NCBI RefSeq assembly: GCF_003448965.1
Contig: NZ_QRGC01000016.1
Span: 1-64,000 of the forward strand
Source of the DNA: Oceanicella sp. SM1341
GTDB lineage: Bacteria; Pseudomonadota; Alphaproteobacteria; Rhodobacterales; Rhodobacteraceae
Length of the DNA stretch: 64,000 bases
Direction: 5' to 3'
Shown: positions 1 through 64,000 of the stretch, one piece after another
Layout: every line of letters starts with the position of its first letter
How positions within the stretch are numbered: the stretch's first letter is position 1
Program-made: the position numbers and the translations under genes
The notes under the pieces: generated by a model
The model's database searches: none
What the model was told of the DNA's origin: nothing
What the model saw: only the letters and a program-made list of their open reading frames with translations

Positions 1-2
1 GC

Positions 3-245
3 GCCGGGCTCGGCGCCGACGGGCCCCTGCCGCTGCGCGCCGCCCGGCCGCTCTCGCAGGCCGAGGCGCGCGCCTGTGCCGAGGCGCTCTCGGGCGTGCT
101 GGGCCGGCCGGTCAGCCTCGCGGTGGAGGCGGACGCGGCCCTCATCGCCGGGCTGGAGCTCGCCCTGCCGCACGCGCGGGTGCGCAACTCGTTCCGCGCC
201 GATCTCGACCGCATTGCCACGGAGCTCACCCGCCATGACGACTGA
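3..245 (+). CDS. atpF: ATP synthase subunit B (AtpF, N-ATPase type), C-terminal part
   Basis: Partial gene entering from the left edge; the last 80 codons are visible and end in TGA at 243-245. In the known N-ATPase operon order (atpDCQRBEFAG) atpF lies directly before atpA and atpG, which is the order here. The visible tail (...[19 protein letters not shown]...) resembles the delta-like end of ATPase peripheral-stalk subunits, and I recall N-ATPase B subunits carrying such an extension; that resemblance is from memory. It would anchor the stator to the F1 head. The end overlaps the atpA start by 11 nt, suggesting translational coupling. The identity rests mainly on context, since only the tail is present. 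Confidence 0.6.
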
Positions 246-1782
246 CCGGACCGACGACTGGCTGGAGGACGGCCGCGCCCGCCTCGCCCGTGCCACCCTC
301 GCGCCGGAGGCCGAGGCCGTGGGCCGGGTGGAGCAGGTGTCGGACGGCATCGCCCGCGTCTCCGGCCTGCCCGACGTGCGGCTCAACGAACTGCTGCGCT
401 TCGACGGCGGGCGCTTCGGCTTCGCCCTCAGCCTCGACGCCGATTCCATCGGCGCCGTGCTGCTCGACGGCGAGGAGGGTATCGCCGCGGGCAGCCCGGT
501 GCGCGGCACGGGCGAGGTGGTGGAGGTGCCGGTGGGCCCGGGCCTTCTGGGCCGTGTGCTCGACCCGCTGGGCCGCCCGCTCGACGGCGGCGGCCCGGTG
601 GAGGCGGAGGCGCATGCGCCCGCCGAGCGCCCCGCCCCGGCCATCATCGAGCGCGACCTCGTCTCCGCGCCGATGGAGACCGGCATCCTGGTGGTCGACG
701 CGCTCTTCGCCCTCGGCCGCGGCCAGCGCGAGCTCATCGTGGGAGACCGCGCCACCGGCAAGACCTCCATCGCGGTGGACGCGATGGTGAACCAGAAACA
801 CTCGGAGGTGATCTGCGTCTATGTCGCCGTGGGCCAGCGCGCCACGGCGGTGGAGCGGGTGATCGAGGCGGTGCGGGCGCATGGCGCGCCCGAGCGCTGC
901 ATCTTCGTGGTCGCCCCCGCCGCCACCGCGCCGGGCCTGCAATGGATCGCACCCTTCGCCGGCATGACCATGGCCGAATATTTCCGCGACCGGGGCCAGG
1001 ACGCGCTGATCATCATCGACGATCTCACCAAGCATGCCGCCACGCACCGCGAGCTTGCCCTGCTCACCCGCGAGCCCCCGGGGCGCGAGGCCTATCCGGG
1101 CGACGTGTTCTACGTGCATGCCCGGCTGCTCGAGCGGGCGGCGAAGCTCTCGGCGGCGCGGGGCGGCGGCTCGCTCACCGCGCTGCCCGTGGCCGAGACC
1201 GATGCGGGCAACCTCTCCGCCTACATCCCCACCAACCTGATCTCGATCACCGACGGGCAGATCGTGCTCGGCGCGCGGCTCTTCGCGGCAAACCAGCGCC
1301 CGGCGGTGGACGTGGGGCTGAGCGTGAGCCGGGTGGGCGGAAAGGCGCAGAAAAAGGCGCTGCGCGCGGTCTCCGGCCGGGTGCGGCTCGACTATGCGCA
1401 GTTTCTGGAGCTGGAGATGTTCACCCGCTTCGGCGGCATGTCCGACACGAGGGTGAAGGCGCAGATCGCGCGCGGCGAGCGCATCCGCGCCCTGCTCACC
1501 CAGCCGCGCTTCGCCGGGCTGCGCATGGCCGACCAGGTGGCGCTGCTCGCCGCCCTGGCCGACGGCGCGCTCGACGCCCTGCCGCCCGAACGCTTCCCCG
1601 CGCTGCGCGCCCGCCTGCCCGGCCATCTTGACGCCACCGCCGGCCCCGCCCTCGCCGCCCTCGGTGAGGGCGACGCGCTGGAGGACGCGGTGCGGGCCGA
1701 GCTCGTCGCCGCCGTGACGGCACTGGCGCAGACGCTTGCGGCCGAGGCCGGGAATACCGCCGAAACCGGGGCCGCGCCATGA
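235..1782 (+). CDS. atpA: ATP synthase F1 subunit alpha, N-ATPase type
   Basis: A 515-residue alpha subunit of an F-type ATPase; it forms the F1 hexamer with beta and carries the non-catalytic nucleotide sites. The P-loop GDRATGKTS sits near residues 170-178 (the usual form is GDRQTGKTA), and the adenine-pocket and C-terminal helical regions are present. The ATG at 235 follows atpF with an 11-nt overlap; a longer frame begins upstream but its first 53 codons are atpF read out of frame. Alpha followed directly by gamma with no delta gene nearby fits the N-ATPase layout rather than the housekeeping atpHAGDC operon. N-ATPases are second, often sodium-linked, ATPases. Confidence 0.93.
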
Positions 1783-1904
1783 GGCCGGAGCGCGCCGCGC
1801 CGGCCGGGAGGGGCCCAGCGGCGCCGCCGCGCGCCGGCCGCTGCCGCCCCGGGGGCCGGCTGTCCGAGGCTCTCCACCGCGCCGGCCCCGGAGCGCCGGC
1901 ATGA
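1779..1904 (+). CDS. Possible 41-residue linking ORF between atpA and atpG
   Basis: An ATG at 1779 overlaps the atpA stop (ATGA) and runs 41 codons to a TGA at 1902-1904 that overlaps the atpG ATG (again ATGA). The predicted peptide is rich in Ala, Gly, Pro and Arg with no recognisable domain. It bridges the only gap in the visible part of the operon. It could be a short translated linker that keeps ribosomes on the message and couples atpG to atpA, or a chance frame in GC-rich spacer. I cannot tell which; no family is recognised. Confidence 0.2.
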
Positions 1905-2749
1905 GCGGCCGGCGGGGCGATATCGCCGCGCGCATCGAGACGGTGCAGAGCCTCTCCTCGGTGATCTCGGCCATGCGCGGCATCGCCGCCGCCCGCACGC
2001 GCGAGGCGCAAACCTACCTCGAGGGCATCCGCGCCTATGCCGCCACCGTGGGCACCGGCATTTCCGAGGCGCTCGCGCTGCTGCCCGAGGAGCGCGATGC
2101 GCCGCCCGCGCGCGACGGCCAGCACATCATCGTGGCGCTCTGCGCCGAGCAGGGCTTTGCCGGCACGTTCAGCGAGCGCGTTCTCGACGCGGCGGAGGCG
2201 CAGATGGCGGGGCCTGCCTCCGGGCTCTGCGTGGTGGGAGACCGGGGGCTGATGGCGGCCTCGGCGCGCAACCGCCCGGTGCTGCGCTCCGAGCCGATGA
2301 TCGCCCACCCCGGGCAGGCCGCACTGCTGGCCGGCCGCCTCACCGATGCGCTGTGGAGCGGGCTGGCGGAGGGCGGGCTTGCCCGGCTCACCCTCGTGCA
2401 CGCGGTGCCCGACCCGCAATCGGCGCTGCGCATCGAGACCCGCCGGCTGGTGCCCTTCGACTTCTCGCGCTTCCCGCCCGCCACGGGCCGGCCGCTGATC
2501 ACCCTCCCGCCGCGCGAGTTGCTTGACGCGCTGGTGCAGGAATACGTCTTCGCCGAGTTCTGCGAGGCGATCACCCTCTCCTTCGCCGCCGAGAGCGAGG
2601 CGCGGATGCGCGCCATGGTGGCGGCGCGCAACAATGTCTCGAACACGCTGGAGGAACTCGTCGCCACCGCGCGCCGGCTGCGGCAGGAGGAGATCACCTC
2701 CGAGATCGTCGAGCTTGCCTCCGGCGCGCTGGCGCAGCGCGGGCGCTGA
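1901..2749 (+). CDS. atpG: ATP synthase F1 subunit gamma, N-ATPase type
   Basis: A 282-residue gamma subunit, the central rotor shaft of F1. The N-terminal helix (RIETVQSLSSVISAMRGIAA) and the C-terminal helix (AARNNVSNTLEELVATARRL) are the two coiled-coil ends of the family; the middle is a shortened Rossmann-like part. The ATG at 1901 is preceded by GGAG 7 nt upstream; the frame upstream of it is not conserved-looking. It is the last gene of the N-ATPase operon, matching the known atpDCQRBEFAG order, and is followed by a non-coding stretch. Confidence 0.85.
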   Translation: MSGRRGDIAARIETVQSLSSVISAMRGIAAARTREAQTYLEGIRAYAATVGTGISEALALLPEERDAPPARDGQHIIVALCAEQGFAGTFSERVLDAAEAQMAGPASGLCVVGDRGLMAASARNRPVLRSEPMIAHPGQAALLAGRLTDALWSGLAEGGLARLTLVHAVPDPQSALRIETRRLVPFDFSRFPPATGRPLITLPPRELLDALVQEYVFAEFCEAITLSFAAESEARMRAMVAARNNVSNTLEELVATARRLRQEEITSEIVELASGALAQRGR

Positions 2750-3100
2750 GGGCGGGCGCTTTCGCAGCAGGGCCGCGGGCGGTACGTGGGGATGGCCGCG
2801 GACCTACCGGGCGCGGCCGGGAGAGCACGGCTGCTGCATGCCACGTGCCCCCGTACGTGCCGCACGCCGGGCTGGCCCTGCCGCACCGCGGGGTGAGACC
2901 TGCGCAGGACTGCCGCTGCGGGCCATCCGTCCTCGCGCGTGCCGCCTGCCGCGCAGACCCTGCCTCACCGCCGGGTGAGACGCGCGGAGGACGGGCCCGG
3001 CTGCTGCGCTCCACGCTGCATTCATGCGCCGTTTTCCGGTCACCGCGCGGGGCTCCTCCGGGTTGGTCGCAGGCTCGCGGCGATGCTCGCCGCTGTCGCG
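2750..3100. other. Non-coding stretch between convergent atpG and sulfatase genes
   Basis: About 350 bp with no frame that looks like a gene. It holds two imperfect copies, about 82 bp apart, of a sequence of the form CACCGc.GGGTGAGAC...GGAC (near 2887 and 2968). It also has a 6-bp stem CTCACC/GGTGAG (2964-2969 and 2974-2979, 4-nt loop) and a 10-bp palindrome CCTGCGCAGG (2899-2908). These could serve as terminators for the two convergent operons, but there is no T-run. Confidence 0.4.
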
Positions 3101-4801
3101 CTACTCGCCGGGCGTGGTCTCCGGCCGGGCCGGTTCGGGACTCGGCTCGGGGCTTGGGGCCGGGCCGCGGTAGCGGACGGTGAGCTCCTCGGGCACTTCC
3201 GAGCCGTCGTAGAGCCCGAGCAGGATGCCGGTGCGCCGCGACTTGCCGCGCATCGACAGGATCTCGCCGTCCGAGATCGTGGTGCGCTGCGCCATGCGCC
3301 GGGCCCAGCGGCCGAGCCGCTCGTACATCACCTCGATGATGCCGGCATGGGCGGGGCTGGCGCCGAGGTCGGTGAGCTCGCCCGGGTCGGCCTGCATGTC
3401 GAAGAGCATCGGCCGGAAGCCGCCCTCCGCATGCATGAACTTCCAGCGCTTGTCCGCGATCATGAACAGCCGCGCATCACGCGGGGCGAGGCCGAGGTTC
3501 GCCGCCATCGGCGTGGCGGAGAAATCGTATTCCGACACCGCGAATTCGCGCCACTCCGCCGGCTCCTCCCCCTCGAGGAAGGGCATCAGCGAACGGCCCT
3601 CGACGATATGCTCCGGCACCTCGCCCCCCGCCGCCTCGATGAAGGTGGCGGCGAGGTCGATCTGCTCGACCAGTTCGTCGCAGACCGTGCCGCGGGTGTC
3701 ATCGGCCTCGGCGCGCGGATCGTAGACGATCAGCGGCACCTTCACCGAGCAGTCGTGGAACAGGTCCTTCTCGCCCAGCCAGTGGTCGCCCAGATAGTCG
3801 CCATGGTCGGAGGTGATCACGATCAGCGTGTCCTCCATGCGCCCGCTCTGCTCGAGATAGGCGAAGAGCCGGCCCATCTGGTCATCGCATTGTTTTATCA
3901 GGCCCATGTAGGCGGGGATGACCTTGTCGCGCACCTCGTCACGCGAGAAGGCGCGGCCGATGGCGTTGTTCATGTATTGCTCGTAGACCGGATGCGGCGC
4001 CTCGCGCTCGGCCGGGCTGCGCGTGGGCGGCACCACCTGCGCGGGGCCGTACAGCGCGTGGTAGGGCGCCGGCACGATGTAGGGCCAGTGCGGCTTGATG
4101 TAGGAGAGATGGCACAGCCAGGGGGCGCCGCCGCGCTTCTCCTCCATGAACTCGATGGCGCGGGAGGTGAGCCAGGGGGTCTCGGAATGCTCCTCGCGGA
4201 TGTTGGCCGGCCGGTCGGCGTGCTGCATCAGCCAGCCGGAGGCCATGTCGCCCGCCTCGGTCACGCCCGAATTTGCGTTGTCGTGCCAGGGGTTGGCGCT
4301 GGGGTAGCCCTGCGCCTTGAGGTATTCGTTGTAGGGGGAGCGCTTGCGGTCGTAGAACCCGTCCGGCCCCTCGCCCCAGAGGCCGTCGTCGCGCACCCAG
4401 GGGTCGAAGCCGCATTCGGCCACGCGCGCGCCGATCACGCCCTCGCGGCTCAGGCCCAGCTCCTCCATGCCCGCGTCATCGGCCTTCATGTGGGTCTTGC
4501 CGATGAGCCAGCTCTCCATCCCGAGGCGGCGCAGGTGGCTGCCGAGGGTGCGCTCGCCCACCTTCAGCGGGAAGTTGTTCCAGGCCGCGCCATGGCTGCT
4601 CACGTAGCGGCCGGTGTAGGTGCTCATCCGCGACGCGCCGCAGACCGGCGACTGCACGTAGGCGCGCGAGAAGCGCACCCCGCGCGCGGCCAGCGCGTCG
4701 ATATGCGGGGTCTCGAGGAAAGGGTGGCCGGCGCAGCTCAGGTAGTCCCAGCGCAGCTGGTCGAACATGATGAAGAGGATGTTGCGGATCTGTCTGGTCA
4801 T
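3101..4801 (-). CDS. Type I sulfatase / phosphonate monoesterase family hydrolase
   Basis: A 566-residue member of the alkaline-phosphatase superfamily that would hydrolyse sulfate or phosphonate esters. The N-terminus has the metal-binding FDQLRWD (Asp14) and the formylglycine site VCGASRMSTYTG with Cys54, a C-x-A-x-R form of the usual C-x-P-x-R motif. Later metal and substrate motifs include GKTHMK and SDHGDYLGDH. There is no obvious signal peptide, so it is probably cytoplasmic. The chosen ATG begins the conserved fold; the 200 codons upstream in the same frame overlap the TAXI gene and are not protein-like. It is the third gene of the minus-strand operon after a TRAP-TAXI transporter, which may import its sulfated substrate. 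Substrate unknown. Confidence 0.85.
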   Translation of the reverse strand: MTRQIRNILFIMFDQLRWDYLSCAGHPFLETPHIDALAARGVRFSRAYVQSPVCGASRMSTYTGRYVSSHGAAWNNFPLKVGERTLGSHLRRLGMESWLIGKTHMKADDAGMEELGLSREGVIGARVAECGFDPWVRDDGLWGEGPDGFYDRKRSPYNEYLKAQGYPSANPWHDNANSGVTEAGDMASGWLMQHADRPANIREEHSETPWLTSRAIEFMEEKRGGAPWLCHLSYIKPHWPYIVPAPYHALYGPAQVVPPTRSPAEREAPHPVYEQYMNNAIGRAFSRDEVRDKVIPAYMGLIKQCDDQMGRLFAYLEQSGRMEDTLIVITSDHGDYLGDHWLGEKDLFHDCSVKVPLIVYDPRAEADDTRGTVCDELVEQIDLAATFIEAAGGEVPEHIVEGRSLMPFLEGEEPAEWREFAVSEYDFSATPMAANLGLAPRDARLFMIADKRWKFMHAEGGFRPMLFDMQADPGELTDLGASPAHAGIIEVMYERLGRWARRMAQRTTISDGEILSMRGKSRRTGILLGLYDGSEVPEELTVRYRGPAPSPEPSPEPARPETTPGE

Positions 4802-4857
4802 GGCGTGCCTGGGCAAACGGGGGTGGTTCGGGGGGCCGGGCAGCCCCCCGCGGGGTG

Positions 4858-5877
4858 TCAATCGGCGAGCGAGGCCTCGGGGATCTCCACCCCGATCTCC
4901 TCGTAGTAGCGCGCAGCACCGGGGTGCAGGGCCATGCCGCCCGGGCTCACCGCATAGTCGAGCGTGATGCGCTTGAGCCAGGGCGCGCTGTCGCGCATCT
5001 TCTCTGCCCCTTCCCAGAAGGCTTTCGTGATGGCGTAGACCGTGTCCTCGTCGAGGTCGGCGCGGGTGGCGACACCCACCACCGAGCCCAGCGAGTAGAC
5101 GTCGTCGGTGTTCACCACGTTCGGCCCGTAGGTGCCGGCGGGGATGGTCTCGAGCGAGCGGCCGGGGATGCGCGAGGGGGCGAGCTGGTCGTCGCTCTGC
5201 GCCTCCACCTGCGCCTTGTCGGGGCCGAGCAGGCGCAGCTTGCTGGTGGCGGTGAGCTGCTCGAGCTGCGGGAAGGGCGGGATGCCGCCCACGGCATAGA
5301 CATCCACCTGCCGGTCCTGGAAGGCCTGGAAGGCGGAGGACCAGGAGCCCTTGAAGTTCTCGTAATCCTCGCCCGGCTTCATGCCGGTCTGCGCCTCGAT
5401 CCACTGGCGCGCGGTGTTCCAGGCCCCGCCGCCGGGGGGGCCGAGAAACACCTTCTTGCCGCGGATATCCTCCAGCGAGGTCATGCCGTCATCGGCATAG
5501 GTCACGAAATGATAGGTGCCGTAGGGAAACCAGAACACGAGGCGGACATTGCCGGCCAGCTCCGGCGCCGAGGAGAGCTTCTGGTACATGAAGCTGCCGG
5601 TCTTCATCGCGTCGTAGACCGTGGGCGAGGACATCACGAAGTCGAGCTTGCCCTGCGCGAGGTCGACCATGTGCTTGGTCGCGGCCCCGGTGGCGTCGAC
5701 CGTGATCTCGTAGTCGTCCTGCTCCTGGTTCACGATGGTCGCCATGGTCGACATGGTGAGATAGGCCGAGGAGCCCGGCGCGATGGTGGCCATGCGGATC
5801 TTCTCCGCCGCCCCGGCACCCGTGCCGAGCGCTGCGAGGGCCGCGGCCGCAAGGGCCAGTTGGCGCATGGGTTTCAT
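4858..5877 (-). CDS. TRAP-TAXI transporter solute-binding protein
   Basis: A 339-residue periplasmic binding protein of the TAXI type. The Sec signal peptide (MKPMRQLALAAAALAALGTG, cleavage after AGA or GAA) is followed by the family start KIRMATIAPGSSAYLTMS. The body contains DIRGKKVFLGPPGGGAWNT, typical of TAXI proteins. It captures an organic anion for the fused permease encoded just upstream. The ATG at 5877 overlaps the permease stop (ATGA), with GGGAGG 6 nt upstream. The position after the permease and before a sulfatase suggests an organosulfate or similar ligand, which is inference from context. Confidence 0.9.
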   Translation of the reverse strand: MKPMRQLALAAAALAALGTGAGAAEKIRMATIAPGSSAYLTMSTMATIVNQEQDDYEITVDATGAATKHMVDLAQGKLDFVMSSPTVYDAMKTGSFMYQKLSSAPELAGNVRLVFWFPYGTYHFVTYADDGMTSLEDIRGKKVFLGPPGGGAWNTARQWIEAQTGMKPGEDYENFKGSWSSAFQAFQDRQVDVYAVGGIPPFPQLEQLTATSKLRLLGPDKAQVEAQSDDQLAPSRIPGRSLETIPAGTYGPNVVNTDDVYSLGSVVGVATRADLDEDTVYAITKAFWEGAEKMRDSAPWLKRITLDYAVSPGGMALHPGAARYYEEIGVEIPEASLAD

Positions 5878-7766
5878 TCCTGTCCTCCCGTGTTTCGTGT
5901 GAGTTTTGTTGGCGCGGAGAGCGGCGCGCCGCGCCAGCGGTGCAGCGCCATGGCGGCAGCGGCGAGCCCGAAGCCCGCGACGCTCGGCTCCACCCCCGGC
6001 CAGAGGATGGCGAGGGCGGCGGCGAGCCGCAGCGCCACCTCCCACAGCTCCAGCCGCCGGGTGTCGAAGCGCGACAGCGCGGTCGCGATCATCCAGGTGG
6101 CGGAGAAGAAGCACAGCACCGCCCAGGCGAGGCCCGCCACAGTCACCCCCTCGATGATCAGGATGTCGGGGTGGTAGACGAAGAGGAACGGGATGATGAA
6201 CCCCGCGATGGACAGGCGCAGCGCCTCGAACCCGGTCTCCATCGGCTTTGCCCCGGCGATGGGCGCGGCGGCGAAGGCCGCGAGGCCCACCGGCGGTGTC
6301 ACCACCGAGAGCACGCCGAAATAGAGCATGAAGAGATGCGCCGCGATGGTGGGCACCCCCAGCCGCTCCAGCGCCGGGCCCATCACCAGCGCCACGATGA
6401 GATAGGCCGGCGCCGAGGGCACGCCCATGCCCATCACCAGGCAGCCCAGCATCACCAGCACCAGGCTCAGGAACAGGCTCTCGCCCGAGAGCGACAGGAT
6501 GCCTTGCGCGAACTGCAGCCCCACCCCGGTCATGTTGATCACCCCGATCACCACGCCGATGGCCGTCACGATCACCATCAGCGTGGCCGAGGTGCGCCCG
6601 GCCGAGACCAGCGCCGCCCACCAGGCCGCGGGCCGCCGGAAGGCCGGGAACAGCGCGAGGCACAGCACCACCGCCACGCCGAGCGCCACCACCCCGGCAA
6701 ACTGCGCCGTGCGCCCCTGCACCAACAGCCCCACGATCACGCCGAGCGGGATGAAGAAGGCGAGGCTCTGCAGCCAGTCGGCCCTCGTGATGCGCTCGCG
6801 CTCGGCCTTCGGCGTGGGGCGGATGCCCATGCGGCGCGATTCCACCAGCACCACCATGAACAGGCTCGCGTAGTAGAACACCGCCGGCAGCGTGGCCGCC
6901 ACCACGATGGAGAGATAGGGAATGCCGGTCACGTCGGCCATCAGGAAGGCGACCACGCCCATCACCGGCGGCATGATCTGCCCGCCGGTGGAGGCCGCCG
7001 CCTCCACCGCGCCGGCGAATTTCGGCCGGAAGCCCGCGCGCTTGATGATCGGGATGGTGAAGATGCCGGTCGAGACCACGTTGGCCACCGCCGCCCCCGA
7101 CATGGTGCCGAACAGCGCCGAGCCCACGATGGAGGCATGCGCCGGCCCGCCGGTGAAGCGCCCGGTGGCGCCGAAGGCGAGCTTGAGCAGCACCGCGCCC
7201 GCGCCCGAGGCCTGCAGCACCGCGCCGAACACGATGAACACCAGAACCACCCGGCTCACCACCTCCACCGGCCGGCCGAAGGCGCCGTCGGTGGAGTACC
7301 ACAGGTTTTCCGCCACGCGGGTCCAGGCCTCGCCCGCGCCGAAAAGGCTGGTGGGCGCAAGGATATAGGCGAGCAGGAACAGGTAGACGAGCAGCATCGG
7401 CAGGCCAAAGCCCCGCCATGTCGCGTAGCCGATGAGCGCGAAGGCGGCCCAGCCCATCATCAGCTGCGCCCCGGAGATCTCGATGAAGAACTCCTCCTGC
7501 TCCAGCATCACCCCCAGCCAGTTCCACAGCAGCCAGAGGAATACCGCCGCGAGCCCGAGGTGCAGCGCATTGAGCCAGCCCGGCCGCGGCGCGCCTGCGG
7601 CCGGGCCCTGCCCGAGCAGCAGCACCAGCATGCCGAGCCCCACGCTGAGCCCCGAGACCCAGGCATTGTCGAACACGCCGAAGGCGGACGTGTACACCGC
7701 CAGGCCCGCGAGGCAGACCGACGCCGCGTCCGCGCCCGCATCAAAGGCGCGGTTATGATTATACAT
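5874..7766 (-). CDS. TRAP transporter fused permease (4TM/12TM type)
   Basis: A 630-residue inner-membrane protein fusing the small (4-helix) and large (12-helix) TRAP permease subunits, the form that partners TAXI binding proteins. Hydrophobic helices fill the whole length; the large-subunit signature lies around GGQIMPPVMGVVAFLMADVTGI and LGMGVPSAPAYLIVAL-like segments (the latter here GMGVPSAPAYLIVALV). It moves solutes with a sodium or proton gradient. The ATG at 7766 has GGGAGG upstream; 31 earlier in-frame codons lie in the divergent promoter region and are rejected. First gene of the minus-strand operon, divergent from the IclR regulator. Confidence 0.92.
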   Translation of the reverse strand: MYNHNRAFDAGADAASVCLAGLAVYTSAFGVFDNAWVSGLSVGLGMLVLLLGQGPAAGAPRPGWLNALHLGLAAVFLWLLWNWLGVMLEQEEFFIEISGAQLMMGWAAFALIGYATWRGFGLPMLLVYLFLLAYILAPTSLFGAGEAWTRVAENLWYSTDGAFGRPVEVVSRVVLVFIVFGAVLQASGAGAVLLKLAFGATGRFTGGPAHASIVGSALFGTMSGAAVANVVSTGIFTIPIIKRAGFRPKFAGAVEAAASTGGQIMPPVMGVVAFLMADVTGIPYLSIVVAATLPAVFYYASLFMVVLVESRRMGIRPTPKAERERITRADWLQSLAFFIPLGVIVGLLVQGRTAQFAGVVALGVAVVLCLALFPAFRRPAAWWAALVSAGRTSATLMVIVTAIGVVIGVINMTGVGLQFAQGILSLSGESLFLSLVLVMLGCLVMGMGVPSAPAYLIVALVMGPALERLGVPTIAAHLFMLYFGVLSVVTPPVGLAAFAAAPIAGAKPMETGFEALRLSIAGFIIPFLFVYHPDILIIEGVTVAGLAWAVLCFFSATWMIATALSRFDTRRLELWEVALRLAAALAILWPGVEPSVAGFGLAAAAMALHRWRGAPLSAPTKLTRNTGGQE

Positions 7767-7841
7767 GGCCGTTTCCTCCCTAAGGTCGGCGGAGGGGAGG
7801 ATGCTCCCGCGCCCTTGCCGCGACAATGAGCGATGCGTTAA

Positions 7842-7905
7842 CGTGCCGCTCAGCGGCACGGGCTCGCCTGCTGTGCCGCTCGCCGGATGCGCCGCTCAAT
7901 GGCGC
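7842..7905. promoter_or_regulatory. Candidate IclR operator: palindrome plus repeated GYGCCGCT boxes
   Basis: Between the divergent permease and IclR genes there is an exact palindrome CGTGCCGC-TCA-GCGGCACG (7842-7860). The half-site recurs as GTGCCGCT at 7843 and 7873 and GCGCCGCT at 7889. The last copy also forms an inverted repeat GCGCC-N7-GGCGC (7889-7905). The repeats sit just before the IclR start and would overlap the divergent promoters. Binding by the adjacent IclR protein is inferred. Confidence 0.5.
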
Positions 7906-7926
7906 GCGGCCCGGGGGGAGACGCCG

Positions 7927-8766
7927 ATGGGCGCATTGGAAAACCGCTCACTCGACCGGGGCATCACCCTGATGGAGATCCTCGCGCGCAGCGGGTCGAG
8001 CTCGCTCGCCGAGCTGCACGCCGCCTCCGGCCTGCCGAAATCCTCCATCCGCCGGCTGCTGGGCACGCTGATCGCCCGGCGCATCGTGCGCCGCTCGCTC
8101 TCCGACGGGCGCTACCGCATCAACATCACCCTGCCGATGAGCACCGGCGCACCGATCCCGCACGGGCTCGCCTGGCTGGTGGACCTCTCGCTGCCGCTCG
8201 CGCTCGCGCTCACCCACCGGGTGCGCTGGCCCTCCGACATCCACGTGATGGACGGCCGGCGCATGCAGATCGTCGAATCCACCCGCCCCGCGAGCCCGTT
8301 CCACATCTACCCCGGCCGGGTGAACCGCTGGCTCAACATCTTCGGCACCGCCTCGGGCACCGCCTGCCTCTCGGCCATGCGCCGCGAGGCGGTGATGGAG
8401 GTGCACCGGCTCACCGAAGGCGACGAGACCTGGGGCCTCGCCCGCTTCGGCCTCGGCATCGAGGCCTATCTCGACATCCTGGAGGCCACGCGCCGGCGCG
8501 GTTATGCCATCCGCCTCTCGGCCTACCTGGGCGAGACGGTGTTCGACGACGGGCTCGCCGCCATCGCCCTGCCGCTCATCGAGCGCGGCCGGCCGCTGGG
8601 CGCGCTCACCCTGCTCTGGCCGCGGGTGCACCTCACCCACGAGGCCTTCGCCGCCGAGCATCTCGGCCCCCTGCGCGACACCACGCAGCGCATCTGCGCC
8701 GCCCTCGACGCGCGCACCGCCCCCCCGGAGAGGACAGAGGATGCAGTTCACCCTCAGCGAACTTGA
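7927..8766 (+). CDS. IclR family transcriptional regulator
   Basis: A 279-residue regulator. The N-terminal winged helix-turn-helix covers about residues 8-65 (SLAELHAASGLPKSSIRRLLGTL), and the rest matches the IclR effector-binding domain, including FGTASGTACLSAM. The ATG at 7927 has GGGGGGAG upstream; the longer frame starting at 7765 crosses the divergent promoter region and is rejected. It is divergent from the TRAP-TAXI/sulfatase operon, its likely target, and its end overlaps the next gene by 26 nt, so that enzyme probably shares its promoter. The effector is unknown. Confidence 0.88.
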   Translation: MGALENRSLDRGITLMEILARSGSSSLAELHAASGLPKSSIRRLLGTLIARRIVRRSLSDGRYRINITLPMSTGAPIPHGLAWLVDLSLPLALALTHRVRWPSDIHVMDGRRMQIVESTRPASPFHIYPGRVNRWLNIFGTASGTACLSAMRREAVMEVHRLTEGDETWGLARFGLGIEAYLDILEATRRRGYAIRLSAYLGETVFDDGLAAIALPLIERGRPLGALTLLWPRVHLTHEAFAAEHLGPLRDTTQRICAALDARTAPPERTEDAVHPQRT

Positions 8767-9712
8767 CGCCGCCCACGCGCTGGTGGCCGCGCAGATGCCG
8801 CCCAGCCCGCAATACGCCTGGCCGCTGCTGGCCGAGGCCGCGGGCGCCGAGGTCTGGCTCAAGCACGAGAACCACACCCCGGCCGGAGCCTTCAAGATCC
8901 GCGGCGGCATCACCTACATCGACTGGCTGCGCAAGGCCCAGCCGGAGGTGCGCGGCATCATCACCGCCACCCGCGGCAACCACGGCCAGTCCCAGGCCCG
9001 GGCGGCCTCCGCCGCGGGGCTGCAGCCGGTGGTGGTTGTCCCGCACGGCAATTCGGCGGAGAAGAACGCCGCCATGCGCGGCTTCGGCGCCCGGCTGCTG
9101 GAGCATGGCGCGGATTTCGAGACCGCCCGCGCCGAGGCCGAGCGGCTGGCGCAGGCCGAGGGGCTGAGCATGGTGCCGTCGTTCCATCCCGAGCTGGTGC
9201 GCGGTGTCGCCACCTGCGGGCTGGAGCTGCTGCGCGCCGTGCCCGACCTCGACACGGTCTACGTGCCGGTGGGGCTCGGCTCGGGCATCTGCGGCATGAT
9301 CGCGGCGCGCGATGCGCTCGGGCATCCGGCGCGCATCGTGGGCGTGGTGGCCGAGGGCGCGCCCGCCGCGCGGCTCTCCTTCGAGGCCGGCCACCCGGTG
9401 GCCACCAACACCGCCCGCACCTTCGCCGACGGCATCGCCCTGCGCAGCGCCGACGCGGCTGCACTGGCGATCTACCGCGCCGGGGCGGAGCGCCTCATCT
9501 CCGTGTCGGACGCCGAGATCGCCGAGGCGATGCGGCTGATCTTCCGCGCCACCCACAACCTCGCCGAGGGGGCGGGGGCCGCCGCCCTCGCCGGGCTGAT
9601 GCAGGAGCGCGGGCGCCTCGCCGGCCGCAAGGTGGCCGCCGTGCTCTCGGGCGGCAACATCGACACGCCGCTCTTCGCCGAGGTGCTGGCAGGGGGCGTG
9701 CCGGCGGCCTAG
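8741..9712 (+). CDS. Threonine/serine dehydratase-like PLP enzyme
   Basis: A 323-residue fold-type II PLP enzyme. The PLP lysine is Lys52 in PAGAFKIRGG; TRGNHGQSQA is the substrate loop and SGGNID near the C-terminus belongs to the cofactor-binding region. It lacks the regulatory C-terminal ACT domain of biosynthetic IlvA, so it resembles catabolic dehydratases and EutB-type enzymes. It would deaminate a hydroxy-amino acid to a 2-oxo acid. The ATG at 8741 has GGAGAGGA upstream and overlaps the IclR gene by 26 nt. The true substrate cannot be read from sequence. Confidence 0.85.
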   Translation: MQFTLSELDAAHALVAAQMPPSPQYAWPLLAEAAGAEVWLKHENHTPAGAFKIRGGITYIDWLRKAQPEVRGIITATRGNHGQSQARAASAAGLQPVVVVPHGNSAEKNAAMRGFGARLLEHGADFETARAEAERLAQAEGLSMVPSFHPELVRGVATCGLELLRAVPDLDTVYVPVGLGSGICGMIAARDALGHPARIVGVVAEGAPAARLSFEAGHPVATNTARTFADGIALRSADAAALAIYRAGAERLISVSDAEIAEAMRLIFRATHNLAEGAGAAALAGLMQERGRLAGRKVAAVLSGGNIDTPLFAEVLAGGVPAA

Positions 9713-10032
9713 CGGGGCGCGCGCGCCTTCACCGCCTCGATCTCGCGCAGCATGCGGCGCAGCGCGTCGAGCGCCTCCCGCTCCTGCGGGGCAAGCGGCG
9801 TTTTCGGCTCGAAATGCGCGGCAATCACGCCGAGTGCATCGCCAATGCGCCCGAGCTGGCGGCCGTAGCTGCCGACCTCCTCGAGCACCCGCGCCTCGGT
9901 CTCCGGATCCTCGGAGCGGCCCATGTTGATGGTCACCAGGCTGAAGCTGTTGCCGATCGCGGTCATCAGCGAGGTCCACTGGCGGAAGATCTGCGAGACG
10001 TTCCCCGACAGGGGCATGTGGAATACCGGCAT
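9709..10032 (-). CDS. Conserved-looking hypothetical protein, 107 residues
   Basis: I do not recognise this protein. The ATG at 10032 has GGAG about 8 nt upstream; the longer frame to 10161 is not protein-like. The predicted product is mostly helical and charged at the C-terminus (ending EREALDALRRMLREIEAVKARAPR-like), with a more hydrophobic N-terminal part containing FRQWTSLMTAIGNSFSLVT. It has no signal peptide and no clear membrane helix. Its 3' end overlaps the dehydratase gene by 4 nt in convergent orientation. It may be a small helical-bundle protein. The next upstream gene on the same strand encodes a Rid-family protein about 140 bp away. Confidence 0.6.
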   Translation of the reverse strand: MPVFHMPLSGNVSQIFRQWTSLMTAIGNSFSLVTINMGRSEDPETEARVLEEVGSYGRQLGRIGDALGVIAAHFEPKTPLAPQEREALDALRRMLREIEAVKARAPR

Positions 10033-10174
10033 GAACACACTCCGTCCCGTGCCCCTCACGCGCGTCCCCCGCTGCCCAGACTGCCCGCCCGGGCCGGCGC
10101 GGAGAAGACGGCGCAATGCCGCGGAACAGAGCTGATGAACAATCTCCATTCCGCCGCGCAAGCCCGCGGAATGG

Positions 10175-10561
10175 CTAATTTATCGCCAGGACCTCGATCT
10201 CCACCACGAACTCCGGCCGGGTGAAGCCGCCCACGATCATCAGCGTGGAGGCGGGCGGCGGCGAGACCTCGGCCAGCCAGGCGTCGCGCGCCTTCATGTA
10301 GCCGGCCATGTGCTCGCGCGCCGTCACGAATGCATTCAATCGGATCACCGAGGCGGGGGTGGCGCCGGCCTCCGCCAGGATCGCTTCGATATTTCCGAAG
10401 CAGAGGGCTGCCTGCGCCTCCGCCCCCTCGGGTACCGTGCCGTCGGCGGCGATGCCGAGCTGGCCGGAGGTGGCGATCAGCCCGCGCCCCGGCGGCACCT
10501 CGATCCCGTGCGAGTAGCGCGCGAAGGGCGGGCGGATGGAGGGCGGTGTGAGGGCTTTCAT
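10175..10561 (-). CDS. RidA/YjgF-family protein without the catalytic arginine
   Basis: A 128-residue Rid-superfamily protein with the full trimer-forming fold, including the conserved end VVEIEVLAIN. In true RidA imine deaminases the active-site arginine lies in PARS; here the aligned segment reads PPASTLMI, so Arg is replaced by Ser. It therefore probably belongs to one of the non-deaminase Rid subfamilies, often found beside amine or pyrimidine breakdown genes. The ATG at 10561 is divergent from the large NMT1-type operon starting at 10813, which it may serve. Confidence 0.85.
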   Translation of the reverse strand: MKALTPPSIRPPFARYSHGIEVPPGRGLIATSGQLGIAADGTVPEGAEAQAALCFGNIEAILAEAGATPASVIRLNAFVTAREHMAGYMKARDAWLAEVSPPPASTLMIVGGFTRPEFVVEIEVLAIN

Positions 10562-10812
10562 GGCGGCTGCCTTTCGCTATGGTGATTCCGTGACGACGCC
10601 CTTTCTCGCAGGCGCGGCGGCCGGCGGGAAAGTCCGTGGCCGGCGGGCGGAGAATTTTCCCGACCATCTGGTCAGGGTTTCAGCAGCCGCGCGCAAAGCC
10701 TGTGCATTTTGGCGGCAATGCGGGGGTATCCCCGGAAAAAGCCGATATGCGCACTTGTCGACAATTCAACCGGAACGCACTCTGGCCCGGGCGACAATCA
10801 ACGGAGGCGCGC
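10562..10812. promoter_or_regulatory. Divergent control region with GACCA-TC-TGGTC palindrome
   Basis: This 251-bp space separates the Rid gene (minus) from the long plus-strand catabolic operon. It has an exact palindrome GACCATCTGGTC at 10662-10673, which is a likely operator. No convincing -35/-10 pair was found. The gene for a cognate regulator is not adjacent; the nearest candidate is the MocR-type regulator at 19918-21333. Confidence 0.4.
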
Positions 10813-11805
10813 ATGAAGGCGGGATTCATCACGGCGGTGGCGGCATCGCTGATCGCGGTATCGGCACAGGCCCAGGACCTGGTGGAAGTGTCCTACGGCA
10901 CCAACTGGCTGGCCCAGGCCGAGCACGGCGGCTTCTACCAGGCGGTGGCCGACGGCACCTATGCCGAGTGCGGCCTCGATGTCACCATCGTGCCGGGCGG
11001 CCCGCAGGTGAACAACCGCGCACTCATGCTCGCCGGGCGCATCGACTTCAACATGGGCGGCGACCTGCTGCAGGCCTTCTCGGCCGTCGAGCAGGGCATC
11101 CCGGTGGTCAATGTCGCGGCCATCTTCCAGAAGCACCCGCAGGTGATCCTCGCCCACCCCGGCGTGGCCGACAGCTGGGAGGACCTCAAGAAGCTCAAGC
11201 TGCTGATCGGCGACAACGGCTACCAGAGCTACTACCAGTGGATGATCAAGGCCTACGGCTTCACCGAGAGCCAGCGCGTGCCCTACACGTTCAACCCCGC
11301 GCCCTTCCTCGCCGACAAGGAAACCGGCATGCAGGGCTACCTCTCCTCCGAGCCCTACGTGGTGGAGAAGGAAGGCGGCTTCACCCCCAACGTGTTCCTG
11401 ATCGCCGACCAGGGCTATTCCAGCTACGCCACCACCATCGAGACCATGCGCGACACGCTGGAGAGCCGCCCCGAGGTGGTGAAATGCTTCGTCGAGGGCT
11501 CGATAAAGGGCTGGTACACCTATCTCTACGCTGACGGATCGGCCGCCAACGCCCTGATCATGCAGGACAATCCGGAGATGACCCAGGACAAGATCGACTA
11601 CGCCCTGGAGAAGATGAAGGAAAACGGCATCGCCGACAGCGGTGACGCGCTGGAGAAGGGCATCGGCGTGATGACCGAGGAAAAGGTGAAGGACTTCTAC
11701 GACAAGATGGTGGAGGCCGGCGTGGTCTCGGCCGATCTCGACTGGCAGGCCTCCTTCGTGACCGATTTCGTCGGCCAGGGTGTCGGCATGGACATCAAGC
11801 AGTAA
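10813..11805 (+). CDS. ABC transporter substrate-binding protein, NMT1/THI5-like
   Basis: A 330-residue periplasmic protein with a Sec signal peptide (cleavage about AQA-QD at residues 20-21). The core matches the NMT1/THI5-like family (VSYGTNWLAQAEHGGFYQAVADG, GGPQVNNRALMLAGRIDFNMG). Members bind pyrimidine precursors of thiamine, riboflavin-type compounds or other small organics. The ATG at 10813 has GGAGG upstream; 59 earlier in-frame codons are rejected because they precede the signal peptide. First gene of an operon encoding a transporter and eight enzymes. A ring-nitrogen ligand is inferred from the downstream deaminase-like and creatininase-like genes. Confidence 0.9.
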   Translation: MKAGFITAVAASLIAVSAQAQDLVEVSYGTNWLAQAEHGGFYQAVADGTYAECGLDVTIVPGGPQVNNRALMLAGRIDFNMGGDLLQAFSAVEQGIPVVNVAAIFQKHPQVILAHPGVADSWEDLKKLKLLIGDNGYQSYYQWMIKAYGFTESQRVPYTFNPAPFLADKETGMQGYLSSEPYVVEKEGGFTPNVFLIADQGYSSYATTIETMRDTLESRPEVVKCFVEGSIKGWYTYLYADGSAANALIMQDNPEMTQDKIDYALEKMKENGIADSGDALEKGIGVMTEEKVKDFYDKMVEAGVVSADLDWQASFVTDFVGQGVGMDIKQ

Positions 11806-11826
11806 CGGCAGAAACGGACGGCAGCC

Positions 11827-11853
11827 GCGCCCGGGGGCATTCTCCCCGGGCGC
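11827..11853 (+). terminator. Intercistronic stem-loop after the binding-protein gene
   Basis: Exact 10-bp stem GCGCCCGGGG/CCCCGGGCGC (11827-11836 and 11844-11853) with a 7-nt loop, 21 bp after the binding-protein stop and before the ATPase. There is no T-run, so it more likely stabilises the upstream message end or partly attenuates transcription than stops it. Confidence 0.6.
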
Positions 11854-11872
11854 AGGACGACCGGGAGACAGC

Positions 11873-12652
11873 ATGACCCCTCCAACCACAGGCCAGCGCC
11901 CCGAGCTGATGAGCGTGAACCGCGTGGGCAAGGTGTTCGGCGGCGCCACCGTGGCGTTGCAGGACATGTCGCTCACCGTGCGGCAGGGGGATTTCATCTC
12001 GCTGCTCGGCCCCTCGGGCTGCGGCAAGTCCACCGCGCTGCGGCTGATGTCGGGCCTCTCGCTGCCCACCTCGGGCGCCATCCGCTGGGCCGTGCCGCAG
12101 GAGCCGGGCGCCCTCGGCGTGGTGTTCCAGGAGCCCACGCTGATGCCCTGGGCCACGGTGGAGCAGAACGTCTGGCTGCCGATGCGCCTGCGCGGCGCCT
12201 CGCTCTCCTCCGTGCGCGGCGAGATCTCGGAGACCCTGCGGCTGGTGGGGCTCGACGGCTTCCAGCGCGCCTACCCGCGCGAGCTCTCGGGCGGCATGAA
12301 GATGCGCGTGTCCATCGCCCGCGCCCTCGTGACCCGGCCGAAGCTCATCCTGATGGACGAGCCCTTCGCCGCACTCGACGAGATCACCCGCTTCAAGCTC
12401 AACAACGACCTGCTCACCCTGCAGGCCGAGCTGGGCTGCACGGTGGTCTTCGTCACCCACTCGGTGTTCGAGAGCGTGTTCCTCTCCGACCGCATCGTGG
12501 TGATGGCCGCCCGCCCCGGCCGGGTGCTGCGCGAGCTTGCCGTGGACGCGCCCTACCCGCGCGACGAGAGCTTCCGCACCTCGGCCGAATACGCCGCCCT
12601 GTGCCGCGAGGCCTCCGCCGCCCTGCATGACGCGATGGGAGAAGCCGCATGA
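11873..12652 (+). CDS. ABC transporter ATP-binding protein (nitrate/taurine/NMT1 type)
   Basis: A 259-residue ATPase. Walker A is GPSGCGKST, the signature LSGGMKMR and Walker B LILMDEP. It powers uptake with the permease that overlaps its end (ATGA at 12649). The ATG at 11873 follows GGGAG; an in-frame ATG at 11780 lies inside the binding-protein gene and is rejected. Sequence type (SsuB/TauB-like) fits the NMT1-type binding protein upstream. Confidence 0.92.
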   Translation: MTPPTTGQRPELMSVNRVGKVFGGATVALQDMSLTVRQGDFISLLGPSGCGKSTALRLMSGLSLPTSGAIRWAVPQEPGALGVVFQEPTLMPWATVEQNVWLPMRLRGASLSSVRGEISETLRLVGLDGFQRAYPRELSGGMKMRVSIARALVTRPKLILMDEPFAALDEITRFKLNNDLLTLQAELGCTVVFVTHSVFESVFLSDRIVVMAARPGRVLRELAVDAPYPRDESFRTSAEYAALCREASAALHDAMGEAA

Positions 12653-13506
12653 CCAGCCTCACCGAGGGCAGCGCGCCCGAGCTCGTCGATGTCGAGGAGC
12701 GCAGCCGCCGCCGGCGCCTTGCGTTCGAGAAATGGGGCAAGTGGGTGCTGCCGGTGCTGGTGATCGGGCTCGGCATCCTCGCCTGGCACCTTGTCGTCAC
12801 GCTCAACGGCATCCCGCACTACATCCTGCCCGGGCCGGTGCTGGTGTTCGAGACGCTGGTGAAGGACTGGGCGCTCCTGCTCGACGCCCTGCTCATCACC
12901 CTGCAGATCACCCTCATGGCGCTCGCCATCGCGGTGATCGGCGGCGTGGGGCTGGCGGTGCTCTTCACCCAGTCGCGGCTGGTGGAGATGTCCTTCTACC
13001 CCTACGCGGTCATCCTGCAGGTGACGCCCATCGTGTCGATCGCGCCGCTGATCTTCATCTATGTCGACAACAAGATGGCGGGCCTGCTGATCTGCGCCTG
13101 GATCGTGGCCTTCTTTCCGGTGCTCTCCAACACCACGCTGGGGCTGAACTCGGCCGACCACAACCTGCGTGACCTGTTCCGCATCTACGGCGCCACGCGC
13201 TGGCAGCGGCTGCGCTACCTGCAGCTGCCCTCGGCACTGCCGTACTTCCTCGGCGGCCTGCGCATCGCCGGCGGGCTGGCGCTGATCGGCTCGGTGGTGG
13301 CGGAATACGTGGCGGGCACCGGCGGGGTGGGCTCGGGCCTTGCCTTCACCATCCTGGAGGCGAGCTACCGGCTCAACATTCCGCGCATGTTTGCCGCACT
13401 CCTCCTGATTGCAGCGACCGGCGTGGTGATCTATGCCGGGTTGAGCTTCCTCAGCTACATGCTGCTGCACAAATGGCATGAAAGCGCCATCCGGCGCGAG
13501 GTGTAA
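12649..13506 (+). CDS. ABC transporter permease (SsuC/ThiX type)
   Basis: A 285-residue membrane protein with about six helices and the BPD-transport motif near DLFRIYGATRWQRLRYLQLP, which docks to the ATPase. Its start overlaps the ATPase stop (ATGA). A single permease gene implies a homodimer in the membrane. It completes the uptake system at the head of the catabolic operon. Confidence 0.92.
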   Translation: MTSLTEGSAPELVDVEERSRRRRLAFEKWGKWVLPVLVIGLGILAWHLVVTLNGIPHYILPGPVLVFETLVKDWALLLDALLITLQITLMALAIAVIGGVGLAVLFTQSRLVEMSFYPYAVILQVTPIVSIAPLIFIYVDNKMAGLLICAWIVAFFPVLSNTTLGLNSADHNLRDLFRIYGATRWQRLRYLQLPSALPYFLGGLRIAGGLALIGSVVAEYVAGTGGVGSGLAFTILEASYRLNIPRMFAALLLIAATGVVIYAGLSFLSYMLLHKWHESAIRREV

Positions 13507-13511
13507 AACGT

Positions 13512-14783
13512 ATGGACTTCAGAGATCTTCCCAAGACCGGCTCCTACCGGCTTGAAAACATGCGCGTTCCCGCCTGCCTTGCCGGGGGTGGCGAGGGGCT
13601 GGTGCCGCTCTCGCTCACCATCGCGGGCGGGCGCATCTCGGAGGCGCCGGCCGATGCGGTGCTCGACATGAAGGGGGCGATGGTGTTTCCCGCCTTCACC
13701 GACATGCACACCCATCTCGACAAGGGCCACATCTCGCCCCGCGCGCCAAACCCCGACGGCACCTTCCCCGGCGCGCTCGCTACCGTGGGCGCCGACCGGG
13801 TGGCGAACTGGAGTGCCGAGGACGTTCGCGCCCGGATGGATTTTTCCCTGCGCTGCGCCTTCGCCCATGGCACCGCGCGCATCCGTACCCATCTCGACAG
13901 CCTCGCCCCGCAGGACGAGATCTCCTTCCCGGTGTTCCGCGAGATGCGGGCCGAATGGGCCGGGCGCATCGAGCTGCAGGCGAGCTGCCTTGTCGCCATC
14001 GACCGGATGGAGCTCGACGGCTGCTTCCGCCGCACGGCGCAGATCGTGGCCGAGAGCGGCTCCGTGCTCGGCTGTGTCGCCTACCCGATGCCGGGCATCG
14101 AGGCGCAGCTCGACGGGTTCCTCGCGCTCGCCGAGCACCACGGGCTCGACGCCGATTTCCATGTCGACGAGACCGGAGACCCCGCAGCCGACGCCCTGCG
14201 CTCCATCGCCGAGGCGGTGCTGCGCACCGGCTTTCAGGGCCATGTCACCGTGGGCCACTGCTGCTCGCTCGCCGTGCAGGAGGAGGCGGTGGCCCTCTCC
14301 ACCCTCGACACGGTGGCAAGGGCCGGCCTGCACGTGGTCTCCCTGCCGATGTGCAACATGTACCTGCAGGACCGGGTGGCCGGCCGCACGCCGCGCTGGC
14401 GGGGCGTCACCATGGTGCAGGAGATGAAGGCGCGAGGCATTCCGGTGGCCTTCGCTTCCGACAACACGCGCGACCCCTTCTATGCCTACGGCGATCTCGA
14501 CATGCTCGAGGTGATGCGCGAGGCCACCCGCATCGCCCATCTCGACCATGGCGCGGACGACTGGGTGCGCGCCTTCACCACCGTGCCCGACACGGCCTGC
14601 CGCTTCGCGAGCCCCGGCCTCGCGCCCGGCGCGCCGGCGGACATGGTGATCACCCGGGCGCGCAACTGGTCCGAGCTCTTCGCCCGGCCGCAGGCCGACC
14701 GCATCGTCATCCGCGCCGGCCGGCAGGTCGACCGCACCCTGCCCGACTATTCCGAGCTCGACCCGCTCATGGAGACAGCATGA
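13512..14783 (+). CDS. Cytosine-deaminase-like amidohydrolase
   Basis: A 423-residue metal-dependent amidohydrolase closest to cytosine deaminase (CodA). All catalytic positions can be seen: His66 and His68 in DMHTHLDKG, His217 and Glu220 in FHVDETGD, His249 in GHCCSL and Asp317 in SDNTRDPFY. These match CodA His61/63, His214, Glu217, His246 and Asp313 in order. It should deaminate or open a ring in a pyrimidine, triazine, creatinine-like or related compound. It begins 5 bp after the permease and overlaps the next gene by ATGA. The exact ring is unknown because CodA relatives differ in substrate. Confidence 0.85.
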   Translation: MDFRDLPKTGSYRLENMRVPACLAGGGEGLVPLSLTIAGGRISEAPADAVLDMKGAMVFPAFTDMHTHLDKGHISPRAPNPDGTFPGALATVGADRVANWSAEDVRARMDFSLRCAFAHGTARIRTHLDSLAPQDEISFPVFREMRAEWAGRIELQASCLVAIDRMELDGCFRRTAQIVAESGSVLGCVAYPMPGIEAQLDGFLALAEHHGLDADFHVDETGDPAADALRSIAEAVLRTGFQGHVTVGHCCSLAVQEEAVALSTLDTVARAGLHVVSLPMCNMYLQDRVAGRTPRWRGVTMVQEMKARGIPVAFASDNTRDPFYAYGDLDMLEVMREATRIAHLDHGADDWVRAFTTVPDTACRFASPGLAPGAPADMVITRARNWSELFARPQADRIVIRAGRQVDRTLPDYSELDPLMETA

Positions 14784-16183
14784 AACCCAATGTCGCCGCC
14801 GCCCTCGAGGCGCTCTCGCATCTCGACACCACGGTGAACCCGGCCGCGCTGAAGGCCCAGAGCCGGGATTTCTTCTGGTACTCGCCGGTGCTCAAGGCCC
14901 GGCTCGACGGCGTGGTGGCCGATTTCGCCGTCTCCCCCGCCACGGAGGAGGAGGTGATCGAGGTGCTGCGCACCTGCTATGCGCATGACTGCCCGGTGAC
15001 CACCCGCGGCGCCGGCACCGGCAACTACGGCCAGGCAATGCCGCTCGCGGGCGGCTGCGTGCTCAACCTGCGCAAGCTGAACCGGGTGAAGGAGATCCTG
15101 CCCGGCCGGCTGATCGTGGAGCCGGGCGCGATCCTGAAGGACATCGACGCCGCCACCCGCGCCCACTCCGGCCAGGAGCTGCGGATGTTCTCCTCCACCT
15201 GGGCGACGGCGAGCATCGGCGGCTTCATCGCCGGCGGCTCGGGCGGCGTGGGCTCGGTGCGCTGGGGCTCGCTGCGCGATCTCGGTAACATCATCCGCCT
15301 GCGCGTGGTCACCATGGAGGCCGAGCCGCGCGTGCTCGAGTTCCGTGGCGAGGAACTGGCCCGCGTCTCCCACGCCTACGGCACCAACGGCATCATCACC
15401 GAGCTGGAGATGCCGCTCGCCCCCGCATACGACTGGGTGGACCTCATGGTCGCCTTCGACGATTTCGCCGAGGCCGCCCGCTATGCCGACGCGCTGGCGA
15501 GCGAGGACGGCATCCTCATCAAGCTCGCCACCGTGATCGAGGGCCCGGCCCCGGCGCGCTACTTCCAGCGCCTCAAGGGGCGGGTGCGCGACGACCAGTC
15601 CCTCGTGCTGCTGATGGTGGCGCCGCACGCGATGGACGCCTTCGAGACCTTCACCGCCCGCCGCCCCGCCGCCTCGCTCCTCTACCGCTCGGACGATTGC
15701 GACTGGGAGCGCGGGCCGGGCATGGTGTTCGAATACGCCTGGAACCACACCACCCTGCGCGCGCTGAAGGTCGACCCCGCCATCACCTACCTGCAGGTGC
15801 GCTACGCCTTCCCCGACCACCTGGAGCGGGTGGAGGAGGTGCGCCGCGTCTTCGGCGAGGAGGTGCTGCAGCACCTCGAGTTCATGCGCACCAACGGCAA
15901 GGTGCATGCCGCCGGCCTCTCGCTGGTGCGCTTCACCACCGAGGAGCGGCTCGACGAGATCGTGCGCCTGCACGAGGAGATGGGCTGCATGATCTTCAAC
16001 CCCCACCGCTACACGCTGGAGGAGGGCGGGCGGCAGTCGGTCGACGCCATCCAGCTCGGCTTCAAGCGCGAGGCAGACCCCAAGGGCCTGCTCAACCCCG
16101 GCAAGATGATCACCTGGGAAGACCCCGACTGGACGTATGACCGGATGTACGCCTACCCCGGTCTCAAGGAGCAGGCCGAATGA
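14780..16183 (+). CDS. FAD-binding oxidase/dehydrogenase (GlcD/VAO family)
   Basis: A 467-residue flavoprotein of the VAO/PCMH type. The PP-loop lies around residues 74-90 (TTRGAGTGNYGQAMPL), followed by IVEPGAILKDID and SIGGFIAGGSGGVGS, which hold the FAD diphosphate. The end (NPHRYTLEEGGRQ... DPKGLLNPGKMI) is the usual C-terminal signature. It probably oxidises a hydroxy acid, amine or ring intermediate. The start overlaps the amidohydrolase by ATGA; a long upstream extension of the frame is a shadow of that gene. Confidence 0.85.
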   Translation: MKPNVAAALEALSHLDTTVNPAALKAQSRDFFWYSPVLKARLDGVVADFAVSPATEEEVIEVLRTCYAHDCPVTTRGAGTGNYGQAMPLAGGCVLNLRKLNRVKEILPGRLIVEPGAILKDIDAATRAHSGQELRMFSSTWATASIGGFIAGGSGGVGSVRWGSLRDLGNIIRLRVVTMEAEPRVLEFRGEELARVSHAYGTNGIITELEMPLAPAYDWVDLMVAFDDFAEAARYADALASEDGILIKLATVIEGPAPARYFQRLKGRVRDDQSLVLLMVAPHAMDAFETFTARRPAASLLYRSDDCDWERGPGMVFEYAWNHTTLRALKVDPAITYLQVRYAFPDHLERVEEVRRVFGEEVLQHLEFMRTNGKVHAAGLSLVRFTTEERLDEIVRLHEEMGCMIFNPHRYTLEEGGRQSVDAIQLGFKREADPKGLLNPGKMITWEDPDWTYDRMYAYPGLKEQAE

Positions 16184-16764
16184 AACGCGCCCTCGTGCTC
16201 TACGCGCATCCCTGCGAGGAGAGCTTCGCCGCCTCCGTGCACCACACGGTCGTCACCCGCCTGCGCGCGAACGACTGGGCGGTGGATGACTGCAACCTCT
16301 ACGAGGAGGGGTTCTCGCCCGTGCTCAGCGGCCCCGAGCGCCGCGCCTACCACGACATCGGCCCCAACACCCTGCCGGTGCAGGACTACGTGGAGCGCAT
16401 CCGCCGCGCCCGGGCGCTGGTGATGGTGTTCCCGGTGTGGAACTTCGGCTATCCGGCCATCCTGAAGGGCTTCTTCGACCGGGTGTTCCTGCCCGGCGTC
16501 TCCTTCGGCATGGTCGACGGCAAGGTGCAGGGCATGCTGCACAACATCCGCCGGGTGGCGGCCGTCACCACCTACGGCGGCACCCGCACCCGGGCCACGC
16601 TGGCGGGCGACCCGCCGCGCCGCATCGTGATGCGCGCCCTGCGCAAGACCGTGCACCCCGGTGCGAGCTTCCGCTATCTCGCCCTCTACGACATGAACCG
16701 CGCCACCCACGTGCAGCGCGAGGCGCATCTCACCCGCGTCTACCGCGAGATGGACGCCTTCTGA
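16180..16764 (+). CDS. NAD(P)H-quinone reductase-like flavodoxin-fold protein (first copy)
   Basis: A 194-residue flavodoxin-fold protein of the NQO/KefF/MdaB type (RALVLYAHPCEESFAASVH; MVFPVWNFGYPAILKGFFDRVF). Such enzymes bind FMN or FAD and reduce quinones, flavins or nitro/azo groups with NAD(P)H. It overlaps both neighbours (ATGA, then TGATG). It is clearly related to the next gene, with the same domain and similar length, so the pair arose by duplication and may work as a heterodimer or a flavin reductase pair. Confidence 0.85.
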   Translation: MKRALVLYAHPCEESFAASVHHTVVTRLRANDWAVDDCNLYEEGFSPVLSGPERRAYHDIGPNTLPVQDYVERIRRARALVMVFPVWNFGYPAILKGFFDRVFLPGVSFGMVDGKVQGMLHNIRRVAAVTTYGGTRTRATLAGDPPRRIVMRALRKTVHPGASFRYLALYDMNRATHVQREAHLTRVYREMDAF

Positions 16765-17369
16765 TGCGCGCGCTCGTCGTCTACTGCCACCCGAACCCGG
16801 AAAGCTACACCGCCGCCGTGCTGGCGGTGGTGCAGGCCCGGCTGGCGGCGGCAGGCGCCGAGACACGGGTGCTCGACCTCTACGCCGAGGGCTTCACGCC
16901 CGCGCTGAGCGCGCAGGAGCTGGCGGATTACGAGAAATCGCCGGAGAACATCGCCCCCGTGGCCGCCCACGTGGAGGCACTGCGCTGGTGCGACACGCTG
17001 ATCTTCGTCTACCCCACCTGGTGGTACGGGCTGCCGGCGGTGCTGAAGGGCTGGCTCGACCGGGTGATGCTGCCCGACGTCGCCTTCCTGATGCCCAAGG
17101 GCGGCGACATCGGCCCCGGCCTCACCCACATCACCCGGCTGGGCGTGTTCACCACCTGCGGGGCGAGCTGGCCGCTCACCTTCTTCATCGGCGCGCCGGG
17201 CAAGCGCACGCTGCTGCGCGGCCTGCGCATCCTGTGCCACCGCCGCGCCCGCACCGCCTTCGCGGCGCATTACCGGATGGACAGCTCCACGCCGCAGAGC
17301 CGCGCCCGCCACCTCGCCCGGGTGGAGGCGCGGATGACCCGGTTCCTCGCCCGAAAGGCCCCCGCATGA
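16764..17369 (+). CDS. NAD(P)H-quinone reductase-like flavodoxin-fold protein (second copy)
   Basis: A 201-residue relative of the preceding protein (ALVVYCHPNPESYTAAVL; IFVYPTWWYGLPAVLKGWLDR). It has the same flavodoxin fold and the VFPxW-like flavin contact as YPTWW. The start codon shares one base with the previous stop. Two tandem reductases beside a 2-oxoglutarate-oxygenase-like gene and an FAD oxidase suggest redox steps in one pathway. Substrate unknown. Confidence 0.85.
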   Translation: MRALVVYCHPNPESYTAAVLAVVQARLAAAGAETRVLDLYAEGFTPALSAQELADYEKSPENIAPVAAHVEALRWCDTLIFVYPTWWYGLPAVLKGWLDRVMLPDVAFLMPKGGDIGPGLTHITRLGVFTTCGASWPLTFFIGAPGKRTLLRGLRILCHRRARTAFAAHYRMDSSTPQSRARHLARVEARMTRFLARKAPA

Positions 17370-18283
17370 TCCCGGTGCTCGACCTCGCCGCCTTCCGCGC
17401 GGGCGATGCGGAGGGGTTCACCGCCGCCCTCTCCGCCGCCTGCCGCGAGACCGGCTTCTTCCTGCTCACCGGCCACGGCGTCGACGAGGGCCTCACGGCG
17501 GCGCTCTTCGGGCAGGCCGGTGCCCTCTTCGCCCTGCCGCAGGCGCGGAAGGAGGCGGTGGGCATCCACCTCTCGCCCCACAACCGCGGCTATGTCGCCC
17601 TCGGCGCCGAGCGGCTCGACGACACCTCCGGCGCGGTGGACCGCAAGGAGGCCTTCAACATCGGCCTCGACCTCGCGCCCGACGACCCCGAGGTGCTGGC
17701 CGGCAAGCCCTTCCGCGGCGTGAACCTCTGGCCCGATCTGCCCGGCTTCCGCGAGACGGCGCTGAGCTATTTCAACGCGGTCTGGGCGCTCGGGGTCGAG
17801 CTGCACCGCGCGGTCGCGCGCGACCTCGGCCTGCCGGAGGGGCATTTCGCGCCCGAGTTCACCGCGCCCATGGCCACGCTGCGCCTGCTGCGCTACCCGG
17901 CGGCCTCGGGCGGCGCGGGCGAGATCGGCGCCGGCGCGCATACCGATTACGGCTCGCTCACCCTGCTGATGACCGACGGCACCCCCGGCCTGCAGGTGCG
18001 CCCCCGCGGCGCCGGCTGGACCGACGTGCCGCATGTGCCCGGCGCCTTCGTGGTCAACATCGGTGACTGCCTGATGCGCTGGACCAACGACATCTATGTC
18101 TCCACCCCGCACCGGGTGCTGCCGCCCGCGCGCGAGCGCCGCTCGCTCGCCTTCTTCCTCGACCCCAACCCCGACACGCTGGTCGCCGCCCTGCCCGGCA
18201 CCGGCACGCCGAAATACCCCGCCATCCGCGCGGCGGATTACCTCGCCGCCCGGCTGGCGGCGACCTACGAGCAGAAAGGCTGA
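17366..18283 (+). CDS. 2-oxoglutarate/Fe(II)-dependent oxygenase (isopenicillin N synthase-like)
   Basis: A 305-residue oxygenase with the N-terminal DIOX_N domain and the double-stranded beta-helix core. The iron triad is His192 and Asp194 in GAHTDYGSLTLL plus His249 in STPHRV; the co-substrate motif R-x-S is Arg258/Ser260. It probably hydroxylates or demethylates an intermediate, as plant-type and bacterial relatives do on N-heterocycles and amines. It overlaps both neighbouring genes, so it is firmly part of the operon. Confidence 0.9.
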   Translation: MIPVLDLAAFRAGDAEGFTAALSAACRETGFFLLTGHGVDEGLTAALFGQAGALFALPQARKEAVGIHLSPHNRGYVALGAERLDDTSGAVDRKEAFNIGLDLAPDDPEVLAGKPFRGVNLWPDLPGFRETALSYFNAVWALGVELHRAVARDLGLPEGHFAPEFTAPMATLRLLRYPAASGGAGEIGAGAHTDYGSLTLLMTDGTPGLQVRPRGAGWTDVPHVPGAFVVNIGDCLMRWTNDIYVSTPHRVLPPARERRSLAFFLDPNPDTLVAALPGTGTPKYPAIRAADYLAARLAATYEQKG

Positions 18284-19077
18284 TGCCGATGCCCCGCCAT
18301 TACTGGGCCCAGTACCGCACCACCGAATTCGCCGGCTTCGACCCCGCGCGCACCATCGCCGTGCTGCCCACCGCCGCCATCGAGCAGCACGGGCCGCACC
18401 TGCCCGTGGGGGTGGACAGCATGATCGGCCAGGGCATGCTCGACACGCTCACCGGCCTGCTCGACGCGGCGGAGGACATCCGCGTGCTCATCCTGCCCCT
18501 GCAGTGCGTGGGCAAGTCGAACGAGCACCTGCACGCGCCGGGCACCGTCACCCTCACCGCGGCCACCGCCATCGAGGCCTGGACGGAGATCGGCCTCTCC
18601 GTCGCCCGCGCCGGCCTGCGCAAGATGGCGATCGTGAACAGCCACGGCGGCAACGTGGACATGAATTCCATCATCGCGCGCGAGCTGCGCGTGCGCGCGA
18701 ACATGCTGGTGGGCAAGGCGCACTGGGGCGCCTTCGGCACGCCGGAGGGCATGTTCTCGCCGCGCGAGAAGACCTACGGCATCCATGGCGGCGACGTGGA
18801 GACCTCGCTCATGCTGCATTTCCGCCCCGAGCTGGTGGAGATGGCCGAGGCGCAGAACTTCACCTCCACCGCCGAGGGCATGGGCAATTTCACCCACCTG
18901 CGCCCCACCGGCCCGACCTCCTACGGCTGGATCGCCTCCGACCTCAACCCGCACGGCACCGTGGGCGAGGCCGCCCTCGCCACGGCGGAAAAGGGGGCCG
19001 CCACCGCGCGCCACCAGGCGGAGGGCTTCCTCGCCTTCCTGCGCGAGCTCGCGGAGTTCGAGCTGCCCGGCCTCTGA
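18283..19077 (+). CDS. Creatininase-family amidohydrolase (HGGN subgroup)
   Basis: A 264-residue creatininase-fold metalloenzyme. Glu34, His36 and Asp45 in IEQHGPHLPVGVD match the metal ligands of true creatininase at the same numbers. The second-site motif of true creatininase is HYEN, but here it is HGGN (His121), so one glutamate ligand is missing. HGGDVETS follows near residue 170. The HGGN form is shared with other family members that hydrolyse cyclic amides or formamides, so the substrate is probably not creatinine. A second ATG at 18289 is an alternative start. The start shares one base with the oxygenase stop. Confidence 0.85.
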   Translation: MPMPRHYWAQYRTTEFAGFDPARTIAVLPTAAIEQHGPHLPVGVDSMIGQGMLDTLTGLLDAAEDIRVLILPLQCVGKSNEHLHAPGTVTLTAATAIEAWTEIGLSVARAGLRKMAIVNSHGGNVDMNSIIARELRVRANMLVGKAHWGAFGTPEGMFSPREKTYGIHGGDVETSLMLHFRPELVEMAEAQNFTSTAEGMGNFTHLRPTGPTSYGWIASDLNPHGTVGEAALATAEKGAATARHQAEGFLAFLRELAEFELPGL

Positions 19078-19153
19078 TCCTGCCCGAAGGCCGCATTGCG
19101 CCGCCCCCCGCGCCGCGCTAAGCGCGGGGGCAGCAGCCCCGGGAGGAGAGATC

Positions 19154-19801
19154 ATGGACGCGGAAGAGCAGGCCCTGCGCGCGGCGATCATCGCGAAATG
19201 CCGCTGGATGAACGACAGCGGCCTGAACGCCGGCACCTCCGGCAACATCTCCGCCCGCTGGCGCGAGAGGATGCTCATCACCCCCTCCGCCACGCCCTAC
19301 GAGGCGATGGAGCCCGAGATGCTCGCCTCCATGCCGATCGAGGGCGACTACGGTGCTTGGGACGGCCCGCTCAAACCCTCCACCGAGTGGCGCTTCCACC
19401 TCGACATCCTGCGCGCGCGGCCCGAGGCGCAGGCCATCATCCACACCCATGCGCCCTATTGCACCGCGCTCGCCATCACCGGGCGCGACATCCCGGCGGT
19501 GCATTACATGATCGCGGCCTTCGGCGGCGCCACGGTGCGCTGCGCGGGCTACGCGCCCTTCGGCACCGCCGCACTTTCGCAGAAGGCGCTGGAGGCGCTG
19601 GAGGGCCGCTGCGCCTGCCTGCTCGCCAACCACGGCATGATCGCCTTCGGACCCTCGCTGGAGAAGGCGATGTGGCTGGCGGTGGAGCTCGAAACCCTCG
19701 CGCGGCAATACCACAACGCCCTGCTGATCGGCGGCGCCGTGGTGCTCTCGGACGCGCAGATCGAGGAAACCCTCGCCGCCTTCAAGGGCTACGGGCTGTA
19801 G
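19154..19801 (+). CDS. Class II aldolase/adducin family protein (fuculose-phosphate aldolase-like)
   Basis: A 215-residue zinc-dependent class II aldolase. GTSGNISAR binds a phosphate or carboxylate, Glu in STEWRFH is the likely acid/base, and the zinc histidines lie in HTHAPYC and ANHGMIAFG. It would split or decarboxylate a short hydroxy-oxo acid. It has its own strong ribosome site (GGGAGGAG) 76 bp after the creatininase-family gene and is probably the last gene of the operon, acting on the ring-cleaved product. Confidence 0.88.
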   Translation: MDAEEQALRAAIIAKCRWMNDSGLNAGTSGNISARWRERMLITPSATPYEAMEPEMLASMPIEGDYGAWDGPLKPSTEWRFHLDILRARPEAQAIIHTHAPYCTALAITGRDIPAVHYMIAAFGGATVRCAGYAPFGTAALSQKALEALEGRCACLLANHGMIAFGPSLEKAMWLAVELETLARQYHNALLIGGAVVLSDAQIEETLAAFKGYGL

Positions 19802-19917
19802 GACCCGCCGGCACCGGCAGGCTGAGGCCACTGCGCCCGCCTGCTCTCAAAGGCGCTTTCGCTGTTACACGAAGAACGCACCGCAAGCAACTGCCACAGA
19901 ATGCTTTTCCGACTCGT

Positions 19918-21333
19918 TCAGCCCCCGCGCCCACTCCGTGCAAACAGCTCGCGGGCGAAGGCGTGGAAGGCCGCGTCCGTGCCATAGGCCACGTTCACCC
20001 GGATATGCGCCCGGCCCGGCGCGCCGCCGGGCGAGAACACCGAGCCGGGGGCGATGAAGATCCCGGCCTCCGCACCCTCATGCGCGATGTCGGCCTCGCT
20101 CACCCCCTCGGGCAGGCTGGGGTAGAGGTAGTAGCCGGGCCCGGTGCCGAAGGGCAGGCCGAAGCCGGAGGCGCGCAGGGCGGCGGCGGTTTCGGCCACG
20201 CTGGCGCTCACCCGCTGGCCGAGGCGGCGCAGGTGGCCGGCGTATTGCCCGGCGTCGATGAGCTCGAAGATGAAGCGCTCGATGTAGGAGGAGGTGGCGA
20301 CCGTGCCGAGCATCTTCAGCGCCACGAGCTGTCGCACCACCTCCGGAGGCGCGCTCACGAAGCCCGAGCGCAGGCTGGCCGAGAGGGTCTTGGAGAAGGT
20401 GCCCACGTGGATCACCTCGCAGCGCGAGGGCAGGCTCGCCAGCCGCACCGTGCCGGGGGGCACGAGATCGGCGAAGGTGTCGTCCTCCACCACGAAGAGC
20501 CCGCCCTGCCCGGCGAGTTGCAGCACGGCGGCGCATTTCTCCGGCGAGGTGGTGGTGCCGGTGGGGTTGTGCGCCACGGTCTGGGTGAACAGGCCGCGCG
20601 GCCGGTGGCGGGCGATCTTGCGGGCGAGGTCGTCGATGTCCGGCCCGTCGGGCAGGCGGCGCACGCCGATCAGCCGCACCCCGGCGAGGCGCAGCTTGGC
20701 GAAGAGCGGGTAGTAGCCCGGCTCGTCGACCAGCACGCAGTCGCCCCGGCTGAGATACTGGCGGGTGATGAGGTCGAAGGCGTGGTTGGCGCCGAAGGTG
20801 GTGAACACGGTGTCGGGGCTCGCGGCGATGCCGCGCTCCTCCAGCCGCCGGGCGAGCAGCCGGCGCAGCGGCATGTAGCCCGCCGCCTCGCCATAGCCGT
20901 AGTCGGTGCCGCTGCGCACCGAGATGCCGAAGCGGAAATGGCGCTGCAGCTCGGAGGCCTCCAGCCAGCTCGCGGGCGGGCGGCCGTCGCCGATGCGGGC
21001 GTCGAAATTGCGGTCGAGCTGCTCGCGCAGCAGCGAGATCGCGTCCGTCGCCTCGCGGAAGGACTGGCTGGTGCGCTCGCCCATCCGCGGCAGCGCATGC
21101 GCCACGTAGAAGCCCGAGCCGCGCCGCGCCACCACCAGGCTGTCGGCCACCAGCCGCTCGTAGGCCTGCACCACCGAATTGCGCGAGATCCGCATCTCGT
21201 CGGCCATGCCGCGGATCGGCGGCAGGCGCTCTCCGGGCTCCAGCCGGCCGGCTTCGATCTGGCCGCGCACGCGCTCGTACACCTCGTCGACCCGGCGCAC
21301 GGGCACGCGGCGAATCCCTCTCCCCTGTCGCAA
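19918..21333 (-). CDS. MocR/PdxR-type GntR-aminotransferase fusion regulator
   Basis: A 471-residue MocR regulator: a GntR winged helix (about residues 13-78, with [20 protein letters not shown]) joined to a fold-type I aminotransferase-like domain. That domain keeps Asn256 in HNPTG, Asp284 and the PLP lysine Lys315 in [11 protein letters not shown]. MocR proteins use PLP, alone or with an amino compound, as effector. The start appears to be TTG at 21333 with GGGGAG 5 nt upstream; no in-frame ATG fits, and GTG codons 9-11 residues in are alternatives. It is divergent from mvaA, its likely target. Confidence 0.85.
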
Positions 21334-21378
21334 AGCGTCTCCCCATTCTTCCGCAACACATTGAAAAGGCGCGCGGAA

Positions 21379-21425
21379 ATTGTTTGTCAGAATTGTACCT
21401 TGTGTCTGATTGTGCGCCGTATAGC
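21379..21425. promoter_or_regulatory. Candidate MocR binding repeats upstream of mvaA
   Basis: Three ATTGT direct repeats occur at 21379, 21392 and 21409, the last two inside the related stretches TGTCAGAATTGT and TGTCTGATTGT. MocR regulators commonly bind direct repeats between themselves and their target. A weak -10-like TATAGC lies at 21420-21425. Function is inferred. Confidence 0.35.
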
Positions 21426-21467
21426 GTTCGCAGGCAAGACATCAACAAGACTGCCCGGAGGAAAGAT

Positions 21468-22787
21468 ATGGGTTCGCAGACCCCGGCCGCCGCTCCCAGC
21501 GCGGCCTACAGTTCCCGCATCGCCAATGCCCGCAACATGACCCCGGCCGAGCGTCTCGCCGCCGTGGCGGAGGCCGTGGGCCTCACGGCCGAGGAGCGCG
21601 CCCTGCTGGCAGACCCCGCCGCCCTGCCCCTCACCGCCGCCGACGGGATGATCGAGAACGTCATCGGCACCTTCGGCATGCCGATGGGCATCGCCACCAA
21701 CTTCGTGGTGAATGGCCGCGAGGTGCTGGTGCCGATGGCGGTGGAGGAGCCCTCGGTGGTGGCCGCCGCCTCGTACATGGCCCGCATCGCGCGCGATCAC
21801 GGCGGCTTCATGACCTCGAGCTCCGCCCCGATCATGCGCGCCCAGGTGCAGGTGATCGGGCTGAGCGACCCGCATGGCGCCCGCCTCGCCCTGCTGCGCG
21901 CGCGTGACGAGATCGTCACCACCGCCAACGCGCGCGACGCGCTGCTGGTGAAGCTCGGCGGCGGCTGCCGCGACATCGAGGTGCATGTCTTCGAGCAGAG
22001 CCCCGCCGGCCCGATGGTGGTGATGCACCTGCTGGTGGACGTGCGCGACGCGATGGGCGCCAACACCGTGAACACCATGGCCGAGGCCGTGGCCCCGATC
22101 GCCGAGCGGGTGACCGGCGGCCAGGTGCGGCTGCGCATCCTCTCCAACCTCGCCGACCTGCGGCTGAGCCGGGCGATGGTGCGCATTCCCGAAGCCGCCC
22201 TCGCCACGAAGGATTTCGACGGCGCGCGCATGGTGAGCGGCATCCTCGAGGGCTACGCCCTTGCCGCCACCGACCCCTACCGTGCCGCCACCCACAACAA
22301 GGGCATCATGAACGGCATGGACCCCGTGGTGGTGGCCACCGGCAACGACTGGCGCGCCATCGAGGCAGGCGCCCATGCCTGGGCGGCGCGCAAGGGTTCC
22401 TACGGCTCGATGAGCGTGTGGGAGCGCGACGCGGCCGGAAACCTGGTGGGCTCGATGGAAGTGCCGATGGCCGTGGGCCTGGTGGGCGGGGCGACCAAGA
22501 CCCACCCGCTCGCCCGGCTGGCGCTGAAGATCATGGGCGTCTCCTCGGCGCAGGAACTGGCCGAGGTGATCGTGGCCGTGGGCCTCGCGCAGAACATGGC
22601 GGCGCTGCGCGCGCTCGCCACCGAGGGCATCCAGCGCGGGCACATGGCCCTGCACGGGCGCAACATCGCCATCCTCGCCGGGGCCACCGGCGCCGAGGTC
22701 GAGACGGTCGCCAAGCGCATGGCCGCCGAGCGCGACGTGCGCGTGGACCGCGCGCAGGAATTGCTGGCAGAGATGCGCGGGGCGTGA
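21468..22787 (+). CDS. mvaA: Hydroxymethylglutaryl-CoA reductase, degradative (class II)
   Basis: A 439-residue class II HMG-CoA reductase, the form that in Pseudomonas mevalonii oxidises mevalonate to HMG-CoA for catabolism. Catalytic residues align: Glu94 in AVEEPSVV, Lys278 in [11 protein letters not shown], Asp294 in GNDW and His392 in GHMALHGRN. The dinucleotide loop is [11 protein letters not shown] (194-204). The N-terminus has the substrate motif [12 protein letters not shown]. The ATG at 21468 follows CGGAGGAA. It starts an operon with a TRAP transporter, which suggests import and oxidation of mevalonate. HMG-CoA lyase is not in this window. Confidence 0.92.
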
Positions 22788-22830
22788 CATGCCCCGCGGG
22801 ATGAACAACAAACCATAAGGGGAGGAAATC

Positions 22831-23886
22831 ATGATGACCCGAATGACACGACGCCGGGCGCTGGCCCGTCTCACCGGCACGGCGCTCGCCGCACCCGCCA
22901 TCGTGGCGGCCGGCAGCCTTGCCACCCGCGCGCAGGACAAGGTGCGCTGGCGCATGCAGGCGCTCTGGGGCGGCGGCACCAACCCGCAGGTCTACGAGGA
23001 GAAGTTCGCCGCCCGGGTGGCCGAGCTCACCGACGGCGCCTTCGAGATCCAGACCTTCGCCGGCGGCCAGATCGTGCCCGCCGCCCAGGCCTTCGACGCG
23101 GTGCGCGGCGGCGCTTTCGAGATGATGAAGACCTTCGACGGCTACACCGCCGGCAAGATCCCCGCGCATGGCTTCACCTCCACCGTGCCCTTCGGCTTCC
23201 CGGAGGCGGACCAGTACGAGGCGTGGTTCTACGAGCGCGGCGGCCTGGAGATGGCCCGGCGCTCCTACGCGCCGGCGGGGCTGAGCTATGTCGCCCCCAC
23301 CATCTACGGCGAGGAGCCGATCCACTCCAAGATCCCGCTCAACACCATCGCGGAGATGAGCGGCAAGAAGGGGCGGTTCGTGGGCCTCGCCTCCTCGGTG
23401 ATGGCGGAATTCGGGGTGGCGGTGTCGCCGCTGCCCACCTCGGAGGTCTACTCGGCGCTCGACAAGGGGCTGATCGACTTCGCCGACCGGGGCGACCTGC
23501 AGGCCAATTACGAGGAAGGCCTGCACGAGGTGGCGAAATACATCATCCTGCCGGGCTTCCACCAGCCCACCACCGCCACGGCCTATGTGGCCAACACCCG
23601 CGCCTACGAGGCGCTCTCGGCGCAGAACAAGGCGGTGCTGGCGGTGGCGGCGCGCGAGATTTCCGGCTCGCTGCGCCAGGACATCATCGTGAAGAACGTG
23701 GAATACCTGCAGAAATACCGCGACGCCGGCGTGGAGGTGATCACGCTCGACCCCGCGGACGTGCAGGAAAACCGCGGCCGCGCCGTGGAGGCCTGGCGCA
23801 AGGCCACCAACGGCGACGCGCTGGCCACCGAGATGCTCGAGTCGCAGATGGCGTTCATGCAGGACCTCGGCCTGCTCGACGCCTGA
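22831..23886 (+). CDS. TRAP transporter solute-binding protein (DctP family)
   Basis: A 351-residue DctP-type binding protein. The N-terminus (TRRRALARLTG followed by a hydrophobic stretch) looks like a Tat signal peptide, and cleavage near TRA-QD would release the mature protein. The body matches the subgroup beginning VRWRMQALWGGGTNP and has FADRGDLQANYEEGLHE. It starts with ATGATG after GGGGAGG. Context beside a degradative HMG-CoA reductase suggests mevalonate as ligand; that is inference. Confidence 0.9.
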   Translation: MMTRMTRRRALARLTGTALAAPAIVAAGSLATRAQDKVRWRMQALWGGGTNPQVYEEKFAARVAELTDGAFEIQTFAGGQIVPAAQAFDAVRGGAFEMMKTFDGYTAGKIPAHGFTSTVPFGFPEADQYEAWFYERGGLEMARRSYAPAGLSYVAPTIYGEEPIHSKIPLNTIAEMSGKKGRFVGLASSVMAEFGVAVSPLPTSEVYSALDKGLIDFADRGDLQANYEEGLHEVAKYIILPGFHQPTTATAYVANTRAYEALSAQNKAVLAVAAREISGSLRQDIIVKNVEYLQKYRDAGVEVITLDPADVQENRGRAVEAWRKATNGDALATEMLESQMAFMQDLGLLDA

Positions 23887-23900
23887 GCCCACGCCCGTCG

Positions 23901-23950
23901 CGGCCCCCGGAGCCGGCCCCTTCGGCCGCCCCGGGGGCCGTTCCGTCTTT
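23901..23950 (+). terminator. Stem-loop between binding protein and TRAP permease genes
   Basis: Exact 10-bp outer stem CGGCCCCCGG/CCGGGGGCCG (23901-23910 and 23931-23940), closed by a further partly paired GC-rich region and followed by the T-rich TTCCGTCTTT. This fits a partial terminator or mRNA stabiliser that gives more binding protein than permease. Confidence 0.65.
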
Positions 23951-23974
23951 CCCTGCTTGCCCTGAGGCCCGCCG

Positions 23975-24481
23975 ATGCTCGCGCTCGCCGCCGCTGTCAC
24001 CGCGCTGAACCGGACCCTGTTCCGGGGCGTGAAATGGATCGTCTTCCTGATCGTGGTCCTGATGCTGTGGGAGGTGGTGTCGCGCTACGCGTTCAACGCC
24101 CCCACCGGCTGGGGGCCCGAGCTCGCCACCCTGCTCTTCGGGCCCTATTTCCTGCTCGGCGGCCCCTGGCTGCTGCACGTGGGCGGGCACGTGGCGGTGG
24201 ACATCCTCTCGGCGAAGGCCGGCCCGCGCAGCGGCGCGGTGCTCGCGGCCATCGCGGCCCTGATGGCGCTGGTGTTCGGCGCCATCCTCACCTGGTTCGC
24301 CCTGCCGCTGGCCTGGCAGTCCTGGAGCTACGGCGAGACCAGCTTCTCGGCCTGGAACCCGGTGATCTGGCCGGCCAAGGCCATGCTGCCGCTCGCCACC
24401 ATCCTCTTGTCGCTGCAGGCGGCGGCCGACCTCGTGTTCCTCGCATACGGTGACGCGCGCGGCCGGGAGGCGCAGGCATGA
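23975..24481 (+). CDS. dctQ: TRAP transporter small permease (DctQ)
   Basis: A 168-residue membrane protein with four hydrophobic helices and the family motif LMLWEVVSRYAFNAPTGWGPEL. It bridges the binding protein and the large permease. The start at 23975 lacks a strong ribosome site, and it overlaps the large-permease gene by ATGA. Confidence 0.9.
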   Translation: MLALAAAVTALNRTLFRGVKWIVFLIVVLMLWEVVSRYAFNAPTGWGPELATLLFGPYFLLGGPWLLHVGGHVAVDILSAKAGPRSGAVLAAIAALMALVFGAILTWFALPLAWQSWSYGETSFSAWNPVIWPAKAMLPLATILLSLQAAADLVFLAYGDARGREAQA

Positions 24482-25800
24482 CCGGCTCCTCCTTCGTGCT
24501 CATCCCGATGTTCCTCGCGCTGGTGGGGCTGATGCTCACCGGCGCGCCGCTGGCCTTCGTGCTCGGCTCGGTCGCCTTCATCTTCACCATCGCGGTCTGG
24601 GGGCCGGGGGCGCTCATCGTCTCGGTGCTCAACACCTTCGAGACCATGACCTCGGATTCGCTGATGGCGATCCCGCTCTACATCCTCATGGCCTCGATCC
24701 TGCAGAAATCAGGCATCATCGAGGACCTCTACGCCGCGATGGAGAAATGGTTCGGCCGGCTGCCCGGCGGGCTCGCCATCGGCACCATTGCCATCTGCAC
24801 CGTGATGGCGGCGATGACCGGCGTGGTGGGCGCCGCGGTGGCGGCCATGGGCATCCTCGCCCTGCCCTCGATGATGAAGCGCGGCTACGACCGGCCGATG
24901 GCGCTGGGGGCGATCTGCGCCGGCGGCACGCTGGGCATCCTCATCCCGCCCTCGGTGGTGACCATCGTCTATGCCATCACCGCGCAGATCTCGATCGGGC
25001 AGATGTTCATCGCCGGCATCGTGCCGGGCCTCGCACTGGCGCTCGCCTATTGCGCCTACATCCTGATCCGCACCACGCTCAACCCCGCCCTCGCCCCGCG
25101 CCCGGGGCCCGAGGAGCCGCGCGTGCCCACGGCCGAGAAGCTCGCCGCCCTGCGCACGCTCATCCTGCCCGGGCTGATCATCCTGGGTGTGCTCGGCACG
25201 ATCTATGCCGGCATCGCCACCCCCACCGAGGCGGCGGCCGTGGGCGTGCTCGGCGCCGTGATCTCGGCGCTGGTGACCGGGCGTTTCAGCGTGGAGCAGC
25301 TCTCCGCCTCGGCCACCGACACGCTGAAGGTGACGGCGATGATCCTGTGGATCACCATCGGCGCGCGCACCTTCATCTCCGTCTTCACCGCCACCGGCGG
25401 GGCCGACGGGCTGCTCGACTTCATCCGCGGCATGGAGACCTCGCGCTGGCTGGTGCTGGCGGCGATCCTGGGCGTGCTGATCTTCCTCGGGCTGTTCCTC
25501 GACGAGATCGGCATCATCCTGCTCTGCGTGCCGGTGTTCCTGCCCATCGTGCGCGAGCTCGGGTTCGACCCGCTGTGGTTCGGCATCCTGTTCATGATCA
25601 CCGCGCAGATGGCCTACATCACCCCGCCCTTCGGCTACACGCTGTTCTACCTCAAGGGCGTGCTGCCACCGGGCGTGGGCATGGGGGAGGTCTATCGCGG
25701 CGTGGTGCCCTTCTTCCTCATCCAGCTCGGCATGCTGCTCCTGTTCATCCTCTGGCCCGAGCTGGTGACCTGGCTGCCCGAGCGGATGATGGCGGGCTGA
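24478..25800 (+). CDS. dctM: TRAP transporter large permease (DctM)
   Basis: A 440-residue, roughly 12-helix permease of the DctM family, with the conserved GTLGILIPPSVVTIVYAIT segment and AYITPPFGYTLFYLKG near the end. It carries the ion-coupled transport path. It starts by ATGA overlap with dctQ and ends the mvaA-TRAP operon. Confidence 0.93.
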   Translation: MTGSSFVLIPMFLALVGLMLTGAPLAFVLGSVAFIFTIAVWGPGALIVSVLNTFETMTSDSLMAIPLYILMASILQKSGIIEDLYAAMEKWFGRLPGGLAIGTIAICTVMAAMTGVVGAAVAAMGILALPSMMKRGYDRPMALGAICAGGTLGILIPPSVVTIVYAITAQISIGQMFIAGIVPGLALALAYCAYILIRTTLNPALAPRPGPEEPRVPTAEKLAALRTLILPGLIILGVLGTIYAGIATPTEAAAVGVLGAVISALVTGRFSVEQLSASATDTLKVTAMILWITIGARTFISVFTATGGADGLLDFIRGMETSRWLVLAAILGVLIFLGLFLDEIGIILLCVPVFLPIVRELGFDPLWFGILFMITAQMAYITPPFGYTLFYLKGVLPPGVGMGEVYRGVVPFFLIQLGMLLLFILWPELVTWLPERMMAG

Positions 25801-25857
25801 CTTGACGGCGCCGGCCCCGCGCCGCCACACTCCGCCCCGAGAGCCGGGGAGAGGGTG

Positions 25858-26202
25858 ATGGCGCGGGCGCAGCCGACCGAATTCGTGATGCACATGCTCG
25901 AGGTGCTGGAGCCCCTGGGCCCGATTTCGGTCACCCGGCTGTTCGGCGGCTGGTCGATGCGGCTCGACGGGGTGCAGTTCGGCGTGGTGCTGCGCGACAC
26001 CTTCTACCTGTGCACCGACGCGGCGATGCGCGCCGAGCTGTCGGAGCTCGGCTGCGAGCCCTTCCGCTACACCCGCCGCAAGTCGGGCCGCGAGGTGGAG
26101 GTGCCGCGCTTCATCTCCCTGCCCGATGCCTGTCTCGACGACCCCGACCTCGCGGTGGAATGGGCCGGCCGCGCGGTGGAGGCGAACCGCCACCGCGCCT
26201 GA
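25858..26202 (+). CDS. TfoX N-terminal domain protein
   Basis: A 114-residue protein made of one TfoX-N domain (SVTRLFGGWSMRLDGVQFGVVLRDTFYLCTD-type core, residues about 22-52). Family members include competence regulators and small stand-alone proteins of unknown role. The frame can also start with GTG at 25855; ATG at 25858 follows GGAGAGG. It stands 57 bp after dctM and may be read from the same transcript, although its role has no obvious link to transport. Confidence 0.75.
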   Translation: MARAQPTEFVMHMLEVLEPLGPISVTRLFGGWSMRLDGVQFGVVLRDTFYLCTDAAMRAELSELGCEPFRYTRRKSGREVEVPRFISLPDACLDDPDLAVEWAGRAVEANRHRA

Positions 26203-26250
26203 GAGGCGCCGCCCCCCCCCGCAGTGCCGGACCGCGACGGGCCTCGCCCG

Positions 26251-26266
26251 CCCCCGGGCCCGGGGG
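26251..26266. terminator. GC palindrome after the TfoX-domain gene
   Basis: A fully palindromic CCCCCGGGCCCGGGGG at 26251-26266, after a run of nine C (26212-26220). It could end transcription of the TRAP operon before the next promoter. There is no T-run. Confidence 0.35.
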
Positions 26267-26291
26267 CCCTCCGGCCGGCGGCGCAGCGGGG

Positions 26292-26321
26292 TTGCATCGC
26301 GGCCGCGCCGGGGTCTAGGCT
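26292..26321 (+). promoter_or_regulatory. Candidate sigma70 promoter for the formamidase-like gene
   Basis: TTGCAT (26292-26297) and TAGGCT (26316-26321) are separated by 18 bp, about 50 bp before the hydrolase ATG. The match is moderate but is in the right place. Confidence 0.35.
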
Positions 26322-26371
26322 GCGCGCGCAGAGTTTCCCGGCCGGTCCCGGCCCTTTCCCGGAAGGCGTAC

Positions 26372-27265
26372 ATGTCTGATATTGCTGCCGAAGCCGGCTG
26401 GCCGCGCGCCACGCTGGATGTCGATTACAATGCCCGCGCCTCTGTCGCGCTGCCCGAATTCGAAGCCGCCACCGCCGCCTACCGCGCGCTCTCCGAGCCG
26501 GCGCGGGCGCTGCCGGGAGCCCTGCTCGACCTCGTCTACGACACCGCCAGCGGCCAGACGCTGGACCTCTTCGGCGCCGCCCCGACCGGCGCCGCGCCCC
26601 GACCGGTGTTCGTGTTCATCCATGGCGGGTACTGGCGCATGCTCTCGAAGGAGGATTCCGCCTTCATGGCGCCGATGCTCGCCCGCCACGGCATCGCCAC
26701 CGCCGCGGTCGACTACCGGCTCGCCCCGGGGGTGAGCCTGGCCGAGATCGTGCGCGAAGTGCGCGCGGCCGTCGCCTGGCTCTGGCGTGAGGCCGACACC
26801 CTGGGCATCGACCGCAACCGCATCTACGTGGGCGGCAGTTCGGCCGGCGGGCATCTCACCGGCTGCGTGATGGCCTCGGGCTGGCAGGAGGCGTTCGGCC
26901 TGCCCGACGCGCCGCTGGCCGGCGCCCTGCCGGTGAGCGGGCTGTTCCACCTCGGGCCCATCGCGGCGAGCTTCGTGCAGGAGTGGATCTCGCTCGATGC
27001 CGAGGGCGTGGCCGCCCTCTCGCCGCTGGAGCATGTCTCCCCCGCTTCGGGCTGCCCCGCGGTGGTGGCCTGGGCGGCGGGCGAGCCGGCGGGCTTCTCG
27101 CGCCAGTCGCGCGCCTATGGCGCGGCCTGGCAGGCCGCCGGCCATCCGACCACGCTGATGGAAGTGCCCGGCCGGCACCATTTCGACGTGATCCTGGAGC
27201 TCGCGGACGAGGCGAGCCCGCTGGGCCGCGCCCTGCTCGGGCTCATCGGCGCTCAGCCCTCCTGA
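26372..27265 (+). CDS. Alpha/beta hydrolase, kynurenine formamidase-like
   Basis: A 297-residue alpha/beta hydrolase. HGGYW at residues 84-88 is the oxyanion motif typical of the arylformamidase (AFMID/BNA7) group, the nucleophile is Ser157 in GGSSAGG, and HHFDV near residue 270 holds the catalytic histidine. It could remove a formyl group from N-formylkynurenine or a similar aromatic formamide. A 3-hydroxyanthranilate dioxygenase lies about 4 kb downstream. The ATG at 26372 follows GGAAGG. Its end overlaps the LysR gene by 13 nt in convergent orientation. Confidence 0.8.
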   Translation: MSDIAAEAGWPRATLDVDYNARASVALPEFEAATAAYRALSEPARALPGALLDLVYDTASGQTLDLFGAAPTGAAPRPVFVFIHGGYWRMLSKEDSAFMAPMLARHGIATAAVDYRLAPGVSLAEIVREVRAAVAWLWREADTLGIDRNRIYVGGSSAGGHLTGCVMASGWQEAFGLPDAPLAGALPVSGLFHLGPIAASFVQEWISLDAEGVAALSPLEHVSPASGCPAVVAWAAGEPAGFSRQSRAYGAAWQAAGHPTTLMEVPGRHHFDVILELADEASPLGRALLGLIGAQPS

Positions 27266-28200
27266 GGGCGGCGCCCCGTTGCATGCGCGGGGCCGCGGCC
27301 GGGAAACTGCCGCTGCACCGTGCGCCGCAGCACGCCGGCAAAGGCCGCCACCGCCGGCGACGGGCTGCGCCCGGTGGGGTGGATCAGCGTCACGTCGCGG
27401 TCGATCGCCGGGCCGGTCATCGGGCGGCTCACCACCATGCCGTCGCGCAGGGCGGCGAGCGCGTAGGTGGGCAGCACCGCCACGCCCAGCCGCGCCTCCA
27501 CCAGCGAGAGGGCGGTGGTGATCTGCGACACCTCGAAGGCCGGGCGCAGCGCCACGCGCGCGCTCTCGAAGCCGATCTCCACCAGCAGGCGGATGCCGCT
27601 TTCGCGGGTGAGGGTGATCACCGGCAGCCCGTCGAGCGCCGTCCAGGGCACCGGCCCCGTGCCCTGGGCCAGGGCCGTGCCGGCGGCGGCGAACACCATC
27701 AGGCTGTCGCGCATCAGCGCGACGCGCTCCACCCCCTGGCCCGAGGGCGGGAAGGTGCCCAGTCCGCAATCGGCCTGGCCCGAGCGCACCCGCTCCACGA
27801 TCTGGTCGGTTCCGAGGTCGGCGAGCTCCACCGTAACCCCCGGGTGCAGCTCGCGAAATTCCGCCATTGCGCGCGGCAGCACGGCGGAGGCGAGCAGCGG
27901 CGGGGCGGCGATGCGCACCCTGCCCCGGCGCCGGGCCGCGAGGTCGCGCATGTCGCGCACAGCCTGGTCGAGGTCCTCGACCACCTTGCCGGCGGTGCCG
28001 CGAAACTCGGCCCCCGCCTCGGTCAGCTCCACCCGCCGGGTGGTGCGGTCGAAGAGCCGCATGTCGAGCGCGCCCTCCAGCTCCTTCACCGCCTGCGAGA
28101 GCGCGGGCTGGGCGATGTTCATCTGCCGCGCCGCGGCCGAGAAACTGCCCGCCTCCGCCACGGCGAGGAAACAGTGCAGCTGCCTGAGGGTGAAGCTCAT
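27253..28200 (-). CDS. LysR family transcriptional regulator
   Basis: A 315-residue LysR regulator. The helix-turn-helix is at the N-terminus (LRQLHCFLAVAEAGSFSAAA; NIAQPALSQAVKELE) and the substrate-binding domain follows. The ATG at 28200 begins the conserved start MSFTLRQLHCF; 13 earlier codons in frame overlap the operator and are rejected. It is divergent from the molybdenum hydroxylase gene and probably controls that operon. Confidence 0.88.
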   Translation of the reverse strand: MSFTLRQLHCFLAVAEAGSFSAAARQMNIAQPALSQAVKELEGALDMRLFDRTTRRVELTEAGAEFRGTAGKVVEDLDQAVRDMRDLAARRRGRVRIAAPPLLASAVLPRAMAEFRELHPGVTVELADLGTDQIVERVRSGQADCGLGTFPPSGQGVERVALMRDSLMVFAAAGTALAQGTGPVPWTALDGLPVITLTRESGIRLLVEIGFESARVALRPAFEVSQITTALSLVEARLGVAVLPTYALAALRDGMVVSRPMTGPAIDRDVTLIHPTGRSPSPAVAAFAGVLRRTVQRQFPGRGPAHATGRRPQEG

Positions 28201-28221
28201 CGCGGGGGCTCCGGAACATCC

Positions 28222-28240
28222 ATTGATTCTGCCGATCAAT
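28222..28240. promoter_or_regulatory. LysR-type operator between LysR and molybdenum hydroxylase genes
   Basis: Exact inverted repeat ATTGAT-N7-ATCAAT (28222-28227 and 28235-28240), which also satisfies the T-N11-A LysR box. A TATA-like TTATATAGA at 28262-28270 could be the -10 of the downstream gene, whose -35 would then be weak and dependent on activation. Confidence 0.6.
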
Positions 28241-28277
28241 TAATACGAATAACCGAGATTGTTATATAGATCACGGA

Positions 28278-30599
28278 ATGCTCTCCTTTTCGCAAGCGGC
28301 AGGGGCCCTGCCGCGCAACGGGGAGCCCGCCTTGAACGCAAGCGACGAGATGGCCCGCAAGGGCGGAACCTGGATCGGCCAGCGCCTGCTGCGCCGCGAG
28401 GATCCGCGCCTGCTCACCGGCGGCGGGCGCTATGTCGACGACCATGCGCCCGAGGGCTGCCTGCATCTCGAATTCGTCCGCGCCGAGGAGGCGCATGCCC
28501 GGATCCTCGCCATCGACACTGCGGAGGCCGCCGCCGCCGAGGGCGTGGTGGCGGTGTTCACCGCGGCCGACCTCGGCCTCGCGGGCGTCTCGGCGGTGAA
28601 CCTGCTGGTGGACGACGTGACCCCCGTGCCGCTGCAGGTGCTGGCGGAGGGGGAGGTGCGCGCGCTCGGCCAGCCGCTCGCCGCCGTGGTGGCGCGCAGC
28701 CGCAACGCCGCGCGCGACGCGGCTGAGCTGGTGTCTGTCGAACTCGAGGCGCTGCCGATCCCACAGGGCGAGGACCGCCCCGTGGTGATGCGCGCCGCCT
28801 GGGCCGCGGGCGAGGTGGACGCCGCCTTCGCGGAGGCCGCCGTCACCGTCTCGGTCACCTGCCGGCACGCGCTGGTGGCCCCCTTCCCGATGGAGCCGCG
28901 CGCGGCGCTGGCCGATGGCCGCGGCGACACGCTCACCGCCTGGTTCTCCACCCAGACCCCGCACCGCGCCCGCGAGGACCTCGCCCGCATCCTCGGCCGG
29001 CCGCTCGAGAGCATCCGCGTGATCGCGCCGGACGTGGGCGGCGCCTTCGGCGGCAAGGCCTCGATCTACCCCGAGGACGTGATGGTGGCCTGGGCCGCCG
29101 CCCGCCTGCGCGCCCCGGTGAAATGGTGCGCCACGCGCTCGGAAGACCTGCTCTCGGCCACGCAGGGCCGCGGCGCGGTGAACCGGGCCGAGCTGGCGGT
29201 GAGCGCCGACGGCATCCTTACCGGGCTGCGCGCCCGGCTCGACTACCCGCAGGGCGCCTGGATGCCCTATTCCGCCGTGGTGCCGGCGCGCAACGCGGGC
29301 CGCATCCTGCCCGGGCCCTACCTGCTGGAGACGGTCGACATCGCCGCGCGCGGCCTGCAGGACCACCGCGCCGCCGTGGGCATCTACCGCGGCGCCGGGC
29401 GGCCGGAGGCGGCGATGCTCATGGAGCGGCTGATGGACGAGGCGGCCCGCGCCCTCGCCCTCGACCCGCTGGAGCTGCGCCGGCGCAACATCATCCCCAC
29501 GGACCGTTTCCCCCACCGCAGCGCCACCGGCGAGACGCTCGATTCCGCCGATCTTCCCGGCCTGCTCGACACGCTGGAGCGCGAGACCGGCTACGCGGAG
29601 CTCAAGGCAGGCGTGGCCGCGCGCCGGGCGGCGGGCGAGGCCGTGGGCCTCGGCCTGTCGCTCTACGTCGAGCCCTGCGGCCAGGGCTGGGAAAGCGCCA
29701 CGCTCGCGCTGATGCCCGACGGCAGCTTCACCGCCACCACCGGCTCCTCCGCCCAGGGCCAGGGGCGGGAGACGGCGATCTCGCAGATCGTGGCCGAAAC
29801 CCTCGGGGTGGACGCGGGCCGGGTGGCGGTGCTGCACGGCGACACGCAGACCACCCCCACCGGCACCGGCGCGCTCGCCAGCCGCTCCACGGCCATCGGC
29901 GGCTCGGCGATGCTGCGCGCGGCACAGGCGCTCGGGGCGCAGGTGCGCGCGGCGGCGGCTCGCACGCTCGGCGTGCCGGAGGCCACGGTTTCGCTGGGGC
30001 CCGACGGGGTCTCCGCCCCGGGCACGCGGCTGGGCTGGGAGGCCTTCGCCGCCGCCCTGCCCGGTCTGCCCGGCGGCGCCGCGCTGCATGTCTCCGAGAC
30101 GTACACCGCCGCCGGCGAGGCCTGGAGCTCCGGCGCCTGCCTCGCCGTGGTGCGCATCGATACCGACACCGGCGTGCCCACGGTGGAGCGCCTCGCCTGG
30201 GTGGATGACGCGGGCGTGGTGCTGAACCCCATGCTGGTGCAGGGCCAGCTCGAGGGCGGCATGGCCCAGGGTCTCGGCGAGGCGCTGATGGAGGGGCTCG
30301 CCTATGACGGCGAGGGCCAGCTCCTCACCGGCTCGCTGATGGATTACGCCCTGCCGCGCGCGGCCGACGTGCCGCCCGTGGCGCTCTTCAAGCAGGAAAC
30401 TCCCGCGCCCAACCCCATCGGGGCCAAGGGCGTGGGCGAGGCGGGCTGCATCGGCATTCCCGCCGCCATCTTCAACGCCGTGCGCGACGCGCTCGGCCCG
30501 GATCGGGGGCGCGATCTGCAGATGCCGCTCACCCCGGAACGCCTGTGGCGCGCCCTCTCGGAGGAGCCCGCGCCGGAACCCCCCACGAGGCAGCGATGA
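28278..30599 (+). CDS. Molybdenum hydroxylase large subunit (form II CoxL-like)
   Basis: A 773-residue xanthine-oxidase-family large subunit that binds the molybdopterin cofactor. It opens with REDPRLLTGGGRYVDD and has the form II motif YRGAGRPE (about residues 370-377) rather than the CO-dehydrogenase motif with Cys. The active-site glutamate is in GAKGVGEAGC near residue 721. Such enzymes add oxygen from water to aromatic N-heterocycles or aldehydes. No FAD (CoxM) or iron-sulfur (CoxS) subunit gene is nearby, which is unusual. The ATG at 28278 has a weak ribosome site; TTG at 28332 after GGGGAG, and ATG at 28350, are alternatives. It overlaps the next gene by ATGA. Confidence 0.88.
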   Translation: MLSFSQAAGALPRNGEPALNASDEMARKGGTWIGQRLLRREDPRLLTGGGRYVDDHAPEGCLHLEFVRAEEAHARILAIDTAEAAAAEGVVAVFTAADLGLAGVSAVNLLVDDVTPVPLQVLAEGEVRALGQPLAAVVARSRNAARDAAELVSVELEALPIPQGEDRPVVMRAAWAAGEVDAAFAEAAVTVSVTCRHALVAPFPMEPRAALADGRGDTLTAWFSTQTPHRAREDLARILGRPLESIRVIAPDVGGAFGGKASIYPEDVMVAWAAARLRAPVKWCATRSEDLLSATQGRGAVNRAELAVSADGILTGLRARLDYPQGAWMPYSAVVPARNAGRILPGPYLLETVDIAARGLQDHRAAVGIYRGAGRPEAAMLMERLMDEAARALALDPLELRRRNIIPTDRFPHRSATGETLDSADLPGLLDTLERETGYAELKAGVAARRAAGEAVGLGLSLYVEPCGQGWESATLALMPDGSFTATTGSSAQGQGRETAISQIVAETLGVDAGRVAVLHGDTQTTPTGTGALASRSTAIGGSAMLRAAQALGAQVRAAAARTLGVPEATVSLGPDGVSAPGTRLGWEAFAAALPGLPGGAALHVSETYTAAGEAWSSGACLAVVRIDTDTGVPTVERLAWVDDAGVVLNPMLVQGQLEGGMAQGLGEALMEGLAYDGEGQLLTGSLMDYALPRAADVPPVALFKQETPAPNPIGAKGVGEAGCIGIPAAIFNAVRDALGPDRGRDLQMPLTPERLWRALSEEPAPEPPTRQR

Positions 30600-31564
30600 A
30601 ATACGCGAAGAAAGACGCGAAGGCCCATGCCTTTGCCACGATGAAGGGCGTCTGGGCCGCCGCACTCACCCCGTTCGTGCCCGGCAGCCTCGCGCTCGAC
30701 GAGGACGGCTTCCGCGCCAACATCCGCCACTGGGTGGACGACCTCGGCATCGACGGGCTGTTCATCTGCGGCAAGCAGGGCGAGTTCTTCTCCATGTCGG
30801 TGGAGGAGCGCAAGCGCAGCTTCGAGCTTGCGGTGGAGGCCTGCGGCGACCGGGGCCAGACTATCATGTCGGTCTCCGACCAGAACATGGACGTGGTGAT
30901 CGACCTCGCCCGCCACGCCCAGGACGTGGGGGCGGATTACGTGGTGATCCACGCCCCGGTGCTGCATTTCCTCAAGGCGCAGGACGAGACGCTGCTGCGC
31001 TACTACGAGACCATCGCGAGCAAGATCGACATCGGCATCGCGCTGTGGAGCCACCCGGACTCGGGCTACCTGATGAGCCCCGAGCTGTGCAACCGGCTGG
31101 CGGACATCGAGAATGTCGTCGCGATCAAGTATTCCGTGCCGCGGCCGATGTATGCCGAGCTCACCCGCCTCGCCTCGGACCGCATTCTGGTGAGCACCGC
31201 CTCGGAGGAGGAGTGGCTCGACAACATCCTCGAGCTGAACTGGCAGCTCTACCTGTGCTCCTCGCCGCCCTACCTGATCCAGACCGCCGCCGACCGCCGC
31301 ATGCGCGACTATACCGACGCGGCCTTCGCCGGTGACGCGGCGCGCGCCCGCGCCCTGCGCGACAGTCTCGACCCCGTGCGCGCCGCCCTGCGTGACACCC
31401 GGCCGCTGGAGAAGCCGCAGGCGCATCAGAAATACTGGCAGGAACTGCTGGGTCAGGTCGGCGGCGCGGTGCGCGTGCCCATGCTGGAGCTGACCGAGGC
31501 CGAGAAATCCGCCACCCGTGCCGCCTTCGAGGCCTGCGGGCTGAAACTGCCCGTAACCGCCTGA
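30596..31564 (+). CDS. Dihydrodipicolinate synthase-family lyase/aldolase
   Basis: A 322-residue DapA/NAL-type TIM-barrel protein. The Schiff-base lysine is Lys178 in VVAIKYS. The usual catalytic tyrosine (YNxP) is replaced by Trp151 in LWSHPDSG, and the GTTGE loop is GKQGEF, so it is neither DapA nor N-acetylneuraminate lyase. The family includes hydratase-aldolases of aromatic breakdown that release pyruvate, which would fit this operon. The ATG at 30596 overlaps the molybdenum hydroxylase stop. Confidence 0.8.
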   Translation: MKYAKKDAKAHAFATMKGVWAAALTPFVPGSLALDEDGFRANIRHWVDDLGIDGLFICGKQGEFFSMSVEERKRSFELAVEACGDRGQTIMSVSDQNMDVVIDLARHAQDVGADYVVIHAPVLHFLKAQDETLLRYYETIASKIDIGIALWSHPDSGYLMSPELCNRLADIENVVAIKYSVPRPMYAELTRLASDRILVSTASEEEWLDNILELNWQLYLCSSPPYLIQTAADRRMRDYTDAAFAGDAARARALRDSLDPVRAALRDTRPLEKPQAHQKYWQELLGQVGGAVRVPMLELTEAEKSATRAAFEACGLKLPVTA

Positions 31565-32170
<606 letters not shown>

Positions 32171-32247
32171 CCGCCCGCAACTGACTGAACCAGAATGAAA
32201 AACCGGCCGCCCGAAAGAGGCGCGCCACCCCGACAAGGAGAGCCAAG

Positions 32248-33417
32248 ATGAAGACCAGCCTGCGAGCCGCCCTGATGCTGACCGCGCTTGGCGCGGCCCT
32301 GCCCGCCTTCGCCGCCGACCCGGTGAAGATCGGCATGATCACCACCCTCTCCGGCCCGGCCGGCTACCTCGGCGCGGACATCCGCGACGGGTTCGCGCTC
32401 GCGATGAAGGACGGCACGCTGGGCGGCGTGCCGGTGGAGCTGATGGTCGAGGACGACGCGCTGAAGCCCGGCCAGGGCCGGCAGATCGCCGAGCGCTTCA
32501 TGACCAACGAGGACGTGAAGCTGTTCACCGGCATCGTGTTTTCCAACGTGGCCGGCGCCACCGTGCCCGACATCGTCGACAACGGCGGCTTCTACGTGAG
32601 CGCCAATGCCGCGCCGTCGAACATGGCCGGCGAGGAGTGCCACGAGAACTACTTCGCCATTGCCTGGCAGAACGACAGCCTGCACGAATCCGGCGGGCTG
32701 GTGGCCAACGAGCTGGGCTACGAGAATGCCTTCATCCTCGCGCCCAACTACCAGGCCGGCAAGGACGCGCTCACCGGCTTCAAGCGCACCTTCAAGGGCG
32801 AGATCGCGGGCGAGATCTACACCCGCCTCGACCAGACCGACTTCGCCGCCGAGATGGCGCAGATCCGCGCCGCCAACCCGGCGATGGTCTACCAGTTCCA
32901 CCCCGGCGGCCTCGGCATCGCCTTCATGCGCCAGTACCAGCAGGCGGGCCTGCTCGGCACCATCCCGATGGTGGTCTCCGAGCCCTCGCTCGACGCGGTG
33001 ATCCTGAAGGCGGTGGGTGACGCGGCCCTCGGCATCAACGTGGGCTCGCACTGGAACGCGGATTTCGACAACGAGGCGAACAAGACCTTCGTCGCCGCCT
33101 GGGAGCAGGCCTACGGCGCCGACCGGCCCATCACCACCTATGCCGAGCAGGGCTACGAGGTGGGGCTGCTCTATGCCTCCGCGCTGGAGGCCACGGGCGG
33201 TGACATCGCCGACGAGGACGCCTTCCGCGAGGCGCTGCGGGCGGCCGATTTCGCCTCGCCGCGCGGCAACTTCTCCTTCGGGCCGAACCAGCACCCGGTG
33301 GAGGACTGGTTCGCCCTCGAGGTGGTCGCGGGCCCGGACGGCACGCCGATGCTCCAGACCAAGTCGAAGGTGGTGGAGAATTACGGCGACTTCTACTCCG
33401 AAGACTGCCAGATGTGA
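32248..33417 (+). CDS. ABC transporter substrate-binding protein, Liv/aromatic type
   Basis: A 389-residue periplasmic binding protein (peripla_BP_6 family) with a Sec signal peptide (cleavage near AFA-AD, residues 22-23). The start VKIGMITTLSGPAGYLGADI is typical. Members bind branched-chain amino acids but also benzoate, hydroxybenzoate and related aromatics. AAGGAG precedes the ATG. Its place after a ring-cleaving dioxygenase suggests an aromatic carboxylate ligand. Confidence 0.9.
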   Translation: MKTSLRAALMLTALGAALPAFAADPVKIGMITTLSGPAGYLGADIRDGFALAMKDGTLGGVPVELMVEDDALKPGQGRQIAERFMTNEDVKLFTGIVFSNVAGATVPDIVDNGGFYVSANAAPSNMAGEECHENYFAIAWQNDSLHESGGLVANELGYENAFILAPNYQAGKDALTGFKRTFKGEIAGEIYTRLDQTDFAAEMAQIRAANPAMVYQFHPGGLGIAFMRQYQQAGLLGTIPMVVSEPSLDAVILKAVGDAALGINVGSHWNADFDNEANKTFVAAWEQAYGADRPITTYAEQGYEVGLLYASALEATGGDIADEDAFREALRAADFASPRGNFSFGPNQHPVEDWFALEVVAGPDGTPMLQTKSKVVENYGDFYSEDCQM

Positions 33418-33420
33418 TCC

Positions 33421-33472
33421 GGCGCGGCCTTCCGCGCCGCGCCAGGGGGGTCGGGCCGCGCGCCCGGCCCCC
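33421..33472 (+). terminator. Two consecutive stem-loops after the Liv-type binding-protein gene
   Basis: First hairpin GGCGCGG/CCGCGCC (33421-33427 and 33432-33438). Second hairpin has an 11-bp stem with one G-U pair (33446-33456 and 33462-33472, 5-nt loop). They lie between the binding-protein gene and livH and have no T-run. Confidence 0.6.
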
Positions 33473-33508
33473 GCACCCGTTTCCTCGCCTCTCCGGGAGC
33501 CCCTGCCC

Positions 33509-34423
33509 ATGACCCTCCTGCTCGAGCAATTGCTCAACGGCCTGCAGTTCGGCGTGATGCTGTTCCTGCTCGCCGCCGGGCTCACGCTGATCTTCGGCAT
33601 CATGGGGGTGATCAACCTCGCCCATGGCTCGCTCTACATGGTGGGCGCCTATGCCGGCACCTGGGTGGCGGCGCAGACCGGCTCGTTCTGGCTCGGCATT
33701 CCCGCAGCCCTCGGCGCCGCCGCGCTCACCGGTGTCGCGATCGAGGCGCTGGTGGTGCGCCGCCTCTACGCGCGTGACCACCTCGACCAGGTGCTCGCCA
33801 CCTTCGCCATCCTGCTGATGGCAAACCAGCTCGTCACCCTGATCTTCGGCCGACAGCCGCTCTACACCGCCATGCCCGAGGCGCTCTCGGGCTCGGTGGA
33901 GCTCTTGCCGGGGCTGTTCTACCCGCCCTACCGGCTGGCGATCATCGCCGTGGGCCTGCTCGTGGCGCTGGGGCTCTGGGCGCTGATCAACCGCACGCGC
34001 ATCGGCATGCTGGTGCGCGCCGGCTCGACCAACCGCGAGATGGTGCGCGCGCTCGGCGTCGACATCCGGCTGCTCTACACGGTGGTGTTCGGGCTGGGGG
34101 CACTGCTCGCGGGCCTCGCGGGGTTCATTTCCGGCCCGGTGATGGCGGTGCAGGTGGGCATGGGTGAGCAGATCCTGCTCTCGACCTTCGTGGTGGTGGT
34201 GATCGGCGGCGTGGGCTCGATCCGCGGCGCCTTCGTGGCGAGCCTCGCGCTCGGTGTCATCGACACCTGCCTGCGCGCCTACCTGCCCGGCCTGCTGCGC
34301 CAGGTGATGGCGGGCCCGGAGGCCGACGCGCTCGGCATCGGCATCTCCTCCATGGGCATCTACCTGCTCATGGCCATCGTCCTTCTCGTGAAGCCCAAGG
34401 GACTTTTCGCCGGCAATGGCTGA
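33509..34423 (+). CDS. livH: Branched-chain-type ABC transporter permease LivH
   Basis: A 304-residue permease with about eight helices and the LivH start LLNGLQFGVMLFLLAAGLTL followed by FGIMGVINLAHG. It forms the membrane channel with LivM. The ATG at 33509 begins the conserved region; the upstream frame is a shadow of the binding-protein gene. It overlaps livM by 8 nt. Confidence 0.92.
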   Translation: MTLLLEQLLNGLQFGVMLFLLAAGLTLIFGIMGVINLAHGSLYMVGAYAGTWVAAQTGSFWLGIPAALGAAALTGVAIEALVVRRLYARDHLDQVLATFAILLMANQLVTLIFGRQPLYTAMPEALSGSVELLPGLFYPPYRLAIIAVGLLVALGLWALINRTRIGMLVRAGSTNREMVRALGVDIRLLYTVVFGLGALLAGLAGFISGPVMAVQVGMGEQILLSTFVVVVIGGVGSIRGAFVASLALGVIDTCLRAYLPGLLRQVMAGPEADALGIGISSMGIYLLMAIVLLVKPKGLFAGNG

Positions 34424-35441
34424 CATCGACCTCACCCACGGCGCGCAGGCGCCCGGCCGCGCGCCGCTGCTCCGGGCCCTCGCGGCCCTGGTGGTGCTGG
34501 CGGCCCTGCCCACGCTGGCCTCGGCCCTCGGCTACCCGGCGCTCACCTCGCTGGTCACCCGCATCCTGATCTACGGCATCGCGGCGGCGAGCCTGAACTT
34601 CATCCTCGGCTACGGCGGGCTGGTGAGCTTCGGCCACGCCGCCTTCTTCGGCATCGGCGGCTACGTGGTGGGCATCCTCTACCAGAACTACTCCGACGAG
34701 ACGCTGTTCCTCGGCCTCGTCCCCGGCAGCAACCAGATGCTGATCACCCTGCCCGCCGCGGTGCTGGTGGCGGGGGCCTTCGCTGCGGTGATCGGCGCGC
34801 TGTCGCTGCGCACCGGGGGCGTGCAGTTCATCATGATCACGCTGGCCTTCGCGCAGATGTTGTTCTTCCTCTTCGTCTCGCTCAAGGCCTACGGCGGCGA
34901 TGACGGGCTGATCATCCGCCGCACCAACGAGCTGCCGGGCCTGAACATGCGCGACAAGGAGGTGGTCTACTATGTCTGCCTCGGCATCGCGGCGCTGTTC
35001 TTCGCCGGTCTCGCGCGGCTCATCCGCTCGCCCTTCGGCAACGTGCTCAACGGGCTGCGGCAGAACGAGCGGCGCATGGTGGCGCTCGGCGTCGCCCCCT
35101 ACCGCTACCGGCTGGTGGCCTTCGTGCTCTCGGGGATGGGGGCGGGGCTCGCGGGCGCGCTGATGGCCAATTTCCTGCGCTTCGTGAGCCCGGACATGAT
35201 GCACTGGACCAAGTCGGGCGAGCTGCTGATCATGGTGATCCTCGGCGGCGTGGGCACGCTCTTCGGGCCCCTGATCGGGGCTGCGGCCTATCTCGTGCTC
35301 GAGACGCTGCTCGCCTCCTGGACCGAGTACTGGCAGCTCGGCCTCGGGCTGGTGCTGCTCTTCGTGGTGATGCGGGCGCGCGGCGGGGTGCGCGCGCTGA
35401 TCGTGGCGCTCGGCGCCCTGTTGCCCGGGAGGCAGAAATGA
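34416..35441 (+). CDS. livM: Branched-chain-type ABC transporter permease LivM
   Basis: A 341-residue permease with the LivM core ILGYGGLVSFGHAAFFGIGGY and the EAA-like ATPase contact region ALGVAPYRYRLVAFVLSG. It pairs with LivH. It overlaps livH by 8 nt and livG by ATGA. Confidence 0.92.
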   Translation: MADIDLTHGAQAPGRAPLLRALAALVVLAALPTLASALGYPALTSLVTRILIYGIAAASLNFILGYGGLVSFGHAAFFGIGGYVVGILYQNYSDETLFLGLVPGSNQMLITLPAAVLVAGAFAAVIGALSLRTGGVQFIMITLAFAQMLFFLFVSLKAYGGDDGLIIRRTNELPGLNMRDKEVVYYVCLGIAALFFAGLARLIRSPFGNVLNGLRQNERRMVALGVAPYRYRLVAFVLSGMGAGLAGALMANFLRFVSPDMMHWTKSGELLIMVILGGVGTLFGPLIGAAAYLVLETLLASWTEYWQLGLGLVLLFVVMRARGGVRALIVALGALLPGRQK

Positions 35442-36192
35442 CCGCTCCGCTCCTGCAGGTGACCGGCCTGGTGAAACGCTTCGGCGGCCTCACCGCCACC
35501 GACCACGTGACGCTCGACGTCGTGCCCGGCGAGATCCACGCCCTGATCGGCCCGAACGGCGCCGGCAAGTCGACCCTCATCAACCAGCTCTGCGGCGAGC
35601 TTGCGCCCGACGAGGGAAGCATCGCCATCGACGGGGCGGAGGTCACCGCCCTCTCCGCCCCCGAGCGCGCCCGCATGGGCCTCGCGCGCACCTTCCAGGT
35701 CACCTGCCTGCTCGACGAGGAGACGGTGCTGTGGAACGTCGCCATGGCGCTCGACGTGGGCCGCGGCCACTCCTTCCGCTTCTGGCGCGACATCCGCCGC
35801 GACGAGAGCCTCACCGCCGAGGCGCGCCGCGCGCTCGCCGGCACCGGGCTGGAGGGGCGCGCGGGGGTCACGGTCTCCGAGCTCAGCCACGGCGAGCGCA
35901 AGCAGCTCGAGCTGGTCACCGCCCTCGCCCAGCAGCCCCGGCTGCTGCTGCTCGACGAGCCGATGGCGGGGCTGGGCCACGTGGAAAGCCAGGCGATGAT
36001 CGGCATGCTGGCCGGGCTGAAGAGCCGCTGCGGCATGCTGCTGGTCGAGCATGACATGGACGCGGTCTTCGCCCTTGCCGACCGGGTGTCGGTGCTGGTC
36101 TACGGCCGGATCATCGCGACCGACCTGCCGGGCGCGATCCGCGAGAACCCGGCGGTGCGCGAGGCCTATCTCGGCGAGGGGGAGGAAGCCTG

Positions 36193-36193
<1 letters not shown>
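35438..36193 (+). CDS. livG: Branched-chain-type ABC transporter ATPase LivG
   Basis: A 251-residue ATPase with Walker A GPNGAGKST, signature LSHGERKQ and Walker B LLLLDEPMAGL. The HG in place of GG in the signature is normal for LivG. Starts by ATGA overlap with livM and shares one base with livF. Confidence 0.92.
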
Positions 36194-36880
<687 letters not shown>

Positions 36881-36894
<14 letters not shown>

Positions 36895-37693
36895 GCACCC
36901 GTTCCGCATCGCCCTCATCGGCTGGGGCGCGATCGGCGCCACGGTGGGGCGGATGCTCGCCGAACGGCCGGGGGTTGAGCTCGTCGCCGTCGCGGTGAGC
37001 GACGCCTCCCGCCCGCGCGCCGGCCTGCCCGAGGTCACCCGGCTGATCGACCGGCCGGAGGCGCTCGCCGCCCTCTCCCTCGACATGGTGATCGAGGCGG
37101 CCGGGCGGGCTTCCGTGGCCATCTGGGCGGAGGCGGCGCTGCTGGCGGCCCCGGCCTTCGCCGTCTCCTCCACCTCCGCCTTCGTCGATGACGCCTTCCT
37201 CGCCGACCTGCTGGCGCGGGCCGAGCGCTCCGGCGCGCAGATCGTCGTGCCGCCCGGCGCGCTCGGCGGCATCGACGCGCTCGGCGCCGCCGCGCTGATG
37301 GGGCTGGAGCGGGTGGAGCATTTCGTCACCAAGCCGGCGCTGGCCTGGGCCGGCACCCCGGCGGAGCAGGCCTGCGACCTCGCCACCCTCGCCGGGCCGC
37401 TGGAGTTCTTCCGCGGCAGCGCGCGGGCCGCCGCCGATGCCTATCCCAAGAACGCCAACGTGGCGGTGATTTCCTCGCTGGCGGGCCTCGGGCTCGACCG
37501 CACCGAGGTGGTGATGGTGGCCGACCCCGGGGCCGTGCTCAACAGCCACCGCATCGTGGCCTCCGGCGCCTTCGGGCGCATGGACATGACCTTCGAGAAC
37601 GCCCCCCTGCCGGACAACCCCAAATCCTCCGCCATGACCGCGCTGAACCTCGTGCGGATGGTGGAGAACCGGGTGGCGGTTCTGGCGGTCTGA
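36881..37693 (+). CDS. nadX: Aspartate dehydrogenase-like NAD(P) enzyme
   Basis: A 270-residue L-aspartate dehydrogenase family protein. The Rossmann start is IALIGWGAIGATVG, the substrate region YPKNANVA, the catalytic histidine His223 in LNSHRI and the closing motif ENAPLPDNPKSS. Known members oxidise L-aspartate to iminoaspartate with NAD(P), feeding quinolinate and NAD synthesis. Here it closes an operon containing 3-hydroxyanthranilate dioxygenase, whose product cyclises to quinolinate, so the two could meet at the same metabolite or it may act on a related amino acid. No nadA or nadC is present nearby. Confidence 0.85.
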
Positions 37694-37710
37694 GGCGGCC
37701 ACCCCTCGCC

Positions 37711-38341
37711 ACAGAGGGCCGGCGCCTGTCCGCGGGTGGGCGCTGCCCGGCCTGTGCCCCGCGGTTCATGGTGACGTTGCTGCCGAGTTCAGGCGTGAGC
37801 GCTTCTGTCGACGAAGCGCCCGCCCCTGGGGGCGGACGGGCGCTGGCCCGGCGGCGCTGCGCGCCTTGATTCCGGGCCGGGTGCTTCGCTCATGCCGGTG
37901 GAAACGTGGGCTTTTGCCGGAGCGCACCTCTTCGCAACAGAGGGCCGGCGCCCGTCCTTGGGTGGGTGCGGCCCGGCCCGTGCCACGCGTTTTATGGTGA
38001 CCATGCTATCGAGCTCGGGCGTAGGCGCTTCTGTCGACGAAGCGCCCGCCCCTGGGGGCGGGCGGGCGCTGGCCCGGCGGCGCTGCGCGCCTTGATTCCG
38101 GGCCGGGTGCCTCGCGCATGCCGGTGGAAACGTGGGTTTCTGCCGGAGCGCTCCCCGGCGTAACAGAGGGCCGGTGCCCGTCCGTGGGTGGGCGCTGCCC
38201 GGCCTTTGCCACGTGTTTCATGGTCAAGTTTCTGCCGAGTTCAGGCGTGAGCGCTTCTGTCGACGAAGCGCCCGCCCCTGGGGGCGGACGGGCGCTGGCC
38301 CGGCGGCACTGCGTGCCTTGTTCCGGGCCGGGCGCCTCGCC
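37711..38341. repeat. 226-bp tandem repeat, 2.8 copies, between convergent operons
   Basis: Three head-to-tail copies begin with ACAGAGGGCCGG at 37711, 37937 and 38163 (exact 226-bp spacing); the third is cut off near 38341. Every copy contains the identical core GCTTCTGTCGACGAAGC, a 5-bp hairpin, followed at once by a larger GC hairpin of the form GCGCCCGCCCC-TG-GGGGCGG.CGGGCGC. Copies 1 and 3 agree with each other at several places where copy 2 differs. The block fills the 659 bp between convergent genes, so the hairpins could act as terminators in both directions. No gene is recognised in it; reading frames crossing it repeat with the DNA and look spurious. Confidence 0.85.
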
Positions 38342-38352
38342 CGGGTCGGGCT

Positions 38353-39177
38353 TCAGGCGCCGAGCGCCTTCACCAGCATGTTCACCGCCATAAGGAAGAT
38401 GAACACCGCGAAGATCCGCTTCAGCGGTTTCGCCGGCAGCGCATGCGCCAGCCGCACACCGATGGGCGCGGAGATCAGCGTCATCGCCACCACGATCACG
38501 AAGGCCGGGATGTTCACGTAGCCCACGGTGAAGGGCGGCTTGTCCTCGATGCCCCAGCCGGTGAGCAGGAAGCCGATGAAGGACGGCACCGCGATCAGCA
38601 CGCCGAAGCCTGCCGCCGTGGCCACCGCCCGGTGGATGGGCTGGTTGTAGAGCGTCATCAGCGGCACGCCGAAGGAGCCGCCACCGATGCCCATCAGCAC
38701 CGAGAGAAACCCGATCACCGGGCTCGCGATCGACCGCCCCAGCAGGCCCGGCATGCTCTGCCCCAGCCGCCAGTGCTCGCGCCCCAGCGCCATGTAGACG
38801 CCCACGATGCAGCCGAGCACGCCGAAGACCAGCATCAGCATGTGCGACTTCAGCCCCGCCGCGATCACCACGCCGAGCGCTGAGCCGATCACGATGCCCG
38901 GCCCCCACTGCCGCAGGATGGTGAAATCGACGGCGCCGCGCCTGGCATGGCTGAGAACAGAGCGGATCGAGGTGAACACGATCGTGCCCAGCGAGGTCGC
39001 CACGCAGATCTGCATGAGCTGGTCGGGCACATGGCCGAGGCTTGCGAACACCCAGTAGAACACCGGGACGAGAACGATCCCCCCACCTACACCCAGCAGG
39101 CCCGCGACGATGCCGGCAAAGAAGCCCACGGCCAGAAGGACCCCGAGCAGCGGAAGGAGAACAGAGAGTTCGGGCAC
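38353..39177 (-). CDS. TauE/SafE family sulfite/organosulfur exporter
   Basis: A 274-residue, roughly eight-helix membrane protein of the TauE/SafE (DUF81) family with two repeats, each near a glycine-rich motif (GLLGVGGGIVLVP and MGIGGGSFGVPLM). Members export sulfite, sulfoacetate or other anions. The start is taken as GTG at 39177 (V-PELSVLL) with GGAG 8 nt upstream; another GTG at 39186 is possible and no ATG fits. It is the last gene on the minus strand after the gamma-glutamyltransferase-like gene and may expel sulfite formed from a thiol compound. Confidence 0.85.
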   Translation of the reverse strand: MPELSVLLPLLGVLLAVGFFAGIVAGLLGVGGGIVLVPVFYWVFASLGHVPDQLMQICVATSLGTIVFTSIRSVLSHARRGAVDFTILRQWGPGIVIGSALGVVIAAGLKSHMLMLVFGVLGCIVGVYMALGREHWRLGQSMPGLLGRSIASPVIGFLSVLMGIGGGSFGVPLMTLYNQPIHRAVATAAGFGVLIAVPSFIGFLLTGWGIEDKPPFTVGYVNIPAFVIVVAMTLISAPIGVRLAHALPAKPLKRIFAVFIFLMAVNMLVKALGA

Positions 39178-39225
39178 GTCGGCCACTCCGTGAATTGAGG
39201 AGACAGATCGGGACGGATGCTCCTT

Positions 39226-39260
39226 GCCTGCTCCGGGGGCAAATGTCCACCGGAGCAGGC
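39226..39260 (-). terminator. Stem-loop between GGT-like and TauE genes
   Basis: Exact 11-bp stem GCCTGCTCCGG/CCGGAGCAGGC (39226-39236 and 39250-39260) with a 13-nt loop, lying in the 95-bp gap on the minus strand. There is no T-run; it may attenuate or protect the upstream dipeptide/GGT message. Confidence 0.55.
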
Positions 39261-39272
39261 GGAAGGCCGCGC

Positions 39273-40859
39273 TCAGAACCCGAGGGCGGAGCCGTCCTTG
39301 CGCGGGTCGGAGCCGCCGCGCAGCAGGCCCGCGCCCGCCTCGGCGAGGATCGCCTGCGAGCCGCCGATGGGTGCTGCCGCCACGCGGATCTCGTGGCCCC
39401 GCGCGGCGAGTTCGTCGCGCACCGCCTGCGGCACGGTGGGCTCCAGCTCCAGCACGCCGCCGAAGGCGAAATGGCGCGGCGCGTCCATCGCCGGCTGCAG
39501 CTCGAGCCCGAGGTCGATCACGCCGGAGAGGAAGGCCGCGTGCCCCGCCGCCTGGTAATGCCCGCCCATCACGCCGAAGGGCATCACGCCCTCGGGCCCG
39601 CGCAGCATGCCGGGGATGATGGTGTGCATGGGCCGCTTGCGCGGGCCGATGGCGTTCGGGTGCCCCTCGATCAGCCGGAAGGAGGCGCCGCGGCTGTGGA
39701 ACAGCACGCCGGTCGCGGGGTCGAGCCGGGTGGAGCCGAAACCGTGGAAGATCGAGTTGATGAAGGAGAGCGCGTTGCCCTCGGCATCGACCACGCAGAG
39801 GTAGATCGTGTCGCGGTGCTCCGGCTCGTCCCAGAGCGCGGGCGTGCCGGCGCGGGCGGGGTCGATGCGGGCGCGCAGGGTGGCGACCACCTCCTCGCTC
39901 AGCAGCTTCTCGGTGAGGCCGGGGCAGCCCGCGGGGTCGCCCAGCAGCGCGTCGCGGTGGTGATAAGCGAGCTTGGTCGCCTCCGCATGCAGATGGATGC
40001 GGTCGGCGAGGGGCACGTCGGGGCCGAGGTCGAAACCCTCGAGAATGCGCAGGATCAGCAGGGCGGCGAGGCCCTGGCCGTTGGGCGGGCACTCGAACAC
40101 CTCGTGGCCGCGGTAGCTGGCGGAGATCGGCTCCACGTATTCGGCCGCCGCGGCGCCCTCGGCGAAATCCTCCTCGGTGTGCAGGCCGCCGAGACTGCGC
40201 AGGTGGGCGACCATGGCCGCCGCGGTCTCGCCCTCGTAGAAGCCCGCGGTGCCCTTCTCCGCGATCTCGCGCAGGCGGGCGCCGAGCAGCGGATGGCGCA
40301 TGCGCTGGCCCACGGCGGGGGGCGTGCCCTCGGGCAGGAACACCGCTGCCGCATGCGGGTCGGCGCCGATCAGCGCCGCGTTCGCCGCCCAGTCCTGCGC
40401 CACGCGGGGGGTGACCGGAAAGCCCTCCTCCGCGTAGGAGATGGCCCGCGCGAAGACGCGGGCGAGCGGCAGGCGGCCGTGGTCTCCGTGCAGCCGGCAC
40501 CAGGCCGAGACCGCGCCGGGCACGGTGATGGAATGCGGGCTGGTCTGGGGGATCTCGCCCTCGAGGCCCAGCTCCTTCAGCGCCGCCACGCTGGCGGCGG
40601 CCGGCGCGCGGCCCGAGCCGTTGAGCGCCACCGGGGCGCCGCCCTTGGGCGCGTAGATCGCGAAACAGTCGCCGCCGATGCCGGTCATCAGCGGGTCGAC
40701 CACGCTCTGCACCGAGACGGCGGCGAGGGCAGCATCCACCGCGTGGCCCCCGGCGGCGAGGATCTCGAGCCCGGCCGCGGTGGCGAGAGGGTGCGAGGTG
40801 GCGATCATCGCGTCGCGCGCAAGCGTGGTGGGGCGGGCGGTGGAGAAGAAGTCGTGCAT
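39273..40859 (-). CDS. ggt: Gamma-glutamyltransferase family protein
   Basis: A 528-residue Ntn-hydrolase of the GGT family. The self-cleavage and catalytic threonine is Thr351 in HRDTIYLCVVDAEGNALSF; classical GGT has TTH at this point, so this is a divergent subgroup. The large-subunit start (TSHPLATAAGLEILAAGGHAVDAA) and the C-terminal GGSQAILAEAGAG are clear. No signal peptide is seen, so it is probably cytoplasmic. It would release glutamate from gamma-glutamyl compounds taken up by the adjoining dipeptide-type transporter. Gene order ABC-ggt is common for glutathione-like peptides. The ATG at 40859 follows AGAAGGA. Confidence 0.85.
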   Translation of the reverse strand: MHDFFSTARPTTLARDAMIATSHPLATAAGLEILAAGGHAVDAALAAVSVQSVVDPLMTGIGGDCFAIYAPKGGAPVALNGSGRAPAAASVAALKELGLEGEIPQTSPHSITVPGAVSAWCRLHGDHGRLPLARVFARAISYAEEGFPVTPRVAQDWAANAALIGADPHAAAVFLPEGTPPAVGQRMRHPLLGARLREIAEKGTAGFYEGETAAAMVAHLRSLGGLHTEEDFAEGAAAAEYVEPISASYRGHEVFECPPNGQGLAALLILRILEGFDLGPDVPLADRIHLHAEATKLAYHHRDALLGDPAGCPGLTEKLLSEEVVATLRARIDPARAGTPALWDEPEHRDTIYLCVVDAEGNALSFINSIFHGFGSTRLDPATGVLFHSRGASFRLIEGHPNAIGPRKRPMHTIIPGMLRGPEGVMPFGVMGGHYQAAGHAAFLSGVIDLGLELQPAMDAPRHFAFGGVLELEPTVPQAVRDELAARGHEIRVAAAPIGGSQAILAEAGAGLLRGGSDPRKDGSALGF

Positions 40860-40881
40860 TCGAGGGGTCCTTCTGGCGCGG

Positions 40882-41889
40882 TCAGGCGCCGGTGGCGAGA
40901 GGGTGGAGGCAGGCGGCCGTCCGCCCCGGTGAGAGGCTGGTAAGGGCGGGGTCGGTGCCCTGGCAATCGGCCTCGGCGCGCGGGCAGCGCGAGGCGAAAC
41001 GGCAGCCCGGCGGCAGGTCCACCGGGCTGGGGATCTCGCCGGGCAGCGGCTCGGCGATGGGCGCGAAGAACTGCGGCGAGGCCGCGCGCAGGGCGGCGGT
41101 GTAGGGATGGGCCGGGGCCTCCAGCACCGCGTTGGTGGGTCCGGCCTCGACGATGCGACCGAGATACATGATGGCGATGCGCTCGCAGAGATAGCTCGCG
41201 ACGCCGAGGTCATGGGTGATGAACAGCAGGGTGAGGCCCATGCTCTCCTTGAGGTCGGCGAGCAGGTTGAGGAGCTGCGCCTGGGTGGAGACATCGAGGC
41301 CGGAGACCGCCTCGTCGGCCACCAGCACGCTCGGCTCGGCCGCCAGCGCCCGGGCGATGGCCACGCGCCGCACCTGGCCGCCGGAGAGGGCGGCGGGGTA
41401 GCGCTGTGCCACATCCCCCGGCAGGCCGACGCGGGCCAGCAGCTCCGCCACCCGGGCGGGCAGCTCGGCCGCGGTGCACAGGCCGAAATGACGCAGCGGC
41501 TCGGCCACGAGATCGGCCACCGCCATGCGCGGGTTGAGCGAGCCGCGGGCGTCCTGGTAGATCATCGCCACGTCGCGGGTGAAGCCGGAGGCGGCGGCGG
41601 CGCGGGCCTCCGCGATCGGCCGGCCGCGGTAGAGCGCCTGGCCGTTGGTGGGCCGGGTGAGGCCGAGGAGCACGCGCAGCAGCGTCGACTTGCCCGAGCC
41701 GCTCTCGCCCACCAGCGCGGTGGAGGAGCCGCCGGGCACCCGTAGCCGCACCCCGTCGAGGGCGGCGAGCCCGCGGGTTTCGCGGCGCAGGAAGCCGGCG
41801 GGCCGGGTGACCTGGTAGACCTTCTCCACGTCGAGCAGCTCGAAGACCGGGGCCGCGGGCGCTGCGGCCTGTGCGAGGGGCGCGCTCAT
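40882..41889 (-). CDS. Dipeptide-type ABC transporter ATP-binding protein (DppF type)
   Basis: A 335-residue ATPase with Walker A GESGSGKST, signature LSGGQVRR, Walker B VLVADEAVSGLD and the C-terminal oligopeptide/dipeptide extension with CRFASRCP, which binds an iron-sulfur cluster in DppD/F types. It pairs with the preceding ATPase and overlaps it by ATGA. Confidence 0.92.
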   Translation of the reverse strand: MSAPLAQAAAPAAPVFELLDVEKVYQVTRPAGFLRRETRGLAALDGVRLRVPGGSSTALVGESGSGKSTLLRVLLGLTRPTNGQALYRGRPIAEARAAAASGFTRDVAMIYQDARGSLNPRMAVADLVAEPLRHFGLCTAAELPARVAELLARVGLPGDVAQRYPAALSGGQVRRVAIARALAAEPSVLVADEAVSGLDVSTQAQLLNLLADLKESMGLTLLFITHDLGVASYLCERIAIMYLGRIVEAGPTNAVLEAPAHPYTAALRAASPQFFAPIAEPLPGEIPSPVDLPPGCRFASRCPRAEADCQGTDPALTSLSPGRTAACLHPLATGA

Positions 41890-42845
41890 TCGGGGTTCCA
41901 GCAGGCCAGCGCCCGCCCTCCCTCTTGCGTGAGCGGCGGCTTCTCGCCCGCGCAGCGCGGCAGGGCGCGCGGGCAGCGCGAGGCGAAGCGGCAGCCGGCG
42001 GGCATCTCCTCCCAGGGCGGAACACCGCCCGCGGGCGGCTCCAGCCGGGCGGTGCCGATCTCGAGCACGCAGGATTTCAGCAGCCTGGTGTAGGGGTGGC
42101 GCGGGGCCTTCAGCACCTCGGCGCTGCTGCCCGCCTCCATCACCTGGCCGGCGTAGAGCACCACGATCCGGTCGCAGGACTGGCTGGCAAGGGCGAGGTC
42201 GTGCAGCACGAAGATGCAGCTCGCCCCCCGCGCCCGGGTCTGGTCGAGGATCAGCCGCACGATCTGCGCCTGGATGGTGACATCGAGGGCGGAGGTGGGC
42301 TCGTCGGCGAACAGCAGGTCGGGGTTGCAGGCAAGCGCTATCGCCACCATCACCCGCTGCTGCATGCCGCCCGAGAGCTGGTGCGGATAGGCCGAGAGCC
42401 GGGCGGCGGCATCGTTGATGCCCACGCTGTCGAGCAGCTCCACCGCCCGCGCCCGCGCCGCCGCCCGGCCCAGCCCGAGCTTGCGGCGCAGCACCGAGGT
42501 GAGCTGGCTGCCCACGGTGAAACAGGGGTTGAGGGCGGCGCCCGCGTCCTGGAACACCATGGCGAGCCGGCCGCCGCGCAGCCCGCTCCAGCGCCGCTCC
42601 GGCAGGCCGAAAAGGTCGCCCTCCCCCGCAAGCTCGGCCCGGCCCTCGATGCGCGCCTCCGAGGGGCGCAGCAGGCCCATCAGCGCCACGGCGATGGTGG
42701 ATTTGCCGGCGCCGCTCTCGCCCACCAGCGCGAGGGTCTCGCCCCGGCCGAGGGAGAGGTCGACACCGTCGAGGATGCGCCGCGCGCCGCGGTGCAGGGT
42801 GAGGCCGCTCACGCTCAGGAGCGGGTCTGCCGTGCTTGTCTGCAT
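41886..42845 (-). CDS. Dipeptide-type ABC transporter ATP-binding protein (DppD type)
   Basis: A 319-residue ATPase with Walker [10 protein letters not shown], signature LSGGMQQR, Walker [13 protein letters not shown] and the C-terminal CRFASRCP cysteine motif. Second-to-last of the five transporter genes on the minus strand. Confidence 0.92.
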
Positions 42846-42847
42846 GC

Positions 42848-43717
42848 TCAGGCTCCGTCACGCAGCTTGGGGTCGAACTCCTCGCGGATGCCGTCGCCCA
42901 CCAGCGACAGCGCGATGAGCAGGATGGCGAGGGCGGCGCCGGGCATGCCCGACATCCAGGCCGCGAAGCTCACGAAGCCGCGGCCCTCGGCGATCATCAG
43001 CCCCCAGTCCGGCGTGGGCGGGGTGACGCCGATGCCGAGGAAGGAGAGCGAGGAGGAGACGAGGATCGCCTCGGAGATGCGGATGGTCACCTGCACGGCG
43101 AGCGGGTAGACCACGTTCGGCAGGATGTGGCGCCAGATGATGCGCAGCCGCGCCACGCCCATCAGCCCCGCCGCCTCGACGAAGAGCTGCACGCGCACCT
43201 GCATCACGTCGGCGCGCACGGTGCGCGCGAAGGGGCCGATCATCGCGATGCCCACGGCGATGATCACCTTGTCCACCCCCTGGCCGAGAATGGCGATGAA
43301 GGCCACGGCCATGATCAGCGAGGGCATGGCGAGGATCGAGTCGATCAGCCGCATCAGCAGCCATTCCACCAGCCCGTCCGAGAGCCCCGCCGCGAGCCCG
43401 ATCACCAGCCCGCCGAGCGCGCCGATGGCCACCGAGCACAGGCCGATGGCGAGCGCGTAGCGCGCGCCGAAGATGATGCGGCTCAGGATGTCCTGGCCGT
43501 AGCTGTCGGTGCCCAGCCAGTGCTGCGCGCCCGGCCCGGTCATCATGAACTCGATGTCCTGGAAGGTGGGGTCGTAGGGCGCCACGTAAGGAGCGAAGAT
43601 CGCCGCCAGCGCGAAGGCGAGCGCCACCGCGAGGCCGAGGGTGAAGAACGGCCGGCGGCGCAGCATCGAGGTGCTGCGGCGGCGCGCGCGCGGGGCCACG
43701 GTTGCGGTATCGGTCAT
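42848..43717 (-). CDS. Dipeptide-type ABC transporter permease (DppC type)
   Basis: A 289-residue permease with an N-terminal helix and the family start YDPTFQDIEFMMTGPGAQHWLGTDSYGQD-type region (GTDSYGQDILSR), and the EAA motif near EAAGLMGVARLRIIWRHILP. It begins within one base of the DppB-type stop. Confidence 0.92.
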   Translation of the reverse strand: MTDTATVAPRARRRSTSMLRRRPFFTLGLAVALAFALAAIFAPYVAPYDPTFQDIEFMMTGPGAQHWLGTDSYGQDILSRIIFGARYALAIGLCSVAIGALGGLVIGLAAGLSDGLVEWLLMRLIDSILAMPSLIMAVAFIAILGQGVDKVIIAVGIAMIGPFARTVRADVMQVRVQLFVEAAGLMGVARLRIIWRHILPNVVYPLAVQVTIRISEAILVSSSLSFLGIGVTPPTPDWGLMIAEGRGFVSFAAWMSGMPGAALAILLIALSLVGDGIREEFDPKLRDGA

Positions 43718-44664
43718 CAGCGCGGCCTCAGGCGGGGGTCGAGGAAGGGATAGGCGAGGTCGACCGCGAGGTTCACCAGCACGAAGAGCGTCGCGGTCAT
43801 CACCACGCCGGCCTGCACCACGCCGTATTCGCGCCCCAGCACCGCGGAGGTGATCATCTGCCCCGCCCCGGGCAGGGAGAACACCGTCTCGGTGAGCACC
43901 GCGCCCTGCAGCAGCGTGCCGAGCTGCAGCCCGATGATGGTCACTAGCGGCATCGCGATGTTGCGCAGCCCGTGCACCCAGACCACCCGCCAGCCCGGCT
44001 CGCCCCGCGCCCGCGCGGCGGCGATATAGGGCTGGGCCAGCACCTCCACCAGCGTGGCCCGGGTGAGGCGCACGATCATGGCGATGAAATAGGTCGAGAG
44101 CGTGAGCGCGGGCAGGATCATGTGGTAGAGCCCGCCCCAGAAATCTTCCCAGGGGGGCACGAAGCCCATCACCGGGAACAGGCCGAACTTCACCCCGAAC
44201 ACCCAGATCAGCAGGATGCCGAGGAAGAACGAGGGGAAGGCCGTGCCGGTGAGGGCGAAGACCGCCGCGCCCGCGTCCCAGGCCGTGTCCTTCTTCACCG
44301 CCGAGAGCACGCCCAGCGGCACGCCCAGCACCACCGCGAGCCCCAGCGAGAAGGCCGCGAGCGTGAGGGTCACCGGCAGGGCCTCCACGAAGGCATAGGT
44401 GAAGATGTCGGCGCGCGCGATATAGGAGGTGCCCCAGTCGCCGGTGACGAAATTCCCCAGCCAGTCGAGGTATTGCGTCACCAGCGGCTGGTCGAGCCCG
44501 AGCTGGCGGACGAGGGCGGCATGCGCCTCGGCCGAATACTCGGAGCCCAGCATGATCTCCACCGGGTCCCCCGGCGCCAGCTTCAGCAGGCTGAAGCTGG
44601 CGACAGAGACGATGAACAGCACGAACACCGTCTGCAGGACCTTCTTCAAGGCCATCAGCAGCAT
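43717..44664 (-). CDS. Dipeptide-type ABC transporter permease (DppB type)
   Basis: A 315-residue permease with six helices (FSLLKLAPGDPVEIMLG near the start; the EAA motif near AARARGEPGWRVVWVHGLRN). The ATG at 44664 shares one base with the binding-protein stop; a second ATG at 44655 is possible. A long upstream frame is a shadow of the binding protein. Confidence 0.92.
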   Translation of the reverse strand: MLLMALKKVLQTVFVLFIVSVASFSLLKLAPGDPVEIMLGSEYSAEAHAALVRQLGLDQPLVTQYLDWLGNFVTGDWGTSYIARADIFTYAFVEALPVTLTLAAFSLGLAVVLGVPLGVLSAVKKDTAWDAGAAVFALTGTAFPSFFLGILLIWVFGVKFGLFPVMGFVPPWEDFWGGLYHMILPALTLSTYFIAMIVRLTRATLVEVLAQPYIAAARARGEPGWRVVWVHGLRNIAMPLVTIIGLQLGTLLQGAVLTETVFSLPGAGQMITSAVLGREYGVVQAGVVMTATLFVLVNLAVDLAYPFLDPRLRPR

Positions 44665-46271
44665 CAGCCGATACTCACCGTGTGCAGGTTGAGCAGGTCG
44701 GCGGGGATGTACTGGAAGCCCTGCACCTTGGTGGACAGCACCTTGTAGACCGGCATGTGCGCCATCATGGCGATGGGCGCCTCGTCCATCAGGATGTCCT
44801 CCGCCTTGTGGTAGAGCTCGGCGCGCTTCGGCACGTCGAGCACCACCTGGGCCTGGGTGCAGAGCTCGTCGAACTCGGGCGAGGACCAGCCGGGGAAGTT
44901 CCACGCGCCGCCCGACTTGAACTCCGGGAAGAGCGTCTCGTCGGGGTCGAGGTCGGCCACCCATTCGAAGTCGAACAGGTCGAAGTCGCCGGCGTTGCGG
45001 CGCTGCACCCAGGTGGCGGGCTCGATCAGCTCCAGCTTTGCCTTGATGCCGATCTGCGCCAGCATCGGCGCCACGGTCTGGGCGACGCGGGTGCCCACGG
45101 GGCCGCGCTCGGACATCATGTAGACCGCCTCGATCTCGCCCTGGTTCGCCGCCTTGGCGCGGAATTCCTTCGCCTTGTCGAGGTCGAACCACTGGCCGCG
45201 GCCGGAGGAGGCGATCTCGGGGTCGTAGAAGCCGGTCATCGGCGGGGAGATCGGGGTGAAGGCCTGGATGGCGCGGCCGAAATAGGCCTGCTTGAGCAGG
45301 GTCTCGCGGTCGAGCGCCCAGGCCACGGCGCGGCGCAGGTTGATGTCGTCGAAGGGCGCCTTGCGGGTGTTCATGCCCACGAAGGTGTAGTTGCCCTCGA
45401 TCTCGCCGTAGAGCGTGGCGCCGGGGAAGGCGTCGACCTGGGAGACGAGCTGCATCGGGCAGTCGGTCATCCCGTCCACCTGCCCCGCCATCAGCGCGGC
45501 CACGGCGGAGGAGGGCTCCTTCATCAGCTTCCAGGTGGCGCGGTCGAGCCTGGGCAGGCCCTCCTCGAAGTAGTCGGGGTTCTTCTCGAGCTCGATGGCG
45601 TCGTTCTCGCGCCAGGAGACGAACCTGAACGGCCCGGTGCCCACCGGGTTGCGCCCGTAGTCGGCGCCGTATTTCTGCACCGCGGCCGGGCTCACGATGG
45701 TGCCCGCGCGGCCCGTGGAGCCGTTGAGCGCCACCGGCAGGAAGGCGTAGGGCTTGGAGAAGGTGAGCTTGATGGTGAGCGGGTCCTGGATCTCGATGGT
45801 CTCGAGCAGCGAGAGCTTCCAGGCATGCGGCGAGGCGGGCTCGCCCTCCTTCACGCGCAGCAGCGAGAATTTCACCGCTTCCGCGTCGCACGGCGTGCCG
45901 TCGTGGAATGTCACGCCCTCGCGCAGCTTGAAGACATGGGTCACGTCGTCGAGCAGCTCCCAGCTCTCGGCGAGATCGGGCTCGAAGGTGACCGCCTTGC
46001 CGTCATAGACGATCTTCAGCAGGCCGTTGTGGATGTTGTTGATCACCTGGATCGCGGCGAGAAAGCCGGTGAAATGCGGGTCCAGCGTGTCGATGTGGTT
46101 GAGTGCGGCGATGGTGATATGCCCGCCGGACTGGGCCGAGGCCAGCCGCGGCGCGAGGCCGGATGCGGCCGTGGTCAGCAGCCCCGCCCCCATGCCCTTG
46201 AGCACCGCGCGCCGGCCGAGGCCTGCGGCTATCCGGGTGGCAAGGACCTTCTTGTGATCGATCTTGTCCAT
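44664..46271 (-). CDS. Dipeptide-type ABC transporter substrate-binding protein
   Basis: A 535-residue SBP_bac_5 family protein. It has a Tat-type signal (GRRAVLKGMGAG near residues 20-31, cleavage near ASA-QS), then HITIALLNHIDTLDPHF-like start (here HITIAALNHIDTLDPHF). It captures a peptide or peptide-like ligand. The ATG at 46271 follows AGGAGAGG. It begins the minus-strand operon divergent from the GntR regulator. Unlike other operons in the window, there is no hairpin after this gene because it overlaps the permease. Confidence 0.92.
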   Translation of the reverse strand: MDKIDHKKVLATRIAAGLGRRAVLKGMGAGLLTTAASGLAPRLASAQSGGHITIAALNHIDTLDPHFTGFLAAIQVINNIHNGLLKIVYDGKAVTFEPDLAESWELLDDVTHVFKLREGVTFHDGTPCDAEAVKFSLLRVKEGEPASPHAWKLSLLETIEIQDPLTIKLTFSKPYAFLPVALNGSTGRAGTIVSPAAVQKYGADYGRNPVGTGPFRFVSWRENDAIELEKNPDYFEEGLPRLDRATWKLMKEPSSAVAALMAGQVDGMTDCPMQLVSQVDAFPGATLYGEIEGNYTFVGMNTRKAPFDDINLRRAVAWALDRETLLKQAYFGRAIQAFTPISPPMTGFYDPEIASSGRGQWFDLDKAKEFRAKAANQGEIEAVYMMSERGPVGTRVAQTVAPMLAQIGIKAKLELIEPATWVQRRNAGDFDLFDFEWVADLDPDETLFPEFKSGGAWNFPGWSSPEFDELCTQAQVVLDVPKRAELYHKAEDILMDEAPIAMMAHMPVYKVLSTKVQGFQYIPADLLNLHTVSIG

Positions 46272-46321
46272 TGTTTTACCTCTCCTGTCGACATTTCGTC
46301 TCCTCCCGGGAGTTGTGTCCG

Positions 46322-46356
46322 GCGGATCGATCCGCTCTTGGACGTTGTGTCGACAC
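46322..46356. promoter_or_regulatory. Two palindromes upstream of the dipeptide-type operon
   Basis: GCGGATCGATCCGC (46322-46335) and GTGTCGACAC (46347-46356), both exact, lie 51-85 bp upstream of the binding-protein start. They could be operator sites or parts of an mRNA leader. They do not match the TATACA-type site beside the GntR gene. Confidence 0.35.
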
Positions 46357-46499
46357 TCCTTGGCAGAGGCGCGGGGCGCAGCCCGCCGCAAACCCGCCCT
46401 TCCCCGCGGGGCGGAGAGCGCGTGCATTGCGGTGAGGAATGACCCGCGACCCCCTCGCTCAGGGCATCGCTGTTGATTTCATGCCGACAGATTGCGCAG

Positions 46500-46513
46500 T
46501 TATGTATACATAA
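46500..46513. promoter_or_regulatory. GntR (FadR-subfamily) operator TTATGTATACATAA
   Basis: An exact 14-bp palindrome TTATGTATACATAA, 18 bp before the GntR start. GTATAC-centred palindromes are typical for FadR-subfamily regulators. It would allow autoregulation and, across the divergent region, control of the dipeptide-type operon. Confidence 0.6.
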
Positions 46514-46531
46514 TCAACTGAAAATATACCA

Positions 46532-47203
46532 ATGGCACGAATGGATACGAAAGTGACGGTCAGGACCGCCGAGGTCATCTACGCCGAGCTGGTGCGGCGC
46601 ATCGTGGAAGGGCAGCTCGGGCCCGGGGATGCGCTGAACGAGGTGCCGCTGGCGGCGGAATTCGGCGTGTCGCGCACGCCGGTGCGCGAGGCGCTGCAAC
46701 ACCTGAGCATCTCGGGGCTGGCCGAGCGCGGGCCGCGGCGGGCCTTCGTCGTGCGCCGCACCGACGTGCCCATGCTGGAGGATCTCTTCGAGGCGCTCGG
46801 CGAGATGGAGGCGCTCTGCGCCCGCATGGCCGCCCTGCGCATGACCGCGATCGAGCGCCACCGGCTCGCCGCCACGGTGGAGGAGGCCGACGGCGCGGTG
46901 CGCGACGGCGACCACGCGGCCTACTCGGGCCTGAACGCCCGCTTCCACGCCGCCATCTGCAGCGGGGCGCACAACCGCGCGCTCGACGCCGCCACCCAGG
47001 TGCTGCGCATGCGCACCCTGCCCTGGCGCGAGGCGCAGTTCCGCGCCGCCGCCGCCCGGCTGGAGAGCAGCCAGGCCGAGCACCGCGGCATTCTCGAGGC
47101 CATCCTCGCGGAGGATGGCGAGGCGGCCCACCGCGCCATGCGCGGACATATCGCGGCCTCGATGCTGCTGGTCACCCGCATGGCGCGCGAGCGGGCGGGC
47201 TGA
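46532..47203 (+). CDS. GntR family regulator, FadR (FCD) subfamily
   Basis: A 223-residue regulator with a winged helix at the N-terminus (AELVRRIVEGQLGPGDALNE; FGVSRTPVREALQHL) and an all-helical FCD effector domain with metal-binding histidines such as FHAAICSGAHN. No ribosome site is visible before the ATG at 46532; the ATG at 46541 is an alternative. Divergent from the dipeptide-type transporter/GGT operon, which it probably represses. Confidence 0.9.
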   Translation: MARMDTKVTVRTAEVIYAELVRRIVEGQLGPGDALNEVPLAAEFGVSRTPVREALQHLSISGLAERGPRRAFVVRRTDVPMLEDLFEALGEMEALCARMAALRMTAIERHRLAATVEEADGAVRDGDHAAYSGLNARFHAAICSGAHNRALDAATQVLRMRTLPWREAQFRAAAARLESSQAEHRGILEAILAEDGEAAHRAMRGHIAASMLLVTRMARERAG

Positions 47204-47313
47204 GGCCCTCCGCCCGCGCCCTGCCCGCCCGCGGCGGTTGACTCGCCCGCCCCGGGCCCGCAGCATGTCCGCTTGCCGCAGGCCTGCCCGCCGCCGCCGC
47301 GCAGCATCCGGCC

Positions 47314-47342
47314 TTGACAATCCGCTCCTGCACCGCCATTGC
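47314..47342 (+). promoter_or_regulatory. Promoter of the LacI-adenine deaminase operon
   Basis: A perfect TTGACA -35 at 47314-47319 is followed after 17 bp by a weak -10 position (47337-47342, CATTGC). The LacI-type operator begins 2 bp downstream, which supports this placement. Confidence 0.45.
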
Positions 47343-47344
47343 GG

Positions 47345-47358
47345 GTTAATCGTTTAAC
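47345..47358. promoter_or_regulatory. LacI-type operator GTTAA-TCGT-TTAAC
   Basis: Inverted repeat GTTAATCGTTTAAC with the central CG typical of LacI-family sites, 17 bp before the LacI start and just after the promoter elements. This points to autorepression of the operon, relieved by a purine or other ligand. Confidence 0.6.
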
Positions 47359-47375
47359 CTAGCCGCGACAGGCCG

Positions 47376-48404
47376 ATGAGCACCCGACCCCGCGCCAGCC
47401 TCAAGGATATCGCCGCCGAGCTCGGCGTTTCGGTCGCGACCGTGTCGAACGCGATCTCGGGTAAGGGGCGCGTGTCGGAGGAGCTGGGCGAGCGCATCCG
47501 CGCCACCGCCCTGGCGCGCGGCTACGTGCCCAGCCTCACCGGGCGGGCGCTGCGCACCGGGCGCTCGGGCGTGCTGGGGCTGGTGCTGGCGGATATCGCC
47601 AACCCGCTGTTTCCCAAGATCGCCCAGGCGGTGGAGGCGGCGGCCGCCACTTCCGGTTACGGGGTGCTGATCGCGGATTCGCGCGGCGATGTCACCGAGC
47701 AGACCCAGGCCATCCGCCGGCTGATGGAGCGCGGTGCCGACGGGCTGATCGTGGTGCCGCGGCGCGGCACGCGGGTGGGCGAGATCGGCCTGCCCGTGGC
47801 GGTGATCGACACGCCCTCCACCCCCGGCAACACCGTCTCGGCCGACCATTGGGGCGGCGGGCGGCAGGTGATCGGCCATCTCGCGGGGCTGGGCCACCGG
47901 CATTTCGTGCTGATCGGCGGCAGTGCCGCCTCCAACGTGCAGAACGACCGGATCTCCGGCATGCGCTCGGCCCTGCCGGCCGGTGCGCGCCATACGCTGC
48001 TCTGGGCCGAGGGCCCGGGGCGCGCGCCGGGCGCCCCCCTCGGCCTCGCGGCCCTCGCGGCGGGAGGCGCCACCGCCTTCGCCTCGGTGAGCGACCTCAT
48101 CGCCCTGCGCGCCCTCACCGAGCTGCAGAGCGCCGGGCTCGCCGTGCCGGAGGATGTCTCCGTGACCGGGTTCGACGACATGGTCTGGGCCGGCGTGGTC
48201 ACCCCCGGGCTCACCACGCTGCACCAGGACATGCCGACCATCGCGCGCCACGCGGTCGACGAGCTTCTGCGCATGATCGAGCATCCCGAGACCGCATCGG
48301 CCGTGCCGCCCGGCGGCGTGCCGATGCGCCTCGTGGTCCGCCAGTCCGCCGCGGCGCCCCGCGCGGCAAGAACCTGTCCAACAGAAGGAGCAAAACCGAC
48401 ATGA
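47376..48404 (+). CDS. LacI family transcriptional regulator
   Basis: A 342-residue LacI/PurR-type repressor. The helix-turn-helix and hinge lie at residues 8-60 (LKDIAAELGVSVATVSNAIS; RALRTGRSGVLGLVLADIAN), followed by the periplasmic-binding-like domain ending in GFDDMVWAGVVTPGLTTLHQD. It overlaps the next gene by ATGA, so it is the first gene of the operon it controls. Confidence 0.92.
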   Translation: MSTRPRASLKDIAAELGVSVATVSNAISGKGRVSEELGERIRATALARGYVPSLTGRALRTGRSGVLGLVLADIANPLFPKIAQAVEAAAATSGYGVLIADSRGDVTEQTQAIRRLMERGADGLIVVPRRGTRVGEIGLPVAVIDTPSTPGNTVSADHWGGGRQVIGHLAGLGHRHFVLIGGSAASNVQNDRISGMRSALPAGARHTLLWAEGPGRAPGAPLGLAALAAGGATAFASVSDLIALRALTELQSAGLAVPEDVSVTGFDDMVWAGVVTPGLTTLHQDMPTIARHAVDELLRMIEHPETASAVPPGGVPMRLVVRQSAAAPRAARTCPTEGAKPT

Positions 48405-49423
48405 TCCGTTCCACCCTGCTCGCCGCCACGGCGCTGGCCTGCGGCACGCTGGCCGCCCAGGCCGCCGACCGCACCCTCACCATCTCCGTCTACGGCTTCG
48501 CCCAGGACGAGTTCTCCGAGATCCTCTACAAGCCCTTCGAGGAGCAGTGCGGCTGCGAGGTGGTGGTGGAGACCGGCAACAGCGTCGAGCGTCTCGCCAA
48601 GATGGAAGCCAATCGCGAAGGCCCGGTCATCGACATGGCGGTGCTCTCCACCCATGACGCGCTGGCCGCGAACCGCGCCGGGCTGATCGACACCATCGAC
48701 ACCTCGAAGCTCTCCAACTACGACAAGCTCTACGACATCGCCAAGGACCCGCTGGGCGACGGCACGGCCGTGGGCTACACCTTCTACGCCACCTCCATCG
48801 TCTACCGCTCCGACAAGGTGACGGTCGACAGCTGGGCCGACCTGTTCTCCGACGAGCTCAAGGGCCAGGTCGCCTTCCCGAACGTGACCACCAACCAGGG
48901 CCCCCCGGCGCTGTGGATGCTCGGCAAGGCCATGGGCGAGAGCGACCCCACCCTCGCCGGCGCCATCTCGGAAGTGGGCGAGAAGCGCGACGACGTGGTG
49001 ACCTTCTACGTGCGCTCCTCCCAGCTCGTGCAGCTGATGCAGCAGGAAGAGATCTGGGCGGCACCCATCGGCCGCTTCGCCTGGAAGGGCTTCGCCGACA
49101 TGGACCTGCCCATCGCCTGGGCCACGCCCGAGGAAGGCCAGACCGGCGGCATGAACGTGATGGTCGTCACCAAGGGCTCGAGCAACCGCGAGCTGGCGCT
49201 CGAGTTCATGGACTACTGGCTCTCCACCCCGATCCAGACCGCGCTGGCCGAGGGGCTGGTCGACAGCCCGGCGAACGCCGAGGTCGAGGTCTCGCCCGAG
49301 GTGGCCGACAACCTCACCTACGGCGCCGAGACGGTCGACAGCCTCGACCTGATCCCCGCCGATGTCTGGCTCGACAACCGCGAGGGCTGGCTCTCCGACT
49401 GGAATGCGAAGGTCGGCCAGTAA
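48401..49423 (+). CDS. ABC transporter substrate-binding protein, PotD-like
   Basis: A 340-residue periplasmic protein with a Sec signal (cleavage near AQA-AD, residues 21-22) and the polyamine/iron-type fold (LTISVYGFAQDEFSEILYKPFEE; GTAVGYTFYATSIVYRSDKV). Ligands in this group include polyamines, thiamine-like cations and small heterocycles. AAGGAG precedes the ATG. Adenine deaminase at the operon end suggests a purine base or cytokinin-like ligand, which is inference. Confidence 0.88.
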   Translation: MIRSTLLAATALACGTLAAQAADRTLTISVYGFAQDEFSEILYKPFEEQCGCEVVVETGNSVERLAKMEANREGPVIDMAVLSTHDALAANRAGLIDTIDTSKLSNYDKLYDIAKDPLGDGTAVGYTFYATSIVYRSDKVTVDSWADLFSDELKGQVAFPNVTTNQGPPALWMLGKAMGESDPTLAGAISEVGEKRDDVVTFYVRSSQLVQLMQQEEIWAAPIGRFAWKGFADMDLPIAWATPEEGQTGGMNVMVVTKGSSNRELALEFMDYWLSTPIQTALAEGLVDSPANAEVEVSPEVADNLTYGAETVDSLDLIPADVWLDNREGWLSDWNAKVGQ

Positions 49424-49444
49424 CCACCTGAAGTGAAAAGAAAG

Positions 49445-49469
49445 GCGTGCCCCGCTGCCCGGGGCGCGC
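49445..49469 (+). terminator. Stem-loop between PotD-like and permease genes
   Basis: A 10-bp stem GCGTGCCCCG/CGGGGCGCGC with one G-U pair (49445-49454 and 49460-49469, 5-nt loop), 21 bp after the binding-protein stop. No T-run. Confidence 0.55.
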
Positions 49470-49495
49470 CCCCCTGTGCGGGGAGAGGTCGAGAC

Positions 49496-50320
49496 ATGTT
49501 CCAGAACAGACGCGAAGGGCTCGCGCTGGCGCTGCCGGCGGCGGTTTTCGCCTGCGTGGTGTTCCTCGTGCCGGTGGCGATCCTGCTGTCGGAGGGGTTT
49601 CGCGGCGCGGCGGGGTTCTCGCTCACGCCATACGTGGAGTTCTTCTCCTCGCCCCTCAACCGCGCGGTGTTCCTGCGCACGCTCAAGCTCGGCGCGCTGG
49701 TGACACTGGTGGCGGCCGTCATCGGCTATGCCGCGGCCTATGCCATCGTGAACCTCTCGCCGGCAAACCGCGGCCGGGTGTTCGGCCTCGTGGTGCTGCC
49801 GCTGATGATCTCGCCGGTGGCGCGCACCTATGCCTGGCTGGTCATCCTCGGGCGCACCGGCTTCGTGAACCAGGCGCTCACCCTCGTGGGGCTCACCGAC
49901 GAGCCCATCCGCTTCCTCTTCACCGAGACGGCGGTGTTCATCGGCCTGCTGCAGCTCTTCCTGCCGCTGATGATCATCTCGCTGATCTCGGCGCTCGAGA
50001 ACATGCCGCGCGACGCGGTGCCCGCCGCCCGCGTGCTGGGGGCAAGCTGGCTGCAGGTGTTCACCCGGGTGATCCTGCCGCTGACGAAGGAGGGGCTGGT
50101 GATCGGCGGCACGCTGGTGTTCACCGGCTCGCTCACCGCCTACATCACGCCGGCCATCCTCGGCGGCTCCAAGGTGCTGATGCTCGAAACCCTGCTCTAC
50201 CAGCGGGTTACGGTGGCCAATGACTTCGCCTCCGCCGCCGTGATCGCGATGATCCTCATCGTGATGAGCTTTTCCGCCAATCTCCTGCTCAAGCGGCTGG
50301 CCCGCGCCCGGGGGCGCTGA
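49496..50320 (+). CDS. ABC transporter permease (PotB type)
   Basis: A 274-residue permease with six helices; the coupling motif lies near AARVLGASWLQVFTRVILPLT. The ATG at 49496 follows GGGAGAGG; an ATG at 49433 in frame would add an unlikely charged leader and run through the stem-loop. Shares one base with the next gene. Confidence 0.9.
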   Translation: MFQNRREGLALALPAAVFACVVFLVPVAILLSEGFRGAAGFSLTPYVEFFSSPLNRAVFLRTLKLGALVTLVAAVIGYAAAYAIVNLSPANRGRVFGLVVLPLMISPVARTYAWLVILGRTGFVNQALTLVGLTDEPIRFLFTETAVFIGLLQLFLPLMIISLISALENMPRDAVPAARVLGASWLQVFTRVILPLTKEGLVIGGTLVFTGSLTAYITPAILGGSKVLMLETLLYQRVTVANDFASAAVIAMILIVMSFSANLLLKRLARARGR

Positions 50321-51099
50321 TGAAACGCAACCTCTCCACGGTCCTCGTGCTGGGCCTCGTGCTCGCCTTCCTCATCGGGCCGTTCCTGATCATCATCGCG
50401 GCCTCGCTCTCGGCCGGCAACTCGCTCGCCTTCCCGCCGCAGGGCCTGTCGCTGAAATGGGTGGCGAAGGTGTTCACGGTGGAGAGCTTCCGCGAGAGCT
50501 TCGCCACCTCGATGTTCCTCGCCATCTTCGGCACGCTCGCGGCGCTCGCCCTCGGGGTCCCGGCCGCCTATGCGCTCAACCGCTACCGGCTGCCCTTCTC
50601 CGAGACCGTGCGCACCGTGGTCTCGGCCCCCATCATCGTGCCGGGCATCATCGTGGGCCTCGCGCTGCTGCGCTACCTCGTGATCCCGGCCGGGGTGCCG
50701 GTGATGCTGGCGCTGTTCTGCGCCCACACCGCGCTGGTGCTGCCCTACGCGGTGCGCGTGGTCTCGGCCAGCCTCGGAAACCTGCGCTCGGACATCGAGG
50801 AGGCCGCGGTGCTGCTGGGCTGCACCCGCTCCGGCGCCTTCTTCCGGGTGGTGCTGCCCAACATCCGCGGCGGCATCCTCGCGGCGTTCATCCTCGGCTT
50901 CGTGACCAGCTTCAACCAGGTGCCGGTGTCGCTGTTCCTCTCCGGCCCCGGCGTGCGCACCCTGCCCATCGACATGCTGGGCTACATGGAAATCAACTAC
51001 GACCCCTCGGTGGCCGCCCTCTCGGCGCTGCTCGCCTTCATGTCGATCGGCATCGTCTTCCTCGCCGAACGCTTCCTGGGATTCTCTCGCTATGTCTGA
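50320..51099 (+). CDS. ABC transporter permease (PotC type)
   Basis: A 259-residue permease with six helices and the EAA motif near EAAVLLGCTRSGAFFRVVLPNI. Pairs with the PotB-type subunit. Overlaps the ATPase gene by 8 nt. Confidence 0.9.
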   Translation: MKRNLSTVLVLGLVLAFLIGPFLIIIAASLSAGNSLAFPPQGLSLKWVAKVFTVESFRESFATSMFLAIFGTLAALALGVPAAYALNRYRLPFSETVRTVVSAPIIVPGIIVGLALLRYLVIPAGVPVMLALFCAHTALVLPYAVRVVSASLGNLRSDIEEAAVLLGCTRSGAFFRVVLPNIRGGILAAFILGFVTSFNQVPVSLFLSGPGVRTLPIDMLGYMEINYDPSVAALSALLAFMSIGIVFLAERFLGFSRYV

Positions 51100-52120
51100 C
51101 GATACCTGCCTCGCGCTCGAGCGCCTCACCCTCGCCTATGGCGACACGGTCGCGGTGGACGCGCTGGACCTCACGGTGAAGCGCGGCGAGCTGATCGCCC
51201 TGCTCGGCCCCTCGGGCTGCGGCAAGACCACCACCATGCGCGCCATCGCCGGCCTGCTGGAGCCGCGCTCCGGCACCATCCGGCTCGAGGGCGCCGACAT
51301 CACCCGCCGCCCGGCCAACAAGCGCGAGATCGGCCTCGTCTTCCAGTCCTACGCGCTGTTCCCGCATCTCTCGGTGTTCGAGAACGTGGCCTTCGGCCTG
51401 CGCCTGCGGCGTGAGCCGCGCGCCGCGGTGGAGGCGAAGGTGGCCGAGGGGCTGCGCACCGTGGGGCTCGACCACCTCGCCGCCCGCAAGCCGGCCGAGC
51501 TTTCCGGCGGCCAGCAGCAGCGCGTGGCGCTTGCCCGCTCGCTGGTGATGGAGCCCAAGCTGCTGCTGCTCGACGAGCCGCTGTCAAACCTCGACGCCCG
51601 CCTGCGCCTCGAGATGCGCGCCGAGCTGCAGCGGGTGCAGAAGGCCTCCGGCATCACGATGATCTTCGTCACCCATGACCAGGGCGAGGCGCTGGCGCTG
51701 GCCGACCGTATCGTGGTGATGCGCGGCGGCGCCATCGAGCAGCTCGCGACGCCGGAGGAGATCTGGAACCGCCCGGCCTCCGGCTTCGTGGCCGAGTTCG
51801 TCGGCTTCGAGACCGTGCTCGGCCTGCGCGACGGCAAGCTCGACACGCCCGCCGGCCTGGTGCCGGTCTCGGGCGATGTGCCGGCCGGAGCCGCCGGCCT
51901 CGCCTGGCGGCCGGGCGCCGTCACCCTCGGCACCGGCCCGTTCGAGGGCGAGGTGCTGGGCGTGTCCTTCGCCGGCGAGAGCCGGGAATATCTGCTCGAC
52001 AGCCCGCTCGGCCGCATCAAGGCCGATGCGCCCGCGAGCCTCGCGATGCACGGCATCGGCGCGAAGGTGGCGTTCGACCTGCCGGCCGCCCGCGCCGCCG
52101 TGCTCCCCCGCCTGGGATGA
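51092..52120 (+). CDS. ABC transporter ATP-binding protein (PotA type)
   Basis: A 342-residue ATPase with Walker A GPSGCGKTT, signature LSGGQQQR, Walker B LLLLDEPLSNLD and a C-terminal TOBE domain (about residues 270-340). It overlaps the permease (8 nt) and adenine deaminase (ATGA). Confidence 0.92.
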   Translation: MSDDTCLALERLTLAYGDTVAVDALDLTVKRGELIALLGPSGCGKTTTMRAIAGLLEPRSGTIRLEGADITRRPANKREIGLVFQSYALFPHLSVFENVAFGLRLRREPRAAVEAKVAEGLRTVGLDHLAARKPAELSGGQQQRVALARSLVMEPKLLLLDEPLSNLDARLRLEMRAELQRVQKASGITMIFVTHDQGEALALADRIVVMRGGAIEQLATPEEIWNRPASGFVAEFVGFETVLGLRDGKLDTPAGLVPVSGDVPAGAAGLAWRPGAVTLGTGPFEGEVLGVSFAGESREYLLDSPLGRIKADAPASLAMHGIGAKVAFDLPAARAAVLPRLG

Positions 52121-53919
52121 GCCGCGCCATGACCCCGCGCCCCGAACCGGAGCTGAACACCCCCGCCCTGCGGGCCCGCGCCGTTGCCGCCGCCCGCGGC
52201 GACGCGCCTTTCGATGTGCTCATCACCGGCGGCACGCTCATCGACATGGTGACAGGCGAGGCCCGCCCGGCGGATGTGGGGCTCGTCGGCCCGCTCATCG
52301 CCTCGGTGCATCCGCAGGGCACCCGCAGTGACGCGGCCCGGGTGATCGACGCCGCCGGCGCCTTCCTCTCCCCCGGGCTGATCGACACGCACATGCATGT
52401 CGAGAGCTCGATGGTCACCCCGGCGGAATATGCCCGCGCCGTGCTGCCGCGCGGTGTCACCACCTGCGTGTGGGACCCGCACGAGTTCGGCAACGTGCAC
52501 GGGATCGCGGGGGTGGACTGGGCGCTCGATGCTGCCGCGGCGACGGACCTGCGCTTCCTCGTGCTTGCCCCCTCCTGCGTGCCCTCCGCCCCGGGGCTGG
52601 AGACATCGGGCGCCGATTTCGACCCGGAGGTGATGCAGGGCCTGCTCGCCCGCCCCGGCATCGCCGGCATCGCCGAGGTGATGGACATGCGCGGCGTGAT
52701 CGACCAGAGCCCGCGCATGGCCGGCATCGTCGGCGCCGGGCTCGCGGCGGGCAAGCTGGTCTGCGGCCATGCCCGCAGCCTCGAGGGCGCGGAGCTGCAG
52801 GCTTTCGTCACCGCCGGCATCGGCTCGGACCATGAGCTGGTCTCGGGGCCGGACCTGCTGGAGAAGCTGCGCGCCGGGCTCACCATCGAGCTGCGCGGCT
52901 CGCATGACCACCTGCTGCCCGAGCTGGTGGCGGCCCTCGCCACCCTGCCCGCCCTGCCGCAGACCGTGACCCTGTGCACCGACGACGTGTTCCCCGACGA
53001 CCTGCACCGCGCCGGCGGGCTCGACGACGTGGTGCGCCGCCTCACGGCCTACGGCATGCCGGCCGGCCAGGCCCTGCAGGCCGCCACGCTGAACGCCGCC
53101 CGGCGGCTGGGCCGGCACGACCTCGGACTCATCGCCCCCGGCCGGCGCGCCGATATCGTGCTCTTCGAGGATCTCGAGGGCTTCGCCACCCGCGCGGTGC
53201 TCGCAAGCGGGCGCGTGGTGTCGGAGGCGGGCCGCCTCACCGCGCCGCAGGCGGATACCGACGACACGCCCCTGCGCGGCTCGGTGCAGGTGCCGGCGCA
53301 GGAGGCGGCGGCCTTCACCACCCGGGCCGAGGGCGCGCGCATCCGCCTCGCCACCATCGACCGGCCGCGCTTCACCCGCTGGGGCGAGGTGGAGGCCGAG
53401 GTGCTGGCCGGCGAGGTGCAGCTGCCCGAGGGCGCCACGCGCCTTGCGGTGATGCACCGCCACGGGCGGGCGCAGGCGCGCATGCGGGTGGGCTATCTCA
53501 CCGGCTGGGGCGCCTGGCGCGGCGCCTTCTGCACCACCGTGGCGCATGACGGGCACAACCTCACCACCTTCGGCGCCGAGCCGGAGGACATGGCCGCGGC
53601 GGCGAACGCGGTGATCGCGGCAGGTGGCGGCATGGCCGTGGCGCGCGGCGGCGAAGTGGTGGCGCAGGTGGCGCTGCCGCTCTCGGGCCTCGTCTCCGAC
53701 CGGCCGCTGGCCGAGGTGGCCGAGGGCTTCGCCGCCCTGCGCGCCGCGATGGACGCGGTGGTGGACTGGGCGCCGCCCTACCTCGTGTTCAAGGCCTGTT
53801 TCGGCGCCACGCTCGCGTGCAACGCGGGGCCGCACCAGACCGACCTCGGCATTGCCGATGTCAGCCGCGGCACGGTGCTGGTGAGCCCGGTGCTGGGGCC
53901 GGTGCTGGGAGCGGCCTGA
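52117..53919 (+). CDS. ade: Adenine deaminase
   Basis: A 600-residue adenine deaminase (Ade type, not the adenosine-deaminase-like type) that turns adenine into hypoxanthine and ammonia. Metal motifs are DTHMHVESSM and TTCVWDPHEFGNVHG, followed by MDMRGVI, GHARSL and DDVFPDDL, in the usual order; a C-terminal domain with GHNLTTFG completes it. It ends the LacI-ABC operon with ATGA overlap. The gene order implies uptake of adenine, or of a compound that releases it. Confidence 0.95.
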   Translation: MSRAMTPRPEPELNTPALRARAVAAARGDAPFDVLITGGTLIDMVTGEARPADVGLVGPLIASVHPQGTRSDAARVIDAAGAFLSPGLIDTHMHVESSMVTPAEYARAVLPRGVTTCVWDPHEFGNVHGIAGVDWALDAAAATDLRFLVLAPSCVPSAPGLETSGADFDPEVMQGLLARPGIAGIAEVMDMRGVIDQSPRMAGIVGAGLAAGKLVCGHARSLEGAELQAFVTAGIGSDHELVSGPDLLEKLRAGLTIELRGSHDHLLPELVAALATLPALPQTVTLCTDDVFPDDLHRAGGLDDVVRRLTAYGMPAGQALQAATLNAARRLGRHDLGLIAPGRRADIVLFEDLEGFATRAVLASGRVVSEAGRLTAPQADTDDTPLRGSVQVPAQEAAAFTTRAEGARIRLATIDRPRFTRWGEVEAEVLAGEVQLPEGATRLAVMHRHGRAQARMRVGYLTGWGAWRGAFCTTVAHDGHNLTTFGAEPEDMAAAANAVIAAGGGMAVARGGEVVAQVALPLSGLVSDRPLAEVAEGFAALRAAMDAVVDWAPPYLVFKACFGATLACNAGPHQTDLGIADVSRGTVLVSPVLGPVLGAA

Positions 53920-53922
53920 GGC

Positions 53923-54942
53923 TCAGATCGGCTCGGGCGGCGGCGGGGCCGCGGCCGCGCCGCGGTCGATGAAGCGCCGCCGCACCAGGTCGTGGATGAT
54001 CTGCGAGGCGGGCGACAGGCTCTGCCCCGGCAGCGACACGATGGAATAGGGCGAGATCGAGATCACCTGCGCCAGCGGCAGCGCCTCCAGCCGGGCGCCG
54101 AAATCGGCACTCGCCCCGAAGAATTCCGCCACCGAGCGCGCCACCGGGGTGATGGCGTTGGTCTGCGAGATGGTGATGAGCGTGAGCAGCAGCGAGGAGG
54201 TGGAGAGCACCTTCGCCGGCAGCGGCACCGAGAGCTGCTGCAGCCGGTCCTCCACCGTGCGGCGCAGCAGCGCGCCCTCGGGCTGCATCACCCAGTCGAA
54301 GCGCACGCAATCCTCCAGCCGCACCGGGCTGTGGCGCAGCAGCGGGTGGCCGGGGCGCACCACCAGGCTCACCGGCTCCTCGGCGAGGAACTCGGCGCCG
54401 TAGCGCCGCACGTCGCGCGTGGCGGGGATGCGGCCGAGGAAGAAGTCGATGCGCCCGCTGTCGAGGATGCCGCAGAGCTCGTCCGACGTGCCCACCTCCA
54501 CCGAGATGTCGATCCCCGGGTAGTTCACCCGCGCCTGGCGGATGGCGGGCAGCAGCAGCTCGATCGCCGCCCCGGTGACCGCGCCGATGCGCACCCGGCC
54601 AGAGAGGCCGGAGCGCAGCTCGGTGATCTCGCGGTCGGCCTCGTCGAGCTCGCGCAGGATGGTGCGGGCGCGCCGGGCGAGGCGCTGGCCGTAGACCGTG
54701 AGCTCCACCCCCCGGCCCGTGCGGCGGTAGAGGCTGACGCCGGTCATCTCCTCCATCTCGGCGCAGAGGCGCGAGGCGGCGGGCTGGGACATCGCCAGCG
54801 CCGAGGCCGCGGCCGAGATCTGCCCCGTGCTCTCCAGCGCCGCCATCAGCCGCAGGTGCGGCAGGCGCATGCCGCGCCGCACCAGCCGGTCCTCGCGGCG
54901 GCGCAGGGCGGCGCCCTCCTCCTCCGGCATGCGCTCGGGCAT
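53923..54942 (-). CDS. gbpR: LysR family regulator, GbpR-like
   Basis: A 339-residue LysR regulator. After a 20-residue charged leader comes the helix-turn-helix (LMAALESTGQISAAASALAM; SQPAASRLCAEMEE), then the effector domain. In Agrobacterium and Azospirillum a GbpR LysR protein of this kind stands divergent from chvE/sbpA and senses arabinose, galactose and related sugars. The ATG at 54942 follows GGAGGACAGGAG; an upstream in-frame extension is rejected because it crosses the control region. Confidence 0.82.
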   Translation of the reverse strand: MPERMPEEEGAALRRREDRLVRRGMRLPHLRLMAALESTGQISAAASALAMSQPAASRLCAEMEEMTGVSLYRRTGRGVELTVYGQRLARRARTILRELDEADREITELRSGLSGRVRIGAVTGAAIELLLPAIRQARVNYPGIDISVEVGTSDELCGILDSGRIDFFLGRIPATRDVRRYGAEFLAEEPVSLVVRPGHPLLRHSPVRLEDCVRFDWVMQPEGALLRRTVEDRLQQLSVPLPAKVLSTSSLLLTLITISQTNAITPVARSVAEFFGASADFGARLEALPLAQVISISPYSIVSLPGQSLSPASQIIHDLVRRRFIDRGAAAAPPPPEPI

Positions 54943-55232
54943 CGCTCCTGTCCTCCGACCGTTTGCACGGGTGACGCAACGTCCGGTTGCACCCTGCCGC
55001 GCGATTCCCGCACTCCGGGACCATTCCCGGCAGAGGTTCTGCCTCGACATATCGTAATCCATATATCTGGATCATGTAATAGAATTTGAATGCTATAGAG
55101 CTCGCGACATAACGTCCCGAACGGATCCGGGGCATCAACGTTCCGTTAACCGAACACACGAACGACGCTTCGCATCCGAGAACGAAGACGCGAGAGACCG
55201 GCCCCAGTCGGCTGGTTCGTCACCGGGAGGAA
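54943..55232. promoter_or_regulatory. gbpR-chvE divergent control region with LysR box
   Basis: An AT-richer 290-bp region. The inverted repeat ATCCA-TATATC-TGGAT (55057-55072) is a good LysR-type site between the divergent genes. A weak TTGAAT (55086-55091) and CATAAC (55108-55113), 16 bp apart, could be the chvE promoter. Confidence 0.5.
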
Positions 55233-56300
55233 ATGATGAGATTCTTCAACACAGCGGTTGGTGCCGTGGCGCTGGCTGCCGCCGCATTCGGCGGCCCGTC
55301 CCTTGCTCAGGACAAGGGCTATGTCGGCGTCGCGATGCCCACCAAGTCCTCGGCGCGCTGGATCGACGACGGCAACAACATGGTCAAGCAGCTGCAGGAC
55401 GCCGGTTACGAGACCGACCTGCAGTACGCCGAGGACGACATCCCGAACCAGCTCGCGCAGATCGAGAACATGATCACCAAGGGCGTGAACGTGCTGGTGA
55501 TCGCGGCCATCGACGGCACCACCCTCTCCAACGCGCTGGAGAACGCCGCCGCCTCCGACATCCCCGTGATCGCCTATGACCGGCTGATCCGCGATTCCGA
55601 GAACGTCGACTATTACGCCACCTTCGACAATTTCCAGGTCGGCGTGCTGCAGGCGCAGTCGATCGTGGATGCGCTGTTCAAGGACGGTGCCGAGGGGCCG
55701 TTCAACATCGAGCTCTTCGGCGGCTCGCCCGACGACAACAACGCCTATTTCTTCTACAACGGCGCGATGTCGGTCATCCAGCCGCTCATCGACGAGGGCA
55801 AGCTGGTGGTGAAGTCCGGCCAGATGGGCATGGACAAGGTCGGCACCCTGCGCTGGGACGGCTCGGTGGCCCAGGCCCGCATGGACAACCTGCTCTCCGC
55901 CCATTACACGAACGACCGCGTCGACGCGGTGCTCTCGCCTTATGACGGGCTGTCCATCGGCATCATCTCCTCGCTCAAGGGCGTGGGCTACGGCTCGGCC
56001 GAGCAGCCGATGCCCTACATCTCCGGGCAGGACGCCGAGGTGCAGTCGGTCAAGGCCATCCTGCGCGGCGACCAGTATTCCACCATCTTCAAGGACACCC
56101 GCGAGCTGGCCCGCGTGACCGTGGGCATGGTCGACGCGCTGCTCGAGGGCGGCGAGCCGGAGATCAACGACACCGAGACCTACGACAACGGCATGAAGGT
56201 GGTCCCCTCCTTCCTGCTCAAGCCGGTGCTGGTGACGAAGGACAACTGGAAAGAGGTCCTGATCGGCTCGGGCTACTACACCGAAGCCGAGATCGAGTGA
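55233..56300 (+). CDS. chvE: Sugar ABC transporter substrate-binding protein ChvE
   Basis: A 355-residue periplasmic sugar-binding protein (peripla_BP_4) with a Sec signal cleaved near SLA-QD (residues 25-26). It matches ChvE/SbpA ([46 protein letters not shown]). Members bind L-arabinose, D-galactose, D-fucose, glucose and xylose. ATGs at 55233 and 55236 follow GGGAGG. It leads the chvE-gguABC operon next to GbpR. Confidence 0.93.
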
Positions 56301-56306
56301 CAGGCT

Positions 56307-56341
56307 GGCAGGGCGCGGGCGGCATTGCCCCGCGCCCTGCC
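56307..56341 (+). terminator. Stem-loop between chvE and gguA
   Basis: Exact 13-bp stem GGCAGGGCGCGGG/CCCGCGCCCTGCC (56307-56319 and 56329-56341) with a 9-nt loop, starting 6 bp after the chvE stop. No T-run; probably sets a high binding-protein to permease ratio. Confidence 0.65.
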
Positions 56342-56416
56342 GAACCCGGCATGAGCCGCGCGCGACGGGCCCCCGGGCCCGCCGCCCCGGCGGAGCCTTG
56401 TCCAGCGGGGGCATGA

Positions 56417-57952
56417 ATGGATACCATTCTCGAGATGCGCAACATCACCAAGACCTTTCCGGGGGTGAAGGCGCTCGACAACGTGAACATGAAGGTGCGG
56501 CGTGGCGAGATCCACGCGCTCTGCGGCGAGAACGGCGCCGGCAAGTCCACCCTCATGAAGATCCTCTCCGGGGTCTATCCCCACGGCTCCTACGAGGGCG
56601 CCATCTTCTACGAGGGGCAGGAGAAATCCTTTCGCGGCATCAATGACAGCGAGGCCGAGGGCATCGTCATCATCCACCAGGAGCTCGCGCTGGTGCCGCA
56701 GCTCTCCATCGCCGAGAACATCTTCCTCGGCAACGAATGCGCGAAGAACGGGGTGATCGACTGGTCGGAGACCTACCGGCGCACCGCCGAGCTGCTGGCC
56801 CGCGTGGGGCTGAAGGACAGCCCGCGCACCAAGATCTCCGATCTCGGGCTGGGCAAGCAGCAGCTCGTCGAGATCGCGAAGGCGCTGGCGAAGGACGTGA
56901 AGCTGCTCATCCTCGACGAGCCCACCTCCTCGCTCAACGAGAAGGACAGTGCGGCCCTGCTCGAGCTGATGCTGGAGTTCAAGCGCCGGGGCATCTCGGC
57001 CATCCTCATCAGCCACAAGCTCAACGAGGTGAGCAAGGTGTCGGACTCCATCACCGTGCTGCGCGACGGACAGTCGGTGAGCACGCGCGAGGTGGTGCCG
57101 GGCCAGATCTCGGAGGATGACATCATCCGCGAGATGGTGGGCCGCTCGCTCTCCGACCGCTACCCCCCGCGCGAGCCGAAGATCGGCGAGGTGCTGCTGG
57201 AGGTGAAGAACTGGAACGTGCGTGACCCGCAGCATTCCGAGCGCATGGCGGTGGACGACGTGTCCTTCTCGGTGCGCGCGGGCGAGGTGGTGGGCATCGC
57301 GGGGCTGATGGGCGCCGGGCGCACCGAGCTTGCGATGAGCCTCTTCGGCCGCTCCTGGGGCAGCGGCATCAACGGCACGGTGGAGATGCGCGGCCAGCCG
57401 GTGGACACCTCCACCGTGAAGAAGGCCATCGCCGCGGGCATCTGCTACGTGACGGAGGACCGCAAGTCCCTCGGCCTGGTGCTCGACGACTCGATCCGCC
57501 ACAACACCACGCTGGCAAACCTCGAGGGCGTGTCCGAGCGCGGCATCATCGACAGCCAGCGCGAGATCTCGGTGGCCGAGGACTACCGCAAGCGGCTCAA
57601 CGTGAAATCCTCCGGCATCGCGCAGGCGACCAAGAACCTCTCGGGCGGCAACCAGCAGAAGGTGGTGCTGGGCAAGTGGCTCTTCGCCGACCCGCAGATC
57701 CTGATCCTCGACGAGCCCACCCGCGGCATCGACGTGGGCGCCAAGTACGAAATCTACACCATCATCCGCGACCTCGCCGCCTCGGGCCGGGGGATCCTCG
57801 TGATCTCCTCGGAAATGCCCGAGCTGCTCGGCATCTGCGACCGGCTCTACGTGATGAACGAAGGGCGGTTCCTGGGCCAGATGCAGGCGGCCGAGGCCAG
57901 CCAGGAGAAAATCATGAGCATGATCATCCGTGCCGACGGGAGGGCCGCATGA
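56417..57952 (+). CDS. gguA: Sugar ABC transporter ATPase GguA/MmsA
   Basis: A 511-residue double ATPase of the xylose/arabinose/galactose type. The first half has Walker [10 protein letters not shown] and [11 protein letters not shown]; the second half has signature LSGGNQQK and [11 protein letters not shown]. It energises GguB. The ATG at 56417 is supported by the domain start; a nearby ATG at 56413 is out of frame. Confidence 0.93.
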
Positions 57953-59148
57953 GCGACGAGACCATCCAGCAGGGGGGGCGGGCCGCGCGCGGCTCCTCCT
58001 TCGGCTTCATCCGCAACCACATGCGCGAGTACGGGATTCTCGTGGCGCTCGTGGTCATCATGGCGCTGTTCCAGGTGCTCACCGGCGGCATCCTGCTGCG
58101 CCCGGTCAACCTCACAAACCTGCTGCTGCAGAACTCCTACATCGTCATCATGGCGGTGGGGATGATGCTGGTCATCGTCTCGGGCAACATCGACCTGTCG
58201 GTGGGCTCGGTGCTGGGCTTCGTCGGCGCGCTCTGCGCGGTGATGACCGTGCAATGGGGGGTGAACTGGTTCCTCGCCTCCATCGCCTGCCTCATCGTGG
58301 GCGGCGCCATCGGGGCGGCGCAGGGCTACTGGGTGGCCTACTGGAAGATCCCCTCCTTCATCGTCACCCTCGCGGGCATGCTGGTGTTCAAGGGGCTCTC
58401 GCTCTGGCTGCTCGACGGCGCCTCGGTGGGCCCGTTCCCGGCGAGCTTCGGCAAGATCGCCTCGGGCTTCATCCCCGACATCATGACGATGAAGGGCTTC
58501 TCGGTGATCTCGCTCATCCTTGGCGTGGCGACCACCGCGATCATGCTCTACCTCTCCTTCCGCTCCCGCGCGCGGGCCGAGCGCGGCGGCTCGGTGGACG
58601 AGCCCTTCGCCTTCTTCCTGGGCAAGAACGTGGTGATCGCCCTCGCGCTGCTCTACATGACCTGGACGCTGGCCGATTTCCGCGGCTTTCCCAACGTGCT
58701 CATCATCATGGCGCTGCTGATCGCGGTCTATTCCTTCGTGACCACCCGCACGGTCACCGGCCGGCGCATCTACGCGCTCGGCGGCAACGAGGGGGCGACC
58801 CGCCTCTCGGGCGTGGACACCAAGCGCCTCACCTTCCTCACCTTCGTGAACATGGGCGTGCTCACCGCGCTCGCCGGCCTCGTCTTTGCAGCAAGGCTCA
58901 ACACCGCGACGCCGAAATCGGGCCTGGGCTTCGAGCTCGACGTGATCGCGGCCTGCTTCATCGGCGGCGCCTCCATGTCGGGCGGCGTGGGCACGGTGAT
59001 CGGCGCCGTGGTGGGGGCCTTCATCATGGGCGTGATGAACAACGGCATGTCGATCCTGGGCATCGGCATCGACTATCAGCAGGTGATCAAGGGGCTGGTG
59101 CTGCTCGCCGCCGTGATCTTCGACGTTTACAACAAGAACAAGGCCTGA
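57949..59148 (+). CDS. gguB: Sugar ABC transporter permease GguB
   Basis: A 399-residue permease of the BPD_transp_2 type with about ten helices ([40 protein letters not shown]). It overlaps gguA by ATGA. The upstream in-frame extension is a shadow of gguA. Confidence 0.92.
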
Positions 59149-59169
59149 GGGCCGGGGAGACATACCGAA

Positions 59170-60180
59170 ATGCTCATTTCCCAGATCAAGGATGCCGGCG
59201 GCGCGCTGCGCGTGGTGGTTCGCAACGGAACCGAGGCCTACACCGTGCGTGACGCGGCGTCCGTCTACGAGATCGCGCAGTCCTGCATCGCGAGCGGCAC
59301 GAAGATGATCGACCGCATCAACGCCCTGGGCTTCGGCGAGGCGGTGGACCTCGAGCGCGCCTACGAGGAGGGCCGCGTGCTGCTGCCCATCACTCACCCC
59401 GACCTCACGCACATGCATCTCACCGGCACCGGGCTCACGCATCTGGGCTCCGCCTCCACCCGCTCGGCCATGCACGAGAAGGACAAGGCGGCGGCCGAGG
59501 AAGAGGTGCTGACGGACTCGATGAAGATGTTCCGCATGGGGCTGGAGGCCGGCCGGCCGAAGCCCGGCGAGGTGGGCGTGCAGCCCGAGTGGTTCTACAA
59601 GGGCAACGGCCATGCCGCCGTGGCCCCCGGCGCGCCCCTCGTTTCCCCCGCCTTCGCCGAGGACGGCGGCGAGGAGCCCGAGATCGCCGGCATCTACGTG
59701 AACGGGCCGGACGGCACGCCCTACCGGCTCGGCTTCGCGCTCGCCAACGAGTTTTCCGACCACGTGACCGAGCGGCAGAACTACCTGTTCCTCGCCCATT
59801 CCAAGCTGCGCCCCTGCTCCTTCGGCCCCGAGATGCTGCTGGGCGACCCGCCGGCCGACATCGCCGGCACCTCGCGCATCCTGCGCGACGGCAAGGCCTA
59901 CTGGGAGAAGCCGTTCCTCTCGGGCGAGAAGAACATGTCCCACACCATCGCGAACCTCGAGCATCACCACTTCAAGTACGGCATCTTCCGCAGCCCGGGC
60001 GACGTGCATGTGCACATGTTCGGCACCGCCACGCTTTCCTTCGCCGACAAGATCTCCGTGGCGCCGGGCGACGTGTTCGAGATGGAGGCCGGGCCCTTCG
60101 GCCTGCCCCTGCGCAACCCGCTGGCCGTGGCCGCCCCCGAGCCCGCCTCGGGCGGCGCCTATGCCGTCGCCACCCTCTGA
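59170..60180 (+). CDS. gguC: GguC / AraD1 family protein (FAH fold)
   Basis: A 336-residue fumarylacetoacetate-hydrolase-fold protein matching GguC, the third gene of the chvE-gguABC set, and the AraD1 family linked to L-arabinose breakdown. Such proteins are thought to act on 2-keto-3-deoxy-sugar acids. The metal site residues appear in the C-terminal half (GIYVNGPDGTPYRLGFALAN, FSDHVTE). It starts 21 bp after gguB with GGGGAG upstream. Confidence 0.88.
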   Translation: MLISQIKDAGGALRVVVRNGTEAYTVRDAASVYEIAQSCIASGTKMIDRINALGFGEAVDLERAYEEGRVLLPITHPDLTHMHLTGTGLTHLGSASTRSAMHEKDKAAAEEEVLTDSMKMFRMGLEAGRPKPGEVGVQPEWFYKGNGHAAVAPGAPLVSPAFAEDGGEEPEIAGIYVNGPDGTPYRLGFALANEFSDHVTERQNYLFLAHSKLRPCSFGPEMLLGDPPADIAGTSRILRDGKAYWEKPFLSGEKNMSHTIANLEHHHFKYGIFRSPGDVHVHMFGTATLSFADKISVAPGDVFEMEAGPFGLPLRNPLAVAAPEPASGGAYAVATL

Positions 60181-60210
60181 CGCTCCTCATTCCGAACGGA
60201 TACCCGACCG

Positions 60211-61953
60211 ATGACCTTCAAACCCGCCGCCTGGCCCCGCCGCCTCCGTTCGCAGGAATGGTATGGCGGTGACAGCCGGGACAACATCTACCACCGCTCC
60301 TGGATGAAGAACCAGGGCCTGCCCGCCGACCTGTTCGACGGCCGCCCGGTGATCGGCATCTGCAACACCTGGTCCGAGCTCACGCCCTGCAACGCCCACC
60401 TGCGCGACCTCGCGCAGCGGGTGAAGAACGGCATCTACGAGGCCGGCGGCCTGCCGGTCGAGTTTCCGGTGTTCTCGCCGGGCGAGAGCTCGCTGCGCCC
60501 CACGGCGATGATGTACCGCAACCTCTGCGCCATGGACGTGGAGGAGGCGCTGCGCGCCAACCCGGTGGACGGCGTGGTGCTGATGGTGGGCTGCGACAAG
60601 TCCACGCCCGCGCTGCTGATGGGCGCGGCCTCGGCCGACATCCCGGCCATCGTGGTCACCGGCGGGCCGATGCTCAACGGCTGGTTCCGCGGTGAGCGCG
60701 TGGGCTCGGGCACCGCGCTGTGGCAGATGTCCGAGGCGATCAAGGCGGGCGAGATGACCCGGGATGATTTCCTCGAGGCCGAGATCGCCATGTCGCGCAG
60801 CCCCGGCTCGTGCAACACCATGGGCACCGCCTCCTCGATGGCGAGCATGGCCGAGGCGCTCGGCATGGCGCTCTCGGGCAATGCCGCCATCCCGGCGGTC
60901 GACGCGCGGCGCCGCGTGATGTCCCAGCTCACCGGAAGGCGCATCGTTCAGATGGTGAAGGACGACCTGAAACCTTCTGATATCCTTACGAAAGAAGCCT
61001 TCGAGAACGCCATTCGCACCAATGGCGCCATCGGCGGATCGACCAACGCCGTCGTCCACCTGCTGGCCATTGCGGGGCGCGTGGGCATCGACCTCACGCT
61101 CGCCGACTGGGACCGGCTGGGCCGCGACATCCCGACCATCGTCAACCTCATGCCCTCGGGCGAATACCTGATGGAGGAGTTCTTCTACGCGGGCGGCCTG
61201 CCGGTGGTGCTCAAGGCGCTGCTGGAGAGCGGCAACCTGCATGGCGACGCGCTCACCGTCTCCGGTCGCTCCATGGCCGAGGAGGTGAAGGATGTCACCA
61301 ACTGGAACGAGGACGTCATCCGCCCGCTCGACCGCCCGCTCACCGAGCATGGCGGCATCGCGGTGCTGCGCGGCAACCTCGCGCCGCTGGGCGCGGTGCT
61401 CAAGCCCTCCGCCGCCTCGCCTGCGCTGATGAAGCACCGCGGCCGCGCGGTGGTCTTCGAGGACATCGACGACTACAAGGCGAAGATCAACGACGAGAGC
61501 CTTGATATCGACGAGACCTGCATCATGGTGATGAAGAACTGCGGGCCCCGCGGCTACCCCGGCATGGCCGAGGTGGGCAACATGGGCCTGCCGCCGAAGG
61601 TTTTGCGCAAGGGGATCAAGGACATGATCCGCATTTCTGACGCGCGCATGTCCGGCACCGCCTATGGCACGGTGGTGCTGCACGTGGCGCCGGAGGCCGC
61701 TGCCGGCGGCCCGCTCGCCATCGTGCAGAACGGCGACATGATCGAGATCGACGTGGAGGGCCGCCGCCTGCACCTCGATGTGCCGCAGGAGGAGATCGAC
61801 GCGCGCCTGGCCGCCTGGGCCTCGCCGATCCGCACGCCGAAGGGCGGCTATGCCCAGCTCTTCCACGACCACGTGCTGGGCGCGGACCGGGGTGCGGATT
61901 TCGACTTCCTCGTCGGCTGCCGGGGCCACGAGGTTCCGCGCGACTCGCACTGA
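60211..61953 (+). CDS. Sugar-acid dehydratase of the IlvD/Edd family (L-arabinonate dehydratase-like)
   Basis: A 580-residue dehydratase needing an iron-sulfur cluster. Ligand cysteines are Cys60 (TPCNAH), Cys128 (GCDKS) and Cys201 (GSCNTMGT), and the base serine lies in SDARMSGTAYG. The numbers match Rhizobium L-arabinonate dehydratase with an offset of one. It turns arabinonate (or galactonate) into the 2-keto-3-deoxy acid. It lies between GguC and the sugar 1-dehydrogenase, which supports L-arabinose as the main substrate. Confidence 0.9.
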   Translation: MTFKPAAWPRRLRSQEWYGGDSRDNIYHRSWMKNQGLPADLFDGRPVIGICNTWSELTPCNAHLRDLAQRVKNGIYEAGGLPVEFPVFSPGESSLRPTAMMYRNLCAMDVEEALRANPVDGVVLMVGCDKSTPALLMGAASADIPAIVVTGGPMLNGWFRGERVGSGTALWQMSEAIKAGEMTRDDFLEAEIAMSRSPGSCNTMGTASSMASMAEALGMALSGNAAIPAVDARRRVMSQLTGRRIVQMVKDDLKPSDILTKEAFENAIRTNGAIGGSTNAVVHLLAIAGRVGIDLTLADWDRLGRDIPTIVNLMPSGEYLMEEFFYAGGLPVVLKALLESGNLHGDALTVSGRSMAEEVKDVTNWNEDVIRPLDRPLTEHGGIAVLRGNLAPLGAVLKPSAASPALMKHRGRAVVFEDIDDYKAKINDESLDIDETCIMVMKNCGPRGYPGMAEVGNMGLPPKVLRKGIKDMIRISDARMSGTAYGTVVLHVAPEAAAGGPLAIVQNGDMIEIDVEGRRLHLDVPQEEIDARLAAWASPIRTPKGGYAQLFHDHVLGADRGADFDFLVGCRGHEVPRDSH

Positions 61954-61962
61954 GGAGACGAG

Positions 61963-62895
61963 ATGACCAAGCAGCCCTGGAAGGTCGCGGTCGTGGGCCT
62001 CGGCAAGATCGCCCACGACCAGCACCTGCCCTCCATCGCCCGGCTGCCGGAGTATGAGCTCGCCGCCACGGTGAGCCGCTCCGGCGGGGTGGAGGGGGTG
62101 GAGACCTTCACCGATCTCGGGGACATGCTGGCCGCCCGGCCGGACATCCCCGTCATCTCGCTCTGCGTGCCGCCGCAGGTGCGCTACGACATGGCGCGCG
62201 CGGCACTCGCCGCCGGGCGCCACGTGATGCTCGAAAAGCCCCCCGGCGCCACGCTGGGCGAGGTGGAGGATCTCGCCGCCTTCGCGAAGGAGCGCGGCCT
62301 CGTGCTCTACGCCACCTGGCATTCGCGCCACGCCCCCGCCGTGGCCCCGGCGCGGGAATGGATCGCCGATCGCAGCCCCTCCGCCGTGCGCATCAACTGG
62401 AAGGAGGATGTGCGCGAGTGGCACCCCGGCCAGCAGTGGATCTGGGAGCCCGGCGGGCTGGGGGTGTTCGACCCCGGCATCAACGCGCTCTCCATCCTCA
62501 CCGCCATCTGGCCCGCGCCGCTTCGGCTGCTCTCGGCCGAGCTGGGCTTCCCGGAAAACCGCGCCACGCCGATCCGCGCCGACCTCGCCCTGCGCGATGC
62601 GGCCGGCACGCCGATGGAGGTCGCCTTCGACTGGGCGCATGACGGCCCGCCGCTGTGGGACCTCGAGGTCGACGCCTCCGGCGAGACGCTGAAGCTCTCG
62701 GGCGGCGGCAAGCGCATGGAAGTGGACGGCAAGCTGGTGCTCGAGGAGCAGGAGGCGGAATACGACGGGCTCTACACCGAGTTCGCCGGTCTCCTTGACA
62801 GCGGCGCCCGGGATGTCGACGTGACACCCCTGCGCATCGTCGCCGATGCCTTCCTGACCGGCCGGATCACCCGCACCGCGCCGTTCCACGACTGA
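61963..62895 (+). CDS. L-arabinose/D-galactose 1-dehydrogenase (Gfo/Idh/MocA family)
   Basis: A 310-residue NAD(P) oxidoreductase. The Rossmann start is WKVAVVGLGKIAHDQHLP, the catalytic lysine lies in MLEKPPGAT and the substrate part in WHSRHAPAV and WIWEPGGLGVFDPGINALS. This is the pattern of arabinose and galactose 1-dehydrogenases from Azospirillum and Pseudomonas. It oxidises the sugar to its lactone. No lactonase gene is seen in the window; lactones can also open without enzyme. Confidence 0.88.
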   Translation: MTKQPWKVAVVGLGKIAHDQHLPSIARLPEYELAATVSRSGGVEGVETFTDLGDMLAARPDIPVISLCVPPQVRYDMARAALAAGRHVMLEKPPGATLGEVEDLAAFAKERGLVLYATWHSRHAPAVAPAREWIADRSPSAVRINWKEDVREWHPGQQWIWEPGGLGVFDPGINALSILTAIWPAPLRLLSAELGFPENRATPIRADLALRDAAGTPMEVAFDWAHDGPPLWDLEVDASGETLKLSGGGKRMEVDGKLVLEEQEAEYDGLYTEFAGLLDSGARDVDVTPLRIVADAFLTGRITRTAPFHD

Positions 62896-62908
62896 ACACG
62901 AAACGACC

Positions 62909-62956
62909 AGCCCCCGGGGCCGGGCCGCCGTGAGGGCGGGCGGTTCCCCGGGGGCT
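62909..62956 (+). terminator. Stem-loop before the aldehyde dehydrogenase gene
   Basis: Exact 11-bp stem AGCCCCCGGGG/CCCCGGGGGCT (62909-62919 and 62946-62956) enclosing a smaller GC hairpin. It stands between the 1-dehydrogenase and aldehyde dehydrogenase genes, without a T-run; it may lower or separate expression of the last gene. Confidence 0.55.
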
Positions 62957-62973
62957 ACGCACAGGAGACAGTC

Positions 62974-64000
62974 ATGACAGACAGCTACACCCCCACCGGC
63001 CGGCATCTCATCGCCGGGGACTGGGTCACCTCCGCCACCACCTTCGACTCCGACCCGGTGAGCGGGCCCTCCGCGAAGATCAGCCTCGCCAGCGCGGCCG
63101 ATGTCGACAACGCGGTGCAGGCCGCCGAGGAAGCCTTCTGGACCTATGGCTACACCACGCGCGAGGAGCGCGCGGTGTTCCTGGAGAAGATCGCCGAGGA
63201 GATCGAGGCGCGCGGCGCCATCATCACCGACATCGGCACCCGCGAGAGCGGCCTGCCCGCCGGCCGGCTCGAGGGTGAGCGCGGCCGCACCACCGGCCAG
63301 CTCCGCCTCTTCGCCGCGCATATCCGCAAGGGCGACTACCTCGACATCCGCCATGACAAGGCCCTGCCCGACCGCCAGCCGCTGCCGCGCCCGGACATCC
63401 GGCTGATGCAGCGCCCGCTCGGCCCCGTGGGCGTGTTCGGCGCCTCGAACTTCCCCCTCGCCTTCTCCACCGCGGGCGGCGACACCGCCTCCGCCCTCGC
63501 CGCCGGCTGCCCGGTGGTGGTGAAGGGCCACCCGGCCCACCCCGGCACCGGCGAGATCGTGGCCGAGGCGATCGACGCGGCGATCCGCGCCTGCGGCCTG
63601 CCGGCGGGCGTGTTCTCGCTGCTGCAGTCCAACACGCGCGAGGCCGGCGAGGCGCTGGTGCAGCACCCGCTCATCACCGCCGTGGGCTTCACCGGCTCGC
63701 TCGGCGGCGGCCGGGCGCTCTACGACCTCGCCTGCGCGCGGCCCAACCCGATCCCGTTCTACGGCGAGCTGGGCTCGGTGAACCCGATGTTCGTGCTGCC
63801 CGAGGCGCTGGCCGCCCGCGGCACCGAGATCGCCTCCGGCTGGGCGGGCTCGCTCACCATGGGCGTGGGCCAGTTCTGCACCAACCCCGGCGTGGCGGTG
63901 CTGATCGACGGCGCGGAGGCCGATGCCTTCGAGAAGGAGGCGGCCTCCGCCCTCTCCTCGGCCGAGGCACAGCCGATGCTGGTGGGCGGCATCGCCGATG
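62974..64000 (+). CDS. 2-oxoglutarate semialdehyde dehydrogenase, 5' part
   Basis: The first 342 codons of an aldehyde dehydrogenase that runs off the right edge (the family is about 530 residues). Lys184 (VVVKGHPAHP), Glu265 (YGELGSVNP) and the catalytic Cys302 (GQFCTNPG) are present. It matches the NADP-dependent alpha-ketoglutaric semialdehyde dehydrogenase subgroup, the last step of oxidative arabinose breakdown to 2-oxoglutarate. AGGAGA precedes the ATG. Confidence 0.9.
   Translation, partial: MTDSYTPTGRHLIAGDWVTSATTFDSDPVSGPSAKISLASAADVDNAVQAAEEAFWTYGYTTREERAVFLEKIAEEIEARGAIITDIGTRESGLPAGRLEGERGRTTGQLRLFAAHIRKGDYLDIRHDKALPDRQPLPRPDIRLMQRPLGPVGVFGASNFPLAFSTAGGDTASALAAGCPVVVKGHPAHPGTGEIVAEAIDAAIRACGLPAGVFSLLQSNTREAGEALVQHPLITAVGFTGSLGGGRALYDLACARPNPIPFYGELGSVNPMFVLPEALAARGTEIASGWAGSLTMGVGQFCTNPGVAVLIDGAEADAFEKEAASALSSAEAQPMLVGGIAD

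Follow-up and report, generated by a model that had tools for sequence, protein, structure and literature searches.

A conserved, transporter-fed operon of Oceanicella sp. SM1341 with a predicted role in pterin or folate catabolism

The window analysed here, a stretch of 64,000 nucleotides from contig NZ_QRGC01000016.1 of Oceanicella sp. SM1341, contains an operon that very probably serves the catabolism of pterins or folate, providing the uptake, deamination and oxidative opening of folate or of a smaller pterin. We favor this reading because the FAD protein of the operon is an orthologue of PDB entry 6v42, a Variovorax-like locus carries a deaminase of the published pterin deaminase type together with the same gene module, Asn318 of the deaminase is invariant, and the genes are conserved together. 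A sequence-only reading of this DNA had proposed an operon with its own transporter for the breakdown of an N-heterocycle, beginning with ring deamination, and this is supported. It had also called the heterocycle unidentified and knew of no described pathway with exactly this set; neither statement is supported in view of the 6v42 title, which names folate catabolism, and of the pterin-deaminase-type gene beside the same module in the Variovorax-like locus, whose counterpart is the deaminase of the window.

Most cells synthesize pterins, folate among them, and the gene set recurs in many bacteria of soil, plants and sea. The reading, if true, is relevant to how vitamin B9 is turned over in soil, in the sea and in the rhizosphere. 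The mineralisation of the pteridine ring past deamination was left open in the Variovorax study, where the strain used more folate than known products explain and the further mechanism is called 'elusive' (PMC9513972). Candidates for the enzymes involved are grouped in this gene set, together with an importer, in rhizobia, Rhodobacterales, a Comamonadaceae bacterium and enterobacteria.

Organization and conservation of the operon

All of the genes named in the sequence-only reading are present on the plus strand, with the Rid gene divergent (Table 1). Six of the nine junctions overlap by 1–4 nt and another leaves 5 nt, and the earlier description 'nearly gapless' is qualified by gaps of 67 nt after the binding protein and 76 nt before the aldolase. 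Co-transcription is predicted because of the gene overlaps and the conservation of the set; no sigma-70-type promoter was found in 10100–20000, and the three terminator-like sites in that interval (3.7 expected) are all intragenic.

Table 1. Genes of the operon and its divergent neighbor
Feature	Position	Strand	Evidence
Rid-family (Ribonuc_L-PSP) protein, divergent	10175–10561	-	PF01042, E 2.9e-20
Periplasmic binding protein of ABC importer, NMT1/THI5 type	10813–11805	+	PF09084, E 4.4e-19
ABC transporter ATPase	11873–12652	+	PF00005
ABC transporter permease	12649–13506	+	PF00528
CodA-like amidohydrolase, predicted pterin deaminase	13512–14783	+	NF005759, 614.8 bits (cut-off 403)
FAD-dependent oxygenase, orthologue of PDB 6v42	14780–16183	+	phmmer 599.9 bits; Foldseek E 3.4e-58
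Flavodoxin-fold NAD(P)H oxidoreductase 1, predicted electron supplier	16180–16764	+	PF02525
Flavodoxin-fold NAD(P)H oxidoreductase 2, predicted electron supplier	16764–17369	+	PF02525
2-Oxoglutarate/Fe(II) oxygenase, lineage-specific accessory	17366–18283	+	PF14226 and PF03171
Creatininase-family amidohydrolase, HGGN type	18283–19077	+	PF02633, E 3e-63
Class II aldolase (fuculose-phosphate-aldolase-like), neighbor, not core	19154–19801	+	PF00596

With 48 orthologous deaminase genes as bait, the surroundings were scored for the parts of the operon. The transporter (binding protein, ATPase and permease) and the FAD protein are kept in 47 of the 48 loci, and the grouping of the genes is therefore not due to chance. 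Flavodoxin-fold oxidoreductases 1 and 2 were found in 40 and 45 loci, respectively, the Rid and creatininase genes in 36 each (creatininase being absent near the deaminase in the other 12), and the 2-oxoglutarate (2OG) oxygenase in 34, missing from 14. Conservation of the gene order, which the sequence-only reading had suggested looking for in other genomes, is borne out for the transporter, the FAD protein and most other genes but not for the aldolase, found in 0 of 48. The module also occurs in Rhizobium, Klebsiella, Pantoea, Leisingera, Nitratireductor and a Comamonadaceae plasmid. Many carriers of the operon bear marine genus names, and the habitat of those genera is marine.

The FAD-dependent oxygenase

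Over its full length the FAD protein matches 6v42, its orthologue, with 55–58% identity and 599.9 bits, and the next sequence scores 57.4 bits. In searches with a structure model of the protein (pLDDT 84.5), 6v42 ranked first with a VIA Z of 46.9 and the next fold reached 29.4, so that by sequence and fold the match stands well above other VAO-fold flavoproteins. The 6v42 sequence is 73–75% identical to the FAD proteins of eight genomes of one family (f10), and the module is found in identical order at all five surroundings examined in that family (L183, L184, L185, L189 and L196). In the tree of FAD proteins, 6v42 joins L183, L184 and L185 with support of 100/99, and this group is nested in a 27-row clade, supported at 100/100, that includes the FAD protein of the window. 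The entry is titled "flavin oxygenase with cofactor bound involved in folate catabolism"; a paper on 6v42 was not found among the matches listed by the literature search, and the folate link is that of the depositors' title. The FAD protein is predicted to oxygenate a (deaminated, reduced) folate. The sequence-only reading had listed an FAD oxidase and given it no role, though the FAD oxygenase would carry out the central oxidative step.

The CodA-like deaminase

The metal ligands of the deaminase are intact, as the sequence-only reading had stated: His66, His68, His217 and Asp317, and also Glu220 and His249, are present in every one of the 59 rows, that of the window among them, and in all seven distant rows. 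Asn318, beside the metal Asp, is likewise invariant in the 59 rows and the seven distant members, L208 among them; this position holds Asp in E. coli CodA and Ser in 4r7w, and the three other paralogues of the genome differ. Asn318 is also seen outside the module (L095, L143 and L204). Gln156 is replaced by Glu in four of the seven distant members, and both Gln156 and Asn318 are retained in the window, L138 and L208.

The 'cytosine deaminase' equivalog model NF005759 is passed by the window deaminase and by its Rhizobium 3841 counterpart (699.5 bits), and the deaminases of L208 (344.2) and Klebsiella (229.9) lie under its cut-off, so that the model sets the window protein apart from the Variovorax type. 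Two further cytosine deaminase models, one of them the subfamily model NF006685, give the window protein 112 (NF006685, 112.4) and 156 bits, far under their cut-offs of 483 and 438. The PDB entries most closely related to it are cytosine deaminases. The 'cytosine deaminase' of these operons is probably a pterin deaminase, which calls a common label into question.

The pterin deaminase described from Variovorax has 399 residues and deaminates folic and pteroic acid, with folic acid preferred, and in V. paradoxus an 'endoribonuclease' gene lies downstream of its gene (PMC9513972). At the Variovorax-like locus L208, a 399-residue open reading frame starts with the published cloning primer (1 mismatch of 21) and is followed by a Rid gene; from primer, length and Rid neighbor this deaminase (L208:8221-9420) was called Variovorax-type, and it stands in for the F1 sequence in the comparison that follows. 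On the facing strand of L208 are a VanB-type reductase, a flavodoxin reductase, the binding protein, the FAD protein, the permease, the ATPase and the creatininase, and L173 has the same gene set. The window deaminase is 37% identical to the L208 protein over 397 columns, which is the level reported between two known pterin deaminases, the F1 enzyme and Arad3529 (37%; PMC9513972), and at which a shared reaction class would be expected, though the substrate is not thereby proved. When proteins of L208 were searched against the whole genome of the window, the deaminase found the window protein first (E 5.7e-69; next 4.5e-31), the FAD protein that of the operon (1.8e-112; next 1.0e-4) and the binding protein that of the operon (51% identity, 2.2e-99; next 2.1e-13). 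Kinship of the deaminase to a published type of pterin deaminase is shown. At L207, the second primer match, the deaminase and Rid genes have no other module part within 19.5 kb, and at both L207 and L208 the deaminase gene overlaps by 4 nt the erythronate-type operon that precedes it; for these reasons the Variovorax deaminase may serve a route other than the module that faces it.

Importer and accessory proteins

The importer is of NMT1/THI5 type, with a PF09084 binding protein, ATPase and permease within one operon; no carboxypeptidase-G-type gene was found in the operon. The creatininase-family protein is the only match in the genome; it scores 213.9 bits with PF02633 (cut-off 31.3), and its Glu, His, Asp and His ligands are kept in all 45 rows and in all six distant rows. 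It is of the HGGN subgroup, as had been noted from the sequence, with Gly123 in all 45 rows. A true creatininase (creatinine amidohydrolase) was rejected, since TIGR04448 gives 76.5 bits against a cut-off of 235 and Gly123 takes the place of the Glu of HYEN.

The catalytic residue of canonical RidA is a conserved Arg. In the Rid protein of the window, Ser105 aligns to the Arg of 1qd9, and this position is Ser in 40 of 41 rows (one gap) and five of five distant rows, and assignment as a canonical RidA enamine/imine deaminase was rejected on this ground. The 2OG/Fe(II) oxygenase has the HxD...H iron triad, with His192 in 35 of 36 rows and Asp194 and His249 in all 36, and its PDB relatives include thymine dioxygenase.

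The aldolase is probably a lineage-specific neighbor and not part of the core pathway, because it is absent from the 48 loci, was otherwise encountered only in the closely related Paroceanicella profunda, and lies behind the larger of the two gaps in the operon (76 nt; 193 nt in P. profunda). The earlier logic of deaminase, cyclic amidase and aldolase is not sustained. In three Variovorax-like stretches (L173, L207 and L208) the deaminase is closely preceded by a different class II aldolase-family gene, 29% identical, which belongs to another subfamily and is part of an erythronate-type operon.

Proposed pathway and alternatives

The NMT1-type importer would take up a pterin, with folic acid or a product of folate breakdown as the likeliest candidate, and the CodA-like amidohydrolase would strip its 2-amino group to give the lumazine form, for example deaminofolate from folate. 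The NAD(P)H reductases may donate electrons to the pteridine ring, giving a dihydro form, or for the flavin reaction, and the FAD oxygenase would oxidize the deaminated ring system and ready it for opening. The amide that arises from ring opening would be hydrolysed by the creatininase-family protein, a reactive enamine/imine-like intermediate would be handled by the Rid protein, perhaps without classical deamination, and the 2OG oxygenase, an optional addition in Rhodobacterales, possibly acts on the C6 side chain. We infer in this scheme the substrate of the importer, the order of the steps, every ring-opening step and the creatininase, Rid and 2OG steps. Pterins and folate were left out of the ligands that the sequence-only reading had listed for the binding protein (pyrimidines, hydantoins, creatinine, thiamine and riboflavin fragments). 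A complete, transporter-fed breakdown of the pteridine ring of folate in Pseudomonadota, in which the creatininase-family protein cleaves an acylamino-uracil-type amide after flavin-dependent opening, the arginine-less Rid protein brings new chemistry and the Rhodobacterales 2OG oxygenase splits the C9-N10 bond to yield p-aminobenzoylglutamate, is rather unlikely. Neither a paper on the whole operon nor a description of that route as a whole was found in a full-text literature search.

The same chemistry could act on an unconjugated pterin (biopterin, neopterin, xanthopterin, lumazine or a molybdopterin fragment) and not on folate, with a small ligand for the importer, and we give this possibility somewhat less than even weight. 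The operon has no glutamate carboxypeptidase among its genes, the binding protein is of a small-pyrimidine type with ThiY-like and THI5 entries as weak PDB relatives, and many carriers have the names of marine genera; the 3' overlap in L207 and L208 between an operon for C4 acids of the erythronate type and the pterin-deaminase-type gene that comes after it could fit a pterin with a polyol side chain, such as neopterin. Against it, the 6v42 title names folate, and the Variovorax enzyme favors folic over pteroic acid, with small pterins not among the substrates in the accessible part of the report (PMC9513972). Another pterin-like bicyclic N-heterocycle (a flavin or deazaflavin fragment, a queuosine-type base or an oxidized purine), for which the folate label of 6v42 would be a side activity, is unlikely: a deaminase, flavin oxygenase, amidohydrolase and Rid protein would suit any such ring, and the Glu in place of Gln156 in four of seven distant members suggests that substrates differ within the wider family, but two lines, the 6v42 title and the L208 locus, indicate folate or pterins, and Gln156 and Asn318 are retained in the window, L138 and L208.

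That the operon imports and degrades cytosine or a pyrimidine akin to it, as its name in the database suggests, is very unlikely. The NF005759 score, the full set of CodA metal ligands and the cytosine deaminases among the PDB relatives speak for it; the low scores with the two other cytosine deaminase models, Asn318 in place of the Asp of E. coli CodA and the position beside the module of the counterpart at the Variovorax-like locus, which is of the published pterin deaminase type, speak against it, and a folate-type FAD oxygenase would not be needed for a pyrimidine. That the 2OG oxygenase and the aldolase together form a separate pathway merely downstream is doubtful, being likely for the aldolase, missing from all 48 loci, and unlikely for the 2OG oxygenase. 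The latter is missing from 14 loci and adjoins module genes in one of 26 neighborhoods (L194), but in the window its gene overlaps its neighbors by 4 and 1 nt, and in many Rhodobacterales it lies between the reductase and creatininase genes.

Comparison with known systems

The pterin deaminases of Variovorax sp. F1 and Agrobacterium radiobacter (Arad3529; EC 3.5.4.11) belong to the amidohydrolase subfamily of the window deaminase. In the accessible part of its report, the F1 enzyme is described together with carboxypeptidase G and with an endoribonuclease gene downstream, and without an operon, transporter or flavin oxygenase, unlike the deaminase of the window (PMC9513972). E. coli cytosine deaminase CodA (1k6w) shares the fold family, the metal ligands and the equivalents of Gln156 and Glu217, but has Asp beside the metal Asp where the window protein has Asn318. 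The formyl-aminopyrimidine binding protein ThiY (3ix1) is, like the binding protein of the window, of NMT1/THI5 type, with a weak match (E 3.9e-6), whereas no thiamine salvage genes are found among the genes of the operon. The creatininase family, including creatinine amidohydrolase (1q3k) and 3lub, shares Glu34, His36, Asp45 and His121 with the window protein, and that protein has HGGN in place of HYEN. Canonical RidA/YabJ (1j7h, 1qd9) has the family PF01042 in common with the Rid protein, in which Ser105 stands in place of Arg. The FAD/FMN-containing dehydrogenase 6v42/6v43, from another bacterium whose nearest rows in our set are 73–75% identical, is likened to the FAD protein of the window by sequence and structure, and resembles it over its full length and in its fold.

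Organization of the operon

The gene set proposed in the sequence-only reading was borne out: ten genes run on the plus strand with a Rid gene divergent from them, in a window (G000:C24:1-64000) belonging to a genome of 5.7 Mb. The Pfam domains of the operon products are NMT1, ABC ATPase, permease, Amidohydro_3 (the CodA-like deaminase), FAD_binding_4, two Flavodoxin_2 (reductases 1 and 2), DIOX_N with 2OG-FeII_Oxy, Creatininase and Aldolase_II, and that of the divergent product is Ribonuc_L-PSP. Six of the nine junctions overlap and one has 5 nt between the genes; the gaps are 67 nt 3' of the binding protein gene and 76 nt 5' of the aldolase gene, the latter with an RNA fold z of -1.36. An Rfam search of 7000-24000 gave no matches, and a promoter and terminator scan returned sites not above those of shuffled sequence. 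The nearest named relative encountered was Paroceanicella profunda; these genes, including the aldolase, are also found on its plasmid pD4M1A, at 87-94% identity.

Several other features of the window were recorded. The IclR regulator preceding a PLP-dependent enzyme is present in P. profunda at 81% identity, and the PLP-dependent enzyme was not found there within the stretch compared. An HMG-CoA reductase gene lies directly 5' of a TRAP binding protein (DctP) gene; the two adjoin the operon in P. profunda as well and possibly serve mevalonate uptake and use. A gamma-glutamyltranspeptidase gene not far from a peptide-type binding protein gene is perhaps part of a gamma-glutamyl peptide uptake cluster, and an adenine-deaminase-type protein (Amidohydro_1 and Adenine_deam_C) behind putative ABC transporter genes, read from ORF starts, would form a second uptake-plus-deaminase cluster.

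Coordinates of the operon genes, of other features of the window, and of features in compared stretches (L handles)
Feature	Sequence	Position	Strand
IclR regulator, then PLP-dependent enzyme (PF00291)	window	7765-9712	+
Rid gene	window	10175-10561	divergent
Operon, NMT1-type importer to aldolase	window	10813-19801	+
Deaminase	window	13512-14783	+
FAD protein	window	14780-16183	+
Reductase 1	window	16180-16764	+
Reductase 2	window	16764-17369	+
2OG oxygenase	window	17366-18283	+
Creatininase-family protein (HGGN type)	window	18283-19077	+
Class II aldolase	window	19154-19801	+
HMG-CoA reductase (PF00368) and DctP	window	21384-25800	+
Gamma-glutamyltranspeptidase	window	39273-41414	-
Family 5 (peptide-type) binding protein	window	44664-46427	
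Putative ABC transporter genes and adenine-deaminase-type protein	window	47849-53919	+
Adenine-deaminase-type protein	window	52117-53919	+
Methyl-accepting chemotaxis receptor	L103	15856-17940	
DAO dehydrogenase with GCV_T domain	L183	11698-14220	
Paired FAD oxygenases and reductases	L178	6867-13130	
Tetronate run with deaminase-type and Rid genes	L208	4437-9866	
Tetronate run with deaminase-type and Rid genes	L207	6438-9586	
Amidohydrolase of pADP-1	L204	7815-9146	
Amidohydrolase of Agrobacterium leguminum p3	L143	8947-10251	

Relationship of the FAD protein to a folate-catabolism enzyme

Compared with PDB sequences, the FAD protein scored 599.9 bits against entries 6v42/6v43 and 57.4 bits against the next. 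The model obtained with an alignment of 41 sequences (40 of the 56 references plus the window) reached a pLDDT of 84.5, against 32.5 for an earlier alignment-free fold. In a fold search with this model 6v42 came out on top (Z 46.9, rmsd 2.3 across 449 residues), followed by a fold with a Z of 29.4. In a maximum-likelihood tree using 15 of the 56 references, with L172 excluded for a stop inside its stretch, 6v42 falls within the FAD clade of the operon. The structure, which we take to originate from the Begley laboratory, is about 59% identical to the FAD protein of the window and 73-75% identical to those of eight genomes of one family (f10). The full module occurs in identical order in all five of these eight genomes that were examined. 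Because one f10 genome (G254) bears the Rhizobium leguminosarum version of the module, at 79-92% identity across seven genes, we take f10 to be a rhizobial family. The title of 6v42 reads 'Crystal structure of the flavin oxygenase with cofactor bound involved in folate catabolism'.

Conservation of the module

A CodA match at 1e-40 was found in 44 of 149 genomes sampled from the family, and 31 of the 149, the genome of the window included, scored above 500 bits. With the deaminase as bait, a collection of named genomes yielded 65 loci, from which 14 shorter than 20 kb, L098, and the non-orthologous L095 and L096 were removed, leaving 48 with a deaminase identity of at least 50% and a stretch of at least 20 kb. 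Counting a match anywhere within the stretch, up to 10 kb on each side, the transporter genes and the FAD protein are present in 47 of these loci, reductase 2 in 45, reductase 1 in 40, Rid and creatininase in 36 each and the 2OG oxygenase in 34; one locus, L070, has the deaminase without any other module gene. An aldolase of the window's type occurs in none of the 48, so that the chain-cleavage step the sequence-only reading had assigned to it is not upheld, and the aldolase is not a core gene. Ten operons retaining the 2OG oxygenase (L048, L049, L050, L051, L052, L055, L058, L059, L065 and L090; Roseicyclus, Roseibacterium and others) lack a creatininase match within the stretch. Of 26 neighbourhoods chosen from FAD matches, which hold 27 of the 36 FAD places found, 23 have by hand count the deaminase, 22 creatininase, 22 the binding protein and one an adjacent 2OG oxygenase.

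Annotated records place the module in Pseudooceanicola, Palleronia, Sulfitobacter, Rhizobium, Nitratireductor, Leisingera, Klebsiella, Pantoea and a Comamonadaceae plasmid. The Rhizobium version has the creatininase upstream and a single reductase, without the 2OG oxygenase, and that of Nitratireductor has a different oxidoreductase instead of the flavodoxin type. Since a PDR/VanB-type reductase occupies the position of the alphaproteobacterial flavodoxin type in Klebsiella and Pantoea, and L173 and L208 carry both, the reductases are probably exchangeable electron suppliers.

Twenty-seven gene clusters are shared by 4 or more of 96 stretches, and the 17 run through Pfam are mostly single-lineage genes (LysR, sugar genes and sugar transporters, cobalamin genes, an FCD regulator). 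The chemotaxis receptor of L103 has relatives near the module in L064, L105, L107, L138, L174 and L188; its carriers are Rhizobium, Albimonas and one f43 genome, and it may perhaps direct taxis towards the substrate. The DAO dehydrogenase of L183, with a folate-binding GCV_T domain, has relatives in L184, L185, L189, L196 and L197, and lies on the facing strand toward the operon end in six f10 stretches. L178 contains a pair of FAD oxygenase paralogues, 47% and 61% identical to labelled ones, which lie, each with a reductase, around one creatininase gene and possibly act on two related substrates.

The deaminase and its Variovorax-type counterpart

No amidohydrolase ligand is missing from the deaminase, and the residue following the metal Asp is Asn in all 59 aligned rows, the window included, and in 7 of 7 distant members, including L208. 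The corresponding residue of E. coli CodA is Asp and that of 4r7w is Ser; of the three other paralogues of the window's genome, one has Cys, one has Gly and one is a variant that lacks the metal Asp. Because amidohydrolases outside the module share this Asn (L143 and L204 of atrazine plasmids, 37% identity, and L095, 29%), it marks a wider subfamily and not the module. The pADP-1 amidohydrolase (L204), which has atzD and genes for a BMP-type ABC importer close by, is 55% identical to the module deaminase of L174; the rest of the module was absent within the stretch examined.

A 399-residue pterin deaminase cloned from Variovorax sp. F1 is reported to convert folic and pteroic acid to their deamino forms, to share 37% identity with Arad3529, a pterin deaminase known before, and to have in V. 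paradoxus an adjoining 'endoribonuclease' gene (You et al. 2022, PMC9513972). A degenerate form of a primer published there matched 2 of 61 genomes of one genus (that of G522) and 0 of 7 of another (that of G350). In the first match, L208 (G570), the primer sequence, with 1 mismatch of 21, opens a 399-codon ORF next to which comes a Rid gene, and the facing strand carries a VanB-type reductase, a flavodoxin reductase, binding protein, FAD protein, permease, ATPase and creatininase. L173 (G522) has the same gene set without the primer match; the second match, L207, has the deaminase and Rid and no other module part within its 19.5 kb. As primer, ORF length and neighbouring gene agree, we infer that the genus of L208 and L207 is Variovorax. 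With the L208 deaminase, FAD protein and binding protein as queries, the top match in the whole genome of the window was in each case the operon, by a wide margin.

In both L207 and L208 the deaminase-type and Rid genes close a run of erythronate/tetronate genes, the deaminase gene overlapping by 4 nt the last, that for 2-oxo-tetronate isomerase. NCBIfam models, run on four genes in L208 and on the last two in L207, identified the run as erythronate dehydrogenase, 3-oxo-tetronate kinase, 3-oxo-tetronate 4-phosphate decarboxylase and 2-oxo-tetronate isomerase; the L208 genes are all above cut-off except the decarboxylase, of the class II aldolase family (230.5 bits against 250). Given this overlap, the deaminase of the Variovorax-like genus may have a role beyond the facing module.

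Candidate substrates and a proposed route

Creatinine or hydantoin was set aside as substrate on a creatininase model score far under the cut-off and the missing Glu of HYEN. Thiamine or riboflavin fragments, backed by the family of the binding protein alone, were also put aside, as was cytosine, on the scores of two cytosine deaminase models and the residue comparison with E. coli CodA. Within the pterins, the overlap with the tetronate genes favours small ones that bear polyol side chains and counts against a route strictly for folate.

For pterin or folate breakdown, the route would run from import through 2-deamination, reduction, FAD-dependent oxygenation and ring opening to amide hydrolysis by the creatininase-family protein. 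The last step is proposed with ArfB as parallel, the archaeal formamidopyrimidine deformylase, a creatininase-family enzyme that acts on a ring-opened pteridine precursor. The iron ligands are present in the 2OG oxygenase, whose PDB relatives include thymine dioxygenase; either C9-N10 cleavage or ring hydroxylation would be possible for it. In the Rid protein, Ser105 stands at the position of the YabJ Arg and is Ser in 40 of 41 rows, with one gap.

Comparison with known systems

Full-text literature, from which subscription journals are mostly absent, yielded no paper that unites importer, deaminase, oxygenase, reductases, Rid and creatininase in a single pathway, and a description of the whole may exist in a subscription journal. 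Its titles and opening lines of abstracts, in one case those of 15 listed out of 822 papers, gave nothing useful on 6V43, the R. leguminosarum loci under presumed pRL numbers, folate catabolism with flavin, or pathways of pterin or folate breakdown. Already known are the deamination of folate by bacteria and a flavin oxygenase of folate catabolism.
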